Shown: one piece after another, positions 1-64,000 of the stretch
Layout of the letters: each line of letters begins with the position of its first letter
Position numbering within the stretch: the stretch's first letter is position 1
Virus record (IMG/VR): IMGVR_UViG_3300032245_000795
Span: 51,084-115,083 of that record
DNA: 64,000 nt
Reading direction: 5' to 3' (one strand)
From: a virus
Position numbers and translations under genes: made by a program
Notes under the pieces: model-generated
The model's input: only the letters and a program-made list of their open reading frames with translations
Told to the model about the DNA's origin: nothing
Databases searched by the model: none

Positions 1-3000
1 GTTGTAAATCTTCTTGGAGTTAAGGGTGGAGCAAAGAAGTTTTTTGCACAAGAAACATCTGGTGTAGCAGCATCTATGTCTCCAAAAGACTATGATTTAG
101 CAATAAAGACAGAAATTTCTAAATCAATTCCAAGACTAGAAAAACTTCTTAAGACTTGGAATTTAAATCCAGAAGAAAAAATTGTTTATGGAAATATGCT
201 ACAAAGACTCAGAGATGGAGCAAAAACAGATTGGGCAGCATTACAGCCTATACATGCTCGTGCAGGAGAAGGAGTTGCTAAATTAGAATTAGGAAACTTT
301 GAAAAATTCCAAAATGTTCCAGAGTCAAAAGCACAAGTTGAAAAACTTGTAGAGGGTTTATCAAAAGATGCAGCAGAACAATTGGAAAAGTTACCTAAAG
401 AACAAAGAGATAGAGTGCTTGCTGCACTAGGAAAAGAAAAACCAGCACCAACACATATGAGCCAAGCAAGGCTAATGAAATTTGTAGAACAAAATATGGT
501 TTACAAAGATGGTCTATTCCATGATAAAAAATCTTTAGATGCTGGAAGTACAACATCTGGAAAAACTTATGAAGAAGTTATGAAGAAAGTTTTTTATCAG
601 ATGGGCCTTCAAGAAAAAGATGGTTCTTTTGTAAGCGATAAAAAATTAAATGTTCCATCTAAACTAAAGTCTGCAATGAGCACTGTAGACAAAGCAGGTG
701 GAGGCTGGAGAACAAACGTACCAAAAAGTTCATTGCTTTGGAAAGCCTTAGATGCAGAAGAGCAAAGTTTTAGAGCAGCAAATATGGCTGCAGGCAAAAA
801 CGATCCATTAAAAAATGTAAGAGAAAAACTTAAGTCTCTAGGTTATAATGAAAAACAAATTGCTACTGCGCTAAGATCTGAGTTATCGCATGTAGAAAAA
901 ACTGGAGAATCTGGAAGAGGTCCTGCAAAGTATTCAAAGGGATCAGCAATGTTCGACTTAAGACTACTAAATAACTACATGAATACAAAGACTAGACCTC
1001 AAAGTATTTTAGACTGGAACGCAAAAAATGGAAATGCTCTTGGATTAACAGCAACACAGATTAAAGAATTTCAAAAAGCAGCAAACTATATGAAACCTGG
1101 GGCACACCCAATAACATTAGATGATATAAAATTAGTTCAAAAATCCGCACAACTTGATGTTTTAGCAGATGAATATCTAAAACAACAAAAGGTAAAGCCA
1201 AAGGGTTTTCCAAAACTAGGACAAGTTAATGCTTCTAAGGGGCTTTTGGCACTTCTTGATGACAGAATTGGAACAGGATACTACAAATCTTCAAAACCAA
1301 TTTTTAATTTATCAAGCGGTGTAGATCAAAGTCAAAAGGTTTTAGTAGATCCAAATAACGAATTTAAAGTCGATACTAAGACTGGAAAAGTAACAAAGTT
1401 AACAAACGCTAATACAGGAGCAAAGCCTGCTGGAGCAGTTGCTAGTAGTGGAAGTTCAAGAGACAGAAGGACTACGACAGAAACACCAACACAAAGAGTT
1501 GCAACAAGAAGTCAACTTACAAGTTTCCGCAGAGGGTTTGGTAAAATTCCTGGATTCTCTATGCCTGGAAAAATCAAGGGAGACCCAAGACTAACAAACC
1601 CTACAGTAAAACAAGGACAGTTAGCATTGCAGTTACGTGGCAAAGGATATAGCCAGGTAGAAATTGATAGAGCACTTAGAAGGTTTGCAGAAAAAGAATT
1701 AAAAAATAAAGAATCACAGGTTCGTGCTGCTGAAAAATCAGCAAGAGCAGAAGCAGCAAGACAAAAAGAACAAGCAGCAATACAAAAAAAACAAACAGAT
1801 GTTGCAAGAAAAGCATTTATAGAAAATGAGCGCAGATCACAACTAAATGCAGCACAAGCAAGAACATATGATGCTGCAGTAAAAGAAGATCAAAAGAGAA
1901 CAATAAAAAATCAAAAACAAACTGAAAAAGTAAATGCTAAACAAACAAGAATAGCACGTCAAGAAAAGGTTGGTAGATTCTCTGGCGGTGCATCTATGGC
2001 TCTTGGAACTGTTGGTATGGGTCTTATGATGTCTGGGAATACAAATGCTGGCATGGCTGTATCAGGTTTGTCAGCCCTTGCAGGAATGGCCCCGATGCTT
2101 GCTGGTATGGGACCAGTAGGAGTAGCCCTGACTGCTGTAGCAGCAGTTGGTGGAGGGCTTTGGATGCTAGACAAGGCAGCAAAGAAAGCAGCAGAATCAC
2201 AGTCTAGACAAGTTGATGCAACAAGAGCAACAACAGAAAAAATGAAAACCATTGGAGAAATGAATGGCAAAGTTGGAGCATCTGAAATTTATGCAAGAAA
2301 AAGAAAAGAATCGGTAGCCAATAGATATTCTATTGGTTTTGAAAGAGGAAAAACCCAATATGGATCAGACTTTTTAAAAGAACAAGTTGGAAAAGATATG
2401 TTTTCTGGCATTATAGAAAGTTTAAAGTCTGGTTCTAAAAATGTTGCATCTCAGGTAGCAACAGAACTTGCTGGTTATATTTCTGATGGAATATTAACTG
2501 CACAGCAAGCAAACAGTATTGCTGATCAGATTGGAATTGAGTTAGGCAATACTACAATTGGTGCAGATATTACTGGAAAACTACTAGAATTGGTCGGTCC
2601 AAATGGAGAAGATTTATTAACAAATCCACTAGAAGTAAGAGTTAAAATAGTTAAAGAACAACAGAAAAATACTCAATTAGTTATGAGTGAGTTAGAAAAG
2701 TATTATAATTGGTCAGGTAAAAACAATAACGGTTTTGATGACAAGTCCGATGCTGCAAACGCTGCAGAAGTTTTTGCATCTCAGGCTGCAGCAGCAAATG
2801 TACAGGATTTAGAGTTTAATCAAGCGCAAATAGATTCTTTAAATCTTGAGTACGACAATAAAATAAAAATACTTGAAGCACAAAAAGCAACTACATCAGA
2901 CAAAGCAAAGCAGTTAGAAATTCAAGGAAAAATTGATGCTGCTGAGAAAGATCGTATAACAGGAACAAAAAAATTACGAGAAAATAATAGAAAAATTATA

Positions 3001-6000
3001 CAAGAACAAATGAAAGCCCTTAAGTTTGTAAAGACAAATCAAAAACAAGGTTCAGAGGCAAGTGTAGAAACTGCATACTTTGAAGCATTAAAAACTCAAG
3101 TTAGGGACAAGTACAAAGACGATCCAACACAAAATGCATTTGTAGATAAATTTTTTCAAGTTGCACAGAATGCAGGTAGCCAAGAAATAGAAGCAAAGAT
3201 TATGACTGTTGTTGGTTCTGGTCAAATGCCAGTTACATCAGCAGTTAAGTTAATGGAAATGTTTGCTGGAGATGAAAAAGGACTTAATAAGATTCTTAAT
3301 GTAACAACATCAATTGCAGATCCTGGAAAAGTAACAGAGTTCTTAAACTCTATTGAATTAATAACAGATCCCAATACAAAAAAAGAGATTATGGTAGAAC
3401 TAACACAAAAGTCTCCAAAAGAAGCAGAAGGAATAATGTCTGCTTTTAATATGATGAAATTATTAAATCCAGAAATAAATATAGACTTCTTTTTTAAAGA
3501 TGGTGGCGCAGCAGGAATTGGAAAACTTAAGGAAATTGCAGACAAACTTGAAGAAGTTCAAAAAATAAAAGAGCCAATAACAACAAAGTTTTTGCTAGAG
3601 ACAAAAGAAATTGGTGGGGTAAACCTAGAAGATCTTATTCCAATTATGGAAAAATACAAAAATCAACCAGATGTTATAAAAAAACAAGTTATTTCACAAT
3701 ATATTGTTATAAAAGAAACACTTAATCCAGGAGAGATTGCAGCAGAAAAGAAAAGGCTTTTAGCAGGATATAAGGGAAATCCAAAGGGAGCCGAGCAGTA
3801 TTCGGAGTACCTAAACTCTCCAGAAGGAACAAAATATGTTACAAATAAGGTTGTTGAAAATAAAATTGCACAAGCCATTAAGCCTGAGATAGAAGCACTA
3901 GAGGCAGCACGTCTTGAAGCAGAAAAACTAAAGGGAGATAAAGTTACTGACCCATTTGAATGGATGTTAGCAGCATTAAAGAATGTTCGCAACGCTGCAA
4001 TAGATGCAAAGGGTGGAATTGAAGAATTAAAAAGAGCACTTGCAAAAATTGGTCCAAAGGCTGTAGGAGATAAGTTCTTAGGAATAGATCAACAAATGAT
4101 TGCTCAAGGACGTAATAAGCAGTTTATTGATTACGCTATGGGATTAACACCTGATGAGCAGGCAAAACTTTTCACTACCGCTGGACCTAAAAATAAAAGT
4201 GGTAAAAACAAGGGAAGAATACAAGACCCATATAACAAGGGCAAATTATTACCAGAGACAGCAAAACAAGGCGATGTAGTACTATCTAGCCTTGGAAAAA
4301 CATATAATAGTTTCTTTGATGCAAAAGTCATTGGAGATTTCAATGCTGCAATGGGCAGATCTCTTTCATCAATAAAAGATCAAGAGAAGGCAAGAATTAA
4401 ATTAGTTGCTGCTGGATATGATTCTGCAACAATAGAAGGTCTAATATCAGATGAATATACTACACAGTTAATTGCTTCAGGTAAAATAACAGAAGGTCAA
4501 CTAAAGCAAAATGTTGAAATTTCTAAAGAACTTGCCAATAGACAAAAAATTAATAGCCTACTTTCTAGAGGTACATCAGAATTGCAAAGGCAAGCAGATA
4601 TGTCAAGAGCAGCACAGGCTGCAAAGTTCTTACGTAGTCAAGGTGTTTCAGAAGATGGTGTGAGGGCAGCCCTTGCAGATGCAGGTTCATTGTCAGAAGC
4701 AATTGCTGCTATGGATCAATATAACTCTTCTGCTGGGCTTGCTGCTGGTACACTTAAAACCATTGTTGATGGACTTAACGCTATAAAGGCAAACTCAAAT
4801 ATAGAATTAATTCTTAAATTTACAACAGCAAATGTTTCAGGGCAGATTCAGCAAGGAGCAGAAGCAGCCAAAAAGATAATGGACTCAAAGAGAACAGTCT
4901 ACAATAATCTAACTGCTGACAAATTAAAAAATGCAACTTCGGCATATACAGATTCAAGTAAAGCCCCTCAACAAGTTGGTAAGATTGCAACAGCAACTGT
5001 AGATGCAAGGTATAAAGCAACAAATACTCCAATACCAGTGATATCAGAAGGCGCAACAATAAAGAGTCTTCAAAAAGCAATGGAAACTAAGGCTAAAGAA
5101 ATAGATCTTTCATCTTCAAATCTTAGCAAGGCTAAATCTGCAGCGTCTGCAGTAAGAGATCAAATTTCAAATGCAGAAAACGCTTTGCAGACAGCACTAG
5201 ATAATGCTAATGCAGGCGTTGATAAAGCAATTAAGGGAGTTCAAGATGTCATTAGAGGTTATGAAAATCAGATCAAGTCAATAGAAAAAACTATAAAGTC
5301 CAGAGAAGATGAAATAAAGAAAAGATTTACAGATAAAATAGAGGCATTTAATAAAGAAAACCAAATGCTAAGTAATGACCTTGCAATAATGGACAAGGCT
5401 GCAGAAGATATTAATGAGAAGTATGATAAGCAAGTAGAAGCCTTGCAGGAAGTAAACAAATTAAATCAAGAAATTATTGATGCACAGGGACAGCAGTTAG
5501 ACCTGGCTGATGCTCTTTCTCAAGGTGATATCGCAGCAGCAGCAAGAGTTGCAAATGAGATGTCAGCATCTTATGCAAACAATCAAGCAGACACAATAAT
5601 GCAGGGTATTGAACTTGCCAGAACTAATGATTTGTCAGCCTTAACTGGTGCAGAAAGCGGACTAACTGCAGATGCTATTTCAGAAAGACAATTTGCTATA
5701 AGTCAAGAAATTTATAAACTAGAAACAGATCCTGCAAGATTGGCAATTGAAGCAGAAATACTAGCACTAAATGAAAGTGCTCTTGCAGTACAAGAATTAA
5801 TTGCTGCAAAACAAGAAGAGATTGATCAAATTGAGGCTGGAAGAGCAAATATTTTAGCAGGTGTAGAGGCAGCCCATGCAGCAAACCTAAAGGCTTTGAA
5901 TGATTCTTTAGTTCCACTTGATGAGGCAGTAAAGAAAAATGAAGGAATATTAAAAAAGTTAGAAGATGAAGAAGAAGCATTGTCAGCACAAAAAGGATAT

Positions 6001-9000
6001 CTTGAAGCAATTGCAGATGAAGCAGTTGATATTGATAACACTACTGGAATGACCCTTGATGATTGGGTAGACACAGAAGACAAAGTAAAATCAATTGAAG
6101 AATTAGCAGCAGCATATGCTCTTTCAACACTTGCAGCCCAAGCAGCAGTTGCAGCAGCAAGTACATCCTGGGGTGAAATTTTAAATTCCATTAATAAAAT
6201 TCCTGATAGTATTGAAACAAAATTAATAGTTGAGAAGATTGAGAATATAACACAAAATATTAAAAAAACATATACTGATGATGGTAGCGCAGCATCTGCA
6301 GCAGCAGCAGCAACTGCTGCAACTGCACAAGCAGAAGCAAAAGCAAAGGCCATTGCTGCAGCACTAAGAAAATTAACATCTGGACAAGCCTTAACAGCAG
6401 AAGAAAAGGCCCTGCTTTCAATAAACGGAGATGCAGATACATCAGCAGCAGACAAAGCAGTTAAAGATGCAGCAGATGTAAAGGCTAAGGCAATTGCAGA
6501 TGCTCTAAGAAGATTAAATAGCGGTCAATTGTTAACATCACAAGAAAGAGAACTTCTTGGTATGGCACCTGCTACAGACATGTATGATCCAAATGATCCA
6601 TCTCACAAGGGTTCTTTTGAAACAGGTTGGTCATTAAATTCATGGGTTCATGCAATGGGCAAAGAATCAGCAGCACCCATACTAAAGAGCATGGGCTACT
6701 GGGCAGATGGTGGAGTTGTATATAGAAAAGCAGGAAGTCCTAGCCCAGAGTTTAAGGCAAAGGGAACAGATACTGTTCCAGCAATGCTAACTCCTGGAGA
6801 GTTTGTAATTAATAAGGCTGCAGTAAAAAAGTACGGACCAAAATTCTTTAAAATACTTAATGACAAAAAGTATCCAAAAAAGACTTCAGCAACAACTCCA
6901 ACAGAAGTACTTGACATAATAAGAAACCTTGGTTATTCAGTACCAGTTAAACCAACTTCTGCTTACGATTCTAACAATCAACCTACTGGAAGTGCAACTG
7001 GAAGATACTGGGGAGAGTTAGAAAGACTTTACGAAAGTTCTCCAATTGGTTTTGATGGCAAAGGAAAGCCAATACTTAACACTACAGGTAAAGATCCTTG
7101 GGGTGGTACAGAGATCCCAGGCCTTCCATTTAATGGAACAGTTCCACAATTTTCAGACTACTGGCATCAATTAGCAGAACAACCACAAAAGTTTAGTGGG
7201 CCTGCAATGGGTATAGACAAACCTGTGGACCGCTATGCAGGATCTGGCGCATCTATGGGTGGTATTGGTAACGGAGCATACGGCTTGACTGGCCTACAGA
7301 TGCTTTCTAGAGGCGGTATGGTTAATCCATTAATGATGTCTGAAGGCGGTTCAGTGCCTTGGTATAAAAAGGCAGGAAATTTCCTAGTAGAAGCAGTTAA
7401 GGAAACTGGAAGATCTATTGACTGGTTAACTGGAATGTATACAGCAGGACAAACTGGACAAAGAGATCCTATGATGTTCAGCAAAGACAATAAAGTTCTA
7501 CTTAAGAATATCAATGCAGCAGTAGATGCTGGGTACGGCTCAGAAGCAACTAAAGTTTTGGCAACCAAAACTGCTATGAGCGGAGTAAATGTAGGATCAC
7601 TTTTTCTTGGTGGGGCATTAGGAAGCGCAACAGCAAGAGGTGCAGTTGGTGCATACGGAATATCAAAAGGAATTCCAGCACTTGAAACACTCTTGCCAAC
7701 AGGATCTTTGTCTTATGCTACAAAAACAGGATTAGGGGCTGCATCTAACTTAGGATCTAGTACATATTTAAAGACTACAAACCCATTTACTCCAAAAACC
7801 ACAGTATATGCCAAGGGGCCTGGAGGAATAGAAGATATCCCATTTCTTGATAAGACCAGAAAAGCAAGATTCTTGGAATATGCTAAGGGACTTAATAATA
7901 AAGATGCCAACTATTTATCTCCAGATACTATAGCAGGAATTAAAAAAGTTGAAGCAGACGTAAAGAAAAGATTTGATGAAATTGAAGAAATAAAAAATGG
8001 AACACTTAATGGTAATCCATTGCCCGATCCAGAGAGAACCCTAGGATACTGGACACGTTATAACACAGACGATTTAATGCAAATTGCATTGGCAAAAAAA
8101 TATAATATTCCACCTATTAGTCAAGATTATTTAGCAGAGTATGCAAATATGGGATTAACTGCTTTCTATGATAAAAATTGGGCAGAGATTCATACAGCAC
8201 TTGGTAGACAAACACTTGGTAGAGAGTTTGTTGGATACAGAGGTCTTAGCCACAAAGACCTTGCTGATATTGTTGGTTATAAAGAAGTAAACAAATTAGA
8301 AGATTTTACAGGAAAGGTTATAGGTAAAGAATCTGCATACCTCGGTAGCAGGGGATACGGACCAACACCTGGAGCCACACTTAAGCCTAACTGGGAAGAA
8401 CTTTTAGCAGGAAGAGACGCAAGAATTGCACCGTACGACTTTATAAATAATAAAGATCTTTTTGATTTAGAACCAGGAATAGGGGGAGTAGGAAATGCCT
8501 GGGTACCAGATGTTGCTAAATCATTTACAGAAAACCTTGATTGGGCAAAAAGAATAACAACAAATAATGATACTGGAGGAGGAGGTGTCTCTGCAATTGC
8601 AAAGGTTAACTTTGGTTCAGATGTTTTGGGGATTGACAGTATAACAAAATTAGGACTTGGTGGTTCACATGCAGACCCAACTCTTACAGAGCCATTTGTT
8701 TCTGCCTTTACTGAATTTATTCTTAAAAAGGTAACTCCTATGGCTCACAGAATTCCAGATGATACTGGGGAATTTATAACTAATGACTATGGTACCAAAT
8801 GGGTTAATGGACCAGGATATTCAAGATTAATAGATGAGTATGAATTTGATGCAGTAAGAACTTTACCTAAACCATATATAATTCCAGAAACTTTTCCTAA
8901 CACAACAACGGCAAGCATTGATAATTTAACCTTAGCAGCAAAATCACAAGCAATAGCGGATGCTATTAAAAAACAAGGTCTTCAAAATGCAGCAAAGGCA

Positions 9001-9324
9001 GAGGGTATGGCAAAAAGATATGGAATGTCATCTGGTGGAGTAGTTCCTAAATATTTTGCTGCTGGTGGATACGCCTCTGGAACAGACATAGTACCAGCAA
9101 TGCTAACTCCAGGAGAATTTGTAATGAGTAAGTATGCTGTTGAAGCACACGGTGCAGATACTATGAAGGCAATTAATAATGGATCTTCCGTTGGTGACTC
9201 AGTGTATAATTATAGTATCAGTGTAAATGTAAAGTCTGATTCAAACCCAGATGAAATTGCAAGAGCAGTAATGACTCAAATAAAGAGTATTGATTCACAA
9301 AAGATTAGAGGAGTTAGAATATAA
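1..9324 (+). CDS. Tail tape measure protein (5' end outside window)
   Basis: The frame is open from base 1, so the real start lies upstream; at least 3107 residues are present. The tape measure sets tail length and is threaded into the host envelope at DNA entry. Visible parts, counted from base 1: long Ala/Lys/Gln-rich helical stretches, a hydrophobic Gly/Ala/Met segment near residues 660-715, coiled coil near 1730-1830, and two copies of the TMP motif VPAMLTPGEFV near 2260 and 3035. The C-terminal 'NYSISVNVKSD...IARAVMTQIKSI' tail is typical of actinophage tape measures. The part near residues 2740-2890 resembles an ADP-ribosyltransferase fold (GYRGLS, then SFTENLDWAKR), a weak call. The stop overlaps the next start. 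Confidence 0.93.
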   Translation, partial: VVNLLGVKGGAKKFFAQETSGVAASMSPKDYDLAIKTEISKSIPRLEKLLKTWNLNPEEKIVYGNMLQRLRDGAKTDWAALQPIHARAGEGVAKLELGNFEKFQNVPESKAQVEKLVEGLSKDAAEQLEKLPKEQRDRVLAALGKEKPAPTHMSQARLMKFVEQNMVYKDGLFHDKKSLDAGSTTSGKTYEEVMKKVFYQMGLQEKDGSFVSDKKLNVPSKLKSAMSTVDKAGGGWRTNVPKSSLLWKALDAEEQSFRAANMAAGKNDPLKNVREKLKSLGYNEKQIATALRSELSHVEKTGESGRGPAKYSKGSAMFDLRLLNNYMNTKTRPQSILDWNAKNGNALGLTATQIKEFQKAANYMKPGAHPITLDDIKLVQKSAQLDVLADEYLKQQKVKPKGFPKLGQVNASKGLLALLDDRIGTGYYKSSKPIFNLSSGVDQSQKVLVDPNNEFKVDTKTGKVTKLTNANTGAKPAGAVASSGSSRDRRTTTETPTQRVATRSQLTSFRRGFGKIPGFSMPGKIKGDPRLTNPTVKQGQLALQLRGKGYSQVEIDRALRRFAEKELKNKESQVRAAEKSARAEAARQKEQAAIQKKQTDVARKAFIENERRSQLNAAQARTYDAAVKEDQKRTIKNQKQTEKVNAKQTRIARQEKVGRFSGGASMALGTVGMGLMMSGNTNAGMAVSGLSALAGMAPMLAGMGPVGVALTAVAAVGGGLWMLDKAAKKAAESQSRQVDATRATTEKMKTIGEMNGKVGASEIYARKRKESVANRYSIGFERGKTQYGSDFLKEQVGKDMFSGIIESLKSGSKNVASQVATELAGYISDGILTAQQANSIADQIGIELGNTTIGADITGKLLELVGPNGEDLLTNPLEVRVKIVKEQQKNTQLVMSELEKYYNWSGKNNNGFDDKSDAANAAEVFASQAAAANVQDLEFNQAQIDSLNLEYDNKIKILEAQKATTSDKAKQLEIQGKIDAAEKDRITGTKKLRENNRKIIQEQMKALKFVKTNQKQGSEASVETAYFEALKTQVRDKYKDDPTQNAFVDKFFQVAQNAGSQEIEAKIMTVVGSGQMPVTSAVKLMEMFAGDEKGLNKILNVTTSIADPGKVTEFLNSIELITDPNTKKEIMVELTQKSPKEAEGIMSAFNMMKLLNPEINIDFFFKDGGAAGIGKLKEIADKLEEVQKIKEPITTKFLLETKEIGGVNLEDLIPIMEKYKNQPDVIKKQVISQYIVIKETLNPGEIAAEKKRLLAGYKGNPKGAEQYSEYLNSPEGTKYVTNKVVENKIAQAIKPEIEALEAARLEAEKLKGDKVTDPFEWMLAALKNVRNAAIDAKGGIEELKRALAKIGPKAVGDKFLGIDQQMIAQGRNKQFIDYAMGLTPDEQAKLFTTAGPKNKSGKNKGRIQDPYNKGKLLPETAKQGDVVLSSLGKTYNSFFDAKVIGDFNAAMGRSLSSIKDQEKARIKLVAAGYDSATIEGLISDEYTTQLIASGKITEGQLKQNVEISKELANRQKINSLLSRGTSELQRQADMSRAAQAAKFLRSQGVSEDGVRAALADAGSLSEAIAAMDQYNSSAGLAAGTLKTIVDGLNAIKANSNIELILKFTTANVSGQIQQGAEAAKKIMDSKRTVYNNLTADKLKNATSAYTDSSKAPQQVGKIATATVDARYKATNTPIPVISEGATIKSLQKAMETKAKEIDLSSSNLSKAKSAASAVRDQISNAENALQTALDNANAGVDKAIKGVQDVIRGYENQIKSIEKTIKSREDEIKKRFTDKIEAFNKENQMLSNDLAIMDKAAEDINEKYDKQVEALQEVNKLNQEIIDAQGQQLDLADALSQGDIAAAARVANEMSASYANNQADTIMQGIELARTNDLSALTGAESGLTADAISERQFAISQEIYKLETDPARLAIEAEILALNESALAVQELIAAKQEEIDQIEAGRANILAGVEAAHAANLKALNDSLVPLDEAVKKNEGILKKLEDEEEALSAQKGYLEAIADEAVDIDNTTGMTLDDWVDTEDKVKSIEELAAAYALSTLAAQAAVAAASTSWGEILNSINKIPDSIETKLIVEKIENITQNIKKTYTDDGSAASAAAAATAATAQAEAKAKAIAAALRKLTSGQALTAEEKALLSINGDADTSAADKAVKDAADVKAKAIADALRRLNSGQLLTSQERELLGMAPATDMYDPNDPSHKGSFETGWSLNSWVHAMGKESAAPILKSMGYWADGGVVYRKAGSPSPEFKAKGTDTVPAMLTPGEFVINKAAVKKYGPKFFKILNDKKYPKKTSATTPTEVLDIIRNLGYSVPVKPTSAYDSNNQPTGSATGRYWGELERLYESSPIGFDGKGKPILNTTGKDPWGGTEIPGLPFNGTVPQFSDYWHQLAEQPQKFSGPAMGIDKPVDRYAGSGASMGGIGNGAYGLTGLQMLSRGGMVNPLMMSEGGSVPWYKKAGNFLVEAVKETGRSIDWLTGMYTAGQTGQRDPMMFSKDNKVLLKNINAAVDAGYGSEATKVLATKTAMSGVNVGSLFLGGALGSATARGAVGAYGISKGIPALETLLPTGSLSYATKTGLGAASNLGSSTYLKTTNPFTPKTTVYAKGPGGIEDIPFLDKTRKARFLEYAKGLNNKDANYLSPDTIAGIKKVEADVKKRFDEIEEIKNGTLNGNPLPDPERTLGYWTRYNTDDLMQIALAKKYNIPPISQDYLAEYANMGLTAFYDKNWAEIHTALGRQTLGREFVGYRGLSHKDLADIVGYKEVNKLEDFTGKVIGKESAYLGSRGYGPTPGATLKPNWEELLAGRDARIAPYDFINNKDLFDLEPGIGGVGNAWVPDVAKSFTENLDWAKRITTNNDTGGGGVSAIAKVNFGSDVLGIDSITKLGLGGSHADPTLTEPFVSAFTEFILKKVTPMAHRIPDDTGEFITNDYGTKWVNGPGYSRLIDEYEFDAVRTLPKPYIIPETFPNTTTASIDNLTLAAKSQAIADAIKKQGLQNAAKAEGMAKRYGMSSGGVVPKYFAAGGYASGTDIVPAMLTPGEFVMSKYAVEAHGADTMKAINNGSSVGDSVYNYSISVNVKSDSNPDEIARAVMTQIKSIDSQKIRGVRI

Positions 9325-9983
9325 TGGCAACCAATGTATATATGGCAGGTCGTAAAAAATATCAAAGACCTCAAGGACTTCTCTTTGCAGACAACCAGGG
9401 GATAAAGGTAGACGGATTTCATATCCCAGAAGGAAACGAAATAGGGTCATTAGCAGCCTCTGCAGAGGGATCTGGAGAGTTTTTAATACTCTCTGATGAT
9501 AATAGGTCGCCAATAGACTTTAGTACCACCAGAATTGAAAAAAGGGAGAGAATGATCAATGGTCGTATGAGGTCATATCATATTGCAGATAAACTACAAA
9601 TCAATGTTTCCTGGGATATGTTACCATCAAGAGCGTATGATACATATGCTAGGTTTGATTCTAATGGACAGCCAAACTTAGTAAAGAATATAAATACTAG
9701 ACCAACCCCTTTAGAGTTTACAACAGATGGTGGAGCAGGAGGAGTAGAACTGCTTGATTGGTATAAAAACCATAAAGGATCTTTTTGGGTTTATCTTGCT
9801 TATGATAAGTACACTAATTTTAATAATGATATACAAACCACACAAGATGATAGATTTAAAAATATAAACAAATATAATGAAGTCATTGAGGTTTTCTTTG
9901 CAGACTTCAACTATTCTGTACAAAAAAGAAGTGGCTTAAACTTTGATTTTTGGAATGTGTCTTTAACACTGGAAGAGGCATAA
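9324..9983 (+). CDS. Distal/minor tail protein
   Basis: 219 aa, with its ATG overlapping the tape-measure stop (TAATG), which indicates translational coupling. Position directly after the tape measure and a mixed beta-rich composition suit a distal tail or tail-tip adaptor. No diagnostic motif was recognised, so the call rests on synteny. Confidence 0.65.
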   Translation: MATNVYMAGRKKYQRPQGLLFADNQGIKVDGFHIPEGNEIGSLAASAEGSGEFLILSDDNRSPIDFSTTRIEKRERMINGRMRSYHIADKLQINVSWDMLPSRAYDTYARFDSNGQPNLVKNINTRPTPLEFTTDGGAGGVELLDWYKNHKGSFWVYLAYDKYTNFNNDIQTTQDDRFKNINKYNEVIEVFFADFNYSVQKRSGLNFDFWNVSLTLEEA

Positions 9984-12900
9984 TGTTTCAAGACAAAGAT
10001 TTATTAAATCATATAGAAACAAGTTCGTCTATTAGCACAAAATCTTTAGTTGTTCTTGAATGGAATATGAATATTGCTACAAATATATTAGAACTTGGAA
10101 ACTATAGATATCGTCCAAATAATTCCGAGTCTATATACAGAACCATTCCTAATACTTTTGTTAAAGAAACTAAAACATCTTCTCCCGCATTTTATTATGG
10201 AGCAACAGATGCAGATGTTCTTGTTGATGGAGGATTTGAAGACAATGATACTCCAGTATTTTTTTCTTCTAATAAAGATAAATTAAAAATGTTATACTCT
10301 CTTGAAGATTGTTTAAAATCTTTTAGACCAAGATCTGGGATTAATAAAGCAACTTTTCTTAATGGTAAGTTTTTACACAGCCCAAATATAAATATGGCAA
10401 GAAGACCAAGATATTATATGGCAGATAAAAAAGATCCATTTAAATATTGGACATCTTTTAGAACAGAGTCTGGAATAGAGTATGGAGTTTCTAATAAAAC
10501 TATAAATGGAAAGCATGCAATTGAAGACACTGCTCCATTTGTTGTTTATAAGGAAAAGGTTCCAGCAAATAGAATTGTTGTAAAGATGCAAACTAATGTT
10601 GGAGATTTTAACTCTGGTACATATGCAAACAATAGCGAATCTTTTTTAGACCCATATTTTGGAGAATCAAATCAAACTACTCCAGAAAAATGGAAAATAC
10701 AAGTTTTAAAAAATAACAGTTGGTCAGATGCAATATCTTTTTCTGGTCAAGAAAAAAGAAAAAACGGAAGTTCTATCATAGGCTCCGATGGTTATTTTGA
10801 ATTATCTTATGGCTTGGTTGTCCCAAAAATATACTCAGATATTTTTAATGATTGCGGAGAACTTTCTTCATCAAGCCTTATACCAGAGTTTGGAAATAAA
10901 GAAGGTGACGCTTTTTTAATTATTGAAAATTCTGAACAGGTTGGATCATATCATATATGGTATAACCAAGAATGGAAAACATTTACTCCAAATTATTCAT
11001 GGCAATTTAAAGAATCAGATGTTGAAAGTTCAGCGAGTTTTGTTACTGAATTAAGTAATCCAGCATCGTATATGTATAATGGAGCAAAGAAGTATAAAGA
11101 ATTTGAATATATTTCTGGAATAAGAATTGTTATTGATACCATGAAAAAGTTTGACTCTACTTTTGATTTGATAGAATTTTCTCCAAGGCTTGCAGCAGAT
11201 CTTTCTGATATGGTAGAGTCATTCTCTATAAACAAAAGCGCTTCAGATCTTGGAGTTAGTGGAATGCCAGTTGGACAACTTCTTGCATCTACAGGAGAAC
11301 TTTCACTTTTTGATTTTGAAGACTCATTTAATCCTTTAAATAAAAATAGTATTATATCTGGATATGTTTTAAAAAATATTCAGGTAAAGATATACGAAAT
11401 ATTAAAAAATAGTTTAAATGTAAACTACTATGTTCCAATTAAGACAATGTATTCAGATGGATTCCCCAAGGTAGATAGCCAGTCTAAAAAGGTTGGATTA
11501 ACACTAAGAGATCTCTACTTGTATTTTGAGTCACAAACAGCACCAGAAATTTTGATGACTAACGTATCTCTAAGTGTTGCAGTTTCAATACTGCTAGATT
11601 CAATTGGCTTTTCTAATTATATTTTTAAGAGGGTAGAGGGTGAATCTGAAATTGTTATTCCATACTTCTTTATTCCTCCAGACAAGAGCGTTGCCCAGAT
11701 ATTAGAAGATCTAGCCCTATCTACGCAAACTGCAATGTTCTTTGATGAATACAATAACTTTGTTATGATGAGCAAAGATTATATGATGCCTACAAAAACT
11801 CAAAGACCTACAGACCTAACTCTTTATGGATCTTTAGACTCTGAAAATTTTGAGGTAGTTAAAAATAAAAATACAAAAGATAAACTTTCAAATATTATAG
11901 AAGTTAATTCACAAGATAATCAAGTATATAATGATGGGAAAATATCTTATACAACAAGAAGCATGCAAAGAAGCGTAGGAACAATAAGAGAAGCATCACT
12001 TGTTGACAATGAAAAATCTTGGATATATAAGCCAGTTCTTCTTTGGGAGGTTCAAGGTACAGAAAACACAAAGTCAATTAACTCAGAAGTTAATGATATG
12101 TCAAGTTATGCACTTGCAGCAATTCCACTAAACTCTAATTTATCTTCTAACCCTCCAAGCGTATCTGCTGGTAGGGTAATTGACAACATAATAGATCTTG
12201 GAGAGGCAGTCTATTGGGTAACAAGATACAATGGATACTTTTACTCTAATGGAGAAATAATAAAATATGATGCTGTTGAGTATAACGTAGCAGGGTCTAA
12301 CGATGTTTGGATAAACAGCGTTCAAGAATATGACAAGTATTTTTCATCACTACCATTCAATGGAAAAATTTATCCGACTGGAAGAGTAAGAATTTATTCT
12401 GAGCCAAACTATGAAGATATTAATGGTCTTAGCAAATTAAAAAATGGAGCGGTAGCAAAACATGGAAGAGGTCAGTTTGGAACTCCTATTGTTAGTCACT
12501 CAGCAGGAATAGATCCTTATTGGTCAAACAATGATAATCTTCGTGGATGTAATATGCAGTCTAAATATTTATTTAAGAAAGATCAAACCCTGCCTACAAC
12601 ATCTATTGGGCCTGCTGGAACAAAGGTTACAGATATTTTATTATCAAATGTCTTTGCTCAAAATTCATCAAGAAATGGAATTATCAAAAATATGCTTTCA
12701 TCAAAGTATATCTCAGAGTCTGACATTAACAAGATGATGGTTACACAAACTGGAGCGGTTCAGGCTTCTGCCTTGGTTATAAATGGCCCAGGGTTTAAAA
12801 CAACAGAACCAGCAGCAGACTTTATTTCTTATGTATATAAGCCATTGCTAAATAGTTTTAAACATTTTGGAACAAGAGTTAGAATTGTAGGTAAAATTGA

Positions 12901-14284
12901 TAATGATCCTCAGCGTGGCCAAACTGCAGTCGGAGCAACAGATCTTTTTATTGTTCCAGGAACAACTGCAGACAAAGATATAAAGATATCTGGTGGCTCT
13001 GGAGGCCTTGGAGTTATGGTTAATCCAGAAACAAATAATGGCTACTACTTTGAAATTATTGCTTTGGGTGCAACAAGTTTAAATACAAAAGAAAGAGAAA
13101 ATGTTAACAACGTTATTTTTTACAAAATAGAACAAGGAGAGAATCAGAGTGCAGTTCCAATTACACTATATCAGGGACTTGCTAATATACTTGTAGATGA
13201 CGGAAAATTCACTGGCAAGTATAGAATGTCAGCAGAGCAAAACCCAACAGTCTATGACCTTTCTGTAGAGTATCAGGATGTCGGCTCTAAAAGAAAGTTC
13301 TTTTTATATATAAATGGAAATTTAATTGCTACTGTTTTTGATGATAAACCACTTCCAGCATATAATAATCTTGCACTTTTTGTCAGAGGGTCTTCTAGAG
13401 TTATGTTTGAAAATGTTTATGCTTTGGCAAACAACTACTCAGAGAATACATCATTTAAACTAAACACGCCAATATCAAATGCTTTTGGCCAAGGTGAAAT
13501 AAATGCAAACGAATCATTAAGAAAATATGCAATGAGTGGAGCAGTACAATCATCATATCTATCAGGAATAAGTTCTTCAGAACCAACCAAGTTTAGTATG
13601 TACTTTGATGAATTTGGAACAATAATGCGAGAGGCTGCATCATTTGATTTTAAATATGACATTGCTTATCCAGCATTGTATGCAACAATTGCACCAACTT
13701 TTAATAGTATAAAAGGGTATGTTATATCTGGATTTAAAGCAGGATCATACGGGGCAGAATTTTTAGTCTTTAATGCCACAGATAGAATTCTTAACTTAGA
13801 TGAAACTAGCGGAAACTATTTAAGAATACAAGGTGTAACATTTACACAGCAATCATCAAATACATATAGTGTAGATGATTATTTCTTAAAAAATAGCAAT
13901 CTTTCAGATCCACAGTTTGAAGAAACTGGACTGATAACCTCTGTAAATAAAGTTGCAAGAAATTATCAAGACATAAAGACAAGTAGAATGCTTTATGGCA
14001 AACAGGATTTTTCTTTAGATGTTCAATATATTCAGTCACAAGATGATGCAGAAAATTTAATGTCTTGGCTAGTCAATAAAATAACAAAGCCAAGAAAATC
14101 TTTAGGTCTTAAAATATTTGCAAACCCAATGATTCAACTTGGAGACATTGTTTCTATAGACTATGCTGAAAATGGTATTGAAAAGGTTGCATCAAAAGAT
14201 TCCAGATTTGTTGTGTATAATATAGAATACTCTAAAACAGTTAATGGTCCAGAAATGTCAATATTTGTAAGCGAGGTAGTATAG
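9983..14284 (+). CDS. Large minor tail protein with LamG-like domain
   Basis: 1433 aa. The ATG at 9983 is preferred because it overlaps the upstream stop (TAATG) and follows a GGAAGAGG ribosome site; an in-frame ATG 33 bases upstream lies inside the previous gene. The N-terminal two thirds look like a baseplate/tail-hub protein. Residues about 960-1155 read like a concanavalin/LamG beta-sandwich (NGYYFEIIALG, KRKFFLYINGNLIATVF), often a carbohydrate-binding module. The C-terminus (LGDIVSIDYA...) resembles tail-hub ends. It probably sits at the tail tip and contacts the host surface. The exact receptor role is inference. Confidence 0.72.
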   Translation: MFQDKDLLNHIETSSSISTKSLVVLEWNMNIATNILELGNYRYRPNNSESIYRTIPNTFVKETKTSSPAFYYGATDADVLVDGGFEDNDTPVFFSSNKDKLKMLYSLEDCLKSFRPRSGINKATFLNGKFLHSPNINMARRPRYYMADKKDPFKYWTSFRTESGIEYGVSNKTINGKHAIEDTAPFVVYKEKVPANRIVVKMQTNVGDFNSGTYANNSESFLDPYFGESNQTTPEKWKIQVLKNNSWSDAISFSGQEKRKNGSSIIGSDGYFELSYGLVVPKIYSDIFNDCGELSSSSLIPEFGNKEGDAFLIIENSEQVGSYHIWYNQEWKTFTPNYSWQFKESDVESSASFVTELSNPASYMYNGAKKYKEFEYISGIRIVIDTMKKFDSTFDLIEFSPRLAADLSDMVESFSINKSASDLGVSGMPVGQLLASTGELSLFDFEDSFNPLNKNSIISGYVLKNIQVKIYEILKNSLNVNYYVPIKTMYSDGFPKVDSQSKKVGLTLRDLYLYFESQTAPEILMTNVSLSVAVSILLDSIGFSNYIFKRVEGESEIVIPYFFIPPDKSVAQILEDLALSTQTAMFFDEYNNFVMMSKDYMMPTKTQRPTDLTLYGSLDSENFEVVKNKNTKDKLSNIIEVNSQDNQVYNDGKISYTTRSMQRSVGTIREASLVDNEKSWIYKPVLLWEVQGTENTKSINSEVNDMSSYALAAIPLNSNLSSNPPSVSAGRVIDNIIDLGEAVYWVTRYNGYFYSNGEIIKYDAVEYNVAGSNDVWINSVQEYDKYFSSLPFNGKIYPTGRVRIYSEPNYEDINGLSKLKNGAVAKHGRGQFGTPIVSHSAGIDPYWSNNDNLRGCNMQSKYLFKKDQTLPTTSIGPAGTKVTDILLSNVFAQNSSRNGIIKNMLSSKYISESDINKMMVTQTGAVQASALVINGPGFKTTEPAADFISYVYKPLLNSFKHFGTRVRIVGKIDNDPQRGQTAVGATDLFIVPGTTADKDIKISGGSGGLGVMVNPETNNGYYFEIIALGATSLNTKERENVNNVIFYKIEQGENQSAVPITLYQGLANILVDDGKFTGKYRMSAEQNPTVYDLSVEYQDVGSKRKFFLYINGNLIATVFDDKPLPAYNNLALFVRGSSRVMFENVYALANNYSENTSFKLNTPISNAFGQGEINANESLRKYAMSGAVQSSYLSGISSSEPTKFSMYFDEFGTIMREAASFDFKYDIAYPALYATIAPTFNSIKGYVISGFKAGSYGAEFLVFNATDRILNLDETSGNYLRIQGVTFTQQSSNTYSVDDYFLKNSNLSDPQFEETGLITSVNKVARNYQDIKTSRMLYGKQDFSLDVQYIQSQDDAENLMSWLVNKITKPRKSLGLKIFANPMIQLGDIVSIDYAENGIEKVASKDSRFVVYNIEYSKTVNGPEMSIFVSEVV

Positions 14285-14781
14285 TGGCAGTTGACGCAAC
14301 AGCAAATCAGGCTACAGCAACACAAAAGATTGATCCAAAAGAAGCAATAAAGGTTGCATCACCATCTTTGCTTCAATTAAGCAATCCTCCTTTGTCTAAA
14401 GAGGCTATGGTTGAGATTGGTTTTCAGGACATTGGAGGCCATGAATTAATAAATATATCAAGATCTGATGCAATAAATGGTCAGGACATTATTTATAGCA
14501 TTGTCAAAAACTTAAAAAATGTATTACTTGAATACAACTCTAATAATATTATTAAACTTCAGGGAACATCAGACAATTATTTTAAAAATTTTCCAATAAG
14601 ACTTGAGCAAAAGTTGCCAAAAGATGGCACAGGACCTAATAAAGAGATAGTGTATATTGAAGAATCTACAGGAAACCTTATAATAAACTTAGTAAACCTT
14701 GAAAAAGGAGAGCAAGTAGATATAGAAATAATCAACCAGGGAGAAACTTTTGATGATACAATTAGGGTTAGTGAGGTGTAG
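14284..14781 (+). CDS. Tail-module protein, unknown
   Basis: 165 aa beginning with GTG, which shares one base with the preceding TAG stop. No recognised domain. The run of overlapping genes suggests co-translation with the minor tail proteins. Confidence 0.6.
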   Translation: MAVDATANQATATQKIDPKEAIKVASPSLLQLSNPPLSKEAMVEIGFQDIGGHELINISRSDAINGQDIIYSIVKNLKNVLLEYNSNNIIKLQGTSDNYFKNFPIRLEQKLPKDGTGPNKEIVYIEESTGNLIINLVNLEKGEQVDIEIINQGETFDDTIRVSEV

Positions 14782-14783
14782 AT

Positions 14784-15941
14784 ATGATAACAAGTGACGG
14801 ACAAAAAATTTTAGCAAAGTATCTTGTGGGGCAGGCCCCTGCTTATGCTTCATACATTGCTATTGGCTGCGGAGCAAAGCCTGTTGCTTCAGACCATATT
14901 TTTTCTACTGAGGAAAATAACTCTATAAAAAATAAAACAAATTTAGATTTTGAAATGTTTCGTGTACCAATAACATCAAGAGGGTATGTTAATGAGGACA
15001 ATGTTAATAAGATTGTTTTTACAGCAGAACTTCCAACATCAGAAAGATATGAAATAACAGAGGTAGGTCTTTGGTCGGCAGGTTCAAATCCAACAGCAGG
15101 ATCAAATGATAGTCGAACAATTTTTTCATTCAGCGATGCTGAAAATTGGCAATATCATGGAGCGGGTCAACCAGCCTCAATCCCATCCTACGAAGAGGAA
15201 CTACACTCAGGAAATAATGTTATAAATAAAACAGAAATTGCTTTTCAAACAAATGCAGATAATCCAATCTTTACTACTACAAAACGTGAGGCAAGAGGAG
15301 AAAGATGTAGATTTTTAAATAATATGATTGCTATACGTGGAGACATGTCAACGATTAGCGTTGAACAAAATGGAAAACTTCAAATTGACCCAGCGTCTAA
15401 GCATATACATCTAACAGGAGCATCGTTAGATTTTGATAAGGCATCGCCTAAAGATGAGTTAAGACTAGCATTTTCTTTAATAAATAAAGATGGCCAGTCT
15501 GATGTCCAGCCAGATGAAATAAGAATAATGTTAGAGTTTGCTCAAGGAGATCTTCATAACACTGGCCTTGATGCAACTAACACTAGCCAGTATGCAAGAT
15601 TTGAAACAGTTATAAAAGATTCTGATTTAGATGTAGACTTTGCTACAGGAAGATATTTTGTATCTGTTAAAAAGTTTGAAGAGTTAATTAAGAGTGATGG
15701 ATTTACTTGGAATGTTGTTGATGTAGTAAAATTTTATGTATCAGTAATAAAAGATGAAGTAGTCTCTGACGATTATTATGTTTGTCTTGATGCCTTGAGA
15801 TTAGAAAATACAACATCTTCAAACCCTCTTTATGGACTAACTGGGTACTCAGTTATTAAAAACACAAACTCAAAACCAATTCTAAAGGCTCCAAATAGCA
15901 CAAATCACATTGAGTTTAGATTTGGTCTGGATGTTTTGTAA
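14784..15941 (+). CDS. Minor tail / fibre-like protein
   Basis: 385 aa, ATG preceded by a GAGGTG ribosome site. The N-terminus (ITSDGQKILAKYLVGQ, then YIAIGCG) resembles the first domain of phage tail-tip and fibre proteins. The C-terminal half (SLDFDKASPKDELRLAFSL...) looks like a beta-sandwich. It lies between other tail genes. The structural role is inferred. Confidence 0.62.
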   Translation: MITSDGQKILAKYLVGQAPAYASYIAIGCGAKPVASDHIFSTEENNSIKNKTNLDFEMFRVPITSRGYVNEDNVNKIVFTAELPTSERYEITEVGLWSAGSNPTAGSNDSRTIFSFSDAENWQYHGAGQPASIPSYEEELHSGNNVINKTEIAFQTNADNPIFTTTKREARGERCRFLNNMIAIRGDMSTISVEQNGKLQIDPASKHIHLTGASLDFDKASPKDELRLAFSLINKDGQSDVQPDEIRIMLEFAQGDLHNTGLDATNTSQYARFETVIKDSDLDVDFATGRYFVSVKKFEELIKSDGFTWNVVDVVKFYVSVIKDEVVSDDYYVCLDALRLENTTSSNPLYGLTGYSVIKNTNSKPILKAPNSTNHIEFRFGLDVL

Positions 15942-16423
15942 TGGCTGACCAAGGAATCAAAAAGGCTATAATTAAAAAAGAAGATTTTCCACCATTGAAC
16001 GGAGAATCACAAAACTATTTAGTTAGATATCGTGTGGTATCAGAAGACAAAAATAGAACATCTCATTGGTCTCAATACTACGAGGTTAATGTTGTTCCTG
16101 AGATAGATAGAGAAAGAATTGTGGATGGAGAAGCATCGCCAGAGCCCTGGATTTCACACTCTTTGGTATTAAGTGAAAATAAACAAATAATTAATGTTGT
16201 TTGGACTCCTCCAATAAACCTAAAGTCTGATTTTGATTTATATGTTAAATGGGGTGCAGATGATTTTAAATATGTTGCGTCTATTCAAACATCGTCATAC
16301 ACTATTCAGACTTTATCAGGATATGCTACAGTTGAGTTTGCTCTTCAAGTTCCAACATTTCCAAAAAAGAGATTTACCAAGGCTACTCTTTTTGAGTCTG
16401 ATCCATTAAGCCTAGTGGTATAA
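15941..16423 (+). CDS. Minor tail protein, FnIII-like
   Basis: 160 aa, with its start overlapping the previous stop (TAATG). The segment YLVRYRVVSEDKNRTSHWSQ and the repeated Val/Tyr strand pattern resemble a fibronectin type III or similar beta-sandwich. Probably a virion surface protein. Confidence 0.55.
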   Translation: MADQGIKKAIIKKEDFPPLNGESQNYLVRYRVVSEDKNRTSHWSQYYEVNVVPEIDRERIVDGEASPEPWISHSLVLSENKQIINVVWTPPINLKSDFDLYVKWGADDFKYVASIQTSSYTIQTLSGYATVEFALQVPTFPKKRFTKATLFESDPLSLVV

Positions 16424-16424
16424 T
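16419..16424 (+). promoter_or_regulatory. Extended -10 promoter (TGGTATAAT), leaderless
   Basis: TATAAT with an upstream TGG lies exactly 6 bases before the ATG at 16431, so transcription should start at or next to the start codon. It overlaps the end of the upstream gene. Confidence 0.6.
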
Positions 16425-16430
16425 AGTATT

Positions 16431-16874
16431 ATGGCACAAATTCCTCTACCTGAGCGTGGTCAACCACTAGATGTAGCATATATTTCTAGACTGGCTCAAG
16501 AAATAAATAATTTATCAAGAGATGTTTCAACAGCAAGGTATGATTATGTAACTATTGATACAAAAGATTCTGGTCAGCAAAATAAAAAAATGTCAGAAGT
16601 TAGAGTTTTAGGAGTTATTAAAAAGTTACCAGCAGGTAAAACAGTTACCGCTGCAGAAGAAATTGGTTTTACTCATTCTTTTAATGGTGAGTTTAAGTTT
16701 GCTCCAATTGTAACTGCTACAGCAATAAATGTAGGAGGCGGCACTGCTGGAGGAAATGTTACTCTAATATTAAAAGACCCAACAACTTCTGGAGTTGAAG
16801 GAACTGTAAGATTTAATGAATCTGGAACTGCTACCGTAAATGTTAACCTTATTATTATTGGCGTACCTAACTAA
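16431..16874 (+). CDS. Probable virion/fibre protein
   Basis: 147 aa and the last gene of the tail block. The N-terminus is helical (INNLSRDVSTARYDYV). The C-terminus is a beta-rich domain ending FNESGTATVNVNLIIIGVPN, like the receptor-binding heads of small tail fibres (H-type-lectin-like). It has its own leaderless promoter. Confidence 0.55.
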   Translation: MAQIPLPERGQPLDVAYISRLAQEINNLSRDVSTARYDYVTIDTKDSGQQNKKMSEVRVLGVIKKLPAGKTVTAAEEIGFTHSFNGEFKFAPIVTATAINVGGGTAGGNVTLILKDPTTSGVEGTVRFNESGTATVNVNLIIIGVPN

Positions 16875-17065
16875 TGCTGAAATGTAAAAAATGTAATGGA
16901 AGAATGTTTCTTGATAGACAATACAGTACCGTTGGTCACCTTGAAACATATTGTATGGCTTGCGGATCAAGAGATTTTTTTAATCCACCAACAAGTTCTG
17001 CGGAGGGTTTATGGCTATTAAAAAAGGAAGTATCGAGAGCGAAGGCTACAATGTCCTACCTGTAA
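16874..17065 (+). CDS. Small zinc-ribbon protein
   Basis: 63 aa with two Cys pairs (CKKC near residue 4 and CMAC near 28) typical of a rubredoxin-like zinc ribbon. The start overlaps the upstream stop (TAATG). Function unknown; it begins the switch from tail genes to DNA metabolism. Confidence 0.6.
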   Translation: MLKCKKCNGRMFLDRQYSTVGHLETYCMACGSRDFFNPPTSSAEGLWLLKKEVSRAKATMSYL

Positions 17066-17553
17066 TACCAGGAAATAAAAAAGTTTGGTTTTTAAATGGA
17101 GACCTTGTAAGAATTCACCATTTAAATAAATCTAATGGGATTATGTCTGTTTATAATATTACAAAAGATCAAATTGAAAGTTGTTTAATTAGTGACTTTA
17201 AAAAGAAACGTGAAAGAGCATACACCGTTAAAGAGACTGCTGATTTAGTTAATCGTCATAAAAAGTATATGCCATCACTAATGAGACGAGGAGTCATTCC
17301 TTTCCCCACGGGATCTCAAAAAGGTGGAGCAAGAGGATTTCAAGTAAGATCATATTACTCAGAATCCCAAGTAAGAGAGATACGTGATATACTTGCTACA
17401 TACCATATTGGTAGACCAAGAAAAGATAATTTAATAACAAACGATATCACCCCAAGCAAACAAGAGTTGACACGAAGAATGGGCGATGGTATACTTACAT
17501 ATACGAGAACTGAAGATGGACGATTCATTCCTATCTGGTCTGAATCTATTTAA
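17011..17553 (+). CDS. HTH DNA-binding protein (MerR/excisionase-like)
   Basis: 180 aa, ATG after a CGGAGGG ribosome site and overlapping the upstream gene by 55 bases. Residues about 70-125 (YTVKETADLVNRHKKYMPSL ... SYYSESQVREIRDIL) read as a winged helix of the MerR/excisionase type. A preceding beta domain (VWFLNGDLVRIHHLN) may be a second nucleic-acid-binding fold. Probably a regulator or replication accessory protein. Confidence 0.55.
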   Translation: MAIKKGSIESEGYNVLPVIPGNKKVWFLNGDLVRIHHLNKSNGIMSVYNITKDQIESCLISDFKKKRERAYTVKETADLVNRHKKYMPSLMRRGVIPFPTGSQKGGARGFQVRSYYSESQVREIRDILATYHIGRPRKDNLITNDITPSKQELTRRMGDGILTYTRTEDGRFIPIWSESI

Positions 17554-17566
17554 CGAAGGGTATGAA

Positions 17567-17773
17567 ATGGAAAACGAAGACACAAAGGTATCTGTCACAC
17601 TTGGATACACACTTAACCTTGGCAACTTTCAATCTCTAAGACTTGATCTTGGTGTTGTAGATTCACGCAAAAATGGAGAGAATGTTAATCAAGCATTTGA
17701 GCGTGTGTATAAGTTTGTTGAAGATAAGTTAACTGAAAAGATTAACGAAGCAAAGTCTGAAATTAACGAGTAA
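17567..17773 (+). CDS. Small acidic protein
   Basis: 68 aa. The start at 17567 follows an AACGAAGGG ribosome site; a longer frame would overlap the previous gene. Beta N-terminus and helical acidic C-terminus (VNQAFERVYKFVEDKL). Function unknown; the stop overlaps the next start. Confidence 0.55.
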   Translation: MENEDTKVSVTLGYTLNLGNFQSLRLDLGVVDSRKNGENVNQAFERVYKFVEDKLTEKINEAKSEINE

Positions 17774-18081
17774 TGGCAGAACGCAAAGACCGTATGGCTT
17801 TGCTTTCAAGATACAGCAAGTATCATACCGCAAGGTACGAGTCAAAGCCATCACTTAATTTAAATGTAGAACAATGGGCTTCAGATGGGCTTGTCGAGTC
17901 ATACGGACTATCTGGCTGTTACGATATACTTGAGTATTACTTTTCGGTTTCAGAAAATCCTTCTTGGAATTACTTTGCATACAATGCAGAAAAGATTTTA
18001 CAGGCACAAAAAGATAAAAAGAAAGATGATGAAGAGAGAGCAGAGCGTAGAAGAATGGCAAAGGAGTGGCTAAGTGAATAA
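17773..18081 (+). CDS. Unknown protein upstream of helicase
   Basis: 102 aa, helical, with a highly charged C-terminus (KDKKKDDEERAERRRM). It overlaps the helicase gene by 8 bases. Such a tight pairing would fit a helicase accessory or loader, but no loader motif is visible. Confidence 0.5.
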   Translation: MAERKDRMALLSRYSKYHTARYESKPSLNLNVEQWASDGLVESYGLSGCYDILEYYFSVSENPSWNYFAYNAEKILQAQKDKKKDDEERAERRRMAKEWLSE

Positions 18082-19294
18082 TACAGAGTCTAAACTAATT
18101 ACTGCAGTTCTTCAAGACAAACAGATCCATGTACTTCTACAGGCAAATATTGATAATCTTCTAAGAACTCACGGAGATATCTGGAACTTCATTAGACTAT
18201 ACTTTGAGAACAATAAATCACTTCCTCCTGCAGAATTAGTTACAGAAAAGTTTAGAGACTTCTCACCAATAGCAAATGTTGGAGCAACTAAGCACCACCT
18301 TGAAGAGTTACAGGGTGAATACTTAAACGATAGTTTAAAGGACATATTAAGGTCTGCTGCAACTAATGTTCAAAACAATCAGGGCAATGTTGCATTAAAT
18401 GATCTAATTACACAGACATCAGAGTTAAAGAAAAACACTTCAGCAATCCGTGACATTGATGTAACAGATCTTGAGTCAGCAATTGCTTATTTTGAAAATC
18501 TTAAAGTTCAGCAGGCAGCAGGTCATGTTGGAATAAAAACTAATCTTCCAGGTTTTGATAACTATCTTCCTTCTGGAATTATGCCAGGGCAGTTAGGAGT
18601 CTTCTTGGCATACCCAGGTATAGGAAAGTCATGGATGGCTTTATACTTTGCTGTACAGGCTTGGAAACAGGGTAAGACACCTCTTGTAATCTCACTTGAG
18701 ATGTCAGAGACAGAAGTTCGTAATCGTGTATTTACAATTATGGGTGAAGGACTTTGGTCACACAGAAAGTTAAGTAACGGAGATGTAGAGTTAGATACTC
18801 TTAAGGCTTGGCATGAAAGACACTTAAAGGGCAAGCCAGAGTTTCACATTATTTCTAACGATCAAGGTGGAGAAATTAACCCATCGGTTCTTCGTGGAAA
18901 GATTGATCAATACAAGCCAGACTTTGTAATTGTAGACTACCTTCAGTTGATGGCTCCTAATCAAAAGTCCGATAATGAAACGGTACGAATGAAGAACCTT
19001 TCACGAGAACTTAAACTTATGGCTATTGGTGAAGAAGTACCTATCATTGCTATCTCATCTGCCACCCCAGACGATGTTAACGATCTTAGTGGGGTCCCTA
19101 CCCTTGGGCAGACTGCTTGGTCAAGACAGATTGCCTATGATGCAGACTGGGTTATTGCTCTTGGTAGAGCCTCTAATAGCGACATCATTGAGTGTGCTTT
19201 TAGAAAGAATCGTAACGGATTTATGGGAGACTTCCTGGTACAGGTTGACTTTGACAAGGGATACTACAGGTATAAAGATTATGAAGATAAGTAG
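18074..19294 (+). CDS. dnaB: Replicative DNA helicase, DnaB-type
   Basis: 406 aa with a GTG start. A RecA-fold ATPase with Walker A AYPGIGKSW near residues 178-187 and Walker B FVIVDYLQLMAP near 284-295, followed by RKNRNGFMGDFLVQVDF like the DnaB C-terminal arginine region. Residues 1-120 form a shortened helical N-terminal domain. It unwinds the fork as a hexameric ring and should work with the primase and polymerase just downstream. The stop TAG is used as the 5' side of the next promoter. Confidence 0.9.
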   Translation: MNNTESKLITAVLQDKQIHVLLQANIDNLLRTHGDIWNFIRLYFENNKSLPPAELVTEKFRDFSPIANVGATKHHLEELQGEYLNDSLKDILRSAATNVQNNQGNVALNDLITQTSELKKNTSAIRDIDVTDLESAIAYFENLKVQQAAGHVGIKTNLPGFDNYLPSGIMPGQLGVFLAYPGIGKSWMALYFAVQAWKQGKTPLVISLEMSETEVRNRVFTIMGEGLWSHRKLSNGDVELDTLKAWHERHLKGKPEFHIISNDQGGEINPSVLRGKIDQYKPDFVIVDYLQLMAPNQKSDNETVRMKNLSRELKLMAIGEEVPIIAISSATPDDVNDLSGVPTLGQTAWSRQIAYDADWVIALGRASNSDIIECAFRKNRNGFMGDFLVQVDFDKGYYRYKDYEDK

Positions 19295-19295
19295 T

Positions 19296-19301
19296 TATAA
19301 T
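19296..19301 (+). promoter_or_regulatory. -10 promoter, leaderless
   Basis: TATAAT follows the helicase stop codon directly and sits 5 bases before the ATG at 19307. Confidence 0.5.
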
Positions 19302-19306
19302 ATGAT

Positions 19307-19660
19307 ATGTCGAAAAGTAAGGAAAATATTCCACCTACCTTCTATCATCATAAGCCTATCAAAAAGTTCTACCTTGATGGGGTTATACATGATGAGTCAG
19401 CACTTGGTAGGCTTAAAGCAGAATATGTCAGACTTCTTGAATCAGAGATGCGACTTTCTGGATATGTTCCAAGAATCGATATATTGCCAGACTTTACATT
19501 AGACTATAACCACAATAAAAAATATTTTGAATTTCAATTAACAGTACACGGAACATATACGGGGAGAAAACAAAGCGAATGGATAGCAGGAATAGACGGA
19601 AGCACAGCAATCTATACACAAAAGAGCAAATCAAAAGAGTTCTCACAGGAACAGGTGTAA
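19307..19660 (+). CDS. Unknown protein between helicase and primase
   Basis: 117 aa, without recognised motifs. It has no ribosome site but a -10 hexamer 5 bases upstream. Its 3' end overlaps the primase start by about 80 bases. Confidence 0.5.
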   Translation: MSKSKENIPPTFYHHKPIKKFYLDGVIHDESALGRLKAEYVRLLESEMRLSGYVPRIDILPDFTLDYNHNKKYFEFQLTVHGTYTGRKQSEWIAGIDGSTAIYTQKSKSKEFSQEQV

Positions 19661-20523
19661 CGATTGAATCTGAGGTTGACTCAGACTATATTATTTTTTG
19701 TCCATATCATAACAACAATAGAACCCCAGCAGGAGAAATAGATAAGAACAATGGAACCTTCTTTTGCTTTGCATGTCATCACGTAACTGGATTTATTGAA
19801 TTTGTTATGCACATGTCAAATAGGACATACTTTGAGGCTGCAAGATTTATAAAAAGCAAAGAGACAGAAACAAGTATTGAAACAGATATTGACAAGGCTT
19901 TATATAAAAAACCAGAGTTCGTAATGTTTGATGAGTTAGTTCTCAAGCGCTTACATAACAATCTTCTATCATCTGACAGAGCAAAAGATTATTTTAGTTA
20001 TAGGAAAATAACAAAAGACTCTACTTCAAAATTTTCTTTAGGCTATTCAGATAAACAAGATATGGTAACAGTTCCAGTTCATAGCCCAGATGGTTTACCA
20101 ATTGGCTTTGTTGGTAGATCAATTGAAGGTAAAGAGTTTAAAAATACTCCAGGACTTCCAAAGTCTAAAACTTTATTCAATTTACACAGGGTAAAAAGTT
20201 CTGGAATAGTATATGTTGTAGAGTCATCATTTGATGCCATTAGACTTGATCAGGTGGGCCTTCCAGCAGTTGCAACATTAGGATCAAATGTTTCTAATAT
20301 ACAAATAGATTTGCTTCAGAAGTACTTCAATGATATAATTGTTATTGCGGATAATGATGAAGCAGGTGGAAACATGAAAACTAAGATAGTTGAAAAACTT
20401 AGTTCTCGTGTATCCGTAATACAACTAAACAAACAATATAAAGATATAGGCGACATGGACGATAAGTCAATTCAAGAACTGGACTTTCAGTTTGACAAAT
20501 CAATACAGTCTATGCTAAACTAA
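19579..20523 (+). CDS. dnaG: DNA primase, CHC2 zinc finger + TOPRIM
   Basis: 314 aa. The N-terminal zinc-binding domain has CPYH near residue 41 and CFACHH near residue 61. A TOPRIM core follows, with the glutamate in VVESSFDAI (about 213) and the DxD in IADNDEAGG (about 255). It makes primers for the adjacent helicase and polymerase. It is much shorter than bacterial DnaG and lacks a helicase-interaction domain, as is common in phage primases. The start choice is uncertain because of the overlap with the upstream gene. Confidence 0.85.
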   Translation: MDSRNRRKHSNLYTKEQIKRVLTGTGVTIESEVDSDYIIFCPYHNNNRTPAGEIDKNNGTFFCFACHHVTGFIEFVMHMSNRTYFEAARFIKSKETETSIETDIDKALYKKPEFVMFDELVLKRLHNNLLSSDRAKDYFSYRKITKDSTSKFSLGYSDKQDMVTVPVHSPDGLPIGFVGRSIEGKEFKNTPGLPKSKTLFNLHRVKSSGIVYVVESSFDAIRLDQVGLPAVATLGSNVSNIQIDLLQKYFNDIIVIADNDEAGGNMKTKIVEKLSSRVSVIQLNKQYKDIGDMDDKSIQELDFQFDKSIQSMLN

Positions 20524-20547
20524 CATAACAACACAAAGGAGAAACAC

Positions 20548-21201
20548 ATGGCAATACTAAGAGGAATAAAGGAAATGGGCCCAGTACTAGATGGCCCAAA
20601 GGGTGGAGATGGTCCAAAGGTTAAGTGGTTAAAACTTGCTGACGGACAATCAGTAAAGATTAGATTCTTAGAAGAACTCGATGAAGATTCAGCAAACTAT
20701 AACGCAGAGCGTGGACTAGCAATTGTTGTATCTGAGCACACAAACCCAAAGGACTACAAGCGCAAGGCTGTAGACACAATGGATACAGAGGGTCGTGACT
20801 GGGCTGAAGAAATGCACCGCAAAGATCCAAAGGCTGGCTGGAGAGCACGTCTTCGTTTCTATTGCAACGTTCTTGTAGACGATGGCATTGAAGCACCATA
20901 TGTTGCAATCTGGTCAATGGGTATCAGCAAGCAATCATCATTCAATACAATTCGTGAGTATGCACTTGAAACAGGAAGCATCTCAAATGTACAGTGGAAG
21001 TTAAAGCGTAATGGTCAGGGAACTGAAACTAATTACACTCTTATTCCATCTGCACCAGATAAGGAACCATTTAACTGGGGAGACATTAAGCCTTACCCAC
21101 TAGAATCTGCACTACGCAAGGTTCCATATGCAGAACAAGAAGCGTTCTATTTGGGCTTTGATGGCCCATCTGCCACTTCAGCAACTAACGCTGATTGGTA
21201 A
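20548..21201 (+). CDS. Single-stranded DNA-binding protein-like
   Basis: 217 aa with a clear AAGGAGAAAC ribosome site. The fold order (GQSVKIRFLEEL, then RLRFYCNVLV, FNTIREYA, VQWKLKRNG) resembles gp32-like phage ssDNA-binding proteins. The C-terminus ends ASSATNADW-like with a terminal aromatic residue, but is not strongly acidic. Position between primase and polymerase supports the role. Confidence 0.65.
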   Translation: MAILRGIKEMGPVLDGPKGGDGPKVKWLKLADGQSVKIRFLEELDEDSANYNAERGLAIVVSEHTNPKDYKRKAVDTMDTEGRDWAEEMHRKDPKAGWRARLRFYCNVLVDDGIEAPYVAIWSMGISKQSSFNTIREYALETGSISNVQWKLKRNGQGTETNYTLIPSAPDKEPFNWGDIKPYPLESALRKVPYAEQEAFYLGFDGPSATSATNADW

Positions 21202-21202
21202 T

Positions 21203-24200
21203 ATGAACTACGTCGGCTTACATGTCCATACCCATTTTAGTTTATTTGATGGGATTGCTACTCCAGAAGAATACGTTGACCGTGCAGTTGAGTTAGGGAT
21301 GCCAGCAATTGCCATCACTGACCACGGTACTTTATCTGGGCATAGGGAACTGCACCGTATTGCAAAAGCAAAGGGCATTAAGCCAATTCTAGGTCTAGAA
21401 GGATACATGTGTGCAGACATATCCGATACACGAGATAAGTCTGAAAGAGAAGGTCAACAAGATCTTGTCTACAATCACATTATCCTTCTAGCCAAGAATC
21501 AAATTGGTTTAGAAAACCTAAACAAGATCAGTGAACTATCTTGGACAGATGGTTTCTTTAAAAAGCCACGTTTTGATTTTAGTATATTAGAAAAGTATAA
21601 AGAAGGAATCATTGTTTCTTCTGCTTGTCCAAGTAGCGTCTTAGTTAAAGCACTTGAAGAAGAAGAGTTTGCTCTTGCTAAAAAGTATCTATCCTGGTTT
21701 AAGGAACGTTTTGGAGATGATTACTATGTTGAGGTTATGCCTCACAATGAAGCACACATCAATAAGTATTTGATAGAACTTGCAGACGAGTTTGGAATTA
21801 AGGTTATTGTCACACCAGACTGCCATCATGTTGATCCATCACAAAAAGAAGTTCAAGAGTTTAAGTTGCTTATGAACACACACGGCAAATTTATAAAAGA
21901 TGCAACATATGAAAAATCAAAGAAAAAGGGAAACATGATGGAACGCCTTGACTACCTTTATGGCGAAGATCGTCAGATAACATTTAATAAGTTTGACATT
22001 CACCTTCTATCATACGAAGAGATTAAAGCAGCGATGGAATCGCAGGGTATTGATAGACCTGACATCTATGAAAACACAATCTTATTAGCAGATACAGTAG
22101 GAGACTATGGAATTCAAGAAGGTTTAAACCTACTGCCAGTACAATATAAGAGTCCTGATAAGGAACTTGCAAAGGCTGCGCTTGAAGGTTTGGTAGAGCG
22201 AGGTTTGTCAGAGAACCAAGAGTACCTGGATAGACTTGAAGAAGAGTTGCAGATTATTAAGGATAAAAAGTTTGCTCCATACTTCCTTGTTGTAAGCAAC
22301 ATGATCAATTGGGCTAAGAAAGAAGAGATCATGGTTGGTCCTGGCCGTGGTTCATCTGCTGGCTCTCTTGTTTGTTATGCTTTAAATATCACAGACATTG
22401 ATCCCATTGAGCACAATCTTTTGTTCTTCCGCTTTATTAATCCAGAGCGTAATGATTTTCCAGATATTGATACAGACATTCAAGATACTCGTCGTGAAGA
22501 AGTAAAAGATTATCTTGTTAGACAGTATCGACATGTTGCATCTATTGCTACCTTCCTTGAGTTTACAGGCAAGGGAATTGTTAGAGATGTCTCAAGAGTT
22601 TTAAATATTCCTTTGTCAGATGTAAACAAGGTTTTGAAAACTGTAGACTCTTGGGATGATTTCTGTACATCAAAATCAACTAGAGATTTTCGTGAAAAGT
22701 ATCCAGAAGTAGAAATCTACGGAGAACAACTTCGTGGTCGCATCCGTGGTACAGGCATTCACGCTGCTGGTGTTGTAACTGCAAAAGAGCCAATCTTTAG
22801 ATACGCACCACTTGAAACAAGATCATCTACTGGATCGGATGAAAGAATCCCTGTTGTAGGTGTTGACATGGAAGAGGCTGAAAGAATTGGCTTAATTAAG
22901 ATTGATGCTTTAGGTCTTAAAACTTTGTCTGTTCTTAAGAATACGATTGATATTATTAAAGAGCGAGATGGCAAGAAGATAGATCTTCTTAAGATTAAAA
23001 TGGATGATGCAAATGTTTATCAGATGCTCTCAGATGGATACACAAAGGGAGTATTCCAGTGTGAAGCAGCGCCATATACAAACCTTCTTGTTAAGATGGG
23101 CGTTAAGAACCTCAATGAACTAGCAGCATCAAATGCTCTTGTTCGTCCAGGTGCAATGAATACTATTGGAAAGGACTACGTTGATCGCAAGCATGGCCGT
23201 CAAAATATTTCTTATACACACCAAGTACTAAAACAATTTACGGAGGACACCTATGGCTGTATTCTTTACCAGGAACAAGTTATGCAAGCATGCGTACACC
23301 TTGGCGGTATGTCCATGTCGGAAGCAGATAAAGTTAGAAAGATCATTGGAAAGAAAAAGGATGCTAAAGAATTTGATCAGTTTAAAGAGAAGTTCGTAGA
23401 GGGTGCATCAAAGTTCATCGCTCCAAACCTTGCTCGTGATCTGTGGCATGACTTTGAGGCTCACGCAGGATACTCATTTAATAAGTCTCACGCAGTAGCA
23501 TACTCAACGCTATCTTATTGGACAGCATGGCTAAAGTACTATTACCCACTTGAGTTTATGTACTCAGTACTAAAGAATGAAAAAGATAAAGATGCCAGAA
23601 CTGAATACCTTATTGAAGCAAAGAGAATGGGCATTAGTGTTAAGTTACCTCACATTAACGATTCGGATATTGATTTTAAAATTGAGGGTAAAGGCATTAG
23701 GTTTGGACTTACTGCTATAAAGTACATATCTGATAAAATTGCAGAGAGATATATTGCAGCACGACCTTTTAGTTCATATAAAGAACTAGAAGAGTTTACG
23801 TTTACAAAAGGAAACGGAGTAAACTCTCGTGCACTACAAGCATTAAGAGTTATTGGTGCTGCAACCTTTAATGATAATCCTAGAAATGATCAAGACATTA
23901 AGGAGAACCTATACGAGTACTTAAACCTTCCAGAGTTTAATATTACTATTCCTTCGCACTATTATGCATTCATTCAGGATATTGTAGACTTTGAGGAAAA
24001 AGGATCTTACATTTTTATGGGTATGGTAAAATCAATTAAGCGAGGAACAGGATGGTCACGAGTTGAAATTTTGGACAAAACTGGCAGTGTCGGTATATTT
24101 GATGATGAAAATACAACTATTGAGACAGGTCGCTCTTATCTGGTTCTGTGTAATGATAACAGGATTGTTTCTTTCATACCTTCAGATGAGATAAAAGAAT

Positions 24201-24478
24201 CATCTCATGCTCTTGTGAAGTTCTTAAGTTATAAACAACTTCCATACAAAGATGATGAAATGTTTGTAGTTTCTTTTAAAACAAGAATTACAAAGACTGG
24301 AAAAAAGATGGCATCTCTTACTCTTGCAGATACAAGTAGAGACTTGCATTCTATTACAGTATTTCCTACATCTTTTGCAAAAGCATATATGCATATCGAA
24401 GAAGGAAAATCTTATAAGTTTGATTTTGGCAAGACTAAGGACGGAACCGTAACATTGGAGGATGTACATGTCAGTTAG
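21203..24478 (+). CDS. dnaE: DNA polymerase III alpha subunit, DnaE-type
   Basis: 1091 aa, starting just after the SSB stop. The PHP domain shows HVHTHFSLFDG at residues 7-17 and DHGTLSGH. The polymerase catalytic aspartates are in DFPDIDTDIQD near residue 420. The PRGSS-type loop (GPGRGSSAGSL) and helix-hairpin-helix region are present, and an OB-fold-like domain begins near 935. Slightly shorter than bacterial DnaE. It is the phage replicase; no beta-clamp or clamp-loader gene is visible, so host factors or upstream genes may be needed. Confidence 0.93.
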   Translation: MNYVGLHVHTHFSLFDGIATPEEYVDRAVELGMPAIAITDHGTLSGHRELHRIAKAKGIKPILGLEGYMCADISDTRDKSEREGQQDLVYNHIILLAKNQIGLENLNKISELSWTDGFFKKPRFDFSILEKYKEGIIVSSACPSSVLVKALEEEEFALAKKYLSWFKERFGDDYYVEVMPHNEAHINKYLIELADEFGIKVIVTPDCHHVDPSQKEVQEFKLLMNTHGKFIKDATYEKSKKKGNMMERLDYLYGEDRQITFNKFDIHLLSYEEIKAAMESQGIDRPDIYENTILLADTVGDYGIQEGLNLLPVQYKSPDKELAKAALEGLVERGLSENQEYLDRLEEELQIIKDKKFAPYFLVVSNMINWAKKEEIMVGPGRGSSAGSLVCYALNITDIDPIEHNLLFFRFINPERNDFPDIDTDIQDTRREEVKDYLVRQYRHVASIATFLEFTGKGIVRDVSRVLNIPLSDVNKVLKTVDSWDDFCTSKSTRDFREKYPEVEIYGEQLRGRIRGTGIHAAGVVTAKEPIFRYAPLETRSSTGSDERIPVVGVDMEEAERIGLIKIDALGLKTLSVLKNTIDIIKERDGKKIDLLKIKMDDANVYQMLSDGYTKGVFQCEAAPYTNLLVKMGVKNLNELAASNALVRPGAMNTIGKDYVDRKHGRQNISYTHQVLKQFTEDTYGCILYQEQVMQACVHLGGMSMSEADKVRKIIGKKKDAKEFDQFKEKFVEGASKFIAPNLARDLWHDFEAHAGYSFNKSHAVAYSTLSYWTAWLKYYYPLEFMYSVLKNEKDKDARTEYLIEAKRMGISVKLPHINDSDIDFKIEGKGIRFGLTAIKYISDKIAERYIAARPFSSYKELEEFTFTKGNGVNSRALQALRVIGAATFNDNPRNDQDIKENLYEYLNLPEFNITIPSHYYAFIQDIVDFEEKGSYIFMGMVKSIKRGTGWSRVEILDKTGSVGIFDDENTTIETGRSYLVLCNDNRIVSFIPSDEIKESSHALVKFLSYKQLPYKDDEMFVVSFKTRITKTGKKMASLTLADTSRDLHSITVFPTSFAKAYMHIEEGKSYKFDFGKTKDGTVTLEDVHVS

Positions 24479-25478
24479 TATAGAAGAAGCGTTAGCACAA
24501 CTTGATCCCAAGTTAAGGAAAAGATTGGGTAGCGGAGTGGGTGTTAATTATGAATACCAGCCAACACCTAGTTTTGGTTTAAACCGTGCACTTGGTGGTG
24601 GACTGCCATACGGTAGGCAAGTTCTTATATGGGGATCAAAGTCATCAGCAAAATCTTCTATGTGTCTTCAAATGATTGCTCTTGCTCAAGCAGAAGGCAA
24701 GTTATGTGCATGGATTGACTCAGAGATGTCATACTCAGAAGATTGGGCCAGAACTCTTGGGGTAGATCCAGAAAAACTTATTTACTCACAGGCAAGAACT
24801 ATTAGCGATATGGTAGATGTAGGTGTTGGATTAATGAACGCTGGGGTTGACTTGATTGTGGTAGATTCTATTACATCAATGCTTCCAGCAATTTATTTTG
24901 AAAAAGATACAGATGAAATGAAAGCATTAGAAAATACAAAACAGATTGGAGCAGAATCTCGTGACTTTAGTAACGCATGGAAAATGCTTAACTATGCAAA
25001 CAATAAAGTTAAGCCAACTTTGCTTGTTCTTATTTCTCAGTCTCGTAACAATATCAATGCTATGTATACTAGCCAGCAGCCTTCTGGTGGTCAGGCTACT
25101 AAGTTTTATTCCTCATGTATTGTTAAACTCTTTTCTTCAGAGTCAGACAATCAAGCAATTAAGGGCAAGATCAAGATAGGAGACAAATTAATTGAAGAAA
25201 AAATTGGTAGAACTATTAAATGGGAACTACAGTTCTCAAAAACCTCCCCAGGGTTTCAATCTGGCGAGTATGATTTTTATTTTAGAGGTGACGATATTGG
25301 TCTTGACACCATCGGCGATCTTGTTACTACTGCTGAATTAAATGGTATTGTAGAACGAACAGGAGCATGGTACATACTTCCTGACGGATCAAAGGTCCAG
25401 GGAAAAGAAGCATTTGTTAATCGTGTAAGAGAGGATCTTGACTTGCAAGAATCAATCAAGGCTAAACTAAATGGCTAG
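24468..25478 (+). CDS. RecA/UvsX-like recombinase
   Basis: 336 aa. The ATG at 24468 is chosen because GGAGG lies 6 bases upstream, although an in-frame ATG lies 6 bases earlier. The RecA core includes the P-loop WGSKSSAKSS near residue 55, VDLIVVDSITSML, and LLVLISQSRNN (L2 region). The P-loop has Ala where RecA has the second Gly and looks more like phage UvsX (GPSKSFKS). It probably drives strand exchange in recombination-dependent replication. Confidence 0.87.
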   Translation: MSVSIEEALAQLDPKLRKRLGSGVGVNYEYQPTPSFGLNRALGGGLPYGRQVLIWGSKSSAKSSMCLQMIALAQAEGKLCAWIDSEMSYSEDWARTLGVDPEKLIYSQARTISDMVDVGVGLMNAGVDLIVVDSITSMLPAIYFEKDTDEMKALENTKQIGAESRDFSNAWKMLNYANNKVKPTLLVLISQSRNNINAMYTSQQPSGGQATKFYSSCIVKLFSSESDNQAIKGKIKIGDKLIEEKIGRTIKWELQFSKTSPGFQSGEYDFYFRGDDIGLDTIGDLVTTAELNGIVERTGAWYILPDGSKVQGKEAFVNRVREDLDLQESIKAKLNG

Positions 25479-25647
25479 TTATACAGTTTATAATGGAAAA
25501 TTTGTTTGTCATGAGTGTAAAGCAGAGGTTAAATCTTTAAGACTTTATGCAGATACTAAAACTGCAACATGGATGTGCCCAAGCAAACACTTAAGCACAG
25601 TTAAGTTTGGAAAGCAGAAATGGAAGGGCAATGACAGAGAAGAGTGA
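25471..25647 (+). CDS. Small zinc-finger protein
   Basis: 58 aa, overlapping the recombinase stop. One CHEC pair (residues 13-16) and a later CPSKH form a possible zinc site. Function unknown. Confidence 0.55.
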   Translation: MASYTVYNGKFVCHECKAEVKSLRLYADTKTATWMCPSKHLSTVKFGKQKWKGNDREE

Positions 25648-25912
25648 GTCAAAGAGAATAGGTGCTAAACAGCACAAGAACTCTGGTCGCAATACTCAAA
25701 AAGGAGATGCTTCTTGGAAAAACTTTGTTGTAGACTTTAAAGAGGTTGGAAAATCTTTTACATTAAATAAAGAAGTTTGGGCAAAAGCCACTACGGATGC
25801 TATGAAAAACGGTAAGGATCCAGCCATTGTTGTGATAATGGGAGAGGGTAATGCAAAGGTTAGGCTTGCTATAATTGAGATGAGCATTTTAGAAGACATG
25901 GTGGAGGAATAA
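25631..25912 (+). CDS. Unknown protein
   Basis: 93 aa. The start at 25631 follows GGAAGGGCA. A basic N-terminus (KRIGAKQHKNSGRNTQKGD) precedes a compact alpha/beta domain (WKNFVVDFKEVGKSFTL ... PAIVVIMGEGNAKVRLAII). It sits in the recombination/nuclease cluster and may bind DNA. Confidence 0.55.
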   Translation: MTEKSESKRIGAKQHKNSGRNTQKGDASWKNFVVDFKEVGKSFTLNKEVWAKATTDAMKNGKDPAIVVIMGEGNAKVRLAIIEMSILEDMVEE

Positions 25913-26217
25913 TGGAACAACAAGGAACAACAATAGATATGGTAAATGGTCTTGCAGAGATTGCAGACTACATGCAAGATGAAGAACTAACGGTTGCATT
26001 GACAATGATTGCTAAACTAATTATAAAGCCAGACATTCCAATCAATGTTGCTCACGTTGAGATTGTAAGGCTTCAGGCAATTGCAGCAAAGATGGCTTTT
26101 AAGGCTACATGGATGGCTAATGTTGACAAGTCCGATAGGGGAAAGAAGAATCTTTACTATACTGCAGCAGAATCACTTAATAATTTAGTGTCTGCACTCA
26201 AGTATATAACCCGCTAA
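25912..26217 (+). CDS. Helical unknown protein
   Basis: 101 aa, mostly helical, with no motif. Start overlaps the preceding stop (TAATG). Confidence 0.5.
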   Translation: MEQQGTTIDMVNGLAEIADYMQDEELTVALTMIAKLIIKPDIPINVAHVEIVRLQAIAAKMAFKATWMANVDKSDRGKKNLYYTAAESLNNLVSALKYITR

Positions 26218-26220
26218 TCT

Positions 26221-26236
26221 GCTATACTTATACTAA
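26221..26236 (+). promoter_or_regulatory. -10 promoter before nuclease gene
   Basis: TATACT followed by a second TATACT-like hexamer lies about 17-27 bases before the ATG at 26253. The short leader has no clear ribosome site. Confidence 0.4.
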
Positions 26237-26252
26237 TAGAAACGAGTAAAAA

Positions 26253-27053
26253 ATGACAAAAAGTTTATTGCAACAGATTATGGTAAAGCAGGAAAAGCCA
26301 CCAGTACACTCAATAGATGTTGCTGGTTTAACTGAAAAGATTCAGTCTGGTTATACTGTTAATCGTATTGACAAGCAGACACAAAAGAAGACTTTCGCAC
26401 CATCTACAATTGCCTACGGGCATGGAGAATGCCCAAGATATTGGTACCTTGCTTTTGACGGACAGATGTTTGAAGATGATGCAACACCATATAGCGCAGC
26501 CAATATGACTGCAGGAACAAAATCACACGAAAGAATTCAGGAAGCGATGAGGAATGTTCCAGAATTTTTAGTAGATGAAGAATTTAAGATTACGTATACT
26601 GATCCACCAATTTTTGGTTACGGAGATGTTATGGTTAATTGGCAGGGAGAAGAACTTCTTGGTGAAATTAAAACAATGATGAATGAGGGTTTTGAATACC
26701 GTAAGGCTCACATGAAGCCTAAGACTGGACACCTTGTTCAGTTGCTTATTTACATGAAGATTCTTAATAAAGCAAAGGCTGTTCTTATTTATGAAAATAA
26801 GAATAATCACGAGTTGCTTATTCTTCCAGTAGAAGTAAATGATTATTATCGTCGGTGGGTAGACCAGACGTTTGAATGGATGAGATCAGTTCGTAAGGCT
26901 TGGGTCGACAGAACTCTGCCTGAAAAGAACTATCGCTCAAATTCAAAGATCTGCAAATCTTGTCCTATTAAAAAGGCTTGTGCAGATGCTGGCAAGGGAG
27001 ACTTTAAACTAAAGTCCTTGGAGCCTATAGATGAAGAATTGTCAATGGTGTGA
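26253..27053 (+). CDS. Cas4/RecB-like PD-(D/E)XK exonuclease
   Basis: 266 aa. The nuclease motif is seen as GTKSHERIQE, the Asp in FGYGDVMVNW (about 124) and GEIKTMM (about 136-139). One Cys near residue 60 (GECPRYWYL) and the C-terminal KICKSCPIKKAC cluster fit the Cas4 iron-sulfur site. No cas1/cas2 or CRISPR is nearby, so it probably resects DNA for recombination with the UvsX-like protein. Confidence 0.8.
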   Translation: MTKSLLQQIMVKQEKPPVHSIDVAGLTEKIQSGYTVNRIDKQTQKKTFAPSTIAYGHGECPRYWYLAFDGQMFEDDATPYSAANMTAGTKSHERIQEAMRNVPEFLVDEEFKITYTDPPIFGYGDVMVNWQGEELLGEIKTMMNEGFEYRKAHMKPKTGHLVQLLIYMKILNKAKAVLIYENKNNHELLILPVEVNDYYRRWVDQTFEWMRSVRKAWVDRTLPEKNYRSNSKICKSCPIKKACADAGKGDFKLKSLEPIDEELSMV

Positions 27054-27306
27054 TAAACAATTTAAAACAGATATAACATATCAGATATATTGTTCACCAG
27101 AGTGTAGAGACATGTCAACAAAAGAAAAAATTGCTGCAAGGTATATAATTTCTAGAAGACAAAAAAGAAAAGGTAAGGATAGAAATTGCAAATCATGCAA
27201 GGAGCCTTTGTCAATATATAATGACGAAACTCTTTGTGTAAAGTGCAATGTGAACCCTTCTGATGTAGCAAAAGCATTAAAAGAAATTAAGGATAACTTA
27301 AAATGA
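27031..27306 (+). CDS. Zinc-finger protein
   Basis: 91 aa with three Cys pairs (CQWC, CSPEC, CKSC) plus CVKC, forming two likely zinc sites around a basic linker. It overlaps both neighbours. Probably nucleic-acid-binding. Confidence 0.6.
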   Translation: MKNCQWCDKQFKTDITYQIYCSPECRDMSTKEKIAARYIISRRQKRKGKDRNCKSCKEPLSIYNDETLCVKCNVNPSDVAKALKEIKDNLK

Positions 27307-27899
27307 AACTAGCAGAGGCAATAGGAACTAAACCTCCAAAAACTATTTGTGCTATAGATGCAAGCACTAATAGTCTTGCCTTTGCTATTTTTGATACACA
27401 ACAAAAAACTTTAGAGTCGGTAGGAAAGATTACTTTTAAAGGTAAGAATACTTACGAAAAGGTTATGGATGCAGGACAAAAAGTAAAGTTGTTTCTTGAC
27501 ATGTATGGTGGCTTTGAAGCAATAGTAATTGAGCACACGGTTTTTATGAATAGTCCTAAGACGGCAGCAGACTTGGCTTTAGTTCAAGGAGCAATTCTTG
27601 GATCAGCAGGACAATCTGGAACTAAGTCTATAGGAAAGGTTGCTCCAATAACATGGCAAAATTTTATTGGTAATAAAAAAATATCTAAAGATGAAAAATT
27701 GTATATTAAATCACAGAATCCAGGCAAGTCAGATTCATGGCTTAAGTCGTATGAGAGAGACTTAAGAAAACAAAGAACAATAAACTTTATTAATATGCAA
27801 TACGATAGAACAATAACTGATAACGATGTAGCAGATGCCTGTGGAATTGGTCACTGGGCATTAAAGAACTGGAACAAAGCAATAGGAGAGGAAAAATAA
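27303..27899 (+). CDS. RuvC-like Holliday junction resolvase
   Basis: 198 aa with an RNase-H-like fold. Acidic residues are D19 in ICAIDASTNS, the Glu in IVIEHTVF near 77, and Asp residues in DNDVADACGIGHWAL near the end. A resolvase here would process recombination and packaging intermediates; it follows the recombinase and nuclease in the same run of overlapping genes. Confidence 0.75.
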   Translation: MKLAEAIGTKPPKTICAIDASTNSLAFAIFDTQQKTLESVGKITFKGKNTYEKVMDAGQKVKLFLDMYGGFEAIVIEHTVFMNSPKTAADLALVQGAILGSAGQSGTKSIGKVAPITWQNFIGNKKISKDEKLYIKSQNPGKSDSWLKSYERDLRKQRTINFINMQYDRTITDNDVADACGIGHWALKNWNKAIGEEK

Positions 27900-28543
27900 T
27901 GCCAGAGTTAAATGCAAACATACCACCAATAGAATGTTATGTGCGTGGAAACTTTTTAAGAGATCAAGAAGATACCCATGATCAATACTTTCCATGTGTT
28001 ATTTTTGGTGTGTCAAGCATTAAAGGAAGAAGCCCACTATTTCATTTCTTAATGGAAGATGGTGGACTGTGGTGGAGAATGCCAATCAATGCTTTTTGCA
28101 CAAAGCCAGGAGTTCCAGAAGAACCTATTTACAATCTTGTACTATGGAATTCGTTTTCTCCACATGTAACTGTAACTAAATTTCAAAACTTGGTTAACAT
28201 GAGAATGTCTTATCTTAATAGAGAAAAAGAAAATGTTCCTGGTAAGTATTTATTTACCCTTGATTGGCATAACCCAGAATCAAATATTTTAGATGACGGA
28301 TACTCTGAAAATCCAGGACAACATAAATGTGGCCATGTAATTCAAAGAGATGACGGAAACTTTGCTATACAGCCTAACAATAGAGTTAAACTATATGAGC
28401 CTTCTTTTGTAACAAAGAATAGTTTATTACTGCATAGGCTTGTGAATACAAATAAATGGGATGTTGAAAGTTATGACAAGTGGGTCTTAGAAGATTCAAA
28501 TGCTTATAACTATGAAATTTTTGAGTCAGGAGTTGACAATTAA
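27899..28543 (+). CDS. Unknown conserved-looking protein
   Basis: 214 aa, beta-rich with many aromatic residues (GGLWWRMPINAF). Residues about 135-170 hold CGHVIQRDDGNFAIQPNNRV, which suggests a small beta-barrel. No family recognised. It overlaps the resolvase by one base. Confidence 0.55.
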   Translation: MPELNANIPPIECYVRGNFLRDQEDTHDQYFPCVIFGVSSIKGRSPLFHFLMEDGGLWWRMPINAFCTKPGVPEEPIYNLVLWNSFSPHVTVTKFQNLVNMRMSYLNREKENVPGKYLFTLDWHNPESNILDDGYSENPGQHKCGHVIQRDDGNFAIQPNNRVKLYEPSFVTKNSLLLHRLVNTNKWDVESYDKWVLEDSNAYNYEIFESGVDN

Positions 28544-28547
28544 TATC

Positions 28548-28703
28548 GTGGGTGCTAAACTATATACAAGCGAAACATTTATGCGTAAAAGATATCTTAT
28601 GGATAAGAAAACACCAGAAGACATTGCAAAGGAATGTGGCTGCTCATTAGAGACTATATATGTATATCTTGCTAAGTTTGGATTAAGGAAATCAAGGCGA
28701 TGA
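28548..28703 (+). CDS. Small helix-turn-helix protein
   Basis: About 51 aa from a GTG start. The helix-turn-helix is TPEDIAKECGCSLETIYVYL with a basic tail. The start is uncertain; a TTG directly behind AGGAG at 28528 is an alternative. Probable regulator. Confidence 0.5.
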   Translation: MGAKLYTSETFMRKRYLMDKKTPEDIAKECGCSLETIYVYLAKFGLRKSRR

Positions 28704-28822
28704 AAAAAGTTAAATATATTTTGTTCGTAGCATCACTGGTAGCAGCAGTTGGTATTTCTTATGCAACTGCAACATTGCGTAATATACCAGAGTCTTTTGA
28801 CTGGGAGGAAGATGATGAGTGA
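28700..28822 (+). CDS. Small membrane protein
   Basis: 40 aa: MKKVKY, one hydrophobic helix (ILFVASLVAAVGISY) and an acidic C-terminus. Start overlaps the previous stop and its end overlaps the next start. Confidence 0.5.
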   Translation: MKKVKYILFVASLVAAVGISYATATLRNIPESFDWEEDDE

Positions 28823-29057
28823 AAACCTTAACATAACAGTTGATCAAGTTAATCATCCAACACATTACACTACAGATCCTTCTGGAGTAGAGTGCATTCA
28901 GATTACAAGGCATCGCAATTTTAATATTGGTAATGCCTTTAAGTATTTATGGAGAGCAGGGATCAAGGATGAATCAAAAACAATTCAGGATCTTGAGAAG
29001 GCAATCTTTTATATTAAAGATGAGATAAACAGACTAGAGGGCAAGTATGTCAACTGA
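28815..29057 (+). CDS. DUF3310-like protein
   Basis: 80 aa. The pattern VNHPTHYT, then ECIQITRHRNFNIGNAFKYLWRAG and DLEKAIFYI is that of the phage DUF3310 family, of unknown role in nucleotide or DNA metabolism. The ATG follows GGGAGGAAG; an ATG one codon earlier is possible. Confidence 0.78.
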   Translation: MSENLNITVDQVNHPTHYTTDPSGVECIQITRHRNFNIGNAFKYLWRAGIKDESKTIQDLEKAIFYIKDEINRLEGKYVN

Positions 29058-29583
29058 AGATGATTTAGTTAAGCACCTTGATCAGGTAAACCAGGTAGTT
29101 GAAGAATACTTGAAGGGTAATGATCCAACAGTAATCTCAAAACAATTGTCTATTCCAAGACAGAAGGTTGTAACACTTATTAATGAGTGGAAAGTTATGG
29201 CATCTGCTAATGATGCTATTCGTGCTCGTGCTAAAGAAGCCTTAGCAGCAGCAGATACACACTACAGCAAACTAGTTTCTCGTACATATGAAGTTATTGA
29301 TGAGGCATCTATGACTAATAATCTTAGTGCAAAAACTGCAGCAATTAAACTTGTAATGGATATAGAGTCTAAAAGAATTGATATGCTTCAGAAGGCTGGC
29401 CTGCTTGAGAATAAAGAACTTGCTGAAGAGATGATGGAAATTGAAAAGCGTCAGGAAATTCTTGTCCTTATTCTAAAAGACATCGCATCTGAATACCCAC
29501 AGGTTCGTGATGAGATTATGCGTAGACTTTCTGCATTTGCAAAAGACAATGAGGTGATCACAGTTGTCCACGATGTTCAATGA
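29047..29583 (+). CDS. terS: Terminase small subunit
   Basis: 178 aa. The N-terminal HTH (VEEYLKGNDPTVISKQLSIPRQKVVTLI) is followed by long coiled-coil helices, the usual architecture of the DNA-recognising terminase ring. It overlaps the large subunit gene by 20 bases. Confidence 0.75.
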   Translation: MSTEDDLVKHLDQVNQVVEEYLKGNDPTVISKQLSIPRQKVVTLINEWKVMASANDAIRARAKEALAAADTHYSKLVSRTYEVIDEASMTNNLSAKTAAIKLVMDIESKRIDMLQKAGLLENKELAEEMMEIEKRQEILVLILKDIASEYPQVRDEIMRRLSAFAKDNEVITVVHDVQ

Positions 29584-31345
29584 TTTTCTTGAAGCACTAC
29601 AGGATGATCATTTTAATGAAATGCCAGTAGACGCAAGAACTTTTGTTGAAGGTGAAGCATATCTTGGACAGCCACCGTTATCTGATATTCAGTACGATAT
29701 TGTTGAAGCAATGAGTCAGATCTATCGCAAAGAAGACCTAATTAATATTATGGGTGAAGAAAAGGGTACACAATATTATAACAAGTACACAAAGAATGAA
29801 ATCATCCTGCAACTTGGCAAGGGATCTGGAAAAGACTTCACATCAACTGTAGCATGCTCATACATTGTATACAAACTTTTGTGTTTAAAAGATCCAGCAA
29901 AATATTTTGGTAAGCCCTCTGGAGATGCTATTGATCTAATCAACGTTGCTATTAACGCACAACAAGCAAAGAATGTTTTCTTTAAGGGTTTTAAGTCAAA
30001 GATTGAAAGGTCTCCTTGGTTTGTTGGTAAATATTATGCAAAAGCAGACTCAGTTGAGTTTGACAAATCAATCACTGTTTACTCTGGACACTCAGAACGT
30101 GAGTCGCATGAGGGTTTAAATTTATTGCTTGCAGTACTTGATGAGATTTCTGGTTTTGCATCTGAAGTTGGAACAGGGAATGAACAAGGAAAGACTGCTG
30201 ACAACATATACAAGGCTTTTCGTGGTTCAGTAGACTCTCGCTTCCCTGACTTAGGCAAGGTTGTTTTGCTTTCATTTCCAAGATATCCAGGAGACTTTAT
30301 TTCAGAAAGATATGAGGATGTTATTGCTGAAAAAGAGGTTATAGAAAGAACACACAAGTTTACAATTAATCCATTGCTTCCAGAAGATAACCCAGATAAC
30401 TCGTTTGAAATTTCGTGGGATGAGGATCAAATAACATCATACAAATACCCTGGAGTATTCGCACTAAAAAGACCTACATGGGAAGTAAACCCTACACGAA
30501 AGATTGATGATTTTATGATTGCATTCATGACTGATCTTGGAGATGCAATGATGCGTTTTGCTTGTGTTCCAACCTTTGCATCCGACGCATTTTTTAAGCA
30601 GGCAGACAAGGTAAGAGCATGCATGACACTACGAAATCCAGTAGATACATTTAAAAGGTTTGATGAAACATTCAAGCCAGACCCAACAAAAAAATATTAT
30701 GTACATGCTGACCTTGCACAAAAGCACGACAAGTGTGCTGTTGCTATTGCTCACGTAGAAAAATGGGTAAATATTCAAGTAATCAATAATTATGAACAGG
30801 TAGCGCCAATTGTAGTGGTAGATGCAGTAGCATGGTGGGAGCCCAAGATAGAAGGACCTGTCAATCTTTCAGAAGTTAAGCAGTGGATTCAAAACCTTAG
30901 AAGGCTTGGGTTTGATATTGGAATGGTTTCATTTGACCGTTGGCAATCATTTGATATTCAGAATGAGTTAAAGCAGGTTGGAATGAGAACTGATACTGTT
31001 TCTGTTGCTAAGAAGCATTATGAAGACATGGCTATGCTTGTTTATGAGGAAAGACTTGCTATGCCAGCAATTGATTTATTGTTTGATGAATTAACACAGT
31101 TAAAGATTATGAAAAATGATAGAGTTGACCACCCACGTAAAAAGTCAAAGGATTTGGCCGATGCTGTGTGTGGTGCTATTTTTGGGGCCATATCACATAC
31201 CCCTAAAAATATAGACACTGAGGTAGAGGTTCATACCTTTAGAGACAGATCTAAGCGAGTTGACGAACTGCCTGAGAACGTGATACAATATAAACCTATG
31301 CCAGATGATGTAAAAGACTATCTGGATAGATTTAATCTACTATAA
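29564..31345 (+). CDS. terL: Terminase large subunit
   Basis: 593 aa with a TTG start. GAGGTGATC, a near-perfect match to the 16S tail, lies 9 bases before it; an ATG three codons later is less well placed. ATPase motifs: Walker A LGKGSGKDFTS near residues 85-95 and Walker B LLAVLDEIS near 187. RNase-H-like nuclease motifs: YVHADLAQKHDK near 379, MVSFDRW near 455, and SKDLADAVCGAI near 528. It pumps DNA into the prohead. No portal or capsid gene follows, which is unusual. Confidence 0.93.
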   Translation: MSTMFNDFLEALQDDHFNEMPVDARTFVEGEAYLGQPPLSDIQYDIVEAMSQIYRKEDLINIMGEEKGTQYYNKYTKNEIILQLGKGSGKDFTSTVACSYIVYKLLCLKDPAKYFGKPSGDAIDLINVAINAQQAKNVFFKGFKSKIERSPWFVGKYYAKADSVEFDKSITVYSGHSERESHEGLNLLLAVLDEISGFASEVGTGNEQGKTADNIYKAFRGSVDSRFPDLGKVVLLSFPRYPGDFISERYEDVIAEKEVIERTHKFTINPLLPEDNPDNSFEISWDEDQITSYKYPGVFALKRPTWEVNPTRKIDDFMIAFMTDLGDAMMRFACVPTFASDAFFKQADKVRACMTLRNPVDTFKRFDETFKPDPTKKYYVHADLAQKHDKCAVAIAHVEKWVNIQVINNYEQVAPIVVVDAVAWWEPKIEGPVNLSEVKQWIQNLRRLGFDIGMVSFDRWQSFDIQNELKQVGMRTDTVSVAKKHYEDMAMLVYEERLAMPAIDLLFDELTQLKIMKNDRVDHPRKKSKDLADAVCGAIFGAISHTPKNIDTEVEVHTFRDRSKRVDELPENVIQYKPMPDDVKDYLDRFNLL

Positions 31346-31362
31346 ATAAGGAGAAATACCGA

Positions 31363-32502
31363 ATGAATTCATTCAAGAAAATCGCACTAGCCATGGTTGC
31401 AGCCATGACTTTGGGCACAATCGTAGCAACACCTGCAAGTGCTGCTGTAATGACAGTCGCTGTATCGCTTGACTCTGTAGCAAATACTACAGCATCAGCA
31501 ATTGCAACGCCTGCATCATTACCAGTCCCTGCAGACAATTCAGTTGACGCTGCTGACGCACTTAAGTTCGTCGCAACTGTTGACGTAGGAACAAGCGTTT
31601 CTGTTTCAACAACAAATGCAACAATCGTGTCTGCACTACACACATCTGCTGCACCAGTAGGAGCAACATCAGGATCATCATCTTTGACAATTGCAACTGG
31701 TACAGGAACAACAGCAACATTTTATGTCTACACAAAGACAACGGCAATTGGCACAGTTGTAATTAACAACGGTGGAACAACTCTTACATACTATGTACAG
31801 GGAACTGCTGGCAAGATTAACTCTCTTGTAGTCTCTGCACCTACATCAGGTGCTGCTGGAACAAAGCAGGACATCACAGTAACTGCAACAGATACATTTG
31901 GTAACAAGGTATCAGGTAAGTCAATTACTGCAACAGTATTTGCTGCGACAGCAACACTAGATACAGCAACAGCAACAACTGGTGCTACACTTTCAGACTT
32001 TGGAGTTGCTACATTTAAGGCAACACTTCCAACAACTGGTACACGATCACTAATCACATTTGCACCAACAACTTCAACAGATGCAACATCTGCAGATGTA
32101 GTTGGACTACCTGCTCGTGCACTAGCACCATTTGCAGAAATCGCAGTTCGTGATCTAGTATCAGAACTTGCTGCACAGACTGCTGCTAAGGATGCAGCAC
32201 TTGCTGCTAAGGCTGTAGCAGATGCTGCAGTTCTAAAGGCTGCTTCTGATGCTGCTGCTGCTAAGGTCGCTTCAGATGCTGCTCTTGCAGCAGAGAAGGC
32301 TGCTTCTGCTAAGGCTCTTGCTGATGCAAAGGTTGCTTCAGATAAGGCACTTGCAGATGCAAAGGTTGCACACGATGCAGTCGTTGCTAAGTTGACAGCA
32401 GATAATGCTGCAGCAATCAAGTCACTTAAGGATGCTTTCAACAAGTTGGCTCGCCAATGGAATGCAAAGAATCCAAAGGCTAAGGTTACTCTTGTTAAGT
32501 AA
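31363..32502 (+). CDS. Exported Ig-like/coiled-coil surface protein
   Basis: 379 aa, ribosome site AAGGAG. Signal peptide with cleavage near TPASA|A. A Ser/Thr/Ala-rich region, an invasin-like Ig domain near 145-235 (AGTKQDITVTATDTFGNKV), a long Ala-rich coiled coil near 265-350, and a basic end. Codons (gct-rich) look different from the neighbours, suggesting acquisition from a host surface-protein gene. It could be displayed on the infected cell or packaged. A terminator follows. Confidence 0.65.
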   Translation: MNSFKKIALAMVAAMTLGTIVATPASAAVMTVAVSLDSVANTTASAIATPASLPVPADNSVDAADALKFVATVDVGTSVSVSTTNATIVSALHTSAAPVGATSGSSSLTIATGTGTTATFYVYTKTTAIGTVVINNGGTTLTYYVQGTAGKINSLVVSAPTSGAAGTKQDITVTATDTFGNKVSGKSITATVFAATATLDTATATTGATLSDFGVATFKATLPTTGTRSLITFAPTTSTDATSADVVGLPARALAPFAEIAVRDLVSELAAQTAAKDAALAAKAVADAAVLKAASDAAAAKVASDAALAAEKAASAKALADAKVASDKALADAKVAHDAVVAKLTADNAAAIKSLKDAFNKLARQWNAKNPKAKVTLVK

Positions 32503-32515
32503 TTAGTCCAACATT

Positions 32516-32548
32516 AAAGGGGTTGCCAATTACGGTAGCCCTTTTTTT
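32516..32548 (+). terminator. Rho-independent terminator
   Basis: AAAGGG...GCC pairs with GGTAGCCCTTT, with wobbles and one bulge, followed by seven T. It ends the terminase/exported-protein block. Confidence 0.75.
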
Positions 32549-32562
32549 GTGCAATAAAATGG

Positions 32563-32568
32563 TATAAT
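32563..32568 (+). promoter_or_regulatory. Extended -10 promoter (TGGTATAAT)
   Basis: TATAAT with upstream TGG, right after the terminator. It would give a leader of about 30 bases with the AAGGGGGAAGG ribosome site before 32607. Confidence 0.6.
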
Positions 32569-32606
32569 CATCCTATCAGACATCCAGTCTGCAAGGGGGA
32601 AGGCAA

Positions 32607-34784
32607 ATAAAACGATTAATACGCATAGTAACAGCGACAGTTTTAGCCTTTGGCTGGCTATTTATATCCCCAACAGAGGCTCATTCTGATGACCCCCTCA
32701 CAGTTGCAGCCAAGCAGATTCAAAACCTTAATAGCGCAGTAGATAAACTAGACTATAAAGATGGTCTAATTAATATGATTGACATAGCAGAAAATAAGTT
32801 CATGTATGCTAAAAATCTGCGGGATGTCAGAGATGAAACAATTGCAGATTATGAGGATGCAGTAGAGGCAGAAGAGTTAGCCTTAGATGCAGTAGACCTT
32901 GCTCAGTCAAATGTAGATGGCCAGACAGTAACAGTAGAACTTTCTTTTAATTATAAAGAGGATGCCCTACAAGACAAGAACGATGCACAGGATGCTCTCA
33001 ACATAGCCAACATCAACCTTCAAACGGCGCAATCAAATATGCAGAGTGCTGGAGGAGAAGGTTTGGCATATACTGTTTATACTCTTGTTAGACAGGGTAA
33101 TGTTGCTACCCCAGGATATGTGCTTTGTTCTGGTACTTGGAACTCAAACTATATGAGCCTTCCAGTTTGTGGTAATAGATATGAAAACTTTATAGTTAAA
33201 TTTACTGGACAGATAACAGTTCCAGAATGGTTCACATCAACAAAATTTGCAGGTTACACAGATGATGGTTTTAGGATGTATATTGATGGAAACCTTGCCA
33301 TTAATAACTGGAAGGAACAGGGAACAACATGGAGTCAATACTCTCCAATATATGATGTAACCACAGATAAAACATTTGATGTAGAGATTTGGTGGTACAA
33401 CGGTGGAGGACCAGGATCTTATCATCTTGGATGGGGAATACCCTATGATTCATCTGGCAGTTTAGGTTGGACGGGTGCAGGTTGCGACTATGCTGGAAAT
33501 CCAAGAGTGTGGGGACAAAACTTTAGTTGTAATCTTGATACATTTTCTTCTGGATCTGGACCAACACAAGCACAAACAGATGCTTACAATGAAGCACTTG
33601 CAACAAGAAATGCAGCACAGCAAGACTACAACAATGCTTTGTCAGAATATAATGACAAATTAAATGTTTATAACCAAGAGACTGCAACACTAAATTCATT
33701 AAATCAAACATTAACTAATAAAGAATCTGAATATGACAACGCAGTAAATGATACAGCAGATGCTTTGTCTGAAAAGAATAATGCCATAAATGATTTTAAT
33801 AATGCAGTCAATGATGTAAATGGTGCAATTGATGACGCATGGCGTTACTATGATGAGCAATCACAAAGAGAAATTCAAAGAGCAATTGCTCAAGCAGCAG
33901 CCAACGCTGCAGCAAACCAGCCTAAACCAGAACCTTCTCCAAAGCCAACTGTTGAACCAGAAAAGCCAAAGCCTTCCCCACCACCAACAGATAAGCCAGA
34001 ACCAAAGCCAACTAACAATACCGCTACAGAAGAACCAGGACCAAAGCCTACACAGCCAGGACCAAAGCCAGAGCCACCAAAAGAGGAGCCTAAGCCTGAG
34101 CCAACAAAGCCAGAAGAGCCTAAGCCTACACCTGCCCCAAGCCCTGAACCAAAGCCAGAGCCCTCTCCAGAGCCTCCTGTTGAGCCCTCTCCAGAGCCTA
34201 AGCCACTTCCAAGACCAGACTTTAAGCCAGCAGAAAATATTGATCCAGCAATTAAGGATGCAGAATTAGCAGCATTGATTCCACAAAAGGGTACAGGAAA
34301 TTCAGAAGATCTTTCTGGAGTTATAGCAAACCTTACAAGTAAGGATAATAAATTAGTTAAACTTTCTGTTGAGCAAACAGCAGCAGTTAGCCAAACACTT
34401 AAGTCTTTAACACAAGAGGCAAAGGCTGAAGTAGCAGCAGACCTGGGTATTGCACCAGCAGAAGTTGCAAAGGTGGCGGAGGCAATGAAGTCAAACCCTG
34501 CAGTAGCAGCAGCATTTGTTGAGTTCGCAGAAAGAGCAGGGGATGCAGGAGATACCCCAATGCCATTTACATTAGCAGATGCAACAACAGAAGTACAAAC
34601 AGAAGCATTCTTAGCAGACCCACTTGGAGCAGTGTTTAAAGTGGATGTTACAGAACTCCTATCCAATTTTTCTGAGTTGGGTATGGATATGACAGACGAT
34701 CAGAGAGAAAAAGCACAAGAAGTAATTGTCCCAGTGGTCATTGCATCACAAATTGCAGGGGCAGTAATAAGGAGGAACAAATGA
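32607..34784 (+). CDS. Exported PA14-like, proline-rich protein (probable AUA start)
   Basis: About 725 aa if it starts at ATA 32607. No ATG/GTG/TTG gives the full signal peptide; the first in-frame ATG is 32775. Codons from 32607 read (M)KRLIRIVTATVLAFGWLFI, then SPTEAHSDD, a good signal peptide, and GGGGGAAGG lies 6 bases upstream. Further on: coiled coil, a PA14-like domain (GYTDDGFRMYIDGNLAINNW, YHLGWGIP), a second coiled coil, a Pro/Glu/Lys repeat region, and an Ala-rich helical end. Probably a cell-surface or virion protein that binds glycans. Its stop overlaps the next start. Confidence 0.68.
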   Translation: MKRLIRIVTATVLAFGWLFISPTEAHSDDPLTVAAKQIQNLNSAVDKLDYKDGLINMIDIAENKFMYAKNLRDVRDETIADYEDAVEAEELALDAVDLAQSNVDGQTVTVELSFNYKEDALQDKNDAQDALNIANINLQTAQSNMQSAGGEGLAYTVYTLVRQGNVATPGYVLCSGTWNSNYMSLPVCGNRYENFIVKFTGQITVPEWFTSTKFAGYTDDGFRMYIDGNLAINNWKEQGTTWSQYSPIYDVTTDKTFDVEIWWYNGGGPGSYHLGWGIPYDSSGSLGWTGAGCDYAGNPRVWGQNFSCNLDTFSSGSGPTQAQTDAYNEALATRNAAQQDYNNALSEYNDKLNVYNQETATLNSLNQTLTNKESEYDNAVNDTADALSEKNNAINDFNNAVNDVNGAIDDAWRYYDEQSQREIQRAIAQAAANAAANQPKPEPSPKPTVEPEKPKPSPPPTDKPEPKPTNNTATEEPGPKPTQPGPKPEPPKEEPKPEPTKPEEPKPTPAPSPEPKPEPSPEPPVEPSPEPKPLPRPDFKPAENIDPAIKDAELAALIPQKGTGNSEDLSGVIANLTSKDNKLVKLSVEQTAAVSQTLKSLTQEAKAEVAADLGIAPAEVAKVAEAMKSNPAVAAAFVEFAERAGDAGDTPMPFTLADATTEVQTEAFLADPLGAVFKVDVTELLSNFSELGMDMTDDQREKAQEVIVPVVIASQIAGAVIRRNK

Positions 34785-35008
34785 AGATAATCAAAAAAGC
34801 CTTTAATCTCTTAGGTAAAATTCTAAAGGGATTAATTAAATGGTTTAAAGACGCAGGAATGGAATTAATTGCACAGGCATTCACCCTCCTTGGCTTCTTT
34901 ATTGCATGGCTAACTTTGACGGGATCAGCAAGAGATATTGTTGGACTTGCAGTACTTGCAACCACAGTAATCTGGCTTATAACAATCCCGCTAAGAAAGG
35001 AGGACTAA
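34781..35008 (+). CDS. Small membrane protein, holin candidate
   Basis: 75 aa with a basic amphipathic N-terminus and two hydrophobic segments (ELIAQAFTLLGFFIAWLTL and DIVGLAVLATTVIWLITI), ending in charged RKED. Size and layout fit a class II holin, but the endolysin is 2.2 kb downstream. Confidence 0.5.
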   Translation: MKIIKKAFNLLGKILKGLIKWFKDAGMELIAQAFTLLGFFIAWLTLTGSARDIVGLAVLATTVIWLITIPLRKED

Positions 35009-35010
35009 AT

Positions 35011-35295
35011 ATGGCAACTAAAAAGGTAGTAGAGCCTCCTAAGAAGGAGCACCCACAAAAGGCAATCACAAATATCTTGATGAGAATAGTAGCAGTCTTT
35101 GCAGCATCTGGTCTATCAGTACTTGGTGCTGGAGCAGTTGTAGGAATTGACACAGTTCAAGCAGTATTCTTAGCAGGACTATTAGGCGTAGCAACAGTAA
35201 TTGAAAGACTAGCAAGGGCTTTTTTGGACGATGGAAAACTCACATTGGCAGAGATCAATGATGCGTTTAAAACGGTAGACAAAAAGGCTAATTAG
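35011..35295 (+). CDS. Membrane protein, holin-like
   Basis: 94 aa. The start at 35011 follows a perfect AAAGGAGG site. Two membrane segments near residues 22-45 and 47-66 (LMRIVAVFAASGLSVLGAGA, VFLAGLLGVATVI), basic N-terminus. Resembles actinophage holins or membrane partners encoded in pairs. Confidence 0.55.
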   Translation: MATKKVVEPPKKEHPQKAITNILMRIVAVFAASGLSVLGAGAVVGIDTVQAVFLAGLLGVATVIERLARAFLDDGKLTLAEINDAFKTVDKKAN

Positions 35296-35311
35296 TAATT
35301 ATTGACGGTAG

Positions 35312-35341
35312 TTGACAGCCCTCTCTGGGCAATGGTATACT
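35312..35341 (+). promoter_or_regulatory. Consensus sigma-70-type promoter with inverted repeat
   Basis: TTGACA (35312-35317), 18-base spacer, TATACT (35336-35341). An 8-base inverted repeat, GCCCTCTC at 35318 and GAGAGGGC at 35359, brackets the -10. The right arm overlaps the GGAGAGG ribosome site, so the repeat may be an operator for the Ntn hydrolase gene. Confidence 0.75.
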
Positions 35342-35372
35342 TAAGTATCACCTATCTGGAGAGGGCTCTGTT

Positions 35373-35897
35373 ATGACCTGTATTGTTGCTTTACGCCATG
35401 AAGAAAAAGTTTATATGGCAGGAGATCGTGGAGCATCAGATGACGGTGTTATTCTTGCACTTGAATCTCCAAAGGTTTGGAAAGTTGGACCTTACTTAAT
35501 TGGATATGCTGGCTCAATGGATGGCGACAGAATTAGACACAACTTCAGACCATCGGCACCTAACATTAAAGACACAGACAAATATATGCACACCAAGTTC
35601 ATTAAGGAACTTCGTGAATTTTATAATGAGTTCTGGGTTGATACATCTAAAGATGGCGAACTTAGTTTGATCATTGGTATTCGTGGAGAAATATATGAAC
35701 ATAGTTCTGGAGATATGTCTTTATCTAAATATTCATTACCATATGTTTCTATAGGCTCTGGATCAGAATATGCATATGGAGTTATGTATGCAACAGATAA
35801 GCAAAAAAATGCAAGGAATAGAGTTCAGCAAGCAGTTTCTGCAGCAATTAAATTTAATCCATCGTGCATGGGTCCAGTTGACATCATAAGTGCTTAG
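35373..35897 (+). CDS. Proteasome beta/HslV-like Ntn hydrolase
   Basis: 174 aa. After removal of Met the chain begins Thr-Cys-Ile-Val. Counting that Thr as 1, AGDRGAS places Asp at 17 and SPK places Lys at 33, the same spacing as the proteasome catalytic residues. Strand patterns VYMAGDRGAS, YLIGYAGSMDG and YVSIGSGSEYAYGV also match the fold, and the length is close to HslV. There is no propeptide. It may be a self-compartmentalised peptidase or a subunit that mixes with host assemblies. It has its own strong promoter. Confidence 0.75.
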   Translation: MTCIVALRHEEKVYMAGDRGASDDGVILALESPKVWKVGPYLIGYAGSMDGDRIRHNFRPSAPNIKDTDKYMHTKFIKELREFYNEFWVDTSKDGELSLIIGIRGEIYEHSSGDMSLSKYSLPYVSIGSGSEYAYGVMYATDKQKNARNRVQQAVSAAIKFNPSCMGPVDIISA

Positions 35898-35900
35898 GGG

Positions 35901-35906
35901 TATAAT
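35901..35906 (+). promoter_or_regulatory. -10 promoter, leaderless
   Basis: TATAAT 6 bases before the ATG at 35913, right after the protease stop codon. Confidence 0.55.
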
Positions 35907-35912
35907 TGTTAT

Positions 35913-36131
35913 ATGAACGAAGAATTTGAAGAGATTTTAAAAGACATTCAAAATATAGAATCAGATTTTGATGAATTTGAAATTTGGCTTGATAACGGTA
36001 TTCAGCGTGGTTGGATAACAGAGCCATTCTGCAACACTCATGAAGGAGATCCTTACATGACAGAAGAAGAAGAAGCAGAGTGGGAAGAGGGCGGAGACCC
36101 TTGCCAATTAGTTTTAAAAATAAAACAATAA
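35913..36131 (+). CDS. Small acidic protein
   Basis: 72 aa, strongly acidic (Glu/Asp runs, EEEEAEWEEGG). No ribosome site; leaderless. Function unknown. Confidence 0.55.
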   Translation: MNEEFEEILKDIQNIESDFDEFEIWLDNGIQRGWITEPFCNTHEGDPYMTEEEEAEWEEGGDPCQLVLKIKQ

Positions 36132-36147
36132 AAATGAGGAGAACAAA

Positions 36148-37038
36148 ATGAAAAAGTTACTACTATCACTACTATCAATCGCAGTTGCATTTACAGCAAT
36201 AACACCAGCACAAGCACAAGATGAAAGGGTCTTAGCAATTATTGACACAGCAATTAATGCAAAGAACTTTCCATCAATTATCCACGAGGTTTGCTTTACT
36301 ACTGTAAAGTCAAAAGATCCAAAGCAGGATATGTCTTGCCCTAATGGAGAATACTTTATGGAAGGTCCAGGAGCAGCCAGTGCTCCATGGCCAACACCTG
36401 CTACTGATAAGATGTGGCTTAACAACGCAACTTTTCACGGAGATCAAATGGTAAAGTCTGCACTAACAGTTGATCCAAATTTAAAGATTGTATTTATTAG
36501 ATTTAATGATGTTACAAGTCTTGGAAACTCAAGAGGAGACATCAAAGCACTGACTTCAGCAATGGACTGGGTATCAAAAAATGCAGGAAAGTACAGCATC
36601 GATGCTTTATCAATTAGTCAGTCATCAGTAAGTACAGCAAACCTTGCCTTATGCTCAACAAGCACAGTAGCAATTAATGCAGTAGCATCCTTAAATGCAA
36701 ACAACATTCCAGTATTTGCTGCAACAGGAAATGATAAAAGAAAAGATGTTGTAGGATTCCCTTCATGCGTTAACGGTGTGATTGGTGTAGGAGCATTAGG
36801 AAGTGCAACACAACTTGAAGGATTAACAAACACAGGTCCTGGTCTTGATATGGTTGCATTTGGTAAGGTAAGCATCACGAAGTATAATGGTTCGCCAATC
36901 GATACTGCTGGAAGTTCTGTAGCAACTGCAGTATCTGCAGCATCATACGTAAACAAAAATACAAATAAAACTTTTGGAGAATATCTACTATCTCTTTCAA
37001 AGATTTTAATTAACAACGTATCATATATTCGTAACTAA
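36148..37038 (+). CDS. Secreted subtilisin-like serine protease (S8)
   Basis: 296 aa, GAGGAG ribosome site. Signal peptide ending TPAQA|Q. Catalytic residues appear intact: D33 in AIIDTAI, H97 in ATFHGDQ, oxyanion N195 in AATGNDKR and S257 in AGSSVATAV. There is no inhibitory pro-domain of normal size and the protein is compact. It should act outside the membrane, possibly trimming surface proteins or helping release. Follows the acidic-protein gene by 16 bases. Confidence 0.82.
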   Translation: MKKLLLSLLSIAVAFTAITPAQAQDERVLAIIDTAINAKNFPSIIHEVCFTTVKSKDPKQDMSCPNGEYFMEGPGAASAPWPTPATDKMWLNNATFHGDQMVKSALTVDPNLKIVFIRFNDVTSLGNSRGDIKALTSAMDWVSKNAGKYSIDALSISQSSVSTANLALCSTSTVAINAVASLNANNIPVFAATGNDKRKDVVGFPSCVNGVIGVGALGSATQLEGLTNTGPGLDMVAFGKVSITKYNGSPIDTAGSSVATAVSAASYVNKNTNKTFGEYLLSLSKILINNVSYIRN

Positions 37039-37073
37039 ATAATAGTCCTAGGCATGACTTAAAACTGCCCTAT

Positions 37074-37146
37074 TGCCCTATAACTCAGTTGGTAGAGTGC
37101 CGAACTGTTAATTCGGATGTCCCTGGATCGAGGCCAGGTGGGGCAG
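37074..37146 (+). tRNA. tRNA-Asn(GUU)
   Basis: Acceptor TGCCCTA pairs with TGGGGCA, D arm ACTC/GAGT, anticodon loop CTGTTAA, T arm CCTGG/CCAGG. CCA is not encoded. Confidence 0.93.
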
Positions 37147-37151
37147 CGTGA

Positions 37152-37157
37152 TATAAT
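37152..37157 (+). promoter_or_regulatory. Extended -10 promoter (TGATATAAT)
   Basis: Lies just after the tRNA; the leader carries an AAGGAGG ribosome site for the endolysin at 37188. Confidence 0.5.
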
Positions 37158-37187
37158 TGTATTGTCATACCTACAAGGAGGAATCAA

Positions 37188-37832
37188 ATGGCAGCAAAAG
37201 GCAGTGTAGAAGCAATCATTGAGGTTGCAAAAAAGGAAGTGGGCACAATTGAAGGCCCAAAGGATAATGAAACAAAGTACGGTGCATGGATTAAAGTAAA
37301 CTTCCAACCATGGTGTCAGTCATTTGTTTCTTGGTCAGCATTTACTGCAGGGGTAAAATCATTCCCTAAGACTGCATCAACAGTAGCAGCAGCAGATTGG
37401 TTTAAGAAAGCAGAGCGTTGGTCAGATGCTCGTAACGATGACCCACAAGCAGGAGACTGGATTTATTTTGATTTTCCAGAAGATGGTGTGAATCGCATTT
37501 CACATGTTGGTCTTTGTATTAAGAATAATGGAGATGGAACCATTCAAGTTATTGAAGGAAACACTTCAGGAACCGCAAAAGGAGATCAGCGCAACGGAGG
37601 AATGTGCGTTGAGAAAACTCGTGGCTATGTAAAGAATAACAAGAAGAAGTTAGTTAATGCTGTAGTCGGTTGGGGTCGTCCAGTTTATGCTGGTGAAGAA
37701 AACGCTCCACTACTAAATAAGGTCGCAGTATCTGTTAAACCAGCACCTGCTAAACCATCAGCACCAAAAGAAATTAAATCAGTAGCAAAAAAGTCTTCTG
37801 GTGGCGGAGGAAAGGGCTCTGTGGCCCTATAA
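37188..37832 (+). CDS. Endolysin, CHAP amidase/peptidase
   Basis: 214 aa. CHAP-type cysteine hydrolase: Cys43 in PWCQSFVSW and His106 in ISHVGLCI, with the usual PQAGDWIYFDF strand between. It cuts peptidoglycan at lysis. The C-terminal 50 residues are an Ala/Pro/Lys linker ending KKSSGGGGKGSVAL, perhaps a cell-wall-binding tail; a similar KKSSGGG tail occurs in the gene at 47397. Confidence 0.85.
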   Translation: MAAKGSVEAIIEVAKKEVGTIEGPKDNETKYGAWIKVNFQPWCQSFVSWSAFTAGVKSFPKTASTVAAADWFKKAERWSDARNDDPQAGDWIYFDFPEDGVNRISHVGLCIKNNGDGTIQVIEGNTSGTAKGDQRNGGMCVEKTRGYVKNNKKKLVNAVVGWGRPVYAGEENAPLLNKVAVSVKPAPAKPSAPKEIKSVAKKSSGGGGKGSVAL

Positions 37833-38050
37833 TGGAATCAACTAAAAGAACTTTGCTAAAGACAGCAAGTTGGGAAACTTTTCATCTTCTTGGTGTTGCT
37901 GGTATTATTTCTCTTGTAACATGGAGAATAACTGGAGAAGTAGATTATGAATATGCAAGTCTTGGGGCATTAGGATATATTGCTTGGGAGGCACTTGGAT
38001 ATTTCTTGCATGAAAGAGTTTGGGTTAGGTTTGGAAAGGGTATAAAGTAA
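37832..38050 (+). CDS. DUF2061-like membrane protein
   Basis: 72 aa: KRTLLKTASWETFHLLGVAGIISLVTWRITG, then YIAWEALGYFLHERVW. This is the DUF2061 pattern of two membrane helices. A paralogue is at 40576. Confidence 0.65.
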   Translation: MESTKRTLLKTASWETFHLLGVAGIISLVTWRITGEVDYEYASLGALGYIAWEALGYFLHERVWVRFGKGIK

Positions 38051-38160
38051 TGCGTATTAAAATTATTAAGTTTGTTGTAAAATCTTTAGGCTACGAGTGG
38101 TCTGGAGATGAACTCAAACTGCCAGTATGGTATGTAAAAGAAAAGAAAAAATCTAAATAA
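38050..38160 (+). CDS. Small basic protein
   Basis: 36 aa, start overlapping the previous stop (TAATG). Ends in a Lys-rich run. Function unknown. Confidence 0.45.
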   Translation: MRIKIIKFVVKSLGYEWSGDELKLPVWYVKEKKKSK

Positions 38161-38346
38161 ATGGCATTATACGAGTACGACTGCATGCCCTGTGGTAAAC
38201 GGTATATAAAAGAAAGATCAATTAAAGACAACGATCCAGGATATAATTGTGAAACTTGCAATCTACCGCTGGTTCGTGTATACTCTAATGTAGGAGCAGT
38301 ATTCAACGGTAGTGGATTCTATTCCACTGATAACAGAAAGAAGTAG
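38161..38346 (+). CDS. FmdB-type zinc-ribbon protein
   Basis: 61 aa. YEYDCMPCGKRY, CETCNLPL and the end VFNGSGFYSTDNRKK match the FmdB family (zinc ribbon of four Cys). Often a small regulator; role here unknown. Confidence 0.75.
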   Translation: MALYEYDCMPCGKRYIKERSIKDNDPGYNCETCNLPLVRVYSNVGAVFNGSGFYSTDNRKK

Positions 38347-38352
38347 TATAAT
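38347..38352 (+). promoter_or_regulatory. -10 promoter fused to stop codon, leaderless
   Basis: The FmdB stop TAG is followed at once by TATAAT (AAGTAGTATAAT), 7 bases before the ATG at 38360. Same 12-mer at 43557 and 47726. Confidence 0.55.
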
Positions 38353-38359
38353 GTTTACA

Positions 38360-38578
38360 ATGATTAAAGATGAAGTAAAGCAAGAATGGCAACTATCTCC
38401 AGCAGATAGATGCGACAGATGCAATGCTGAGGCTTTAGTAAAGGTCTCTGGTATTAGCGGAGAACTACTATTTTGTGGTCATCACTACAACGGAATTATG
38501 AATGATAAAGAAGGATACAAAAAGATTATGTCCTTTGCTTTGACAGTACTTGATGAGCGAGAGAAACTAATCAGTTAA
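38360..38578 (+). CDS. DUF7455-like actinobacterial zinc protein
   Basis: 72 aa. RCDRCNAEALVKV, then GELLFCGHHYNG: a Cys pair and a CxHH site, as in the DUF7455 family common in Actinobacteria and their phages. The ATG at 38360 is leaderless; an earlier ATG at 38351 lies inside the -10 box. Confidence 0.68.
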   Translation: MIKDEVKQEWQLSPADRCDRCNAEALVKVSGISGELLFCGHHYNGIMNDKEGYKKIMSFALTVLDEREKLIS

Positions 38579-38584
38579 AATAAT

Positions 38585-39169
38585 ATGCTAATAAATGAGA
38601 AGGAATACTCTCAAATTTTATTTGTTCACATACCAAAGACTGCTGGATCTTCAATCTCAAAGGTACTGAAAGATAATAATTTAGATAACTGGAATAGGGC
38701 ATGGCCAAGACATCATGATCCATATTCATATCTAAAAGATGTAAACAAAATTGATGGCAGTGTTTTTTCTTTTTCTGTTGTAAGAAATCCATACACAAGA
38801 ACATATAGTTGTTATAAGCAGTTCAATAAGGTTAATAAAACAGATATATCTTTTATAAAATATTTAGAAAATATTAAAGAAAACAATATATCTCCTATAA
38901 GTCCACTGCTTCATATACCACAGTCGTTCTATGTTATGGAAAATAATGTTGTTCAAGTTGACAGACTTTATAAGTTTGAAAATCTAAAGGAACTGGAAGA
39001 CGAACTTGGATGGACTCTTGGTTTTTATAACGTAGGAAACTATGTGGTAGAATCATATATGGAAGATTATACAGAGTATGCAGTAGTTATGACTCAGGAC
39101 CTCTATAGTTCTGATTTTATAAACTTTGGATACTCTAAAGATTTTAATGAAACCCTGGAGAAAAAATGA
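38585..39169 (+). CDS. Sulfotransferase-family protein
   Basis: 194 aa. The PAPS 5'-phosphosulfate loop is HIPKTAGSS at residues 15-23 and the 3'-phosphate region is VVRNPYTRTYSCY near 65. It would transfer sulfate to a glycan or small molecule. It is first in a chain of overlapping genes (sulfotransferase, hydroxylase, APS-kinase fusion), so donor synthesis may be linked. Short for the family, so the acceptor domain is small. Confidence 0.75.
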   Translation: MLINEKEYSQILFVHIPKTAGSSISKVLKDNNLDNWNRAWPRHHDPYSYLKDVNKIDGSVFSFSVVRNPYTRTYSCYKQFNKVNKTDISFIKYLENIKENNISPISPLLHIPQSFYVMENNVVQVDRLYKFENLKELEDELGWTLGFYNVGNYVVESYMEDYTEYAVVMTQDLYSSDFINFGYSKDFNETLEKK

Positions 39170-39729
39170 AAAAGATATTAGAAGACTTTAACTTTAAGCA
39201 TCATGTCAATTATGAGGTTGAGTCAATTAAAAATTATATAGATAGTTTTTCTGAAGAATGGTTTCTTAACACATCAAGACAAGATAATCACTATGTTCAT
39301 AAAGATACAAACTCATACTTTGTTTATACTGCAGATCTTAGATGGAAAGAGGGAGATATTTTTTCTACTCAAAAAACATCTAATGACAGCGCCTTGCTTG
39401 AACTTCTTGAGCCAATAATCTCAGACCTTGAAAAGATACATGATGGTGTTAGAGGCATGGTGCTTTTAATTAAGTTGAAGGCAGGTCAAGATATAGCGCC
39501 ACATCACGACTCAGGAGATTACCTAATGCTGTCAAGAAGAAACCATATACCAATAGTTACATCTGATGATGTATTTTTTGGTGTAGGAGATGAAAAGATT
39601 AAAATGAAGACTGGAGAATGTTGGGAAATCAATAACTCAAGAACTCATTTTGTAAACAATGGTAGTAAAATAGACAGGGTACATCTATTGATTGATATTG
39701 TGCCAAACACAGAGATAGGTAAAAAATGA
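39166..39729 (+). CDS. Aspartyl/asparaginyl hydroxylase-like Fe/2OG oxygenase
   Basis: 187 aa. Iron ligands H-x-D in APHHDSGDYL (near 112) and His in RTHFVNNGS (near 160), followed by DRVHLLIDIV with the 2-oxoglutarate Arg. It resembles the Asp/Asn beta-hydroxylase (PF05118) pattern. It overlaps both neighbours by 4 bases. Substrate unknown; a partner in the sulfotransferase cassette. Confidence 0.72.
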   Translation: MKKILEDFNFKHHVNYEVESIKNYIDSFSEEWFLNTSRQDNHYVHKDTNSYFVYTADLRWKEGDIFSTQKTSNDSALLELLEPIISDLEKIHDGVRGMVLLIKLKAGQDIAPHHDSGDYLMLSRRNHIPIVTSDDVFFGVGDEKIKMKTGECWEINNSRTHFVNNGSKIDRVHLLIDIVPNTEIGKK

Positions 39730-40487
39730 TTATTCAAATTATAGGTCTTCCAGGTTCAGGAAAGACAGAGTTGGCCAAGGCACTTAAAGAAAGAATTAAT
39801 GCTATTCATCTCAATGCAGATGAGGTTCGCTCAACAGTAAATTCAGACTTAGGATTTGCACCAGAAGATAGGCTTGAACAGGCTCGCCGCATGGGGGAGA
39901 TGGCAAGACTAATTGCTAAGCAAGGTATTGCTCCAGTAATAGTAGACTTTGTATGTCCTACTGATCTAACTCGTGCAGCATTTGGCAAATCAGATATCTT
40001 GGTATTCATGGACACAATTGCTGAAGGTCGCTTTGAAGACACAAACAAAATGTTTGAGCGCCCAACAGAGTTTGATGTGTCTTTTATTAGTCACAACTTA
40101 GATGCAGAAGCAAAAGCATCTCACATAATTCAAAAGTTTAACTTACATGATTGGTCTGCACCTACAACTCTAATGCTGGGCAGATACCAGCCATGGCATG
40201 AAGGCCACCACGCCCTTTATAAGGAGGCAGGAAAGAGAACTGACCAAGTACTTCTTGGAGTCCGCAATACCTATAACACAAGCGAGAAAGATCCACTTAA
40301 GTTTGATCAGGTAAAAGAGTATATTGGCAAAGATGAATTTATGGATGGCGCATTAGTATTAAGACTACCTAACATTACTAACATTGTATATGGCAGAGAT
40401 GTAGGATATAAGATTGAGCAAGTAGACTTAGGTGCAGATATTCATGCTATTTCTGCTACGCAAAAGCGTAAAGATATGGGAATCTAA
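39726..40487 (+). CDS. APS-kinase-like / nucleotidyltransferase fusion
   Basis: 253 aa. The N-terminal half has P-loop GLPGSGKT at 7-14, NADEVRSTVNSDLGFAPEDR and RRMGEMARLIAKQGI, the APS-kinase signature. The C-terminal half has GRYQPWHEGHHALYKEA (HxGH type) and ISATQKRK, like NadM/cytidylyltransferases. Activities would be PAPS formation and/or adenylyl transfer. Next to sulfotransferase genes, PAPS supply is plausible; the second half could work in NAD or coenzyme metabolism. Confidence 0.78.
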   Translation: MIIQIIGLPGSGKTELAKALKERINAIHLNADEVRSTVNSDLGFAPEDRLEQARRMGEMARLIAKQGIAPVIVDFVCPTDLTRAAFGKSDILVFMDTIAEGRFEDTNKMFERPTEFDVSFISHNLDAEAKASHIIQKFNLHDWSAPTTLMLGRYQPWHEGHHALYKEAGKRTDQVLLGVRNTYNTSEKDPLKFDQVKEYIGKDEFMDGALVLRLPNITNIVYGRDVGYKIEQVDLGADIHAISATQKRKDMGI

Positions 40488-40595
40488 ATGTTAGAAAATG
40501 TTATTGCAATTGTTGTTTCGCTTATGGTCGCTGCTATTACTGTCTACTTTGTTGACAAAAAGTGGGGTGGATCTGATGACAGTAACCAAGGCTAG
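40488..40595 (+). CDS. Small membrane protein
   Basis: 35 aa, one hydrophobic helix (VIAIVVSLMVAAITVYFV) and a polar end. Its ATG directly follows the previous stop and it overlaps the next gene by 20 bases. Confidence 0.45.
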   Translation: MLENVIAIVVSLMVAAITVYFVDKKWGGSDDSNQG

Positions 40596-40779
40596 ATCTT
40601 TTACTAAGGCATTAAGTTATCGCATATGGGGAACACTATCTTCGTTTGTTGTTGCTTATGTAATTACTGGAGATGCAACACTTTCAGGAGCAATTGCCTT
40701 TTGGGAAACGGTAGTTAAAGTATTTATCTACTACGCACATGAGCGTGGTTGGAACTATATTCAGTGGGGAAGAAAATAA
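40576..40779 (+). CDS. DUF2061-like membrane protein
   Basis: 67 aa. ARSFTKALSYRIWGTLSSFVVAYVITGDATLSGAI, then WETVVKVFIYYAHERGWNYI. Closer to canonical DUF2061 than the copy at 37832. The stop overlaps the halogenase start. Confidence 0.75.
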   Translation: MTVTKARSFTKALSYRIWGTLSSFVVAYVITGDATLSGAIAFWETVVKVFIYYAHERGWNYIQWGRK

Positions 40780-42302
40780 TGAATAAGGACATAGTAGTTG
40801 TTGGTGGTGGAAGTGCTGGATGGCTGACTGCTTTAGCAGCAAAGCACAAGTATCCCAACCTTAATGTCATTGTTATAGAGTCAAAAGATATTGGAATCCT
40901 TGGCGCTGGAGAAGGATCAACCCCATACTTACCTGCATTTTTAGACAGCATAAACATAAGTCTAGAAGATTTAGTTAAAAATTGCGACGCAACTATAAAG
41001 AATGGTATTAAGTTTACTAATTGGAACAATGACAATGATTTTTACTATCATGGTTTTGGTGCTACAGACCTACCACTTGGAACAGAGGCTTTATCATCAA
41101 GATTTTTATCTGTAAGCCCAATGTTAGTATCAAGTCTTGTACTTAATAATGGCATAAGAGAAGTAGACTTTACGGAAAATTTATCAGAAAATAGCAAGGT
41201 TCCTTTTGTTCTTGAAAAAAACAAGGTTGGCAATGTAGTTTCAGACTATAAAAAATTAGCGCAGATATCTATTCATTTTAATGCTACAAAACTTGCAGTA
41301 AGGTTTAAAGAGATAGGCTTAGAAAGAGGTATTCAGGTTTTTGAAAATACAATAACTGAAGTATCCTTGGATGAAGATAATAACGTTAAAAGTCTGCAGT
41401 TGGATAATAATAAAACTATCCTATCTGATTTTGTTTTTGATTGCAGCGGATTCCATAGGCTTATTATAGGCAAAACACTTAATGGCAAGTGGAAAAGTTA
41501 TAAAGATCATCTTCCAGTAGACTCAGCCATTCCATTTTTTCTTGATATGACAGACAAAATTCCATCATACACAGAAGCAATTGCAATGAAGTATGGATGG
41601 ATATGGAAAATTCCACTACAGACAAGATTTGGATGCGGTTATGTCTATGATTCTTCTCTTATATCAGAAGCAGAAGCGATCAAAGAGTTAGAAGATTTCT
41701 TAGGTTTTGTTCCTCATTATCCAAGAAAAGATAAGGGCGGATTTAGTTTCAGCCCAGGAGCATTTGAAAGTCCATGGCAAAACAATGTTGTTGCAGTGGG
41801 ACTAGCAGCAAACTTTGTAGAGCCATTAGAGGCAACATCTCTTTGGGTTACAATGGTAGAACTGACTGAGATATTTAATAGTCCAGACTTCTTGCTAAAT
41901 AATTCTCAAGAAATTCGAGATGAGTTTAATAAGATTGTTATTAGTATGAACGATGACATTCTTAGTTTTATTTATTTCCATTACATGTCCTTAAGAAAAG
42001 ATACTGAGTTTTGGAAGAAGTTTTCTTATGAAAATGCTCCAGATAATTTAAAAAAGAAAATAAATATTTGGCAAAAAAGACTTCCTGGAAAGCAAGATAA
42101 TAGCAATCATTGGAATTCAAAGAGTTGGTTTTTGGTTGGGTCTGCACAAGAAACAATAAATAAGTCTATTGCAAAGGGTTACACAGATCTTTCAGAAGAG
42201 TATAGAAAAGCAATTGATACGTACGATTACTATAAAACATACAGAGAGTACAAGGTATCAGAATGTGTAGATCATAGACAATTTTTGGAGGGACTAAAAT
42301 GA
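40779..42302 (+). CDS. Flavin-dependent halogenase, tryptophan-halogenase family
   Basis: 507 aa, start at 40779 behind GGGGAAGA. FAD motif VVGGGSAGW at residues 7-15, halogenase motif W274-x-W276-x-I278-P279, K74 in CDATIKNGIKFTNW in the place of PrnA K79, and VEPLEAT near 347-353 in the place of the PrnA Glu motif. The active site therefore looks intact. It would use FADH2, O2 and halide to halogenate an electron-rich ring or peptide residue. A flavin reductase was not found and may be supplied by the host. It overlaps the next gene. Confidence 0.88.
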   Translation: MNKDIVVVGGGSAGWLTALAAKHKYPNLNVIVIESKDIGILGAGEGSTPYLPAFLDSINISLEDLVKNCDATIKNGIKFTNWNNDNDFYYHGFGATDLPLGTEALSSRFLSVSPMLVSSLVLNNGIREVDFTENLSENSKVPFVLEKNKVGNVVSDYKKLAQISIHFNATKLAVRFKEIGLERGIQVFENTITEVSLDEDNNVKSLQLDNNKTILSDFVFDCSGFHRLIIGKTLNGKWKSYKDHLPVDSAIPFFLDMTDKIPSYTEAIAMKYGWIWKIPLQTRFGCGYVYDSSLISEAEAIKELEDFLGFVPHYPRKDKGGFSFSPGAFESPWQNNVVAVGLAANFVEPLEATSLWVTMVELTEIFNSPDFLLNNSQEIRDEFNKIVISMNDDILSFIYFHYMSLRKDTEFWKKFSYENAPDNLKKKINIWQKRLPGKQDNSNHWNSKSWFLVGSAQETINKSIAKGYTDLSEEYRKAIDTYDYYKTYREYKVSECVDHRQFLEGLK

Positions 42303-42583
42303 AATTTAGAACAGAGTGGATTAATGCTCTAAAGACAATGAGGCATAAGTCTTATTGGGACCTACCAAATACTGTAGAGTTCTTTGCTTTTATGACCAAG
42401 GCAGCAATTATTGTCCCAGGTCTTATTTTTGGTGTACAGTTTTGGTGGCTATACATCTTTGCACTAATAACCAGTTTATCTTTAATCTGGTCGTCAACAG
42501 TTAAAACATTACCAACAATTATTTGGTTTAATATAATCTGGTCAATTCTTGCAGCAACTGCTATAATTAAGTATTGGGTCTAA
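42299..42583 (+). CDS. Membrane protein, 2-3 helices
   Basis: 94 aa, overlapping the halogenase stop. Hydrophobic segments (AFMTKAAIIVPGLIFGVQFWW, YIFALITSLSLIW, IIWFNIIWSILAATAI) and a polar N-terminus. Function unknown. Confidence 0.55.
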   Translation: MKFRTEWINALKTMRHKSYWDLPNTVEFFAFMTKAAIIVPGLIFGVQFWWLYIFALITSLSLIWSSTVKTLPTIIWFNIIWSILAATAIIKYWV

Positions 42584-42593
42584 GGGGGCACAA

Positions 42594-43001
42594 ATGTTTG
42601 AATATTATGTAAAAAAAGTAACAAAGGTAGTTGATGGAGATACCATTGATGTTGATATTGATTTAGGGTTTGACATTTCTTTTAGTTCAAGAGTCAGACT
42701 TGCTGGTATTGATACACCTGAGTCTCGTACAGCAGACAAGGCTGAAAAGGCTTTAGGACTAGAAGCAAAGGCTTATTTGAAGGCTGCTATTGACAGTGCT
42801 AAGTCTGTAGTAATTAAGACAGAGAAGATGGACTCTTCAGAAAAATATGGTCGTATTCTTGGTTGGGTTTATCTTGATGGAGATACCGTTTCTATTAATG
42901 ATAAGATGATCAATGATGGACATGCCTGGGGATACATGGGAGAAACAAAGGTCAAAGATTTTGACGCTTTGAAGAAGGCCAGAGCAAAGTCAGGTAAATA
43001 G
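42594..43001 (+). CDS. Thermonuclease (staphylococcal nuclease family)
   Basis: 135 aa, AAGGGGG ribosome site. D21, R35, D40, E43 and R87 fall on the same numbers as the SNase calcium and catalytic residues (RLAGIDTPES, EKYGRILGWVY). No signal peptide, so it would degrade DNA or RNA in the cell, perhaps host DNA. Confidence 0.85.
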   Translation: MFEYYVKKVTKVVDGDTIDVDIDLGFDISFSSRVRLAGIDTPESRTADKAEKALGLEAKAYLKAAIDSAKSVVIKTEKMDSSEKYGRILGWVYLDGDTVSINDKMINDGHAWGYMGETKVKDFDALKKARAKSGK

Positions 43002-43002
43002 A

Positions 43003-43227
43003 ATGGGGCTTAAAGAAGAAGCCATGCTTGAGCACCTGATGCTTCAGGGTGCTGTTGAATTTCAAGGTATAGATGAAGCAACTGGCGAGATGATGTATAC
43101 CATCACTGATAAGATGAAAGAAGTTAGTCCAGATATATATGAAGAACTAAAAGATCAGTATGAGCACCATATGTTTCAACTAATTGAGCAAGGTCCTACA
43201 AGAATGACATGGAGAATTCGTGGATGA
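43003..43227 (+). CDS. Unknown protein, paralogue A
   Basis: 74 aa. MLEHLMLQGAVEFQGIDEATGEMMYTITDKMKEVSP. Closely patterned on the next gene, so a tandem duplication. Acidic, alpha/beta, function unknown. Confidence 0.6.
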   Translation: MGLKEEAMLEHLMLQGAVEFQGIDEATGEMMYTITDKMKEVSPDIYEELKDQYEHHMFQLIEQGPTRMTWRIRG

Positions 43228-43562
43228 ACTTCAAAGATGAGGATGACGCAATAGATCAACTAATTCTTTCTGGTGCCCTTGAGGTTGCTGGAATAGACAT
43301 GAATACAGGAGAGCCTATTTATAATTTTACAGAAAAATTAATAGAGGTAAGTCCAGAGTTACATAAAGAAGTTTCTTTGTATTTTTCTCGTGAAACCATG
43401 TCTTTATGGAGTCATGGGTTTTTGGACATGGATGTGACTGAAAAAAATCCTATAGTAACACTAACACCAAAGGCCTTAGATGATGCTGAAGTATCTAAAC
43501 TAAGCAAAGAGTCTCAGGCTACGCTGAGCGAAATAATAAGAGTTATTCTTTCAGATAAGTAG
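43224..43562 (+). CDS. Unknown protein, paralogue B
   Basis: 112 aa, ATGA overlap with paralogue A. AIDQLILSGALEVAGIDMNTGEPIYNFTEKLIEVSP is the duplicate segment; the C-terminal half is different. Function unknown. Confidence 0.6.
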   Translation: MNFKDEDDAIDQLILSGALEVAGIDMNTGEPIYNFTEKLIEVSPELHKEVSLYFSRETMSLWSHGFLDMDVTEKNPIVTLTPKALDDAEVSKLSKESQATLSEIIRVILSDK

Positions 43563-43568
43563 TATAAT
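43563..43568 (+). promoter_or_regulatory. -10 promoter fused to stop codon
   Basis: TAG stop then TATAAT (AAGTAGTATAAT). The short leader has GGAGA before the ATG at 43583. Confidence 0.55.
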
Positions 43569-43582
43569 TGGTTTGGAGAAAT

Positions 43583-44005
43583 ATGGAATACTTTTTGGGG
43601 TCTGCTATAACAATGATTGCCATGTTCATTACGACAAGGCTAATATTGCCACGCAAACTAAATGCTAAAGTAAATAATTTTAGATACAGCCAAAGCCATA
43701 TTCATACATTAATTATGCCACTCATTCCAGATATCAAAAGTTATAAGAAAAAAATGATTACTCAGTCCAGCAAACATGATGAAAGAGTAAATATAAAAGT
43801 TGTAATATTTGACAATAAAGCATACTTTGTTAAAGATGGTAGTTTTTATTCCGCTGATATGGACGGAAACTTTATTGATAGACAGACGGCAACTGTAGTT
43901 GACACGATAGGTATGGATAAGGTACAATTAGATAAGATGCTGTTTATAATGGATCAACTTAGGGATGGGAAGAAAAATGATAGTGGGGATTCAAGGAACC
44001 AGTAG
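43583..44005 (+). CDS. Membrane-anchored unknown protein
   Basis: 140 aa. N-terminal hydrophobic helix (FLGSAITMIAMFITTRLIL), then a basic cytoplasmic domain with beta strands (VNIKVVIFDNKAYFVKDGSF). Confidence 0.5.
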   Translation: MEYFLGSAITMIAMFITTRLILPRKLNAKVNNFRYSQSHIHTLIMPLIPDIKSYKKKMITQSSKHDERVNIKVVIFDNKAYFVKDGSFYSADMDGNFIDRQTATVVDTIGMDKVQLDKMLFIMDQLRDGKKNDSGDSRNQ

Positions 44006-44327
44006 TTTTGATGACTACCATGTCTTCCTTAGAGCAATGGCAGTTACTATGTCTTCTTTAAAGGAAGATGATCCATACCTTTATATATATTCTGCAGGAC
44101 CTGCAAATATTAATCTTATGGCTATGGAGTTTACAAACTTGTCTGAGCGTGGCTTAAAGGCTCGTGGAAAAAGTATTAAGTATAAGCCTGTTCCTCCTTC
44201 ATGGATAGCAGAAAACATTTCAGATGTAAACTACTTTGCTTTTTTAAGTAAAGAAAAAGAGCAGGTCTCAAAACTTGTCGATGAAGCAAAAAACAACAAT
44301 GTCGAATACGGCATTTTCAGATACTAA
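43977..44327 (+). CDS. SLOG-like Rossmann-type protein
   Basis: 116 aa. The start VGIQGTSSFDDYHVFLRAM and the later YIYSAGPANINLMA resemble the nucleotide-binding SLOG/DprA-like fold. It overlaps the previous gene by 29 bases. Possible nucleotide-sensing or DNA-uptake-like role, uncertain. Confidence 0.5.
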   Translation: MIVGIQGTSSFDDYHVFLRAMAVTMSSLKEDDPYLYIYSAGPANINLMAMEFTNLSERGLKARGKSIKYKPVPPSWIAENISDVNYFAFLSKEKEQVSKLVDEAKNNNVEYGIFRY

Positions 44328-44340
44328 CAAAGGAATAAAA

Positions 44341-44550
44341 ATGCAAATTAAATCATTAGAACAGATGGAAAAGATTGTTAATTCAAACAAGTCTTTGGTA
44401 TGGGATGGATGGACAGTGGTAAATACTTATCCCTCTGAGAAGGGTAGAACAGCACCACAAGGTGCATTCGTAGATGGTAAGTGGCACCTACAGCGTCGTT
44501 TTGTACCTTCTAAGAATGGATGGGACATACCAGACAAGTTTGTAGGTTAG
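44341..44550 (+). CDS. Small unknown protein
   Basis: 69 aa. WDGWTVVNTYPSEKGRTAPQGAFVDGKWHLQRRF, beta-rich and aromatic. The start follows AAGGAATAAAA. Confidence 0.5.
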   Translation: MQIKSLEQMEKIVNSNKSLVWDGWTVVNTYPSEKGRTAPQGAFVDGKWHLQRRFVPSKNGWDIPDKFVG

Positions 44551-44551
44551 T

Positions 44552-44836
44552 ATGCCTAAACATGAATGGAAAGATGATGCTTTGTGTTTGGACTATGATA
44601 CAAATTTATTCTTTGAAAAGTATGAAGATGATGAATTATTAAGGCCAGCAATAGATAAACTATGTTCTATGTGTCCAGTATCAAAGATGTGTTTTGCTGT
44701 TGGTGTTTCTCAAAAAGAATGGGGAGTTTGGGGTGGTGTTTATCTTGAAGCGGGTCAACTATCTAAAGAATTTTCTAAGCATAAGTCTAAATCAGACTGG
44801 GCAAATACATGGCAAAGACTGACAACGGAGCAATAA
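44552..44836 (+). CDS. whiB: WhiB-family iron-sulfur regulator
   Basis: 94 aa. Cys12, Cys38, Cys41 and Cys47 give the WhiB 4Fe-4S ligand pattern (CSMCPVSKMC), followed by the GVWGGVYLEAG turn. WhiB proteins bind sigma A and alter promoter choice and redox responses; this family is specific to Actinobacteria and their phages. The C-terminal tail is rich in Lys/Ser. It may retune host sigma-factor promoters. Confidence 0.9.
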   Translation: MPKHEWKDDALCLDYDTNLFFEKYEDDELLRPAIDKLCSMCPVSKMCFAVGVSQKEWGVWGGVYLEAGQLSKEFSKHKSKSDWANTWQRLTTEQ

Positions 44837-44837
44837 A

Positions 44838-45074
44838 GTGTATACAGATTCAATGAGAAAAGCGTTTCATTCACTTAGAGGGCCAAAAGGTTTTTATCTT
44901 CAAGTAATTGATCATGACAATTTTTTAACAATAAAAGCAAGTGAAAAACAGTTTATGAGTTTGTCTGGAGAAGACAGAAAACAGGCGGTAGAGTACATGA
45001 TCCGTGTAAAAAAAGCATTAGAAGATAATGGTGCCATTGTTTTGTTAGTAAGAGAAGGAGGAAAAGAACAATGA
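44838..45074 (+). CDS. Small unknown protein
   Basis: 78 aa with a GTG start. Helical, basic, no motif. Overlaps the next gene by 4 bases. Confidence 0.5.
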   Translation: MYTDSMRKAFHSLRGPKGFYLQVIDHDNFLTIKASEKQFMSLSGEDRKQAVEYMIRVKKALEDNGAIVLLVREGGKEQ

Positions 45075-45496
45075 TCGAATTTACTGCATTTACAGTTTTT
45101 ATATTTTTATTTTTTATTTTAATAATTAATAATATTAGGGTTAGCCTTAAACTTTCTTCTGCATATCAAAAATTAATTCAAGCCCACATAGATAACACTA
45201 TCTTGGCAGAAAAACTTTTTGAAACATCTGCACAAATAATAGTAAAAAAAGAAACAGATTCAGACGCTTTCTTAAAATTTGTTTCAGATTCTCGTGACTG
45301 GGCATATCAGTACATTGATGAGGTTCAAGAAGGTATAAACAAGTTTATTACTGATATTGAAGCAGAAATTGCATACTTTGATGAATATGGAGAGGTTGGT
45401 TCTGCATACCCTCATTATCACTCTATGAAGAAAATTTCAAAGGCATACAAAGAACTAAAGAAATTGCTACCAGAAGACTATGATAAAATAGAGTAA
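45071..45496 (+). CDS. Membrane-anchored coiled-coil protein
   Basis: 141 aa. One N-terminal membrane helix (TAFTVFIFLFFILIINNI), then charged helices in the cytoplasm or periplasm. Confidence 0.55.
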   Translation: MIEFTAFTVFIFLFFILIINNIRVSLKLSSAYQKLIQAHIDNTILAEKLFETSAQIIVKKETDSDAFLKFVSDSRDWAYQYIDEVQEGINKFITDIEAEIAYFDEYGEVGSAYPHYHSMKKISKAYKELKKLLPEDYDKIE

Positions 45497-45642
45497 TGAT
45501 CGTACTTAAATCAACTAAAAATCTTAACATGTTTATATGTGAAGAAGAGTTATGTCAGGATGAAAGTACAAGAGTTTGGGCAAGTTCTGAAAGTAGAATC
45601 GTAGAACTTTGTGACCTACATTACGGTAAGGCAAAGGAATGA
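45496..45642 (+). CDS. Small Cys-rich protein
   Basis: 48 aa. CEEELC near 15-20 and LCDLHYG near 39-44 suggest a zinc site like the DUF7455-type protein. Start and end overlap both neighbours (TAATG, ATGA). Confidence 0.5.
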   Translation: MIVLKSTKNLNMFICEEELCQDESTRVWASSESRIVELCDLHYGKAKE

Positions 45643-46496
45643 AATTTTATTATTTTGGTGGTGTGTTAGGTTCAAAAACTTCTGTCAAATCTCCATCTAA
45701 TCTTAATGATCATGGGTTTCATGGGGTAATGTTTACACATGATATACCGCAAGGTGACATATTTATACAAACAGCCTTGGACATAAAGCCAAATGAAAAA
45801 ATTAAATACTTAGTAGCCATCCGTCCGTATACAATATCACCGCAATATCTTTATATGCTTAATGATTCACTAAACAAAATACAAAAAGATAGAGTACAAC
45901 TAAATATTATTTCAGGTTATACTAAAAATCATGAGAACAGTGTTAAAGGTATTGTTGGAAATGTAAATGATCAATCAGACAAGGTTGAAAAAAGAAAGTA
46001 CCTTGTTGAGTTTCTTGAATCATTAAATGAAATGAATTCAAACAAAGATCTAAATTATCCATTGGACTTCTTTGTAACAACAACAAACCCAAGAGTACTT
46101 GATGCTGTTAACAAATATAACAATAAGATAATTTTGCCATATAGTTTGTATAAGAACGACATTTGGTTTAAAAAATTTAATCGTCCATTAGAAGTTAAAA
46201 GTAAAGACATTATGTTGGCAATAACGCCAGTCATTAGAGACACAGAGGAAGAACTTGACGAGTTAAAAAACTACGCACTAAGACCTATATGGCAAGAAGG
46301 AGAAGTCTCCAGAGTAGTAAACGATGCTGCATACTTTACACCAAATAGTTTCCATGAATTTGTAAAAGATCTAAAGAAAAATAATATTCACTACATGTTG
46401 ATCAATGCTGTTCCGCAAGGGGAAAATGATATAATTATTCCTTTTATTAAAAATTATGTAGAATCAACAAAATATAAGGATATGGTACGAGCATGA
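45639..46496 (+). CDS. Luciferase-like (LLM) monooxygenase homologue A
   Basis: 285 aa. KIKYLVAIRPYTISPQYLY followed by RVQLNIISGY matches the flavin-binding strand/loop pattern of SsuD/LuxA-type monooxygenases (AvRP..sP and N.v.G). Overlaps the next gene, its paralogue. A TIM-barrel FMNH2-dependent oxygenase is expected; substrate unknown. It is slightly short for the family, which may reduce or alter activity. Confidence 0.62.
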   Translation: MKFYYFGGVLGSKTSVKSPSNLNDHGFHGVMFTHDIPQGDIFIQTALDIKPNEKIKYLVAIRPYTISPQYLYMLNDSLNKIQKDRVQLNIISGYTKNHENSVKGIVGNVNDQSDKVEKRKYLVEFLESLNEMNSNKDLNYPLDFFVTTTNPRVLDAVNKYNNKIILPYSLYKNDIWFKKFNRPLEVKSKDIMLAITPVIRDTEEELDELKNYALRPIWQEGEVSRVVNDAAYFTPNSFHEFVKDLKKNNIHYMLINAVPQGENDIIIPFIKNYVESTKYKDMVRA

Positions 46497-47371
46497 AGTT
46501 TTATTATTTTGGTGGTACATTCAATGAAAACGATACACTTGAAGACACATCTACCCTAAATAATCATCACTTTGATGGCGTTATGTTTACATATGATGCA
46601 ACACAAGGAGACATGTTTGTTAGGATTGCCAAAGATATTAAGTTAAACGAAAAAATTAAATACCTTGTTGCGATTAGACCCTATACAATATCTCCACAAT
46701 ACTTATATGCTATAAATCAATCAATAAGTGAAATTCAAAAAGATAGACTACAAATAAATATAATTGCAGGATATATTAAAGATCATGAAAGCAATGTTGG
46801 TGGAATTGTAGGTGATGTAAATGATTCATCATCTTCAGTTGAAAGGTCAAACTACACAATTAAATTTATTGAAAGTTTATATGAGATATCAAAAAATAAA
46901 GATAAAAAAGATCAATTGGATGTATACATATCAACAACGAACAACTATGTTTTTGATACAGTAAAAAAATATAAAAATAAAATTATACTTCCATATAGCA
47001 TTTACAAGCGTGGATTTTGGTCTGACTGGATTAAAGATCCTTCACTAAAGATTGAGTTTGAAAGAGGGGACATTGAAATAATGTTAGCAATGACTCCAGT
47101 TATTAGAGAAACTAAAGAAGAACTCGAATCCTTAGCACATCATGCTATGAAGCCAGTATGGAAAAAGGGAGACGTTACAAAAGTTGTAGAAGATGTAGAA
47201 TACTTTACACATGAAAGTTTTCATGAGTTTATTCAAATGCTTGAAGATGATAACATTAATCACTTATTAATAAATGCTGTACCAAGATCAGAGTCTACAA
47301 ATATTATTTCTTTTATAAAGAAATATGTAGAGTCAATAACAGATTTTGCTGGCCAACAGGCTGGTAAATAA
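46493..47371 (+). CDS. Luciferase-like (LLM) monooxygenase homologue B
   Basis: 292 aa, strongly similar to the preceding gene across its length (KFYYFGG, GVMFTYDATQGDMF, NEKIKYLVAIRPYTISPQY, INIIAGY). The overlapped pair could make a LuxAB-like heterodimer. The last residues are divergent. Confidence 0.62.
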   Translation: MKFYYFGGTFNENDTLEDTSTLNNHHFDGVMFTYDATQGDMFVRIAKDIKLNEKIKYLVAIRPYTISPQYLYAINQSISEIQKDRLQINIIAGYIKDHESNVGGIVGDVNDSSSSVERSNYTIKFIESLYEISKNKDKKDQLDVYISTTNNYVFDTVKKYKNKIILPYSIYKRGFWSDWIKDPSLKIEFERGDIEIMLAMTPVIRETKEELESLAHHAMKPVWKKGDVTKVVEDVEYFTHESFHEFIQMLEDDNINHLLINAVPRSESTNIISFIKKYVESITDFAGQQAGK

Positions 47372-47396
47372 ATAAAATATCCTATAGGAGGAAAAA

Positions 47397-47726
47397 ATGA
47401 ATAAAGCAATGATCGAATCATACGTAAGAAACCTTATTGGTCAGGTATTTGGAGCAATGGTAATTGTTTCACAAACATCTGGACTTGATATTCCATTTGG
47501 TTTTGGAACAAGTGAATGGCTACTTGTGGCAAATACACTATGGTCATCTCTTGTGCCAGTAGCGCTAAGATATATCAATAAGAAGGATCCAGCATTTGGA
47601 CTTGTCGCTGCAGCAGTAGCGCAAGAAGTTTCAAATAAACTGACTTCAGCACCAAAGAAGACCGCAAAGAAGGCTCCTGCAAAGAAGTCATCTGGTGGCG
47701 GAAGAACAAACAATCAAGTAAAATAA
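47397..47726 (+). CDS. Membrane protein, possible holin
   Basis: 109 aa, AGGAGG site. One or two hydrophobic segments (VFGAMVIVSQTSGLDI, LLVANTLWSSLVPVALRYI), then a basic KKTAKKAPAKKSSGGG tail that recurs in the endolysin. Could be a holin or lysis partner. Confidence 0.5.
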   Translation: MNKAMIESYVRNLIGQVFGAMVIVSQTSGLDIPFGFGTSEWLLVANTLWSSLVPVALRYINKKDPAFGLVAAAVAQEVSNKLTSAPKKTAKKAPAKKSSGGGRTNNQVK

Positions 47727-47731
47727 AGTAG

Positions 47732-47737
47732 TATAAT
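47732..47737 (+). promoter_or_regulatory. -10 promoter of RNA candidate 1
   Basis: AAGTAGTATAAT directly upstream of the first structured RNA; start expected near 47744. Confidence 0.55.
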
Positions 47738-47743
47738 TTATAC

Positions 47744-47857
47744 TATTCCGCTATAAGACTTTAAAAGGTTTTGCAACGGATGCTCGATGAAATGAGAGTT
47801 AGCAGGCTGATTGCCGTGGCTGATAGACCTGAGCAGTAGTCTATAAACTGCTCATTT
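47744..47857 (+). ncRNA. Structured RNA candidate 1 (upstream of hsp20)
   Basis: About 110 nt without an ORF. Nested pairs: TATAAGACT (47752) with AGTCTATA (47838), AGGTTT (47765) with AGACCT, ACGG with CCGT near 47815, and an apical TGCTC/AGCA hairpin. A 7-bp GAGCAGT/ACTGCTC hairpin at 47831-47853 could act as terminator or form a pseudoknot with the outer stem. Contains CCGTGGC, also found in the RNA after hsp20. No known family recognised. Confidence 0.5.
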
Positions 47858-47864
47858 CCTATGC

Positions 47865-47870
47865 TATAAT
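47865..47870 (+). promoter_or_regulatory. Extended -10 promoter (TGCTATAAT) of hsp20
   Basis: Gives a leader of about 50 bases, long for this phage. Confidence 0.55.
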
Positions 47871-47875
47871 ATTTA

Positions 47876-47927
47876 TACCTGCCCAAATGGGGGGTAAATT
47901 AACTTATTCGCTTGAAAGGGGAATAAA
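47876..47927 (+). promoter_or_regulatory. hsp20 5' leader, RNA-thermometer-like
   Basis: Two hairpins: TACCTGCCC/GGGGGGTA (47876-47896, one bulge) and TTATTC/GAATAA (47904-47926). The ribosome site AAAGGGG lies in the second loop and the stem ends 1 base before the ATG. Weak A-U pairing near a heat-shock start is what a thermometer would need; this is a prediction. Confidence 0.45.
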
Positions 47928-48332
47928 ATGGTAAAAACAGCACTGGATCTTTTTAATGATCCATTTTTCAATACCTTCTCAAATTTTCAGAAGGTAACAA
48001 CAACAACAAACTATCCACCTTATAACCAGATCAAACTAAATGATAAAGAATATATTCTTTCATTTGCATTGGCTGGATTTTCTAAGGATGATGTCTCAGT
48101 ATCGCTAGACAATCGCAAACTTACAATTAAGGGCGAGAAGCAGGATCCTGAGTTGCCAGAGGGTGCGGAGTATCTACATAAGGGCATTGCTGCTCGTAAG
48201 TTTACTGATATCTTCACCCTTCCTGAGTTTGTTGAGGTGGTTGGGGCTGAATTTAAAGACGGTATCTTAGATATTAGACTTGAAAAGCAGATCCCAGAAG
48301 ACAAACTACCAAAAACAATCGCAATCAAGTAG
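47928..48332 (+). CDS. hsp20: Hsp20 small heat-shock protein
   Basis: 134 aa. Alpha-crystallin domain (YILSFALAGFSKDDVSVSL, KLTIKGEK, FKDGILDIRLEKQ) and a C-terminal I-x-I (TIAIK). It holds unfolded proteins during stress, perhaps helping capsid or host-protein folding. The stop codon is fused to the next promoter. Confidence 0.87.
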   Translation: MVKTALDLFNDPFFNTFSNFQKVTTTTNYPPYNQIKLNDKEYILSFALAGFSKDDVSVSLDNRKLTIKGEKQDPELPEGAEYLHKGIAARKFTDIFTLPEFVEVVGAEFKDGILDIRLEKQIPEDKLPKTIAIK

Positions 48333-48338
48333 TACAAT
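48333..48338 (+). promoter_or_regulatory. -10 promoter of RNA candidate 2
   Basis: The hsp20 stop TAG is followed by TACAAT (AAGTAGTACAAT); the transcript should start near 48345. Confidence 0.5.
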
Positions 48339-48344
48339 ATAAAT

Positions 48345-48430
48345 GTCCCCACACAGGACCTTAGTGATGGATTAGTTACCCATTGGATAGAGACCGTGGC
48401 GCAAGTCAGGTGAATTGCCTGTGTGGGGCT
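48345..48430 (+). ncRNA. Structured RNA candidate 2 (downstream of hsp20)
   Basis: A perfect 11-bp stem, CCCCACACAGG (48347-48357) with CCTGTGTGGGG (48418-48428), then ACCT/AGGT, and an inner GATGG/CCATT hairpin. The single-stranded part GGATAGAGACCGTGGCGCAAG contains CCGTGGC, shared with candidate 1. A phage-encoded regulatory or protective RNA is possible. No ORF overlaps; a promoter lies at 48333. Confidence 0.6.
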
Positions 48431-48443
48431 TAATACTTTGCGG

Positions 48444-48449
48444 TATAAT
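48444..48449 (+). promoter_or_regulatory. -10 promoter, leaderless
   Basis: TATAAT preceded by CGG, 7 bases before the ATG at 48457. Confidence 0.55.
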
Positions 48450-48456
48450 AATAACA

Positions 48457-48723
48457 ATGACTGACAAAGAGTTAGACCATTATAACAAGCAAGAGTTTAA
48501 AAAAATGCTTGCTAAGATAAAAGAAGATTCTGGCTGCGTAGACTGCGGTGTTAGTAACCATATAATTTTAGATTTTGATCATTTAAGGGATAAAAAATAT
48601 AACATATCAAGGATGATACATGATGGTTTTTCTTGGAAGGCTATTAAAAAAGAGATTGAAAAGTGCGAGGTAGTGTGTGCAAACTGTCATCGAATAAGGA
48701 CTCATAATAGGCTTGCTGGCTAA
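48457..48723 (+). CDS. Small HNH endonuclease
   Basis: 88 aa. CVDCG, ILDFDHLR and CEVVCANCHRIRTH form the HNH motif with zinc Cys pairs. Could be a homing-type or packaging-related nuclease. Leaderless. Confidence 0.75.
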   Translation: MTDKELDHYNKQEFKKMLAKIKEDSGCVDCGVSNHIILDFDHLRDKKYNISRMIHDGFSWKAIKKEIEKCEVVCANCHRIRTHNRLAG

Positions 48724-48731
48724 TACTATGC

Positions 48732-48737
48732 TATAAT
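48732..48737 (+). promoter_or_regulatory. Extended -10 promoter (TGCTATAAT), leaderless
   Basis: 6 bases before the ATG at 48744. Confidence 0.55.
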
Positions 48738-48743
48738 GATAAG

Positions 48744-49193
48744 ATGGAAGAATTGATTAATCTACTGAAGGTGCTCCTTGCAGACAATATTACTCTTAAG
48801 TTAAAGGCTCATGGTTACCACTGGAATGTAGAAGGAGATGACTTCCCACAATTTCACGATTTTTTTGGTGACATTTATGCAGACTATGAGTCAGCAACAG
48901 ATACTTATGCTGAATGGATTCGTAAGTTAGATTCTTATGCACCATTTAAATTATCAAGGTTTATTCAACTGAATGAAGTTGGTGAGCCAGATGTAACATC
49001 AGATCCTATGATGATGTCTAAAGATTTGCTAATTTCAAATGATATGGTTCTTGCTAAGTTAGTAGATGCCTGTGATATGGCAACAAAAAATAGACAACAT
49101 GCTCTTGCAAACTTTTTTGCAGAAAGAATGGATCAGCATCAAAGATGGCATTGGATGCTATCTGCATCAACCAAACCAATGGGAGAAGAATAA
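48744..49193 (+). CDS. dps: Dps/ferritin-like protein
   Basis: 149 aa. LKLKAHGYHWNVEGDDFPQFHDFFGDIY, then a D-x3-E pair (SATDTYAEWI) give the Dps ferroxidase pattern. It would store iron and protect DNA against peroxide. Length close to bacterial Dps. It overlaps the next gene by one base. Confidence 0.85.
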   Translation: MEELINLLKVLLADNITLKLKAHGYHWNVEGDDFPQFHDFFGDIYADYESATDTYAEWIRKLDSYAPFKLSRFIQLNEVGEPDVTSDPMMMSKDLLISNDMVLAKLVDACDMATKNRQHALANFFAERMDQHQRWHWMLSASTKPMGEE

Positions 49194-50227
49194 TGACAAG
49201 TTTATACAAAAGTGAAGCATCAATAGCAACATCGCCAAACCCAGAAAACCCTTCTGACTCCATTAATCCAACAGTTGGAATGGCTAAGCCTGCAGTAATG
49301 TCAGCAGGAAAGAAAAAGAAAAAGAAGTATCGTGCTGCAAAGTCAATCGAATCAACAACTATTTTAAAAGATATGGTTGCTGAAGGTGACTTTGTTATTG
49401 TTTCGTGTGAAGATGAAACACATGTTGGTATTGTTCAGTATGTCATGACTGAAGGAATGTTTGGAATTGCCACGTCTGATTATTCTATTGAAGCATCAGC
49501 AGAAAACCCAGCGGTTCTTGTTCGTACCCTTGAATTTGAAGAAGATGAGGGTATTTGGGAAGAATCAGAATATTTAGTAGGAGCAGAAGCAAAGATGGTT
49601 ACTAAGATTGAGCCACTTGCTTTAGAAGTCGAGACTGTAGCAAATGTAGATGCTTCAGAAGTTTCTATGGCCATGTATGACTCATCAATAGGTAAGGCTG
49701 CTCCATGTTGGGATGGATATGTACAGCGTGGAATGAAGCCAGGAGATAATGGTAAGCCAGTTCCTAATTGTGTTCCTGCTGCAAAAGCAGATGATCTATT
49801 TGAAGATGATGATACAGTTGAATACGACACAGACTCAGTATCAAAGGCTGAAGGATACTCACCACCAGCAGGAGCAAGATCTGCTGCTCGTAGAGCAATT
49901 AAGTTTAAGGAAGATGGAAAGGCTAACGGCGCAGGAACATCAGTTGGCTGGACTCGTGCAGGGCAGTTAGCAAGAGGAGAGTCACTATCTCTTAGTACTG
50001 TTAAGAGAATGTACTCATACTTCTCACGTCATGAAGTTGATAAGAAGGGTAAGGACTGGGGAAATACAGAAAACCCTTCTAATGGATACATCATGTGGCT
50101 TGCATGGGGTGGAGATGCAGGTTTCTCATGGTCAAGAGGAATTGTTAATCGTGAAAAAGATAAAGCATTATTTAGTGATTTTGGTAAAGACTATACAAAT
50201 GTAAAAACAGAAAGACACTCCCTATAA
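49193..50227 (+). CDS. Phage structural-type protein with KRMYSYFSRHE domain
   Basis: 344 aa. Contains APCWDGYVQRGMKPGDNGK...PNCVPAA near 172-200 and the C-terminal domain ARSAARRAIKFKEDGKANGAG, RAGQLARGESLSLSTVKRMYSYFSRHEVD, WLAWGGDAGFSWSRGIV. Similar domains occur in phage head/portal-associated and maturation proteins. It lies far from other virion genes. Function uncertain. Confidence 0.6.
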   Translation: MTSLYKSEASIATSPNPENPSDSINPTVGMAKPAVMSAGKKKKKKYRAAKSIESTTILKDMVAEGDFVIVSCEDETHVGIVQYVMTEGMFGIATSDYSIEASAENPAVLVRTLEFEEDEGIWEESEYLVGAEAKMVTKIEPLALEVETVANVDASEVSMAMYDSSIGKAAPCWDGYVQRGMKPGDNGKPVPNCVPAAKADDLFEDDDTVEYDTDSVSKAEGYSPPAGARSAARRAIKFKEDGKANGAGTSVGWTRAGQLARGESLSLSTVKRMYSYFSRHEVDKKGKDWGNTENPSNGYIMWLAWGGDAGFSWSRGIVNREKDKALFSDFGKDYTNVKTERHSL

Positions 50228-50355
50228 TGCCAAAGAAAAAATCATTGGCATTTAACCCTATTCAGATCAAAAACGGTTGGATTGTTAGGCTGTACAAAGA
50301 TGGTCGGATTAAATCTAAGATTGCACCATACGAACCAAAACATACTAAGAAATAG
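50227..50355 (+). CDS. Small basic protein
   Basis: 42 aa, starting in the previous stop (TAATG). Basic, NGWIVRLYKDGRIKSKI; unknown. Confidence 0.45.
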   Translation: MPKKKSLAFNPIQIKNGWIVRLYKDGRIKSKIAPYEPKHTKK

Positions 50356-50357
50356 AA

Positions 50358-51095
50358 ATGCTAAAGTACGATAAAGTATACTTTTTGCACATTCCAAAAA
50401 CAGGTGGAAGGTTTTTTACAAAGTATATCCTTGAGCCAATAGAAAATACATTAAAAGAAAATGGAATAGATGTAGTTAAGTTACCACCAAATGTTTCAAA
50501 GCATGGTGGATGGCATAAAGAGATAGACGACAAAACCTATATTATTTCTGTTTTTAGAGATCCCGTAGAGTTTTTTGTAAGTGTTATTGCTCATATGTTT
50601 GCAGATCAAGAAAGAATGTTAGATGAAAATAAAGACCACATCATAAAAGATAAAACAAAAATTTTAGATATACCAGTAGAGGCTGTTCGTAATAAGATAG
50701 TTCAGTTAGATTATTTAAAAAATTTTCAATCTCAAAACTTTATCTTAAGCCCTACACAAAATCATATTATTCAGGAATCTATAAAAGAGCATAACATTGG
50801 AAATGCTATTGATAAAGAATTAGTATATGAAAGAATAAAGAGAGTTAATCTAATGATAAGGCACAAAGATTTAAAAAATATGAATTACTCTGTATTGATC
50901 AACAAGATATCAAAAGATCTCGGAATAAATATAAACATAAAATTTCCAGAAGCAGATAGAGAACACTATAAAAATAATTCTTCAGAAGTTCTTTTTGATA
51001 AACTCAGTAAAGATGATATAAATTTTATATATGAAAACTTTTTATTTGATAAAGAAATATATCAGAATGATTCAATATTTTGGACAGAAAAATAG
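50358..51095 (+). CDS. Sulfotransferase-family protein
   Basis: 245 aa. PAPS loop HIPKTGGRFF at 11-20 and VFRDPVEFFVS near 68-78. Distinct from the 38585 protein, with a longer acceptor part. Together they suggest sulfation is part of the phage programme. Confidence 0.72.
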   Translation: MLKYDKVYFLHIPKTGGRFFTKYILEPIENTLKENGIDVVKLPPNVSKHGGWHKEIDDKTYIISVFRDPVEFFVSVIAHMFADQERMLDENKDHIIKDKTKILDIPVEAVRNKIVQLDYLKNFQSQNFILSPTQNHIIQESIKEHNIGNAIDKELVYERIKRVNLMIRHKDLKNMNYSVLINKISKDLGININIKFPEADREHYKNNSSEVLFDKLSKDDINFIYENFLFDKEIYQNDSIFWTEK

Positions 51096-51135
51096 GATAG
51101 TTTTAGGTCATATCCAGGACTTTTACATTAAGGAC

Positions 51136-51161
51136 AACATAGTGTTGCAACACGCTATGTT
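51136..51161. terminator. Bidirectional hairpin between convergent units
   Basis: About 10-bp stem (AACATAGTGT against the complementary CGCTATGTT side) with a short loop, between the plus-strand genes and the minus-strand tRNAs. No strong T run, so the terminator call is moderate. Confidence 0.5.
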
Positions 51162-51216
51162 AATGTTTCCCGACATAAACATAACAACTATATTGTCACA
51201 CTTTAATTATATCATG

Positions 51217-51288
51217 TACCCCTGGCAGGAATCGAACCTGCGACAAACGGATTAGAAGTCCGCTACTCTTCCGCTGAGTTACAGAGGT
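51217..51288 (-). tRNA. tRNA-Arg(UCU)
   Basis: Acceptor ACCTCTG/CAGGGGT, D arm ACTC/GAGT, anticodon loop CTTCTAA, T arm GCAGG/CCTGC. Reads AGA, a common codon here. CCA not encoded. Confidence 0.9.
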
Positions 51289-51292
51289 ATGG

Positions 51293-51366
51293 TACATCTG
51301 GAAGGACTTGAACCTTCGGCTCTCTGCATATAAGGCAGGTACTCTAACCAACTGAGTTACAGATGT
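51293..51366 (-). tRNA. tRNA-Ile(UAU)
   Basis: Acceptor ACATCTG/CAGATGT perfect, anticodon loop CTTATAT, T arm GAAGG/CCTTC. Anticodon UAU reads AUA directly, unusual for bacteria. Confidence 0.85.
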
Positions 51367-51367
51367 G

Positions 51368-51442
51368 TACACCAGGTAGGACTTGAACCTACGAATAGCC
51401 GAATTATGAGTTCGGTGCCTTAACCAACTTGGCTACTGGTGC
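51368..51442 (-). tRNA. tRNA-Met(CAU) or Ile2
   Basis: Acceptor GCACCAG/CTGGTGT, anticodon loop CTCATAA, T arm GTAGG/CCTAC. Elongator Met and lysidine-modified Ile2 share this loop and cannot be separated by eye. Confidence 0.82.
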
Positions 51443-51448
51443 TAGTCC

Positions 51449-51592
51449 TTATGATACTAAGATACCAAGAAGCATTCCAATTATAAAGCACAGTATGCCA
51501 ACAGTCCAATGATAGTAAGTCTTCATGTGCTCTTTAATAATGTAGCGCTTTAAATCTTTTGATATTTTGTTAAACTCTTTATTATCTAACAT
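51449..51592 (-). CDS. Small membrane protein
   Basis: 47 aa: charged N-terminus, then a hydrophobic segment WTVGILCFIIGMLLGILVS. Not detected by size-limited ORF calling. Possible accessory membrane protein. Confidence 0.5.
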   Translation of the reverse strand: MLDNKEFNKISKDLKRYIIKEHMKTYYHWTVGILCFIIGMLLGILVS

Positions 51593-51605
51593 AAACTATC
51601 CAATC

Positions 51606-51767
51606 TTATTTAGTTGATGTATTTTCTAAACCAAGAAGTATTTGTTTTCTGATCTCAATCTGTTTGCGCTCAAACTTTGAGAAATATGGCTTGGCCTGTA
51701 TTCTTTTCTTATTTTTGTTTGCTCTTTTAATTTTATGTTGAGAAACCTTATTATTTGATTGTTTCAT
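51606..51767 (-). CDS. Small basic protein
   Basis: 53 aa. The start at 51767 overlaps the upstream stop (ATGA). Lys/Arg-rich, possible nucleic-acid binder. Confidence 0.45.
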   Translation of the reverse strand: MKQSNNKVSQHKIKRANKNKKRIQAKPYFSKFERKQIEIRKQILLGLENTSTK

Positions 51768-51901
51768 TTTGATCCCTGATTCTCTGCTACATTGTCGCAA
51801 GGACAGATAATTGATTCTGGAAGTTCGTGAACTTTTGTTACGATTGTAATAGTAGTTTCACACTCTTTGCATTTATAGATCTTCTTGATTTGTTTGCTCA
51901 T
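51764..51901 (-). CDS. Small zinc-ribbon protein
   Basis: 45 aa with CKEC near 11-14 and CPC near 33-35. Leaderless. Unknown role. Confidence 0.55.
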   Translation of the reverse strand: MSKQIKKIYKCKECETTITIVTKVHELPESIICPCDNVAENQGSK

Positions 51902-51907
51902 ATACTA

Positions 51908-51936
51908 ATCATACCATTCTCTGTAGTGTAAGTCAA
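51908..51936 (-). promoter_or_regulatory. Consensus promoter, leaderless
   Basis: TTGACT, 17-base spacer, TATGAT, then 6 bases to the ATG at 51901. Confidence 0.65.
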
Positions 51937-52391
51937 TTCTTGTTCCCATCCCAATCTCCTATCTTTGTTGTAGGAATACTGTGATCCTCCCACAATTTTA
52001 TCACATTGGGGTTGTCATCCACGGCATGAGTAACATCCCAAAGAAGACTTATTTTATCAAGCATATCTTTTTTTGCTTCATAATCTGGTCTATTGTCATC
52101 ATCCGCTCTCATAAATAGTGCATGAGATCTAATGTTATTTTTAGCAAGCCACATAGATGTTAGTCCACGATATTTTTCTTTACGAGATGTAACAACTAAG
52201 ATAGAATGCCCATCACTAACAGAATTGTTAAGCATCTCAAGTACTTCTATATTTGGCAGGGCATCTATAGAAGCCCCATGAAAGGCATCGTAATACCTAT
52301 TAGAGCCACGAACATAGTGCAGATATGGATCTACATTGGCTAAGGTGCCATCCACATCATAGATGTGTGCTGTAGGCTTAATCTTGATCAA
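51933..52391 (-). CDS. HAD phosphatase, polynucleotide 3'-phosphatase-like
   Basis: 152 aa. DVDGTLA with Asp 12 and 14, then VVTSRKEKYRGLTSMWLAKN and MRADDDNRPDYEAKKDML, the arrangement of T4 Pnk phosphatase domains. No kinase domain is fused. It may repair DNA/RNA ends, including cleaved tRNAs. Confidence 0.72.
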   Translation of the reverse strand: MIKIKPTAHIYDVDGTLANVDPYLHYVRGSNRYYDAFHGASIDALPNIEVLEMLNNSVSDGHSILVVTSRKEKYRGLTSMWLAKNNIRSHALFMRADDDNRPDYEAKKDMLDKISLLWDVTHAVDDNPNVIKLWEDHSIPTTKIGDWDGNKN

Positions 52392-52467
52392 CCTTGTATG
52401 TCATAATAAAGTAGCATACTGCGTACCCTGCAATAAATGCTGGTACTAAGGATAATAAACTAATCAT
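52378..52467 (-). CDS. Tiny membrane peptide
   Basis: 29 aa, single hydrophobic helix (LLSLVPAFIAGYAVCYFI). Overlaps both neighbours. Confidence 0.4.
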   Translation of the reverse strand: MISLLSLVPAFIAGYAVCYFIMTYKVDQD

Positions 52468-52637
52468 TCAAAATCTACCTGCCTCTCAAACAAACTACTC
52501 ATATAGTTGTCATCTCCTCTTGCAACCTTTGCTGCAAGTATACGCATGCCAAGTGCATTGGTAACGGAGTCTTCAATTGGCAAAGACTCAATAGCCCTTG
52601 CGATTTCTTCTCTTAATGTCATTTCATCTATACTCAT
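52464..52637 (-). CDS. Small helical protein
   Basis: 57 aa, acidic helical. Leaderless. Function unknown. Confidence 0.5.
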   Translation of the reverse strand: MSIDEMTLREEIARAIESLPIEDSVTNALGMRILAAKVARGDDNYMSSLFERQVDFE

Positions 52638-52643
52638 AACTAA

Positions 52644-52672
52644 AGTATACCTTAAGATGAGTTAGTTGTCAA
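52644..52672 (-). promoter_or_regulatory. Consensus promoter, leaderless
   Basis: TTGACA, 17-base spacer, TATACT, 6 bases to ATG. The TGA stop of the upstream gene lies inside the -35 hexamer. Confidence 0.7.
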
Positions 52673-53097
52673 ACAATATCTGATACTTGATGAGAACTAA
52701 GATAATGAGTAATTGATCCATCAGAAGATATTAAAAATTTTTCAAAGTTCCAACCAATATTTGTAATGCCAGTGCTTTCCTTACAATGCTTATATATTGG
52801 ATGAGCATTAGGACCATTGACCTCTACTTTTTGAGATAGTGGAAATTTCACACCATAATTGGTTGTACAAAATTCTTTAATATCTTGGTTGTTTCCAGGC
52901 TCTTGGTTTCCAAACTGATTACATGGAAAACCCAAGACCACAACTGAGTCACTATATACTTTCTGTAGATCTGAATACTGTGTTGTATAACCACAATTGC
53001 TTGCAGTATTAACTATTAATATTTTTTTTCCTTTAAAACTTTCGAGTTTTATTTCATTACCAGAATTGTCAGTAAATGACAAATCATATATACTCAT
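52669..53097 (-). CDS. Glutathione peroxidase-family protein
   Basis: 142 aa. Peroxidatic Cys35 in NTASNCGYT, GFPCNQFGNQEPG and WNFEKFLI are all present, with Cys instead of selenocysteine. It reduces peroxides using thiol donors. It adjoins a larger homologue. Confidence 0.87.
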   Translation of the reverse strand: MSIYDLSFTDNSGNEIKLESFKGKKILIVNTASNCGYTTQYSDLQKVYSDSVVVLGFPCNQFGNQEPGNNQDIKEFCTTNYGVKFPLSQKVEVNGPNAHPIYKHCKESTGITNIGWNFEKFLISSDGSITHYLSSHQVSDIV

Positions 53098-53115
53098 ACG
53101 AGTCTCTTCTTTCTG

Positions 53116-53904
53116 TTAGTTAGATAGAACAAGGTTAGGATTGATGCGTGATCTTTCACCAGCAATAAGCCGTTCAATATGATCACGAATAACAGTATTC
53201 TCTTCATTGAAGATGTATTCTGATCTATCTGGGCCCATCTTTGGGTCTGCACCTTGTGCAATAAGATCTTCCTTTAGTGTACGCTCTACGTCCCAGTTTA
53301 ATGTTGTGGCAGGATAGTGCTTAGCGACATATCCATCCTTGTCAATTAAATACTTTTCAAAGTTAGCGTTCATCATGATACCACCGTTGTGCTCATTTAG
53401 GTATCTTGATTCATGGTCTGTCTTTTCAACTAATCCTTTTACTCTCTTATCTTCCTGCAAGGCTTTAATTTGTTCAGATATTTCTAAATAAAGTTCATGC
53501 CTATCTCCAAAAGGCTCACCATTTCCGTTAAGTCCTGGACCTTTACCAAGCCATGGTGCTTCTAATGGAATTTCTGCGGGATTGGATGTAATCATCTCTG
53601 AGAATGGGAATGTAACACCATAAACATCTTCTCCATATAACTTAGAGTCCATTCCACATGTAATACCTTGTGACCACTTACCCTTTGTGATGCTTGGACC
53701 ACAAAAATCGTTAGTAGGAATTGCTACAACAGTAAAATCTTCTCCTGCCAGATCTTCTTGAATCCACTGAATAGACTCCATTTGACCAGCGTTACCACAG
53801 CCTACTGTAGTGTTGATGAGCAAAACTGCTTTGCCCTTAAATTGTTCAAGAAAATTTGGAGTGCCTTCTGCAGATTCCAGTTTGATGTCATAGATAGATT
53901 TCAT
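53116..53904 (-). CDS. Expanded glutathione peroxidase-like protein
   Basis: 262 aa. NTTVGCGNAGQM keeps the peroxidatic Cys, AIPTNDFCGP and NANFEKYLIDKDG match the family, but an insert of about 90 residues (near 95-180) and a C-terminal extension are added. Probably a phage variant of the GPx beside it. Leaderless. Confidence 0.75.
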   Translation of the reverse strand: MKSIYDIKLESAEGTPNFLEQFKGKAVLLINTTVGCGNAGQMESIQWIQEDLAGEDFTVVAIPTNDFCGPSITKGKWSQGITCGMDSKLYGEDVYGVTFPFSEMITSNPAEIPLEAPWLGKGPGLNGNGEPFGDRHELYLEISEQIKALQEDKRVKGLVEKTDHESRYLNEHNGGIMMNANFEKYLIDKDGYVAKHYPATTLNWDVERTLKEDLIAQGADPKMGPDRSEYIFNEENTVIRDHIERLIAGERSRINPNLVLSN

Positions 53905-53910
53905 AGTTTT

Positions 53911-53916
53911 ATTATA
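53911..53916 (-). promoter_or_regulatory. -10 promoter, leaderless
   Basis: TATAAT exactly 6 bases before the ATG at 53904; no clear -35. Confidence 0.5.
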
Positions 53917-53924
53917 ACATATAT

Positions 53925-54608
53925 TTAGCAGTCATCTGCTGTGCTTATAGGCGCTATTTCTGGGTTAACAAAAGAGTTTCCGTACAAAGTGTGTCTTGAG
54001 TTAGGACCAAGAACCTTGTTTACTCTATGGCTATACTCTTCTCCGCCAGGAATAACAGCAAGCATACCAGCCTTTGGCTTAACCTTAATTGGAAGGTTTT
54101 TAAATTCAAGTTCTCCGCCATCAAAGTCATCATTTAAATAAAGACTAAAAGATGCTAAGATGTTGTGCTCAACTCCTGGATCTTGATGCCAGTACATTGC
54201 AAAATCAATTTCACTTTTATCTATCCCATACTCATTCATTAGATCATTGTTTGCATTTTCAACAATCTCTTCATCTGTCATATATTTAAATGTTTGAAGA
54301 GTTGCATGTCTTTTGTATCCCGCTGGAAGAACAGAGTCAAGTCTATCCCATACTCCACCAGGCTTTGAAAATACTGAAAGTTCTATAACCTGAGAAGTTT
54401 TATTAGGAAATTCTATATTGCCATCAGCATTATACTTAGGAATAATATTTAAAAATTTATTCAGTATGTTTCTATATGGAGACCTCATTGTTGGGTACCA
54501 TCCATTTACATCGTCTGTCTGAGTTTTAAACCAAGCCAACTCTTCTTCTGTCAAGAAGTTCTCTATGATCCAAACCTTTTTTGCTTCATCTAAGTATATT
54601 TTTTCCAT
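53925..54608 (-). CDS. Fe/2OG oxygenase, prolyl-hydroxylase-like
   Basis: 227 aa. HxD in WHQDPGVEH, second His in EEYSHRVNKV and Arg in NSRHTLYG give the iron and 2-oxoglutarate sites. P4H-type double-stranded beta helix (FSLYLNDDFDGGELEF). Protein or small-molecule hydroxylation likely. Confidence 0.75.
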   Translation of the reverse strand: MEKIYLDEAKKVWIIENFLTEEELAWFKTQTDDVNGWYPTMRSPYRNILNKFLNIIPKYNADGNIEFPNKTSQVIELSVFSKPGGVWDRLDSVLPAGYKRHATLQTFKYMTDEEIVENANNDLMNEYGIDKSEIDFAMYWHQDPGVEHNILASFSLYLNDDFDGGELEFKNLPIKVKPKAGMLAVIPGGEEYSHRVNKVLGPNSRHTLYGNSFVNPEIAPISTADDC

Positions 54609-54614
54609 ATTTAA

Positions 54615-54620
54615 ATGATA
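54615..54620 (-). promoter_or_regulatory. -10-like hexamer, leaderless
   Basis: TATCAT, 6 bases before the ATG at 54608. Lies beside the tRNA-Glu gene. Confidence 0.4.
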
Positions 54621-54631
54621 CCATAACTTTG

Positions 54632-54703
54632 TAGCCCCAACGGGAATCGAACCCGTCTTTACGCCGTGAAAGGGCGTTGTCCTAACCGATAGACGATGGA
54701 GCC
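54632..54703 (-). tRNA. tRNA-Glu(UUC)
   Basis: Acceptor GGCTCCA/TGGGGCT, anticodon loop CTTTCAC, T arm ACGGG/CCCGT. CCA not encoded. Confidence 0.88.
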
Positions 54704-54709
54704 ATTAAA

Positions 54710-54931
54710 TCATCTTTCTAAAATATAGTAAGTGCCCCACCAAGTATATGGTTTGTTTAAAATTAACCACATTTTTGCGTGGTATTTATAACGAAACCCT
54801 AAGTTACTATCCAATTCCTCATCTATACACATAGCCTTAAACAAATGATTACCAGCAAATCCACCACAGAAGTTACCTATGACTCTTAGTGGCCATATTC
54901 TAGTCTTTTCTATCTTTGTTATTCGTGTCAT
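54710..54931 (-). CDS. Small basic protein
   Basis: 73 aa from the ATG at 54931 behind GGGAAAAAG; an upstream ATG at 54979 is possible but overlaps the next gene more. Basic and aromatic; unknown. Confidence 0.45.
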   Translation of the reverse strand: MTRITKIEKTRIWPLRVIGNFCGGFAGNHLFKAMCIDEELDSNLGFRYKYHAKMWLILNKPYTWWGTYYILER

Positions 54932-54995
54932 CTTTTTCCCATACTTTCTTACCGTTTTTGTATACTGGCCAATAGCCAAGGCTACGCCAATCCAT
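54900..54995 (-). CDS. Tiny polar protein
   Basis: 31 aa, Trp- and Lys-rich, between a zinc protein and a basic protein. Low confidence. Confidence 0.35.
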   Translation of the reverse strand: MDWRSLGYWPVYKNGKKVWEKDDTNNKDRKD

Positions 54996-55005
54996 TTGAG
55001 TTATC

Positions 55006-55125
55006 TTAGGTTCTTTTGGCATTGGTACACCAGATATGTCCATCGCTCATGGTTTGATGAGTGTTCCAAAAGATAGGATCTTTATGTGATAAACCACATG
55101 AGGGGCATTCATTTTTTTTCTTCAT
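55006..55125 (-). CDS. Small zinc-binding protein
   Basis: 39 aa with CPSCGLSH and a later WCTNAK. Leaderless. Confidence 0.5.
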   Translation of the reverse strand: MKKKNECPSCGLSHKDPIFWNTHQTMSDGHIWCTNAKRT

Positions 55126-55131
55126 ATACTA

Positions 55132-55160
55132 AGTATACACCCACCACACCTCAATGTCAA
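55132..55160 (-). promoter_or_regulatory. Consensus promoter, leaderless
   Basis: TTGACA, 17-base spacer, TATACT, 6 bases to the ATG at 55125. Divergent from the promoter at 55170. Confidence 0.7.
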
Positions 55161-55169
55161 AATAGATGA

Positions 55170-55175
55170 TATAAT
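55170..55175 (+). promoter_or_regulatory. Extended -10 promoter (TGATATAAT), leaderless
   Basis: 6 bases before the ATG at 55182. Confidence 0.55.
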
Positions 55176-55181
55176 GATCTT

Positions 55182-55580
55182 ATGACTAATTCAATTGTAA
55201 ATGCAGGAACAATAACAGGCTCAGGAAACATTATGGGAAATGCTGGAGCAACATTTTCTAGAACCTTAAGCATATCAAGCGTTAATCTTAATGATGTTGG
55301 CTATGACGCAGTATTTAGCAATAGCACAATGTTCTTTAATAATTCTTTCCCTCCATACTTAACAGATTACATGCCAGAAAGCACCCCTCTTGTTATAACA
55401 GTTAGCGGACTTCTCAATCCAGAAGATCAAGCAATGAATGGTCAGACTTTTAATGTTGCAAGAGCAAACAATGTAATTGTTGACGTAGACGGTACTTTTA
55501 CTGCCTTTATTAGTGCTTTTAATCTTGCTGGAACCCATGCTTGGGAAAAGTATGATCATGTATGGAACTGGAACTCCTAA
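55182..55580 (+). CDS. Unknown, possible virion decoration protein
   Basis: 132 aa. Gly/Ser/Asn-rich N-terminus (NAGTITGSGNIMGNAG) followed by beta-rich sequence. Its TGSGN motif recalls TGSGS at the end of the 56188 protein. Confidence 0.5.
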   Translation: MTNSIVNAGTITGSGNIMGNAGATFSRTLSISSVNLNDVGYDAVFSNSTMFFNNSFPPYLTDYMPESTPLVITVSGLLNPEDQAMNGQTFNVARANNVIVDVDGTFTAFISAFNLAGTHAWEKYDHVWNWNS

Positions 55581-55589
55581 AGGACAAAG

Positions 55590-56168
55590 TTGTTTATCTA
55601 TGATGATAACTTTTTAAGTTTAGATCAGATTCTTGAAGTAAGCCAAGCAGTAACAAAAAATAATAAAAATATTATTTGGCATACCCTTGAAAATACAAGC
55701 GGTATACGCCAATATCTAAAGTTAAAAAATAATAATATAACAGTATCAGAGGATAAGCAACACTCTCATGCAGCATCTTTTAATAACAAAAAGATGTCAG
55801 ATATCCATGAAATTGGCAGCAATATCCTAAACACTTTTACTAAAAAACACGGGATAGAGGTAAAAAAAACTTTAAGAATTAAAGCAAACATCTTAAATAA
55901 AACAGATAAACAAGATCATATACACCCACCCCATGTAGATATGACCACACCACATATGGTTTTACTATACTATGTAAATGACTCAGATGGGGATACAATA
56001 ATCTTTCATCAAAAGCACTCATCTGATCAAGACCCAGTACTTACGGTTAACAGGTCAATCTCTCCAAAGGCTGGATCAGCAATAATGTTTGATGGTTTGA
56101 CTTATCACTCATCATCTTCCCCTCAATATACAGAAGAAAGAATAGTAATCAATATTAATTTTATCTAA
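55590..56168 (+). CDS. Fe/2OG oxygenase
   Basis: 192 aa with a TTG start, AAAGGAC 5 bases before it. HxD in HPPHVDMTTPHM, second His in DGLTYHSSSSP, Arg in ERIVININF. Typical 2OG oxygenase order. It lies between two small surface-like genes. Confidence 0.75.
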   Translation: MFIYDDNFLSLDQILEVSQAVTKNNKNIIWHTLENTSGIRQYLKLKNNNITVSEDKQHSHAASFNNKKMSDIHEIGSNILNTFTKKHGIEVKKTLRIKANILNKTDKQDHIHPPHVDMTTPHMVLLYYVNDSDGDTIIFHQKHSSDQDPVLTVNRSISPKAGSAIMFDGLTYHSSSSPQYTEERIVININFI

Positions 56169-56175
56169 AATATGA

Positions 56176-56181
56176 TACAAT
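56176..56181 (+). promoter_or_regulatory. -10-like hexamer, leaderless
   Basis: TACAAT preceded by TGA, 6 bases before the ATG at 56188. Confidence 0.5.
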
Positions 56182-56187
56182 AGTTTT

Positions 56188-56424
56188 ATGGCATTTCCAC
56201 CAAATTATCAAGGCCTTTATAATAACGGAGTATCTTATCCACTTGGAGCCACAGTACTTACAGATGGCAACCCATACGGAATTAACGGAGCATACTACAT
56301 CAGAGTCACAAATGGTGGAAACCCAGGATATGCTCCAGGGTACTCAGACAATTGGGAAATATACAACATGCCTAAAGGTATAGACGGCGCAGGATCAGTA
56401 ACTGGTTCTGGCAGTATTGCTTAG
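56188..56424 (+). CDS. Small carbohydrate-binding-like protein
   Basis: 78 aa. YNNGVSYPLGATV and GNPGYAPGYSDNWEIY resemble CBM5/12-type tail-fibre repeats. Ends TGSGSIA. Possibly virion-attached. Confidence 0.5.
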   Translation: MAFPPNYQGLYNNGVSYPLGATVLTDGNPYGINGAYYIRVTNGGNPGYAPGYSDNWEIYNMPKGIDGAGSVTGSGSIA

Positions 56425-56516
56425 TCAATCCTATCTAAATCTTCAAAACTATTAATACCATAAAGATTAATCATTTCTTCAACAGTAAACTCTAAGTCAA
56501 ACTCTGCTTCATTCAT
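56421..56516 (-). CDS. Tiny acidic protein
   Basis: 31 aa, ATGA overlap with the upstream gene and stop overlapping the opposite-strand gene end. Acidic. Confidence 0.4.
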   Translation of the reverse strand: MNEAEFDLEFTVEEMINLYGINSFEDLDRID

Positions 56517-56812
56517 TCTGATCCCTCAATAGGATTTAGTTTAGTATTGTAATAATTAGTAGAGGAGCCGTGTTTCATTTTTCTTAACTTCTTCCATACT
56601 GCAAACCTAAGACCAAGTTTTGTATAGGCAAGCCCACCCCTACCCATCCTAGTGTAATAAACTTCATTATAACGATTAGATAGTTCTTGATTGAATTGTT
56701 GAACTTCCCAAAACATAGCATGCTTGCCATATCTCCAGTCTTTCTCAATCTTTACCCTGATTAACTCTTCAGGTGGTTCAATTTGTGAATATGTCTCTTT
56801 GCGTTGTTTCAT
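56513..56812 (-). CDS. Unknown basic protein
   Basis: 99 aa, basic and aromatic, no motif. Overlaps neighbours by 4 bases. Confidence 0.5.
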   Translation of the reverse strand: MKQRKETYSQIEPPEELIRVKIEKDWRYGKHAMFWEVQQFNQELSNRYNEVYYTRMGRGGLAYTKLGLRFAVWKKLRKMKHGSSTNYYNTKLNPIEGSE

Positions 56813-57027
56813 CCCAACTCCTTCTCAATAGCCTGAATAGTTGGGCAGGGATAAGAAATGTAACTCTCTAACCTGCTACCGCATTTTTTACAAGCAAATC
56901 TTTTGTTGCAATAAGCACAATTACTATTTCCATCAGGCTTATGTAATTCCACTATTGCACGAAGTGCATCACCAACTGGACAGCCTTTTTCTATATGTAA
57001 GCGCTCCAACAATTCATCGTGTGTCAT
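56809..57027 (-). CDS. Zinc-finger protein
   Basis: 72 aa. CAYC, CKKC and other Cys suggest one or two zinc sites after a helical N-terminus. Confidence 0.55.
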   Translation of the reverse strand: MTHDELLERLHIEKGCPVGDALRAIVELHKPDGNSNCAYCNKRFACKKCGSRLESYISYPCPTIQAIEKELG

Positions 57028-57218
57028 GCTCGTGCCGTTTTCTCAAGGTAGTGAATCACATCACAATCTATATCACAAAGATCAAGGGAGATGATATCTG
57101 CCACAATATCTGATCTAATTGAATTCATTATTGCTCTGCTCATTTGCTCTTCAATATCTAATTCAAGGTTAACATACTTAACCCAGGGTTTGCGTAATGT
57201 ATATGGTCCTATTTTCAT
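57024..57218 (-). CDS. Small helical protein
   Basis: 64 aa; leaderless. No motif. Confidence 0.5.
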   Translation of the reverse strand: MKIGPYTLRKPWVKYVNLELDIEEQMSRAIMNSIRSDIVADIISLDLCDIDCDVIHYLEKTARA

Positions 57219-57430
57219 GTATTCATTATAGCACTAAGACCCTTAGTTACGCAAGTCTCAATGCTATCTCCATACCTATGATTAAACATTTGACCAGTCT
57301 CCCAAGGGAAACCTTCTTCTGTAATTAAATAAGTATTGATAGAGTCAGGGTTTGTATCACCTGAGACTCTTCCAATGGTGTAGGTTTTGATTAAATTTTT
57401 ATTAACATAAATTGGAACATGAATGGGCAT
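57215..57430 (-). CDS. Small unknown protein
   Basis: 71 aa. The start at 57430 follows GGAGG and overlaps the upstream TGA (TGATG). Unknown. Confidence 0.5.
   Translation of the reverse strand: MPIHVPIYVNKNLIKTYTIGRVSGDTNPDSINTYLITEEGFPWETGQMFNHRYGDSIETCVTKGLSAIMNT
57225..57254 (-). promoter_or_regulatory. Promoter, leaderless
   Basis: TTGCGT, 18-base spacer, TATAAT, 6 bases to the ATG at 57218. Lies inside the upstream gene. Confidence 0.55.
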
Positions 57431-57639
57431 CAGTATCCTCCAAGGCATTCATTGCGGGTATGAAACAATCTAATCTTTGTCAATATTTTGCGGGAAGGAC
57501 CAGAAAGGTCTTCCTTACAGGTAGAACAGTTATAAGACCATTCACCAGTAAACCAGTCATGAACATATCCTTTAGCGTTGGCATATTTCTTGGTTACAAA
57601 GGTTTGAAAAGGATCTGGGATATCGTAATGCTTAAGCAT
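57430..57639 (-). CDS. Small Cys-containing protein
   Basis: 69 aa from 57639; the longer start at 57681 overlaps the membrane protein. CSTC plus a late Cys; possibly zinc-binding. Confidence 0.5.
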   Translation of the reverse strand: MLKHYDIPDPFQTFVTKKYANAKGYVHDWFTGEWSYNCSTCKEDLSGPSRKILTKIRLFHTRNECLGGY

Positions 57640-57862
57640 CTTTTTTCCAATGCAAGTATGATCTAATGTAAACAGCACCATAGGCTACTGCTGCAAAAAT
57701 AAATCCGTATTGATTTGTGACTAATGCATAGGCTATCCATAGGCACTCATTAAATAATAGGACGAACCATCCCCATAGGGTTTTTCTTCCAACAAAGTAA
57801 ATACCAGATACCCCAATACAAGCAAGTACCCAGTGTGCATAATCAGCAATCCATTGAATCAT
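57632..57862 (-). CDS. Membrane protein, 3 helices
   Basis: 76 aa with helices near 10-24, 29-46 and 51-68, including WGWFVLLFNECLWIAYAL. Some resemblance to small PnuC-like or YgjV-like transport fragments. Leaderless. Confidence 0.55.
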   Translation of the reverse strand: MIQWIADYAHWVLACIGVSGIYFVGRKTLWGWFVLLFNECLWIAYALVTNQYGFIFAAVAYGAVYIRSYLHWKKDA

Positions 57863-57868
57863 ATATTC

Positions 57869-57897
57869 AGTATACCTTAAAGTAAGGGTTTAGTCAA
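57869..57897 (-). promoter_or_regulatory. Consensus promoter, leaderless
   Basis: TTGACT, 17-base spacer, TATACT, 6 bases to the ATG at 57862. Overlaps the stop of the upstream gene. Confidence 0.68.
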
Positions 57898-58129
57898 CTA
57901 CTGGCTTTTGTTTCCACTTGGTCTTTACCCAAGTGCCTATCTTATTAATGTTAACTTTTTCTCTTAGCACTTCTGCAAAGTCTGTGCTTATCTCAGATCC
58001 AAGATACTCTTCACCAGTCTCTAAGTCAGTCAATTTCCATTTTCCAGGGGCTTTAGTATGAATAATTAAATCAACTGGCTTATTAAAAGAGTCAACCTCT
58101 GATCCATCTTTAAGTATTCTTTTATCCAT
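57890..58129 (-). CDS. Small unknown protein
   Basis: 79 aa, beta-like (VDLIIHTKAPGKWKLTDLETGEEYLG). Starts immediately after the preceding stop. Confidence 0.5.
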   Translation of the reverse strand: MDKRILKDGSEVDSFNKPVDLIIHTKAPGKWKLTDLETGEEYLGSEISTDFAEVLREKVNINKIGTWVKTKWKQKPVVD

Positions 58130-58255
58130 TTACGATACAAGACCCATAGATAGATGAACTAAGCACACATCTGCAACAATATAATCAGCGTGATCTACCA
58201 CGATATCGTAATGTGTTGCATCTTCTTTGCAGAAAAAGCACTTAGATTTATTCAT
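58130..58255 (-). CDS. Small zinc-binding protein
   Basis: 41 aa. CFFCKE near 6-9 and VCLVHL near 32-35, similar to the DUF7455-like zinc layout. Leaderless, first of a two-gene unit. Confidence 0.5.
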   Translation of the reverse strand: MNKSKCFFCKEDATHYDIVVDHADYIVADVCLVHLSMGLVS

Positions 58256-58261
58256 ATAGTT

Positions 58262-58289
58262 ATTATATCATGCATTGAGGTCCTGTAAA
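58262..58289 (-). promoter_or_regulatory. Promoter, leaderless
   Basis: TTTACA, 16-base spacer, TATAAT with upstream TGA, 6 bases to the ATG at 58255. Confidence 0.6.
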
Positions 58290-58332
58290 TCATGATACAA
58301 TTGATAGTATTGTTTAGAAAGGCAGTAAAACT

Positions 58333-58668
58333 ATGGAACTTACATATAGATGTATGAAGTGTGGCAACAATATCACCCCAGATATGTATGAGGGACAGCC
58401 TAAGTGCAATCTGTGCAACGTTAATACAATCCTTGTATTAATAACAGAAGAAAATAAAAATAGTATTCCACACCCAACAGATCCTGCTGGCAAAAAGAAA
58501 ATAGATTTTAATGATCCAAGTGCTACCTGTCAATGCGCTCCAGGACTATGCCCATGTGGTAAGTTTGTTGCACACTTAGCATCCGAAGCATGGGACCCAG
58601 AGAATCCACATTTATTCGGTGGAGAAGCAATGGAATGGCATAAAAAGAAAGCGCAAGAAAAAGAATGA
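58333..58668 (+). CDS. Zinc-ribbon protein
   Basis: 111 aa. Cys pairs CMKC, CNLC and CQCAPGLCPCG make two zinc sites; the C-terminus ends in charged residues. The last bases overlap the oxygenase start. Confidence 0.55.
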   Translation: MELTYRCMKCGNNITPDMYEGQPKCNLCNVNTILVLITEENKNSIPHPTDPAGKKKIDFNDPSATCQCAPGLCPCGKFVAHLASEAWDPENPHLFGGEAMEWHKKKAQEKE

Positions 58669-59477
58669 TAAACATAGTTCCCGTAGAATTTCCTGGTATT
58701 GAAAGAGTATTAGAAAATGCACAACACTATAAAGATAAACTAATATCTGATTCTGTAATATGTTTTAGAAACGCCAACCTAACACAGGATGAACAGTTTG
58801 ATCTTGCTAAGGGGCTGGGCAAAGTAATAGGATGGTCGTTACTTGATGACAAGAGCGAATACATAGAAAACCATGTTCGTAAATCAGAACTTAAATCTGG
58901 TCCAGATGACATTATTGTAGAGTGGCATGTTGAGCATACATACTACACAAACCCAATTGTTGCTTCAACTTGGAACATGTATAACTTTAAGACAGATAAC
59001 AATAATGGAAAGACATATTTTGTAGATACGACTGTTGTTTTTGAAATGCTTACAAAGGAAGAACAGGATTTTCTTCTTAACAGTATAATAATTGAGCCAG
59101 ATGTTATAAGAGAGTCTCAGTTGCGTAGTGGCTTTGTTAGTGAGAATACCAAACTTGCAGATCAGTATCCTATTATTGCTAAGCATTGGCTAACAGATAA
59201 GCCAGTTATAAGGTTTACAATACTTCCAGAGCCACTTATGGTTAAGTTAGTATCATATAACGGTGATTCTCCAAACAGCGATGCTGTTGCGTATTTTGAG
59301 GTATTGATTCGAAAAATAGAAGACATAATCTGGAACAACGAGGATATTAGAATGGTTCATAAATGGGAGCAAGGTGACCTAATTGTTCCAGATATGTTCA
59401 AACTCGCCCACGCTGTAACTGGTGGATTTAGCCACGAGGATCGAGAGTTCCGTGGTATATGGGGATATAAGGAATAA
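58665..59477 (+). CDS. TauD/TfdA-like Fe/2OG dioxygenase
   Basis: 270 aa. EWHVEHTYYTNPIVAS holds an H-x-E iron motif, GKTYFVDTTVVFEML matches the TauD GGxTxFaD region, and GDLIVPDMFKLAHAV holds the second His. The Glu in place of Asp is tolerated in some members. It is coupled to the zinc-ribbon gene upstream. Confidence 0.72.
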   Translation: MINIVPVEFPGIERVLENAQHYKDKLISDSVICFRNANLTQDEQFDLAKGLGKVIGWSLLDDKSEYIENHVRKSELKSGPDDIIVEWHVEHTYYTNPIVASTWNMYNFKTDNNNGKTYFVDTTVVFEMLTKEEQDFLLNSIIIEPDVIRESQLRSGFVSENTKLADQYPIIAKHWLTDKPVIRFTILPEPLMVKLVSYNGDSPNSDAVAYFEVLIRKIEDIIWNNEDIRMVHKWEQGDLIVPDMFKLAHAVTGGFSHEDREFRGIWGYKE

Positions 59478-59544
59478 TCTTTAAAGTTAGGCGCAAAATA
59501 CAAGTAATAAACCATCCCATGCCCTAAAGGGGCAATAGCGGTTA

Positions 59545-59991
59545 CTATCCTTGTGTTGCGTATTTCCTTAAATTACATAGTCCGTGTGTTGGTCTAACAT
59601 TATCTAATGTATCTACACCATCTTTGGCCAATGGGATTAAATGATCTATATGCAAACCATTCTCCCAGCCTTCTATGCCACATTTTCGGGGAGCCATGAA
59701 ATCAATTCCTAAACCACATAAGTAACAATCTCCCCCATATAAGGCAATAACCTGGAGTTCATTATAAGGCATCGTAATCTTTGCTCTGCGTGATCTATTT
59801 TTAGATCTTTCCCTTGCTCTTACCTTATCAAGGTTTAAAGATCTATATTTGGCTGTCACATGAGCACGATTATTTTTCTGATATCGTAATCTATTATAGA
59901 TACGGGCTGCAGACAAACACTCAACACAGGGTTTAGTCTTTTGGTTATGGTGTTTGCGATAACCAGCATATGTTCCACAGTTAGAGTACAT
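59545..59991 (-). CDS. HNH endonuclease
   Basis: 148 aa. CYLCGLGIDFMAPR, LHIDHLIPLAKDG, and NVRPTHGLCNLRK form a full HNH; Arg-rich N-terminus with CVEC. Leaderless. A homing or restriction-like nuclease. Confidence 0.82.
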   Translation of the reverse strand: MYSNCGTYAGYRKHHNQKTKPCVECLSAARIYNRLRYQKNNRAHVTAKYRSLNLDKVRARERSKNRSRRAKITMPYNELQVIALYGGDCYLCGLGIDFMAPRKCGIEGWENGLHIDHLIPLAKDGVDTLDNVRPTHGLCNLRKYATQG

Positions 59992-59997
59992 AACTTT

Positions 59998-60026
59998 ATT
60001 ATCTCAGATTTGACTGGGGATGTCAA
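59998..60026 (-). promoter_or_regulatory. Consensus promoter, leaderless
   Basis: TTGACA, 17-base spacer, GATAAT, 6 bases to the ATG at 59991. It abuts the divergent promoter at 60028. Confidence 0.68.
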
Positions 60027-60027
60027 G

Positions 60028-60033
60028 TATAAT
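60028..60033 (+). promoter_or_regulatory. -10 promoter, leaderless
   Basis: TATAAT 6 bases before the ATG at 60040. Confidence 0.55.
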
Positions 60034-60039
60034 GGATGC

Positions 60040-60360
60040 ATGAACGAAGCAGTCTTATACATACTCTATAGCCCAAGGTATAAGGCTATCAAGATAGGTA
60101 TATCAGATGTCTCAGGTAGAAGGTTTGCAAGCCATAGGACCAAGGGTTGGGTATTGATCAAGTATTGGCATTTTTTCGAACGGGATAAGGCAAGAAAGAT
60201 CGAATCAATAGTACTAAAAACACTAAGGGAAAGATATGGTTACTTTCTGGATAAGGCGGATATGCCTCAAAATGGATACACAGAGACCTTTGATGCTTCA
60301 AAGATAACCCGTAGGGCCTTGGTTCGTATGGTCAATAAGGCTATAAAGGAACTATCGTAA
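60040..60360 (+). CDS. GIY-YIG-like nuclease
   Basis: 106 aa. LYILYSPRYKAIKIGISDVSGRRFASHRTKGW resembles the T5orf172/GIY-YIG N-terminal motif; SIVLKTLRERYG supports it. Longer reading upstream is rejected since the leaderless ATG fits. Confidence 0.65.
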   Translation: MNEAVLYILYSPRYKAIKIGISDVSGRRFASHRTKGWVLIKYWHFFERDKARKIESIVLKTLRERYGYFLDKADMPQNGYTETFDASKITRRALVRMVNKAIKELS

Positions 60361-60363
60361 TCT

Positions 60364-60888
60364 TTATATACCCTGGTTTTTTATAGAGTTTAGCGCCATA
60401 AGAAGAATACCCATACGAGGGCCTTGACCCCATACCTCATGAGTTATCTCCTTGGATACAAATAAAAGATCTCCTGGCTTTAAAGTTATAGTTTCCTTAC
60501 CATCTAATTTCCAATATGAGTTTCCTAAGATTTGAAGATATGCTGAGTCTCTGATATCTTTATGTGCACTCATAGTTTCGCTGTCTAATGATATTACTGG
60601 GCCATCTATATGCCAGATACCCCTACAATTGCATCTACCATTTTCCCAGTCATCGTAAAACTTACATTTTTCAAGATAGGCTGAATCAAAGTCTTTGTTT
60701 ATCTTTTCAAAGAACTCTTTTAGATCTGGAAGATCGTCAAATAGTCTACGGTTTTTAATCTTAAACCATAGTACATTAGGTCTTGACTGAGATCCCTTGG
60801 CATTTTTGTATAGAAGGTTTGTTACATCGTCCCAGTTGGTATTTACCTTGAAATAGTTTTCTATGAGTTTATAGTTATCTATGGCCAC
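60364..60888 (-). CDS. Cupin/JmjC-like Fe/2OG oxygenase
   Basis: 174 aa with a GTG start. HxD in SAHKDIRDSAYLQILG, second His in SKEITHEVWG after TLKPGDLLFV. Cupin-like beta strands. Possible protein hydroxylase or nonenzymatic cupin. Confidence 0.6.
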   Translation of the reverse strand: MAIDNYKLIENYFKVNTNWDDVTNLLYKNAKGSQSRPNVLWFKIKNRRLFDDLPDLKEFFEKINKDFDSAYLEKCKFYDDWENGRCNCRGIWHIDGPVISLDSETMSAHKDIRDSAYLQILGNSYWKLDGKETITLKPGDLLFVSKEITHEVWGQGPRMGILLMALNSIKNQGI

Positions 60889-60893
60889 AGTTT

Positions 60894-60899
60894 ATTATA
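60894..60899 (-). promoter_or_regulatory. -10 promoter, leaderless, beside DnaA-like box
   Basis: TATAAT 5 bases before the GTG at 60888; a TGTGAATAA box (60908-60916) lies 8 bases upstream in the place of a -35. Confidence 0.55.
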
Positions 60900-60907
60900 C
60901 CTCAGAG

Positions 60908-61096
60908 TTATTCACATGCTATACAGTAGTATGGAGCACGAAGGTTACTCTTATTGGTGTAGATGATCTGAGCACACGATGCACATCTGATATGTACCAT
61001 GTTTGGATCTACAGTAGGCATTGAGAGTTTAAAGGTTTTTGTGTAATAGTATTTAGTTGCATACCAGGTTAGTGTGATTAGGATTAGTGTTAGCAT
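60908..61096 (-). CDS. Membrane-anchored zinc ribbon
   Basis: 62 aa. One hydrophobic helix (MLTLILITLTWYATKYYY) and CASC/CIAC pairs. Leaderless. Confidence 0.55.
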   Translation of the reverse strand: MLTLILITLTWYATKYYYTKTFKLSMPTVDPNMVHIRCASCAQIIYTNKSNLRAPYYCIACE

Positions 61097-61102
61097 TAGA
61101 CT

Positions 61103-61108
61103 ATTCTA
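61103..61108 (-). promoter_or_regulatory. -10 promoter, leaderless
   Basis: TAGAAT 6 bases before ATG 61096; TGTGGATAA (61127-61135) lies 18 bases upstream. Confidence 0.5.
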
Positions 61109-61126
61109 TCACACCAAGATGAACAG

Positions 61127-61135
61127 TTATCCACA
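61127..61135. promoter_or_regulatory. DnaA-box-like site
   Basis: TTATCCACA, perfect DnaA consensus, inside the 16-base AGTTATCCACAGGTTT that recurs at 61278. Confidence 0.6.
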
Positions 61136-61138
61136 GGT

Positions 61139-61258
61139 TTAGCAGTTATGACTACAGCCACATATTGTACAAACACTGTCTTGGATAGTACAATCATCAC
61201 ACCAATCAGGAGGAGTTTGTTTATATCCTGGGATCTTTTCTTCCTTTTGATCTGTCAT
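61139..61258 (-). CDS. Tiny Cys-rich protein
   Basis: 39 aa with six Cys (CDDC, CTICGC, terminal C), probably zinc-binding. Leaderless with TATACT 6 bases upstream. A 60-aa frame on the other strand is judged a shadow. Confidence 0.5.
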   Translation of the reverse strand: MTDQKEEKIPGYKQTPPDWCDDCTIQDSVCTICGCSHNC

Positions 61259-61264
61259 ATTATA

Positions 61265-61270
61265 AGTATA
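61265..61270 (-). promoter_or_regulatory. -10 promoter, leaderless
   Basis: TATACT 6 bases before ATG 61258; TGTGGATAA lies 8 bases upstream, as in the 60888 promoter. Confidence 0.55.
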
Positions 61271-61278
61271 TCAGAGAG

Positions 61279-61299
61279 TTATCCACAGGTTTATCCACA
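61279..61299. promoter_or_regulatory. Two DnaA-box-like sites, 12-base spacing
   Basis: TTATCCACA at 61279 and 61291, same orientation. With the sites at 61127 and 60908 they form a cluster. Confidence 0.62.
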
Positions 61300-61336
61300 G
61301 ATAAATGTTACTGATTGTTTAATTAGATAGGGTACA

Positions 61337-61363
61337 AGTGGAGTGAAGTGGAGGATAGTGGAG
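61337..61363. repeat. Three 10-base-phased AGTGGAG repeats
   Basis: AGTGGAG at 61337, 61347 and 61357, one per helical turn. In a region with no supported gene between 61259 and 61664. Confidence 0.65.
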
Positions 61364-61664
61364 TAGGGAGCGCTTTTAAGAAAGGCGTTCGTAAAGCGGC
61401 CTTTCCAAACCCCCTATTCACAAACCTTCAAACCTTATATCACATATGCCCCATATTGTCAAACCATTATATAAGGTTTGGGCATTATACATGCAAAACC
61501 ATGGTTTGTCAAGTATCTTTTATGCATGATTTGCCCTAAAAAGTTCAGCGATTTTTTTCAAAAGGATCTTAATGTCTACAAAAAATTTAAAAAAAGTTTA
61601 TAAAGGTTTGATAATTCAGGGAAAAATAATCAAAAGATCGTAATACCTTATATAAGGTTTGTTA

Positions 61665-61895
61665 TTAGAATAGAGTTAGTTGTGTGTACTTTGAATCCCC
61701 GCCTGCAGCGTCCTTAACAGGATTATGATTCATTTCTGGGGCGGGAGCGCTAGGAAAGAAAGCCTTAAGAGTTATAACACTATACAACATACCACATAGA
61801 GCACCTACTGCTTTATCAAACCCTATAGAATCATGAGGGGTATCATGTCTATGTGAATTAGTTCTATACATTGCTGCAAAATGATCTCTAGGCAT
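61665..61895 (-). CDS. Small unknown protein inside repeat region
   Basis: 76 aa with hydrophobic middle (VGALCGMLYSVITLKAFF) and polar ends. Promoter TTGTCA-17-TATAAT and a leaderless start favour it being real; codon support is limited. Confidence 0.5.
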   Translation of the reverse strand: MPRDHFAAMYRTNSHRHDTPHDSIGFDKAVGALCGMLYSVITLKAFFPSAPAPEMNHNPVKDAAGGDSKYTQLTLF

Positions 61896-61901
61896 GCTTT
61901 A

Positions 61902-61930
61902 ATTATACACCTGATATAAAGGTTTGACAA
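61902..61930 (-). promoter_or_regulatory. Promoter overlapping an iteron, leaderless
   Basis: TTGTCA, 17-base spacer, TATAAT, 6 bases to ATG 61895. The -35 lies in GGTTTGACAA. Confidence 0.6.
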
Positions 61931-62074
61931 ATAAGGTTTGATATGGTATAAGTTCTGGGAAAAATTTTCAAACCATCGTAATCTATTTCTGGGAAATTTT
62001 TAAATAGGTTCGTAATACCCTTATACAATGGTTTGACAAGGTTTGATATGTATGGTATTTTCTAGATTACCTAG

Positions 62075-62101
62075 GGCGCACCCCGAAGGGTGCAGCCTTT
62101 T
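62075..62101. terminator. Hairpin with T run between minus-strand block and repeat region
   Basis: GGCGCACCC/GGGTGCAGCC stem with a CGAA loop (TTCG on the other strand) and TTTT on the plus side. Strong stem; may stop transcription in both directions. Confidence 0.6.
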
Positions 62102-62396
62102 ACTGTGAGTCTCTTTCGTTTTTCTTTTGCTCTACGATTGCGAGCAGATCGTCAAGATTATCAACATCAAGAACATCGTCCTCTGTTACTTCCATAGCAT
62201 CAAGGAACATGGCAAAAGTTTCATTGACATACTCCTCTGCCATTGGTAGCGGTGTTACAACTCCAGTTGCAATAAACCAAGCAAGCGGCAAGCCAACATC
62301 GTTGTATGAGATGAAAGGCTTTAACTCCTCATCATCTCTGAACTCATACCAAAACTGTCCTAAAATACCACATCTATCTGCAAATTCTATTTCCAT
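62100..62396 (-). CDS. Unknown acidic protein
   Basis: 98 aa, acidic C-terminus (VTEDDVLDVDNLDDLLAIV). Overlaps the upstream gene by 10 bases. Confidence 0.55.
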   Translation of the reverse strand: MEIEFADRCGILGQFWYEFRDDEELKPFISYNDVGLPLAWFIATGVVTPLPMAEEYVNETFAMFLDAMEVTEDDVLDVDNLDDLLAIVEQKKNERDSQ

Positions 62397-62629
62397 AGTT
62401 CTGTGTAATCCTCTCCTAAGTATCCTGACATAAGTTTATCATACTCTTCCCCCGCAGTCAAAGCAACTACTTCAAGTCTGCGAGATACAATGACAGGGTG
62501 GTTATGTACTAAATGAAAGCCAAGTGCTTCCAAGTTAAGTCCCATGTCCTCAGTTAGCAACTTTGCTAAACGATTTGAGAACTGTATTTCTTTTGTGCTT
62601 TCGGGTTTCTTGCGAACGCTGTAAGCCAT
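62387..62629 (-). CDS. Unknown protein
   Basis: 80 aa, GAGGAGAAAC ribosome site. Mixed alpha/beta, basic N-terminus (SVRKKPESTKEIQFSNRLA). Confidence 0.55.
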   Translation of the reverse strand: MAYSVRKKPESTKEIQFSNRLAKLLTEDMGLNLEALGFHLVHNHPVIVSRRLEVVALTAGEEYDKLMSGYLGEDYTELWK

Positions 62630-62646
62630 GTTTCTCCTCTTTATCT

Positions 62647-62652
62647 ATTATA
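62647..62652 (-). promoter_or_regulatory. -10 promoter with leader
   Basis: TATAAT, then a 17-base leader containing GAGGAG, before the ATG at 62629. Confidence 0.5.
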
Positions 62653-62665
62653 CAGGAAGGGGAAG

Positions 62666-62680
62666 GGGGGCGCAACCCCC
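62666..62680. terminator. GC-rich hairpin
   Basis: GGGGG-CGCAA-CCCCC stem between the 62751 and 62629 genes, upstream of the -10. No T run; may be a terminator or regulatory hairpin. Confidence 0.4.
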
Positions 62681-62750
62681 ACAGGCTACGCCGTCCCTAT
62701 CCTTATTTAGTTAATCACCAGGTGACCCATACCTGTTGATCGATGCTGCG

Positions 62751-63113
62751 CTAAGCGCTAACGGTTTTTGGTATATAGGCATTAATAAATAACTGCCAGT
62801 CAACCTGTAGGTCCTTGCCTGCCTCATAGACAGTCTCTTTAGCGATATCGATGACGATAGTGGTCTCGCCTAATTCAAAATTGGTACCCTTGATAGCATA
62901 AATACCAAACCCTGTTTCATCAAGAATAGAGTCTTGCATAAAATAACTAATCATCATGCGGGTAAAGTATGCATAGTCTTTCCAGCGTGGCTTAGAGTGC
63001 TGCAGGGCCATTGCTAAGTCCCGCTGCCATTCAGTCTCACCCCAATGGCTATATAGGACTACGTGTGCTTCATCCTCAACGTCTTTAAAAATAAAATTAA
63101 TACGTGCTCCCAT
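62751..63113 (-). CDS. Unknown protein
   Basis: 120 aa from 63113 behind GAGGAATAAA. Alpha/beta with VVLYSHWGETEWQRDLAMAL. No family recognised. Confidence 0.55.
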   Translation of the reverse strand: MGARINFIFKDVEDEAHVVLYSHWGETEWQRDLAMALQHSKPRWKDYAYFTRMMISYFMQDSILDETGFGIYAIKGTNFELGETTIVIDIAKETVYEAGKDLQVDWQLFINAYIPKTVSA

Positions 63114-63114
63114 T

Positions 63115-63444
63115 TTATTCCTCATCCTCTCCAAGAAAATCAATGACAACTCGTGCAATACGGCCATCCTCTGTTATTTCTGCATACACAGGGTAGAGTC
63201 CATCTCCGTATCCCGTTGAAAATGCTACTGCCATGTTTCCCAATTGTCCAAAGCCCTTGCCAAGGGTAGCATTACAAGCGCCAAGGTACCCGTACTCTCC
63301 AACCTTGTTAACATGGTCCTCAAAGTTATCTACCTCTGAGTTCCAAGGCTTCCATTCATCTAAATAGCAAGGGTCGCCAACAATTGCTTGTCCGCTATCT
63401 ACTGCAAACTGTCCAATTAGTGTTAGGTTATTTGTTTTTGTCAT
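63115..63444 (-). CDS. DUF4241-like protein
   Basis: 109 aa. QFAVDSGQAIVGDPCYL, the DUF4241-type signature, and VAFSTGYGDGLYPVYAEI. Start at 63444 overlaps the upstream stop (ATGA). Confidence 0.65.
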   Translation of the reverse strand: MTKTNNLTLIGQFAVDSGQAIVGDPCYLDEWKPWNSEVDNFEDHVNKVGEYGYLGACNATLGKGFGQLGNMAVAFSTGYGDGLYPVYAEITEDGRIARVVIDFLGEDEE

Positions 63445-63809
63445 TCTTGTATTCCTTCGCATTTGTGGGTTTCTTCTTCTTCAATTGTATCACCGCAGAA
63501 ATCGCAAGTCAAGTCAGGCTCTGCAACCATGATTTGAATAATAGTATTATCAGGCACGGGATTCTCACTAATAAAATAACCAATCCTATTAACAAAGCCC
63601 CAGCCAGACCAAATGTAAAGACCACCATCGTCTCCATCTCCATACATCCAGATACGGTTATGTGGCTTAGTCTTAACATACTCTACTTCATCGCCATATG
63701 TCTCAAACATTAAACCATCAAATGAGGCATTTTCGTCATAGTTATTAACCATGAACTTAAACTGCTCATCGGCTTCCTCAAAGGTCATCTCAATAAAGTT
63801 ATCAGGCAT
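63441..63809 (-). CDS. Unknown protein with C-terminal Cys pair
   Basis: 122 aa, start at 63809 behind GAGGAG. C-terminal CDFCGDTIEEEETHKC suggests a zinc site. Overlaps both neighbours. Confidence 0.55.
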   Translation of the reverse strand: MPDNFIEMTFEEADEQFKFMVNNYDENASFDGLMFETYGDEVEYVKTKPHNRIWMYGDGDDGGLYIWSGWGFVNRIGYFISENPVPDNTIIQIMVAEPDLTCDFCGDTIEEEETHKCEGIQE

Positions 63810-64000
63810 TGTATTTCTCCTCAATATTTTTACGGTCTATAGATAAGTTATAGGTCAAAACATAAATCATTGTTATGGCTGTCATATATCCCTCTAAGAA
63901 TCTATCGGGATTATCTTTCATTGCTTCTTCAACTTCAAGCATTTCTACTTTAAGATGACTATGTATTAAATCTATTAGCGGTATAGAGATATCTTCTAAG
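63802..64000 (-). CDS. Unknown protein (5' end outside window)
   Basis: Open frame to the window edge; at least 65 residues, helical (KVEMLEVEEAMKDNPDRFLE), stop overlapping the next gene start. Function unknown. Confidence 0.5.
   Translation of the reverse strand, partial: LEDISIPLIDLIHSHLKVEMLEVEEAMKDNPDRFLEGYMTAITMIYVLTYNLSIDRKNIEEKYNA

Follow-up and report, generated by a model that had tools for sequence, protein, structure and literature searches.

Halogenases have been known in phages for years, and they are not known to have been assigned a natural substrate. The window analyzed here, a stretch of 64,000 nucleotides from a viral record (IMGVR_UViG_3300032245_000795), carries a halogenase gene in a run of overlapping genes together with genes for a sulfotransferase, a hydroxylase, and an APS-kinase-like fusion protein, which raises the question of whether these genes form one tailoring pathway and what they would modify. 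We rate the block as real and conserved, and as a variant of phage accessory tailoring genes rather than a demonstrated pathway.

Gene block and its conservation

The original prediction placed an overlapping gene run at 38585-42302. This run is present, and with the addition of TM94 the coupled genes SULT, AspH, APSK, DUF2061, HAL, and TM94 span 38585-42583 (Table 1). Neighboring genes overlap by 1 to 4 bases (4 bases for SULT/AspH), and the sole gap is that between APSK and DUF2061. The start of DUF2061 was corrected from the sequence (gene at 40576-40779), and HAL starts at the ATG at 40779, replacing the TTG at 40749. The earlier gene list had missed ST2, the second sulfotransferase-like gene (50358-51095), as well as both small membrane partners, DUF2061 and TM94.

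Table 1. Features of the tailoring gene block and associated genes in the window
Feature	Position	Strand	Description and basis
SULT	38585..39169	+	Compact sulfotransferase, 194 aa; PF03567, phrog_3347
AspH	39166..39729	+	Fe(II)/2-oxoglutarate hydroxylase, 187 aa; PF05118
APSK	39726..40487	+	APS-kinase-like domain (1-140) and NMNAT-like nucleotidyltransferase (146-253); PF01583, phrog_10255
Possible small ORF	40488..40595	+	35 aa, hydrophobic, between APSK and DUF2061; sequence reading
DUF2061	40576..40779	+	Membrane protein, 67 aa, APSK partner; PF09834, 63.4 bits
HAL	40779..42302	+	Flavin-dependent halogenase (predicted), 507 aa; PF04820, 342 bits
TM94	42299..42583	+	Membrane protein, 94 aa, HAL partner; overlaps HAL stop codon
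LLM1	45639..46496	+	Luciferase-like monooxygenase, loosely linked; PF00296, 28.6 bits
LLM2	46493..47371	+	Luciferase-like monooxygenase, loosely linked; AlphaFold2 model and Foldseek
ST2	50358..51095	+	Second sulfotransferase-like gene, 245 aa; loops HIPKTGGRF and FRDP, profile match to SULT

Profile searches recovered the named genes, with the sulfotransferase, PF05118, APS kinase, and PF04820 matches all above the Pfam cut-offs. Conservation of the neighbors in related phages had been set in advance as a test, and the order SULT-AspH-APSK-DUF2061-HAL-TM94 was found within 6 kb in 54 of the 59 loci with all six genes. Retention of the key catalytic residues on alignment was the other test set in advance, and it was likewise passed, with these residues kept in SULT, AspH, and HAL. 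The dN/dS values against relatives (0.03 to 0.18) reveal purifying selection on every gene tested, and the block genes are therefore real and constrained. These results confirm that the named genes exist and are conserved as a block in a group of freshwater phages.

Proposed sulfation unit and halogenase pair

The assignment of SULT as a sulfotransferase holds, with 30.8 bits against PF03567 (cut-off 22) and PAPS loops reading HIPKTAGSS and VVRNPYTRTYS, in which PKTAG.S (5'-phosphosulfate loop) and RNPY.R.YS (3'-phosphate motif) are invariant in 16 sequences. ST2, located ~11 kb from SULT and outside the range first reported, reaches 17.9 bits, under the PF03567 cut-off of 22; it was nevertheless graded sulfotransferase-like because the loops are present and the profile comparison with SULT (hhalign) gave a probability of 96%. 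AspH, as predicted an Asp/Asn-type Fe/2OG oxygenase, matches PF05118 with 53.6 bits (cut-off 22.6), and its metal site and 2OG-binding arginine (H113, D115, H161, and R171) are invariant in 22 sequences. Its closest solved relative is L-proline cis-4-hydroxylase (4p7w).

HAL is predicted to be a flavin-dependent halogenase with intact motifs, in agreement with the original prediction. Its GxGxxG motif is GGGSAG (residues 9-14), with G14 invariant and G9-G11 kept in at least 90% of sequences. K74 and E348 are invariant in 21 sequences and align with the lysine and glutamate of solved halogenases, which correspond to K79 and E346 of PrnA. The flavin halogenase motif WxWxIP (PMC8407142) is found as W274-I-W276-K-I278-P279 and is altered in phage DSL-LC01 and locus L139 alone. 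PDB matches of HAL are tryptophan halogenases and VirX1.

Co-occurrence was counted in 30 nonredundant, fully covered loci from samples seeded by the block's own genes. SULT and ST2 occurred together in 15 loci and were both absent from the other 15. SULT was likewise never found without AspH (15 with both, 2 with AspH only, 13 with neither), and where SULT-AspH lies distant from APSK-HAL (L060 and L072), AspH and ST2 still accompany SULT. The strictest unit is thus shown to be SULT, AspH, and ST2, with ST2 an obligate companion of SULT. HAL and TM94 were both present in 21 loci and both absent from 7, HAL occurred alone in 2, and TM94 was always accompanied by HAL; on the core-gene tree, independent pairs for HAL-TM94 were 10:0 (p=0.002). 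The HAL-TM94 pair usually, but not always, accompanies the sulfation unit: L166 and L133 have SULT, AspH, and ST2 without HAL, and L166 is a very close relative (WhiB match of 100%) that cleanly lacks HAL-TM94. A first count in which SULT never occurred without HAL was a sampling artifact of cluster filtering, to which L166 and L133/L135 are counterexamples, and it was redone. The tree tests used the cluster-filtered set without L166 and L133/L135, and in this set independent pairs were 5.5:0 for SULT-AspH, 6.3:0 for AspH-HAL, and 4.5:0 for SULT-HAL.

The paired luciferase-like monooxygenases reported at 45639-47371 are present as genes, but their place in a single pathway was not supported. 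LLM1 is slightly above the PF00296 cut-off of 27.9 bits, and LLM2 (18.6 bits) is under the sequence cut-off; the AlphaFold2 model of LLM2 (pLDDT 86) matches MsuD, SfnG, and SsuD in Foldseek (best E value of 4e-11). The two form an overlapping paralogous pair with 55% identity. On the tree, LLM-HAL independent pairs were 2.7 versus 2.4, and as LLM presence does not track HAL, the pair is unsupported as a fixed part of a pathway.

The fusion protein and probable PAPS supply

The description of APSK as an APS-kinase/nucleotidyltransferase fusion stands in part. Its kinase domain matches PF01583 with 56.3 bits (cut-off 21.1), has the P-loop GLPGSGKT, and finds APS kinases as its closest kinase matches by sequence and fold; only the kinase-half fold match was used because the C-terminal half of the AlphaFold2 model (pLDDT 62) is unreliable. 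CysC of Mycobacterium tuberculosis binds APS via Asp480, Arg483, Phe492, and Arg497 (PMC4373884), which are matched at identical spacing by D32, R35, F44, and R49 of APSK, invariant in 15 sequences. However, APSK scores far under the cut-off of the NCBIfam apsK equivalog (58.1 versus 138.7 bits) and does not show the APS-kinase lid of ~30 residues with Lys562 and Phe576; the segment between its two aligned stretches is ~33 residues shorter than in 3cr7, and the second stretch scores 0 bits. The C-terminal domain scores 18.7 bits against PF01467, slightly below the cut-off of 21. Its best PDB profile match is of the NMNAT type (38.7 bits), and ATP sulfurylase is absent at an E value of ≤1 among its profile matches. 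Of the ATP sulfurylase motifs QXRN, HXXH, GRD, and SGTxxR (PMC3779200), it has HXXH (H158 and H161), GRD (223-225), and S-A-T-x-x-R (243-248), with SAT replacing SGT, and the QXRN position is GRYQ, as in NMNAT. Judged by family cut-offs, the predicted fusion qualifies neither as ATP sulfurylase nor as complete APS kinase, and an ordinary CysC or PAPSS was rejected on the strength of the cut-offs, the short lid, and the missing QXRN.

The fusion had also been proposed to feed PAPS to the sulfotransferases, which is plausible. PAPS supply appears likely because the APS-binding residues are kept and because of sulfotransferase fusion and overlap in Rhizobiales: in L236 (Rhizobium), a PF03567 sulfotransferase is fused to the equivalent kinase-adenylyltransferase, and in L245, another Rhizobiales genome, the fusion gene overlaps a PF00685 sulfotransferase gene. 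Among phage records of at least 98 kb with the fusion and without SULT, 6 of 9 have another sulfotransferase-like gene. The genes adjoining the kinase-only homologs L246 and L248 had no Pfam or NCBIfam match and were therefore not counted as sulfotransferases. On the other side, the fusion tracks neither SULT nor HAL on the core-gene tree; it occurs without SULT in 11 of 25 loci, and G012 has SULT, AspH, and HAL and lacks the fusion. APSK and DUF2061 were together in 24 of the 30 loci and apart in 1.

This independence from SULT also favors the view that the fusion is a nucleotide- or NAD-salvage enzyme, with a kinase and an NMN adenylyltransferase in an order reversed from that of NadR, unrelated to the sulfotransferases. 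The better fit of the C-terminal domain to NMNAT structures than to ATP sulfurylase, the presence of the fusion in Casjensviridae phages in which a sulfotransferase was not detected, and a weak match (25 bits) to PF13521, presumably the NadR kinase type, point the same way. We judge such a salvage role unlikely, since the residues that contact APS do not vary, the top kinase matches are APS kinases, sulfotransferases are fused or adjacent in Rhizobiales, and three of the four ATP sulfurylase motifs are kept. A bolder form of the PAPS-supply reading, which we find somewhat doubtful, is that APSK may be a new minimal PAPS synthetase, with the NMNAT-type domain serving as ATP sulfurylase beside a lid-reduced kinase, by which phages infecting hosts without sulfate assimilation would activate sulfate themselves and use it, along with hydroxylation and halogenation, to modify a surface molecule of those hosts. 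Should the fusion prove to make PAPS, it would be a sulfate-activating enzyme of unusually small size, and phages would be shown to bring a pathway for making the donor to hosts without one.

Possible acceptor and host, and relation to known systems

In the reading that we prefer, to which we give about an even chance, the phage would use the block as an accessory module during late infection, to decorate at least one acceptor molecule. At the center of the module would stand a sulfation unit of two PAPS-dependent sulfotransferases (SULT and ST2) and the AspH hydroxylase, with PAPS most likely coming from the APSK fusion together with DUF2061, its partner in the membrane; the hosts would be actinobacteria that are perhaps unable to activate sulfate themselves. 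HAL and TM94, a separable pair usually inherited with the sulfation unit, would halogenate an aromatic acceptor. What we infer in this scheme is that PAPS is made, that the acceptor is shared, that expression is late, and which host is infected; the presence of WhiB and DUF7455 genes points to an actinobacterial host, and acI actinobacteria are without assimilatory sulfate reduction (PMC5301498). The earlier statement that no core synthase is visible agrees with our result, as none was found among the genes profiled. ORFs of at least 28 aa correlated with HAL or SULT included no convincing precursor peptide and were mostly antisense shadows, and our literature search found no paper combining a tryptophan halogenase and a sulfotransferase. 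We think that an envelope or phage-surface molecule is a likelier acceptor than a diffusible natural product.

The single-pathway reading is partly supported: the SULT-AspH-ST2 and HAL-TM94 pairings and the conserved order favor it, whereas LLM and the fusion vary independently and SULT occurs without HAL. The genes may instead be independent accessory genes that have accumulated at a hot spot flanked by lysis genes and share no pathway, as suggested by the clean absence of HAL-TM94 from L166, by LLM and the fusion not tracking HAL, and by repeated state changes across the 55-locus core tree (at least 15 for HAL, 13 for AspH, 12 for LLM, and 7 for SULT). We consider this somewhat doubtful, given the strict pairing of SULT with AspH and with the distant ST2, the zero opposing independent pairs for SULT-HAL, AspH-HAL, and HAL-TM94, and the conserved overlapping order. 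Another possibility is that the enzymes belong to a wider set of protein-modifying enzymes and act on the phage's own fiber proteins (collagen-like, with repeats rich in Pro, Phe, and Tyr). The G000 record encodes a (PFFPPFF)n protein, closely followed by six of the record's eight PF13640 oxygenases, as well as a (VTP)n protein and a collagen-like protein, and the DSL-LC01 halogenase is placed between collagen-like genes and a glycosyltransferase. This seems quite improbable to us, as the association with collagen-like genes is weak (8 of 11 records with HAL versus 2 of 9 without, p=0.07) and the closest solved relative of AspH is named as a free-proline hydroxylase; PFF repeats occur in phages with and without HAL alike, and PFF-repeat fibers were rejected as the HAL substrate. 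Finally, the resemblance of LLM1 and LLM2 to MsuD, SsuD, and SfnG and a TauD gene at 58665-59477 would fit sulfur scavenging, in which these enzymes free sulfite from organosulfur compounds to feed the metabolism of the infected cell. This is very improbable: the LLM proteins score 32.5 and 30 bits against the alkanesulfonate-monooxygenase equivalog (cut-off 518), they vary independently of HAL, and sulfotransferases use up activated sulfate rather than supply it.

For the preferred accessory module, the regular membrane partner of HAL and the co-inherited tailoring enzymes narrow the search to a halogenated, hydroxylated, and sulfated product. HAL is phage-borne and shares its family with VirX1 of cyanophage Syn10 (6qgm) and the PF04820 halogenases of cyanophages and Pelagibacter phage HTVC008M; its catalytic lysine, glutamate, and WxWxIP are identical to those of VirX1-type halogenases, and in HTVC008M the halogenase adjoins a 2OG oxygenase. 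However, identity to HAL is at most ~38% among the phage records of the annotated collection, and the tie to TM94 and the sulfation unit is not seen in the two annotated phage halogenase neighborhoods examined. Actinomycetia phage DSL-LC01 (PMC10611076) comes from fresh water, is an actinophage, and shares WhiB and a PF04820 halogenase with the phage analyzed here, but that halogenase is 30% identical and adjoins collagen-like genes and a glycosyltransferase, and searches of DSL-LC01 for SULT, ST2, and the fusion found none. SULT has the intact PAPS-binding loops of Sulfotransfer_2 (PF03567)/PHROG 3347, but it is very compact (194 aa) and paired with a divergent, sub-cut-off ST2. AspH shares the HxD...H and Arg core and a profile match with 4p7w and AspH (PF05118) in a protein of 187 aa. 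The LLM model has the TIM-barrel fold of MsuD, SsuD, and SfnG, but at ~290 aa the LLM proteins are 12-16% identical to them in the fold alignment and miss their cut-offs. Like human PAPSS1/2 and CysNC, APSK has an APS-kinase domain with the APS-contact residues kept ahead of an HXXH adenylyltransferase, the domain order of PAPSS, but its adenylyltransferase is ~110 aa, of the NMNAT type, and without QXRN, and its kinase lid is shortened in a protein of 253 aa in total.

Conservation of the cassette and its catalytic residues
The window covers bases 51084 to 115083 of a 115-kb virus record, G000. Profile searches identified terminase, tail, DNA polymerase III alpha, primase, helicase, CHAP endolysin, WhiB, and DUF7455 protein genes, and the virus is therefore a tailed phage; WhiB and DUF7455 suggest that its host is probably an actinobacterium. 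All of the enzyme classes named in the original prediction were borne out by profile searches. The gene run at 38585-42583 comprises six genes, encoding a compact PF03567 sulfotransferase (SULT), a PF05118 Fe/2OG hydroxylase (AspH), an APS-kinase-like domain fused to an NMNAT-like adenylyltransferase (APSK), a small membrane protein (DUF2061), a flavin halogenase (HAL), and a 94-aa membrane protein (TM94). With corrected starts read from the sequence (DUF2061, 40576; HAL, 40779), neighboring genes overlap by 1 to 4 bases, the APSK-DUF2061 gap being the sole exception. Three scans of viral contigs yielded 229 loci. The neighbors are conserved, since the six genes occur in this order within 6 kb in 54 of the 59 loci containing all of them, although locus frequencies are not population values because the loci, mostly on fragmentary contigs, were collected via these same genes. 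The commonest overlap at SULT-AspH, AspH-APSK, and HAL-TM94 is exactly 4 bases, and dN/dS against relatives was 0.03 to 0.18 for all seven tested genes.

The key catalytic residues were present on alignment. HAL keeps K74, E348, GxGxxG, and WxWxIP (motif set from PMC8407142), SULT keeps PKTAG.S and RNPY.R.YS, and AspH keeps HxD...H plus Arg. In the kinase domain of the fusion, which has a shortened lid, D32, R35, F44, and R49 are kept in 15 of 15 aligned sequences, with the spacing of the APS contacts Asp480, Arg483, Phe492, and Arg497 of Mycobacterium tuberculosis CysC (PMC4373884). Its C-terminal domain, most closely related to NMN adenylyltransferases, contains HXXH, GRD, and SxTxxR, with GRYQ where QXRN is expected (motifs from PMC3779200). 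LLM2, one of the paired luciferase-like monooxygenases (LLM), is predicted to fold as a TIM barrel resembling MsuD, SfnG, and SsuD.

Separate modules within the cassette
An unbiased ORF-family test revealed that the gene at 50358-51095 (ST2) tracks SULT. ST2 has loops of the sulfotransferase type (HIPKTGGRF and FRDP) and matched the SULT profile with 96% probability; its PF03567 score was under the cut-off. Among 30 nonredundant loci with the downstream side fully covered, SULT and ST2 occurred together 15 times and never apart, AspH accompanied SULT in every case, and HAL occurred with TM94 in 21 loci and without it in 2. On a quick core-gene tree of a filtered locus set, presence changed at least 15 times for HAL, 13 for AspH, 12 for LLM, and 7 for SULT. 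Independent pairs on this tree linked HAL with TM94 (10:0, p=0.002), SULT with AspH (5.5:0, p about 0.03), AspH with HAL (6.3:0, p about 0.03), and, at p about 0.06, SULT with HAL (4.5:0); APSK showed no association with HAL or SULT, nor did LLM with HAL. The cassette therefore consists of separate modules, namely SULT+AspH+ST2, HAL+TM94, and APSK+DUF2061, with LLM loosely attached. In the very close relative L166 (WhiB match, 100%), the sulfation unit is present, with AspH in two copies and the full LLM pair, and HAL-TM94 is absent. At L166:4875-6506, where there are two DUF2061 copies, DUF2061 is followed directly by SNase with HAL-TM94 cleanly missing, and this is a natural empty site. HAL is likewise absent from L133 and L135, and the fusion is absent from G012. 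That the modules act in one pathway remains an inference. In many relatives, a third, diverged LLM-like gene lies immediately 5' of SULT (e.g., L022:5071-5907).

The fusion and a probable PAPS supply
The fusion is rare beyond phages: a search of 84,980 species genomes gave six matches, of which one lies on a phage-like contig within a MAG. The contig L235 of a Chitinophagaceae MAG, which carries an 89% identical fusion, most likely comes from a phage and was binned with the MAG. Among 297 genomes sampled from one order, four gave matches, and two of these four were kinase only. In the Rhizobium sp. BK376 chromosome (L236:7128-8795), a PF03567 sulfotransferase is N-terminal to the kinase-adenylyltransferase in one 555-aa protein, and in a second Rhizobiales genome (L245), the fusion gene overlaps a PF00685 sulfotransferase gene. 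Behind each of the kinase-only homologs L246:156-1668 and L248:1531-2411 (Rhizobiales genome) is a protein with loops resembling those of sulfotransferases by eye and with no profile match. Six of the nine records of at least 98 kb with the fusion and without SULT (G001 to G009) hold another sulfotransferase-like gene, either ST2-like (G001, G003, G009, and weakly G002 and G006), Sulfotransfer_2 (G009), or Sulfotransfer_3 (G003, G008, and weakly G009). In one lineage, the ST2-like gene is directly behind APSK-DUF2061 on the opposite strand. PAPS synthesis by the predicted kinase-adenylyltransferase is likely, but two Casjensviridae phages with the fusion, in which no sulfotransferase was detected, count against this role. 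In Casjensviridae (L233:2118-6726), genes for cysteine dioxygenase and MazG are found close to the kinase-adenylyltransferase. If the hosts are freshwater acI actinobacteria, a phage-borne PAPS supply would make sense because acI lack assimilatory sulfate reduction (PMC5301498).

Candidate acceptors and known systems
The small membrane partners DUF2061 and TM94 hint at the envelope. Alternatively, the cassette enzymes may modify phage fibers, since G000 encodes a collagen-like protein, repeat proteins of the (VTP)n and (PFFPPFF)n types, and arrays of PF13640 oxygenases; however, these repeats do not follow HAL presence. Records with repeats of the (PFFPPFFPFFPFF)n type have 7 to 13 PF13640 genes versus 0 to 7 in those without (Mann-Whitney p=0.008), and the phage looks to hydroxylate its own Pro-rich fibers. 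Close to the (VTP)n protein and the collagen-like fiber are genes for a GT61 glycosyltransferase and a further PF13640 protein.

Features of the window and of G000
Feature	Location	Remark
Five tRNA genes: Asn, Arg, Ile (tat), Met, Glu	window 37074-37147, 51216-51442, 54631-54703	
HSP20 gene; ferritin-like (Dps-type) gene	window 47928-48332; 48744-49193	3' of LLM pair
Two glutathione-peroxidase-like genes	window 52669-53904 (-)	adjoining
More Fe/2OG oxygenases	window 53925-54608 (-), 55590-56168 (+), 58665-59477 (+)	one TauD-like
Fibronectin-III protein	L250:5359-6288 = G000 25159-26088	long (PFFPPFFPFFPFF)n repeat, Cys-rich end
Six prolyl-4-hydroxylase-like PF13640 oxygenases	L250:6838-12936	close behind the fibronectin-III protein
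Collagen-like fiber	L249:10470-11201	same coordinates in G000
(VTP)n repeat protein	L249:12475-14523	C-terminal PYFPYFT; same coordinates in G000

The halogenase by itself belongs to a known kind, which includes VirX1 (PMC8407142) and 66 records in the phage collection and has been described among auxiliary genes (PMC10452541, PMC10611076). Among the open-licence papers found, none covered a tryptophan halogenase together with a sulfotransferase. The cassette's novelty, as a variant, lies in its compact fusion, its pairing of HAL with TM94, and a sulfation unit in which both sulfotransferases are obligate.
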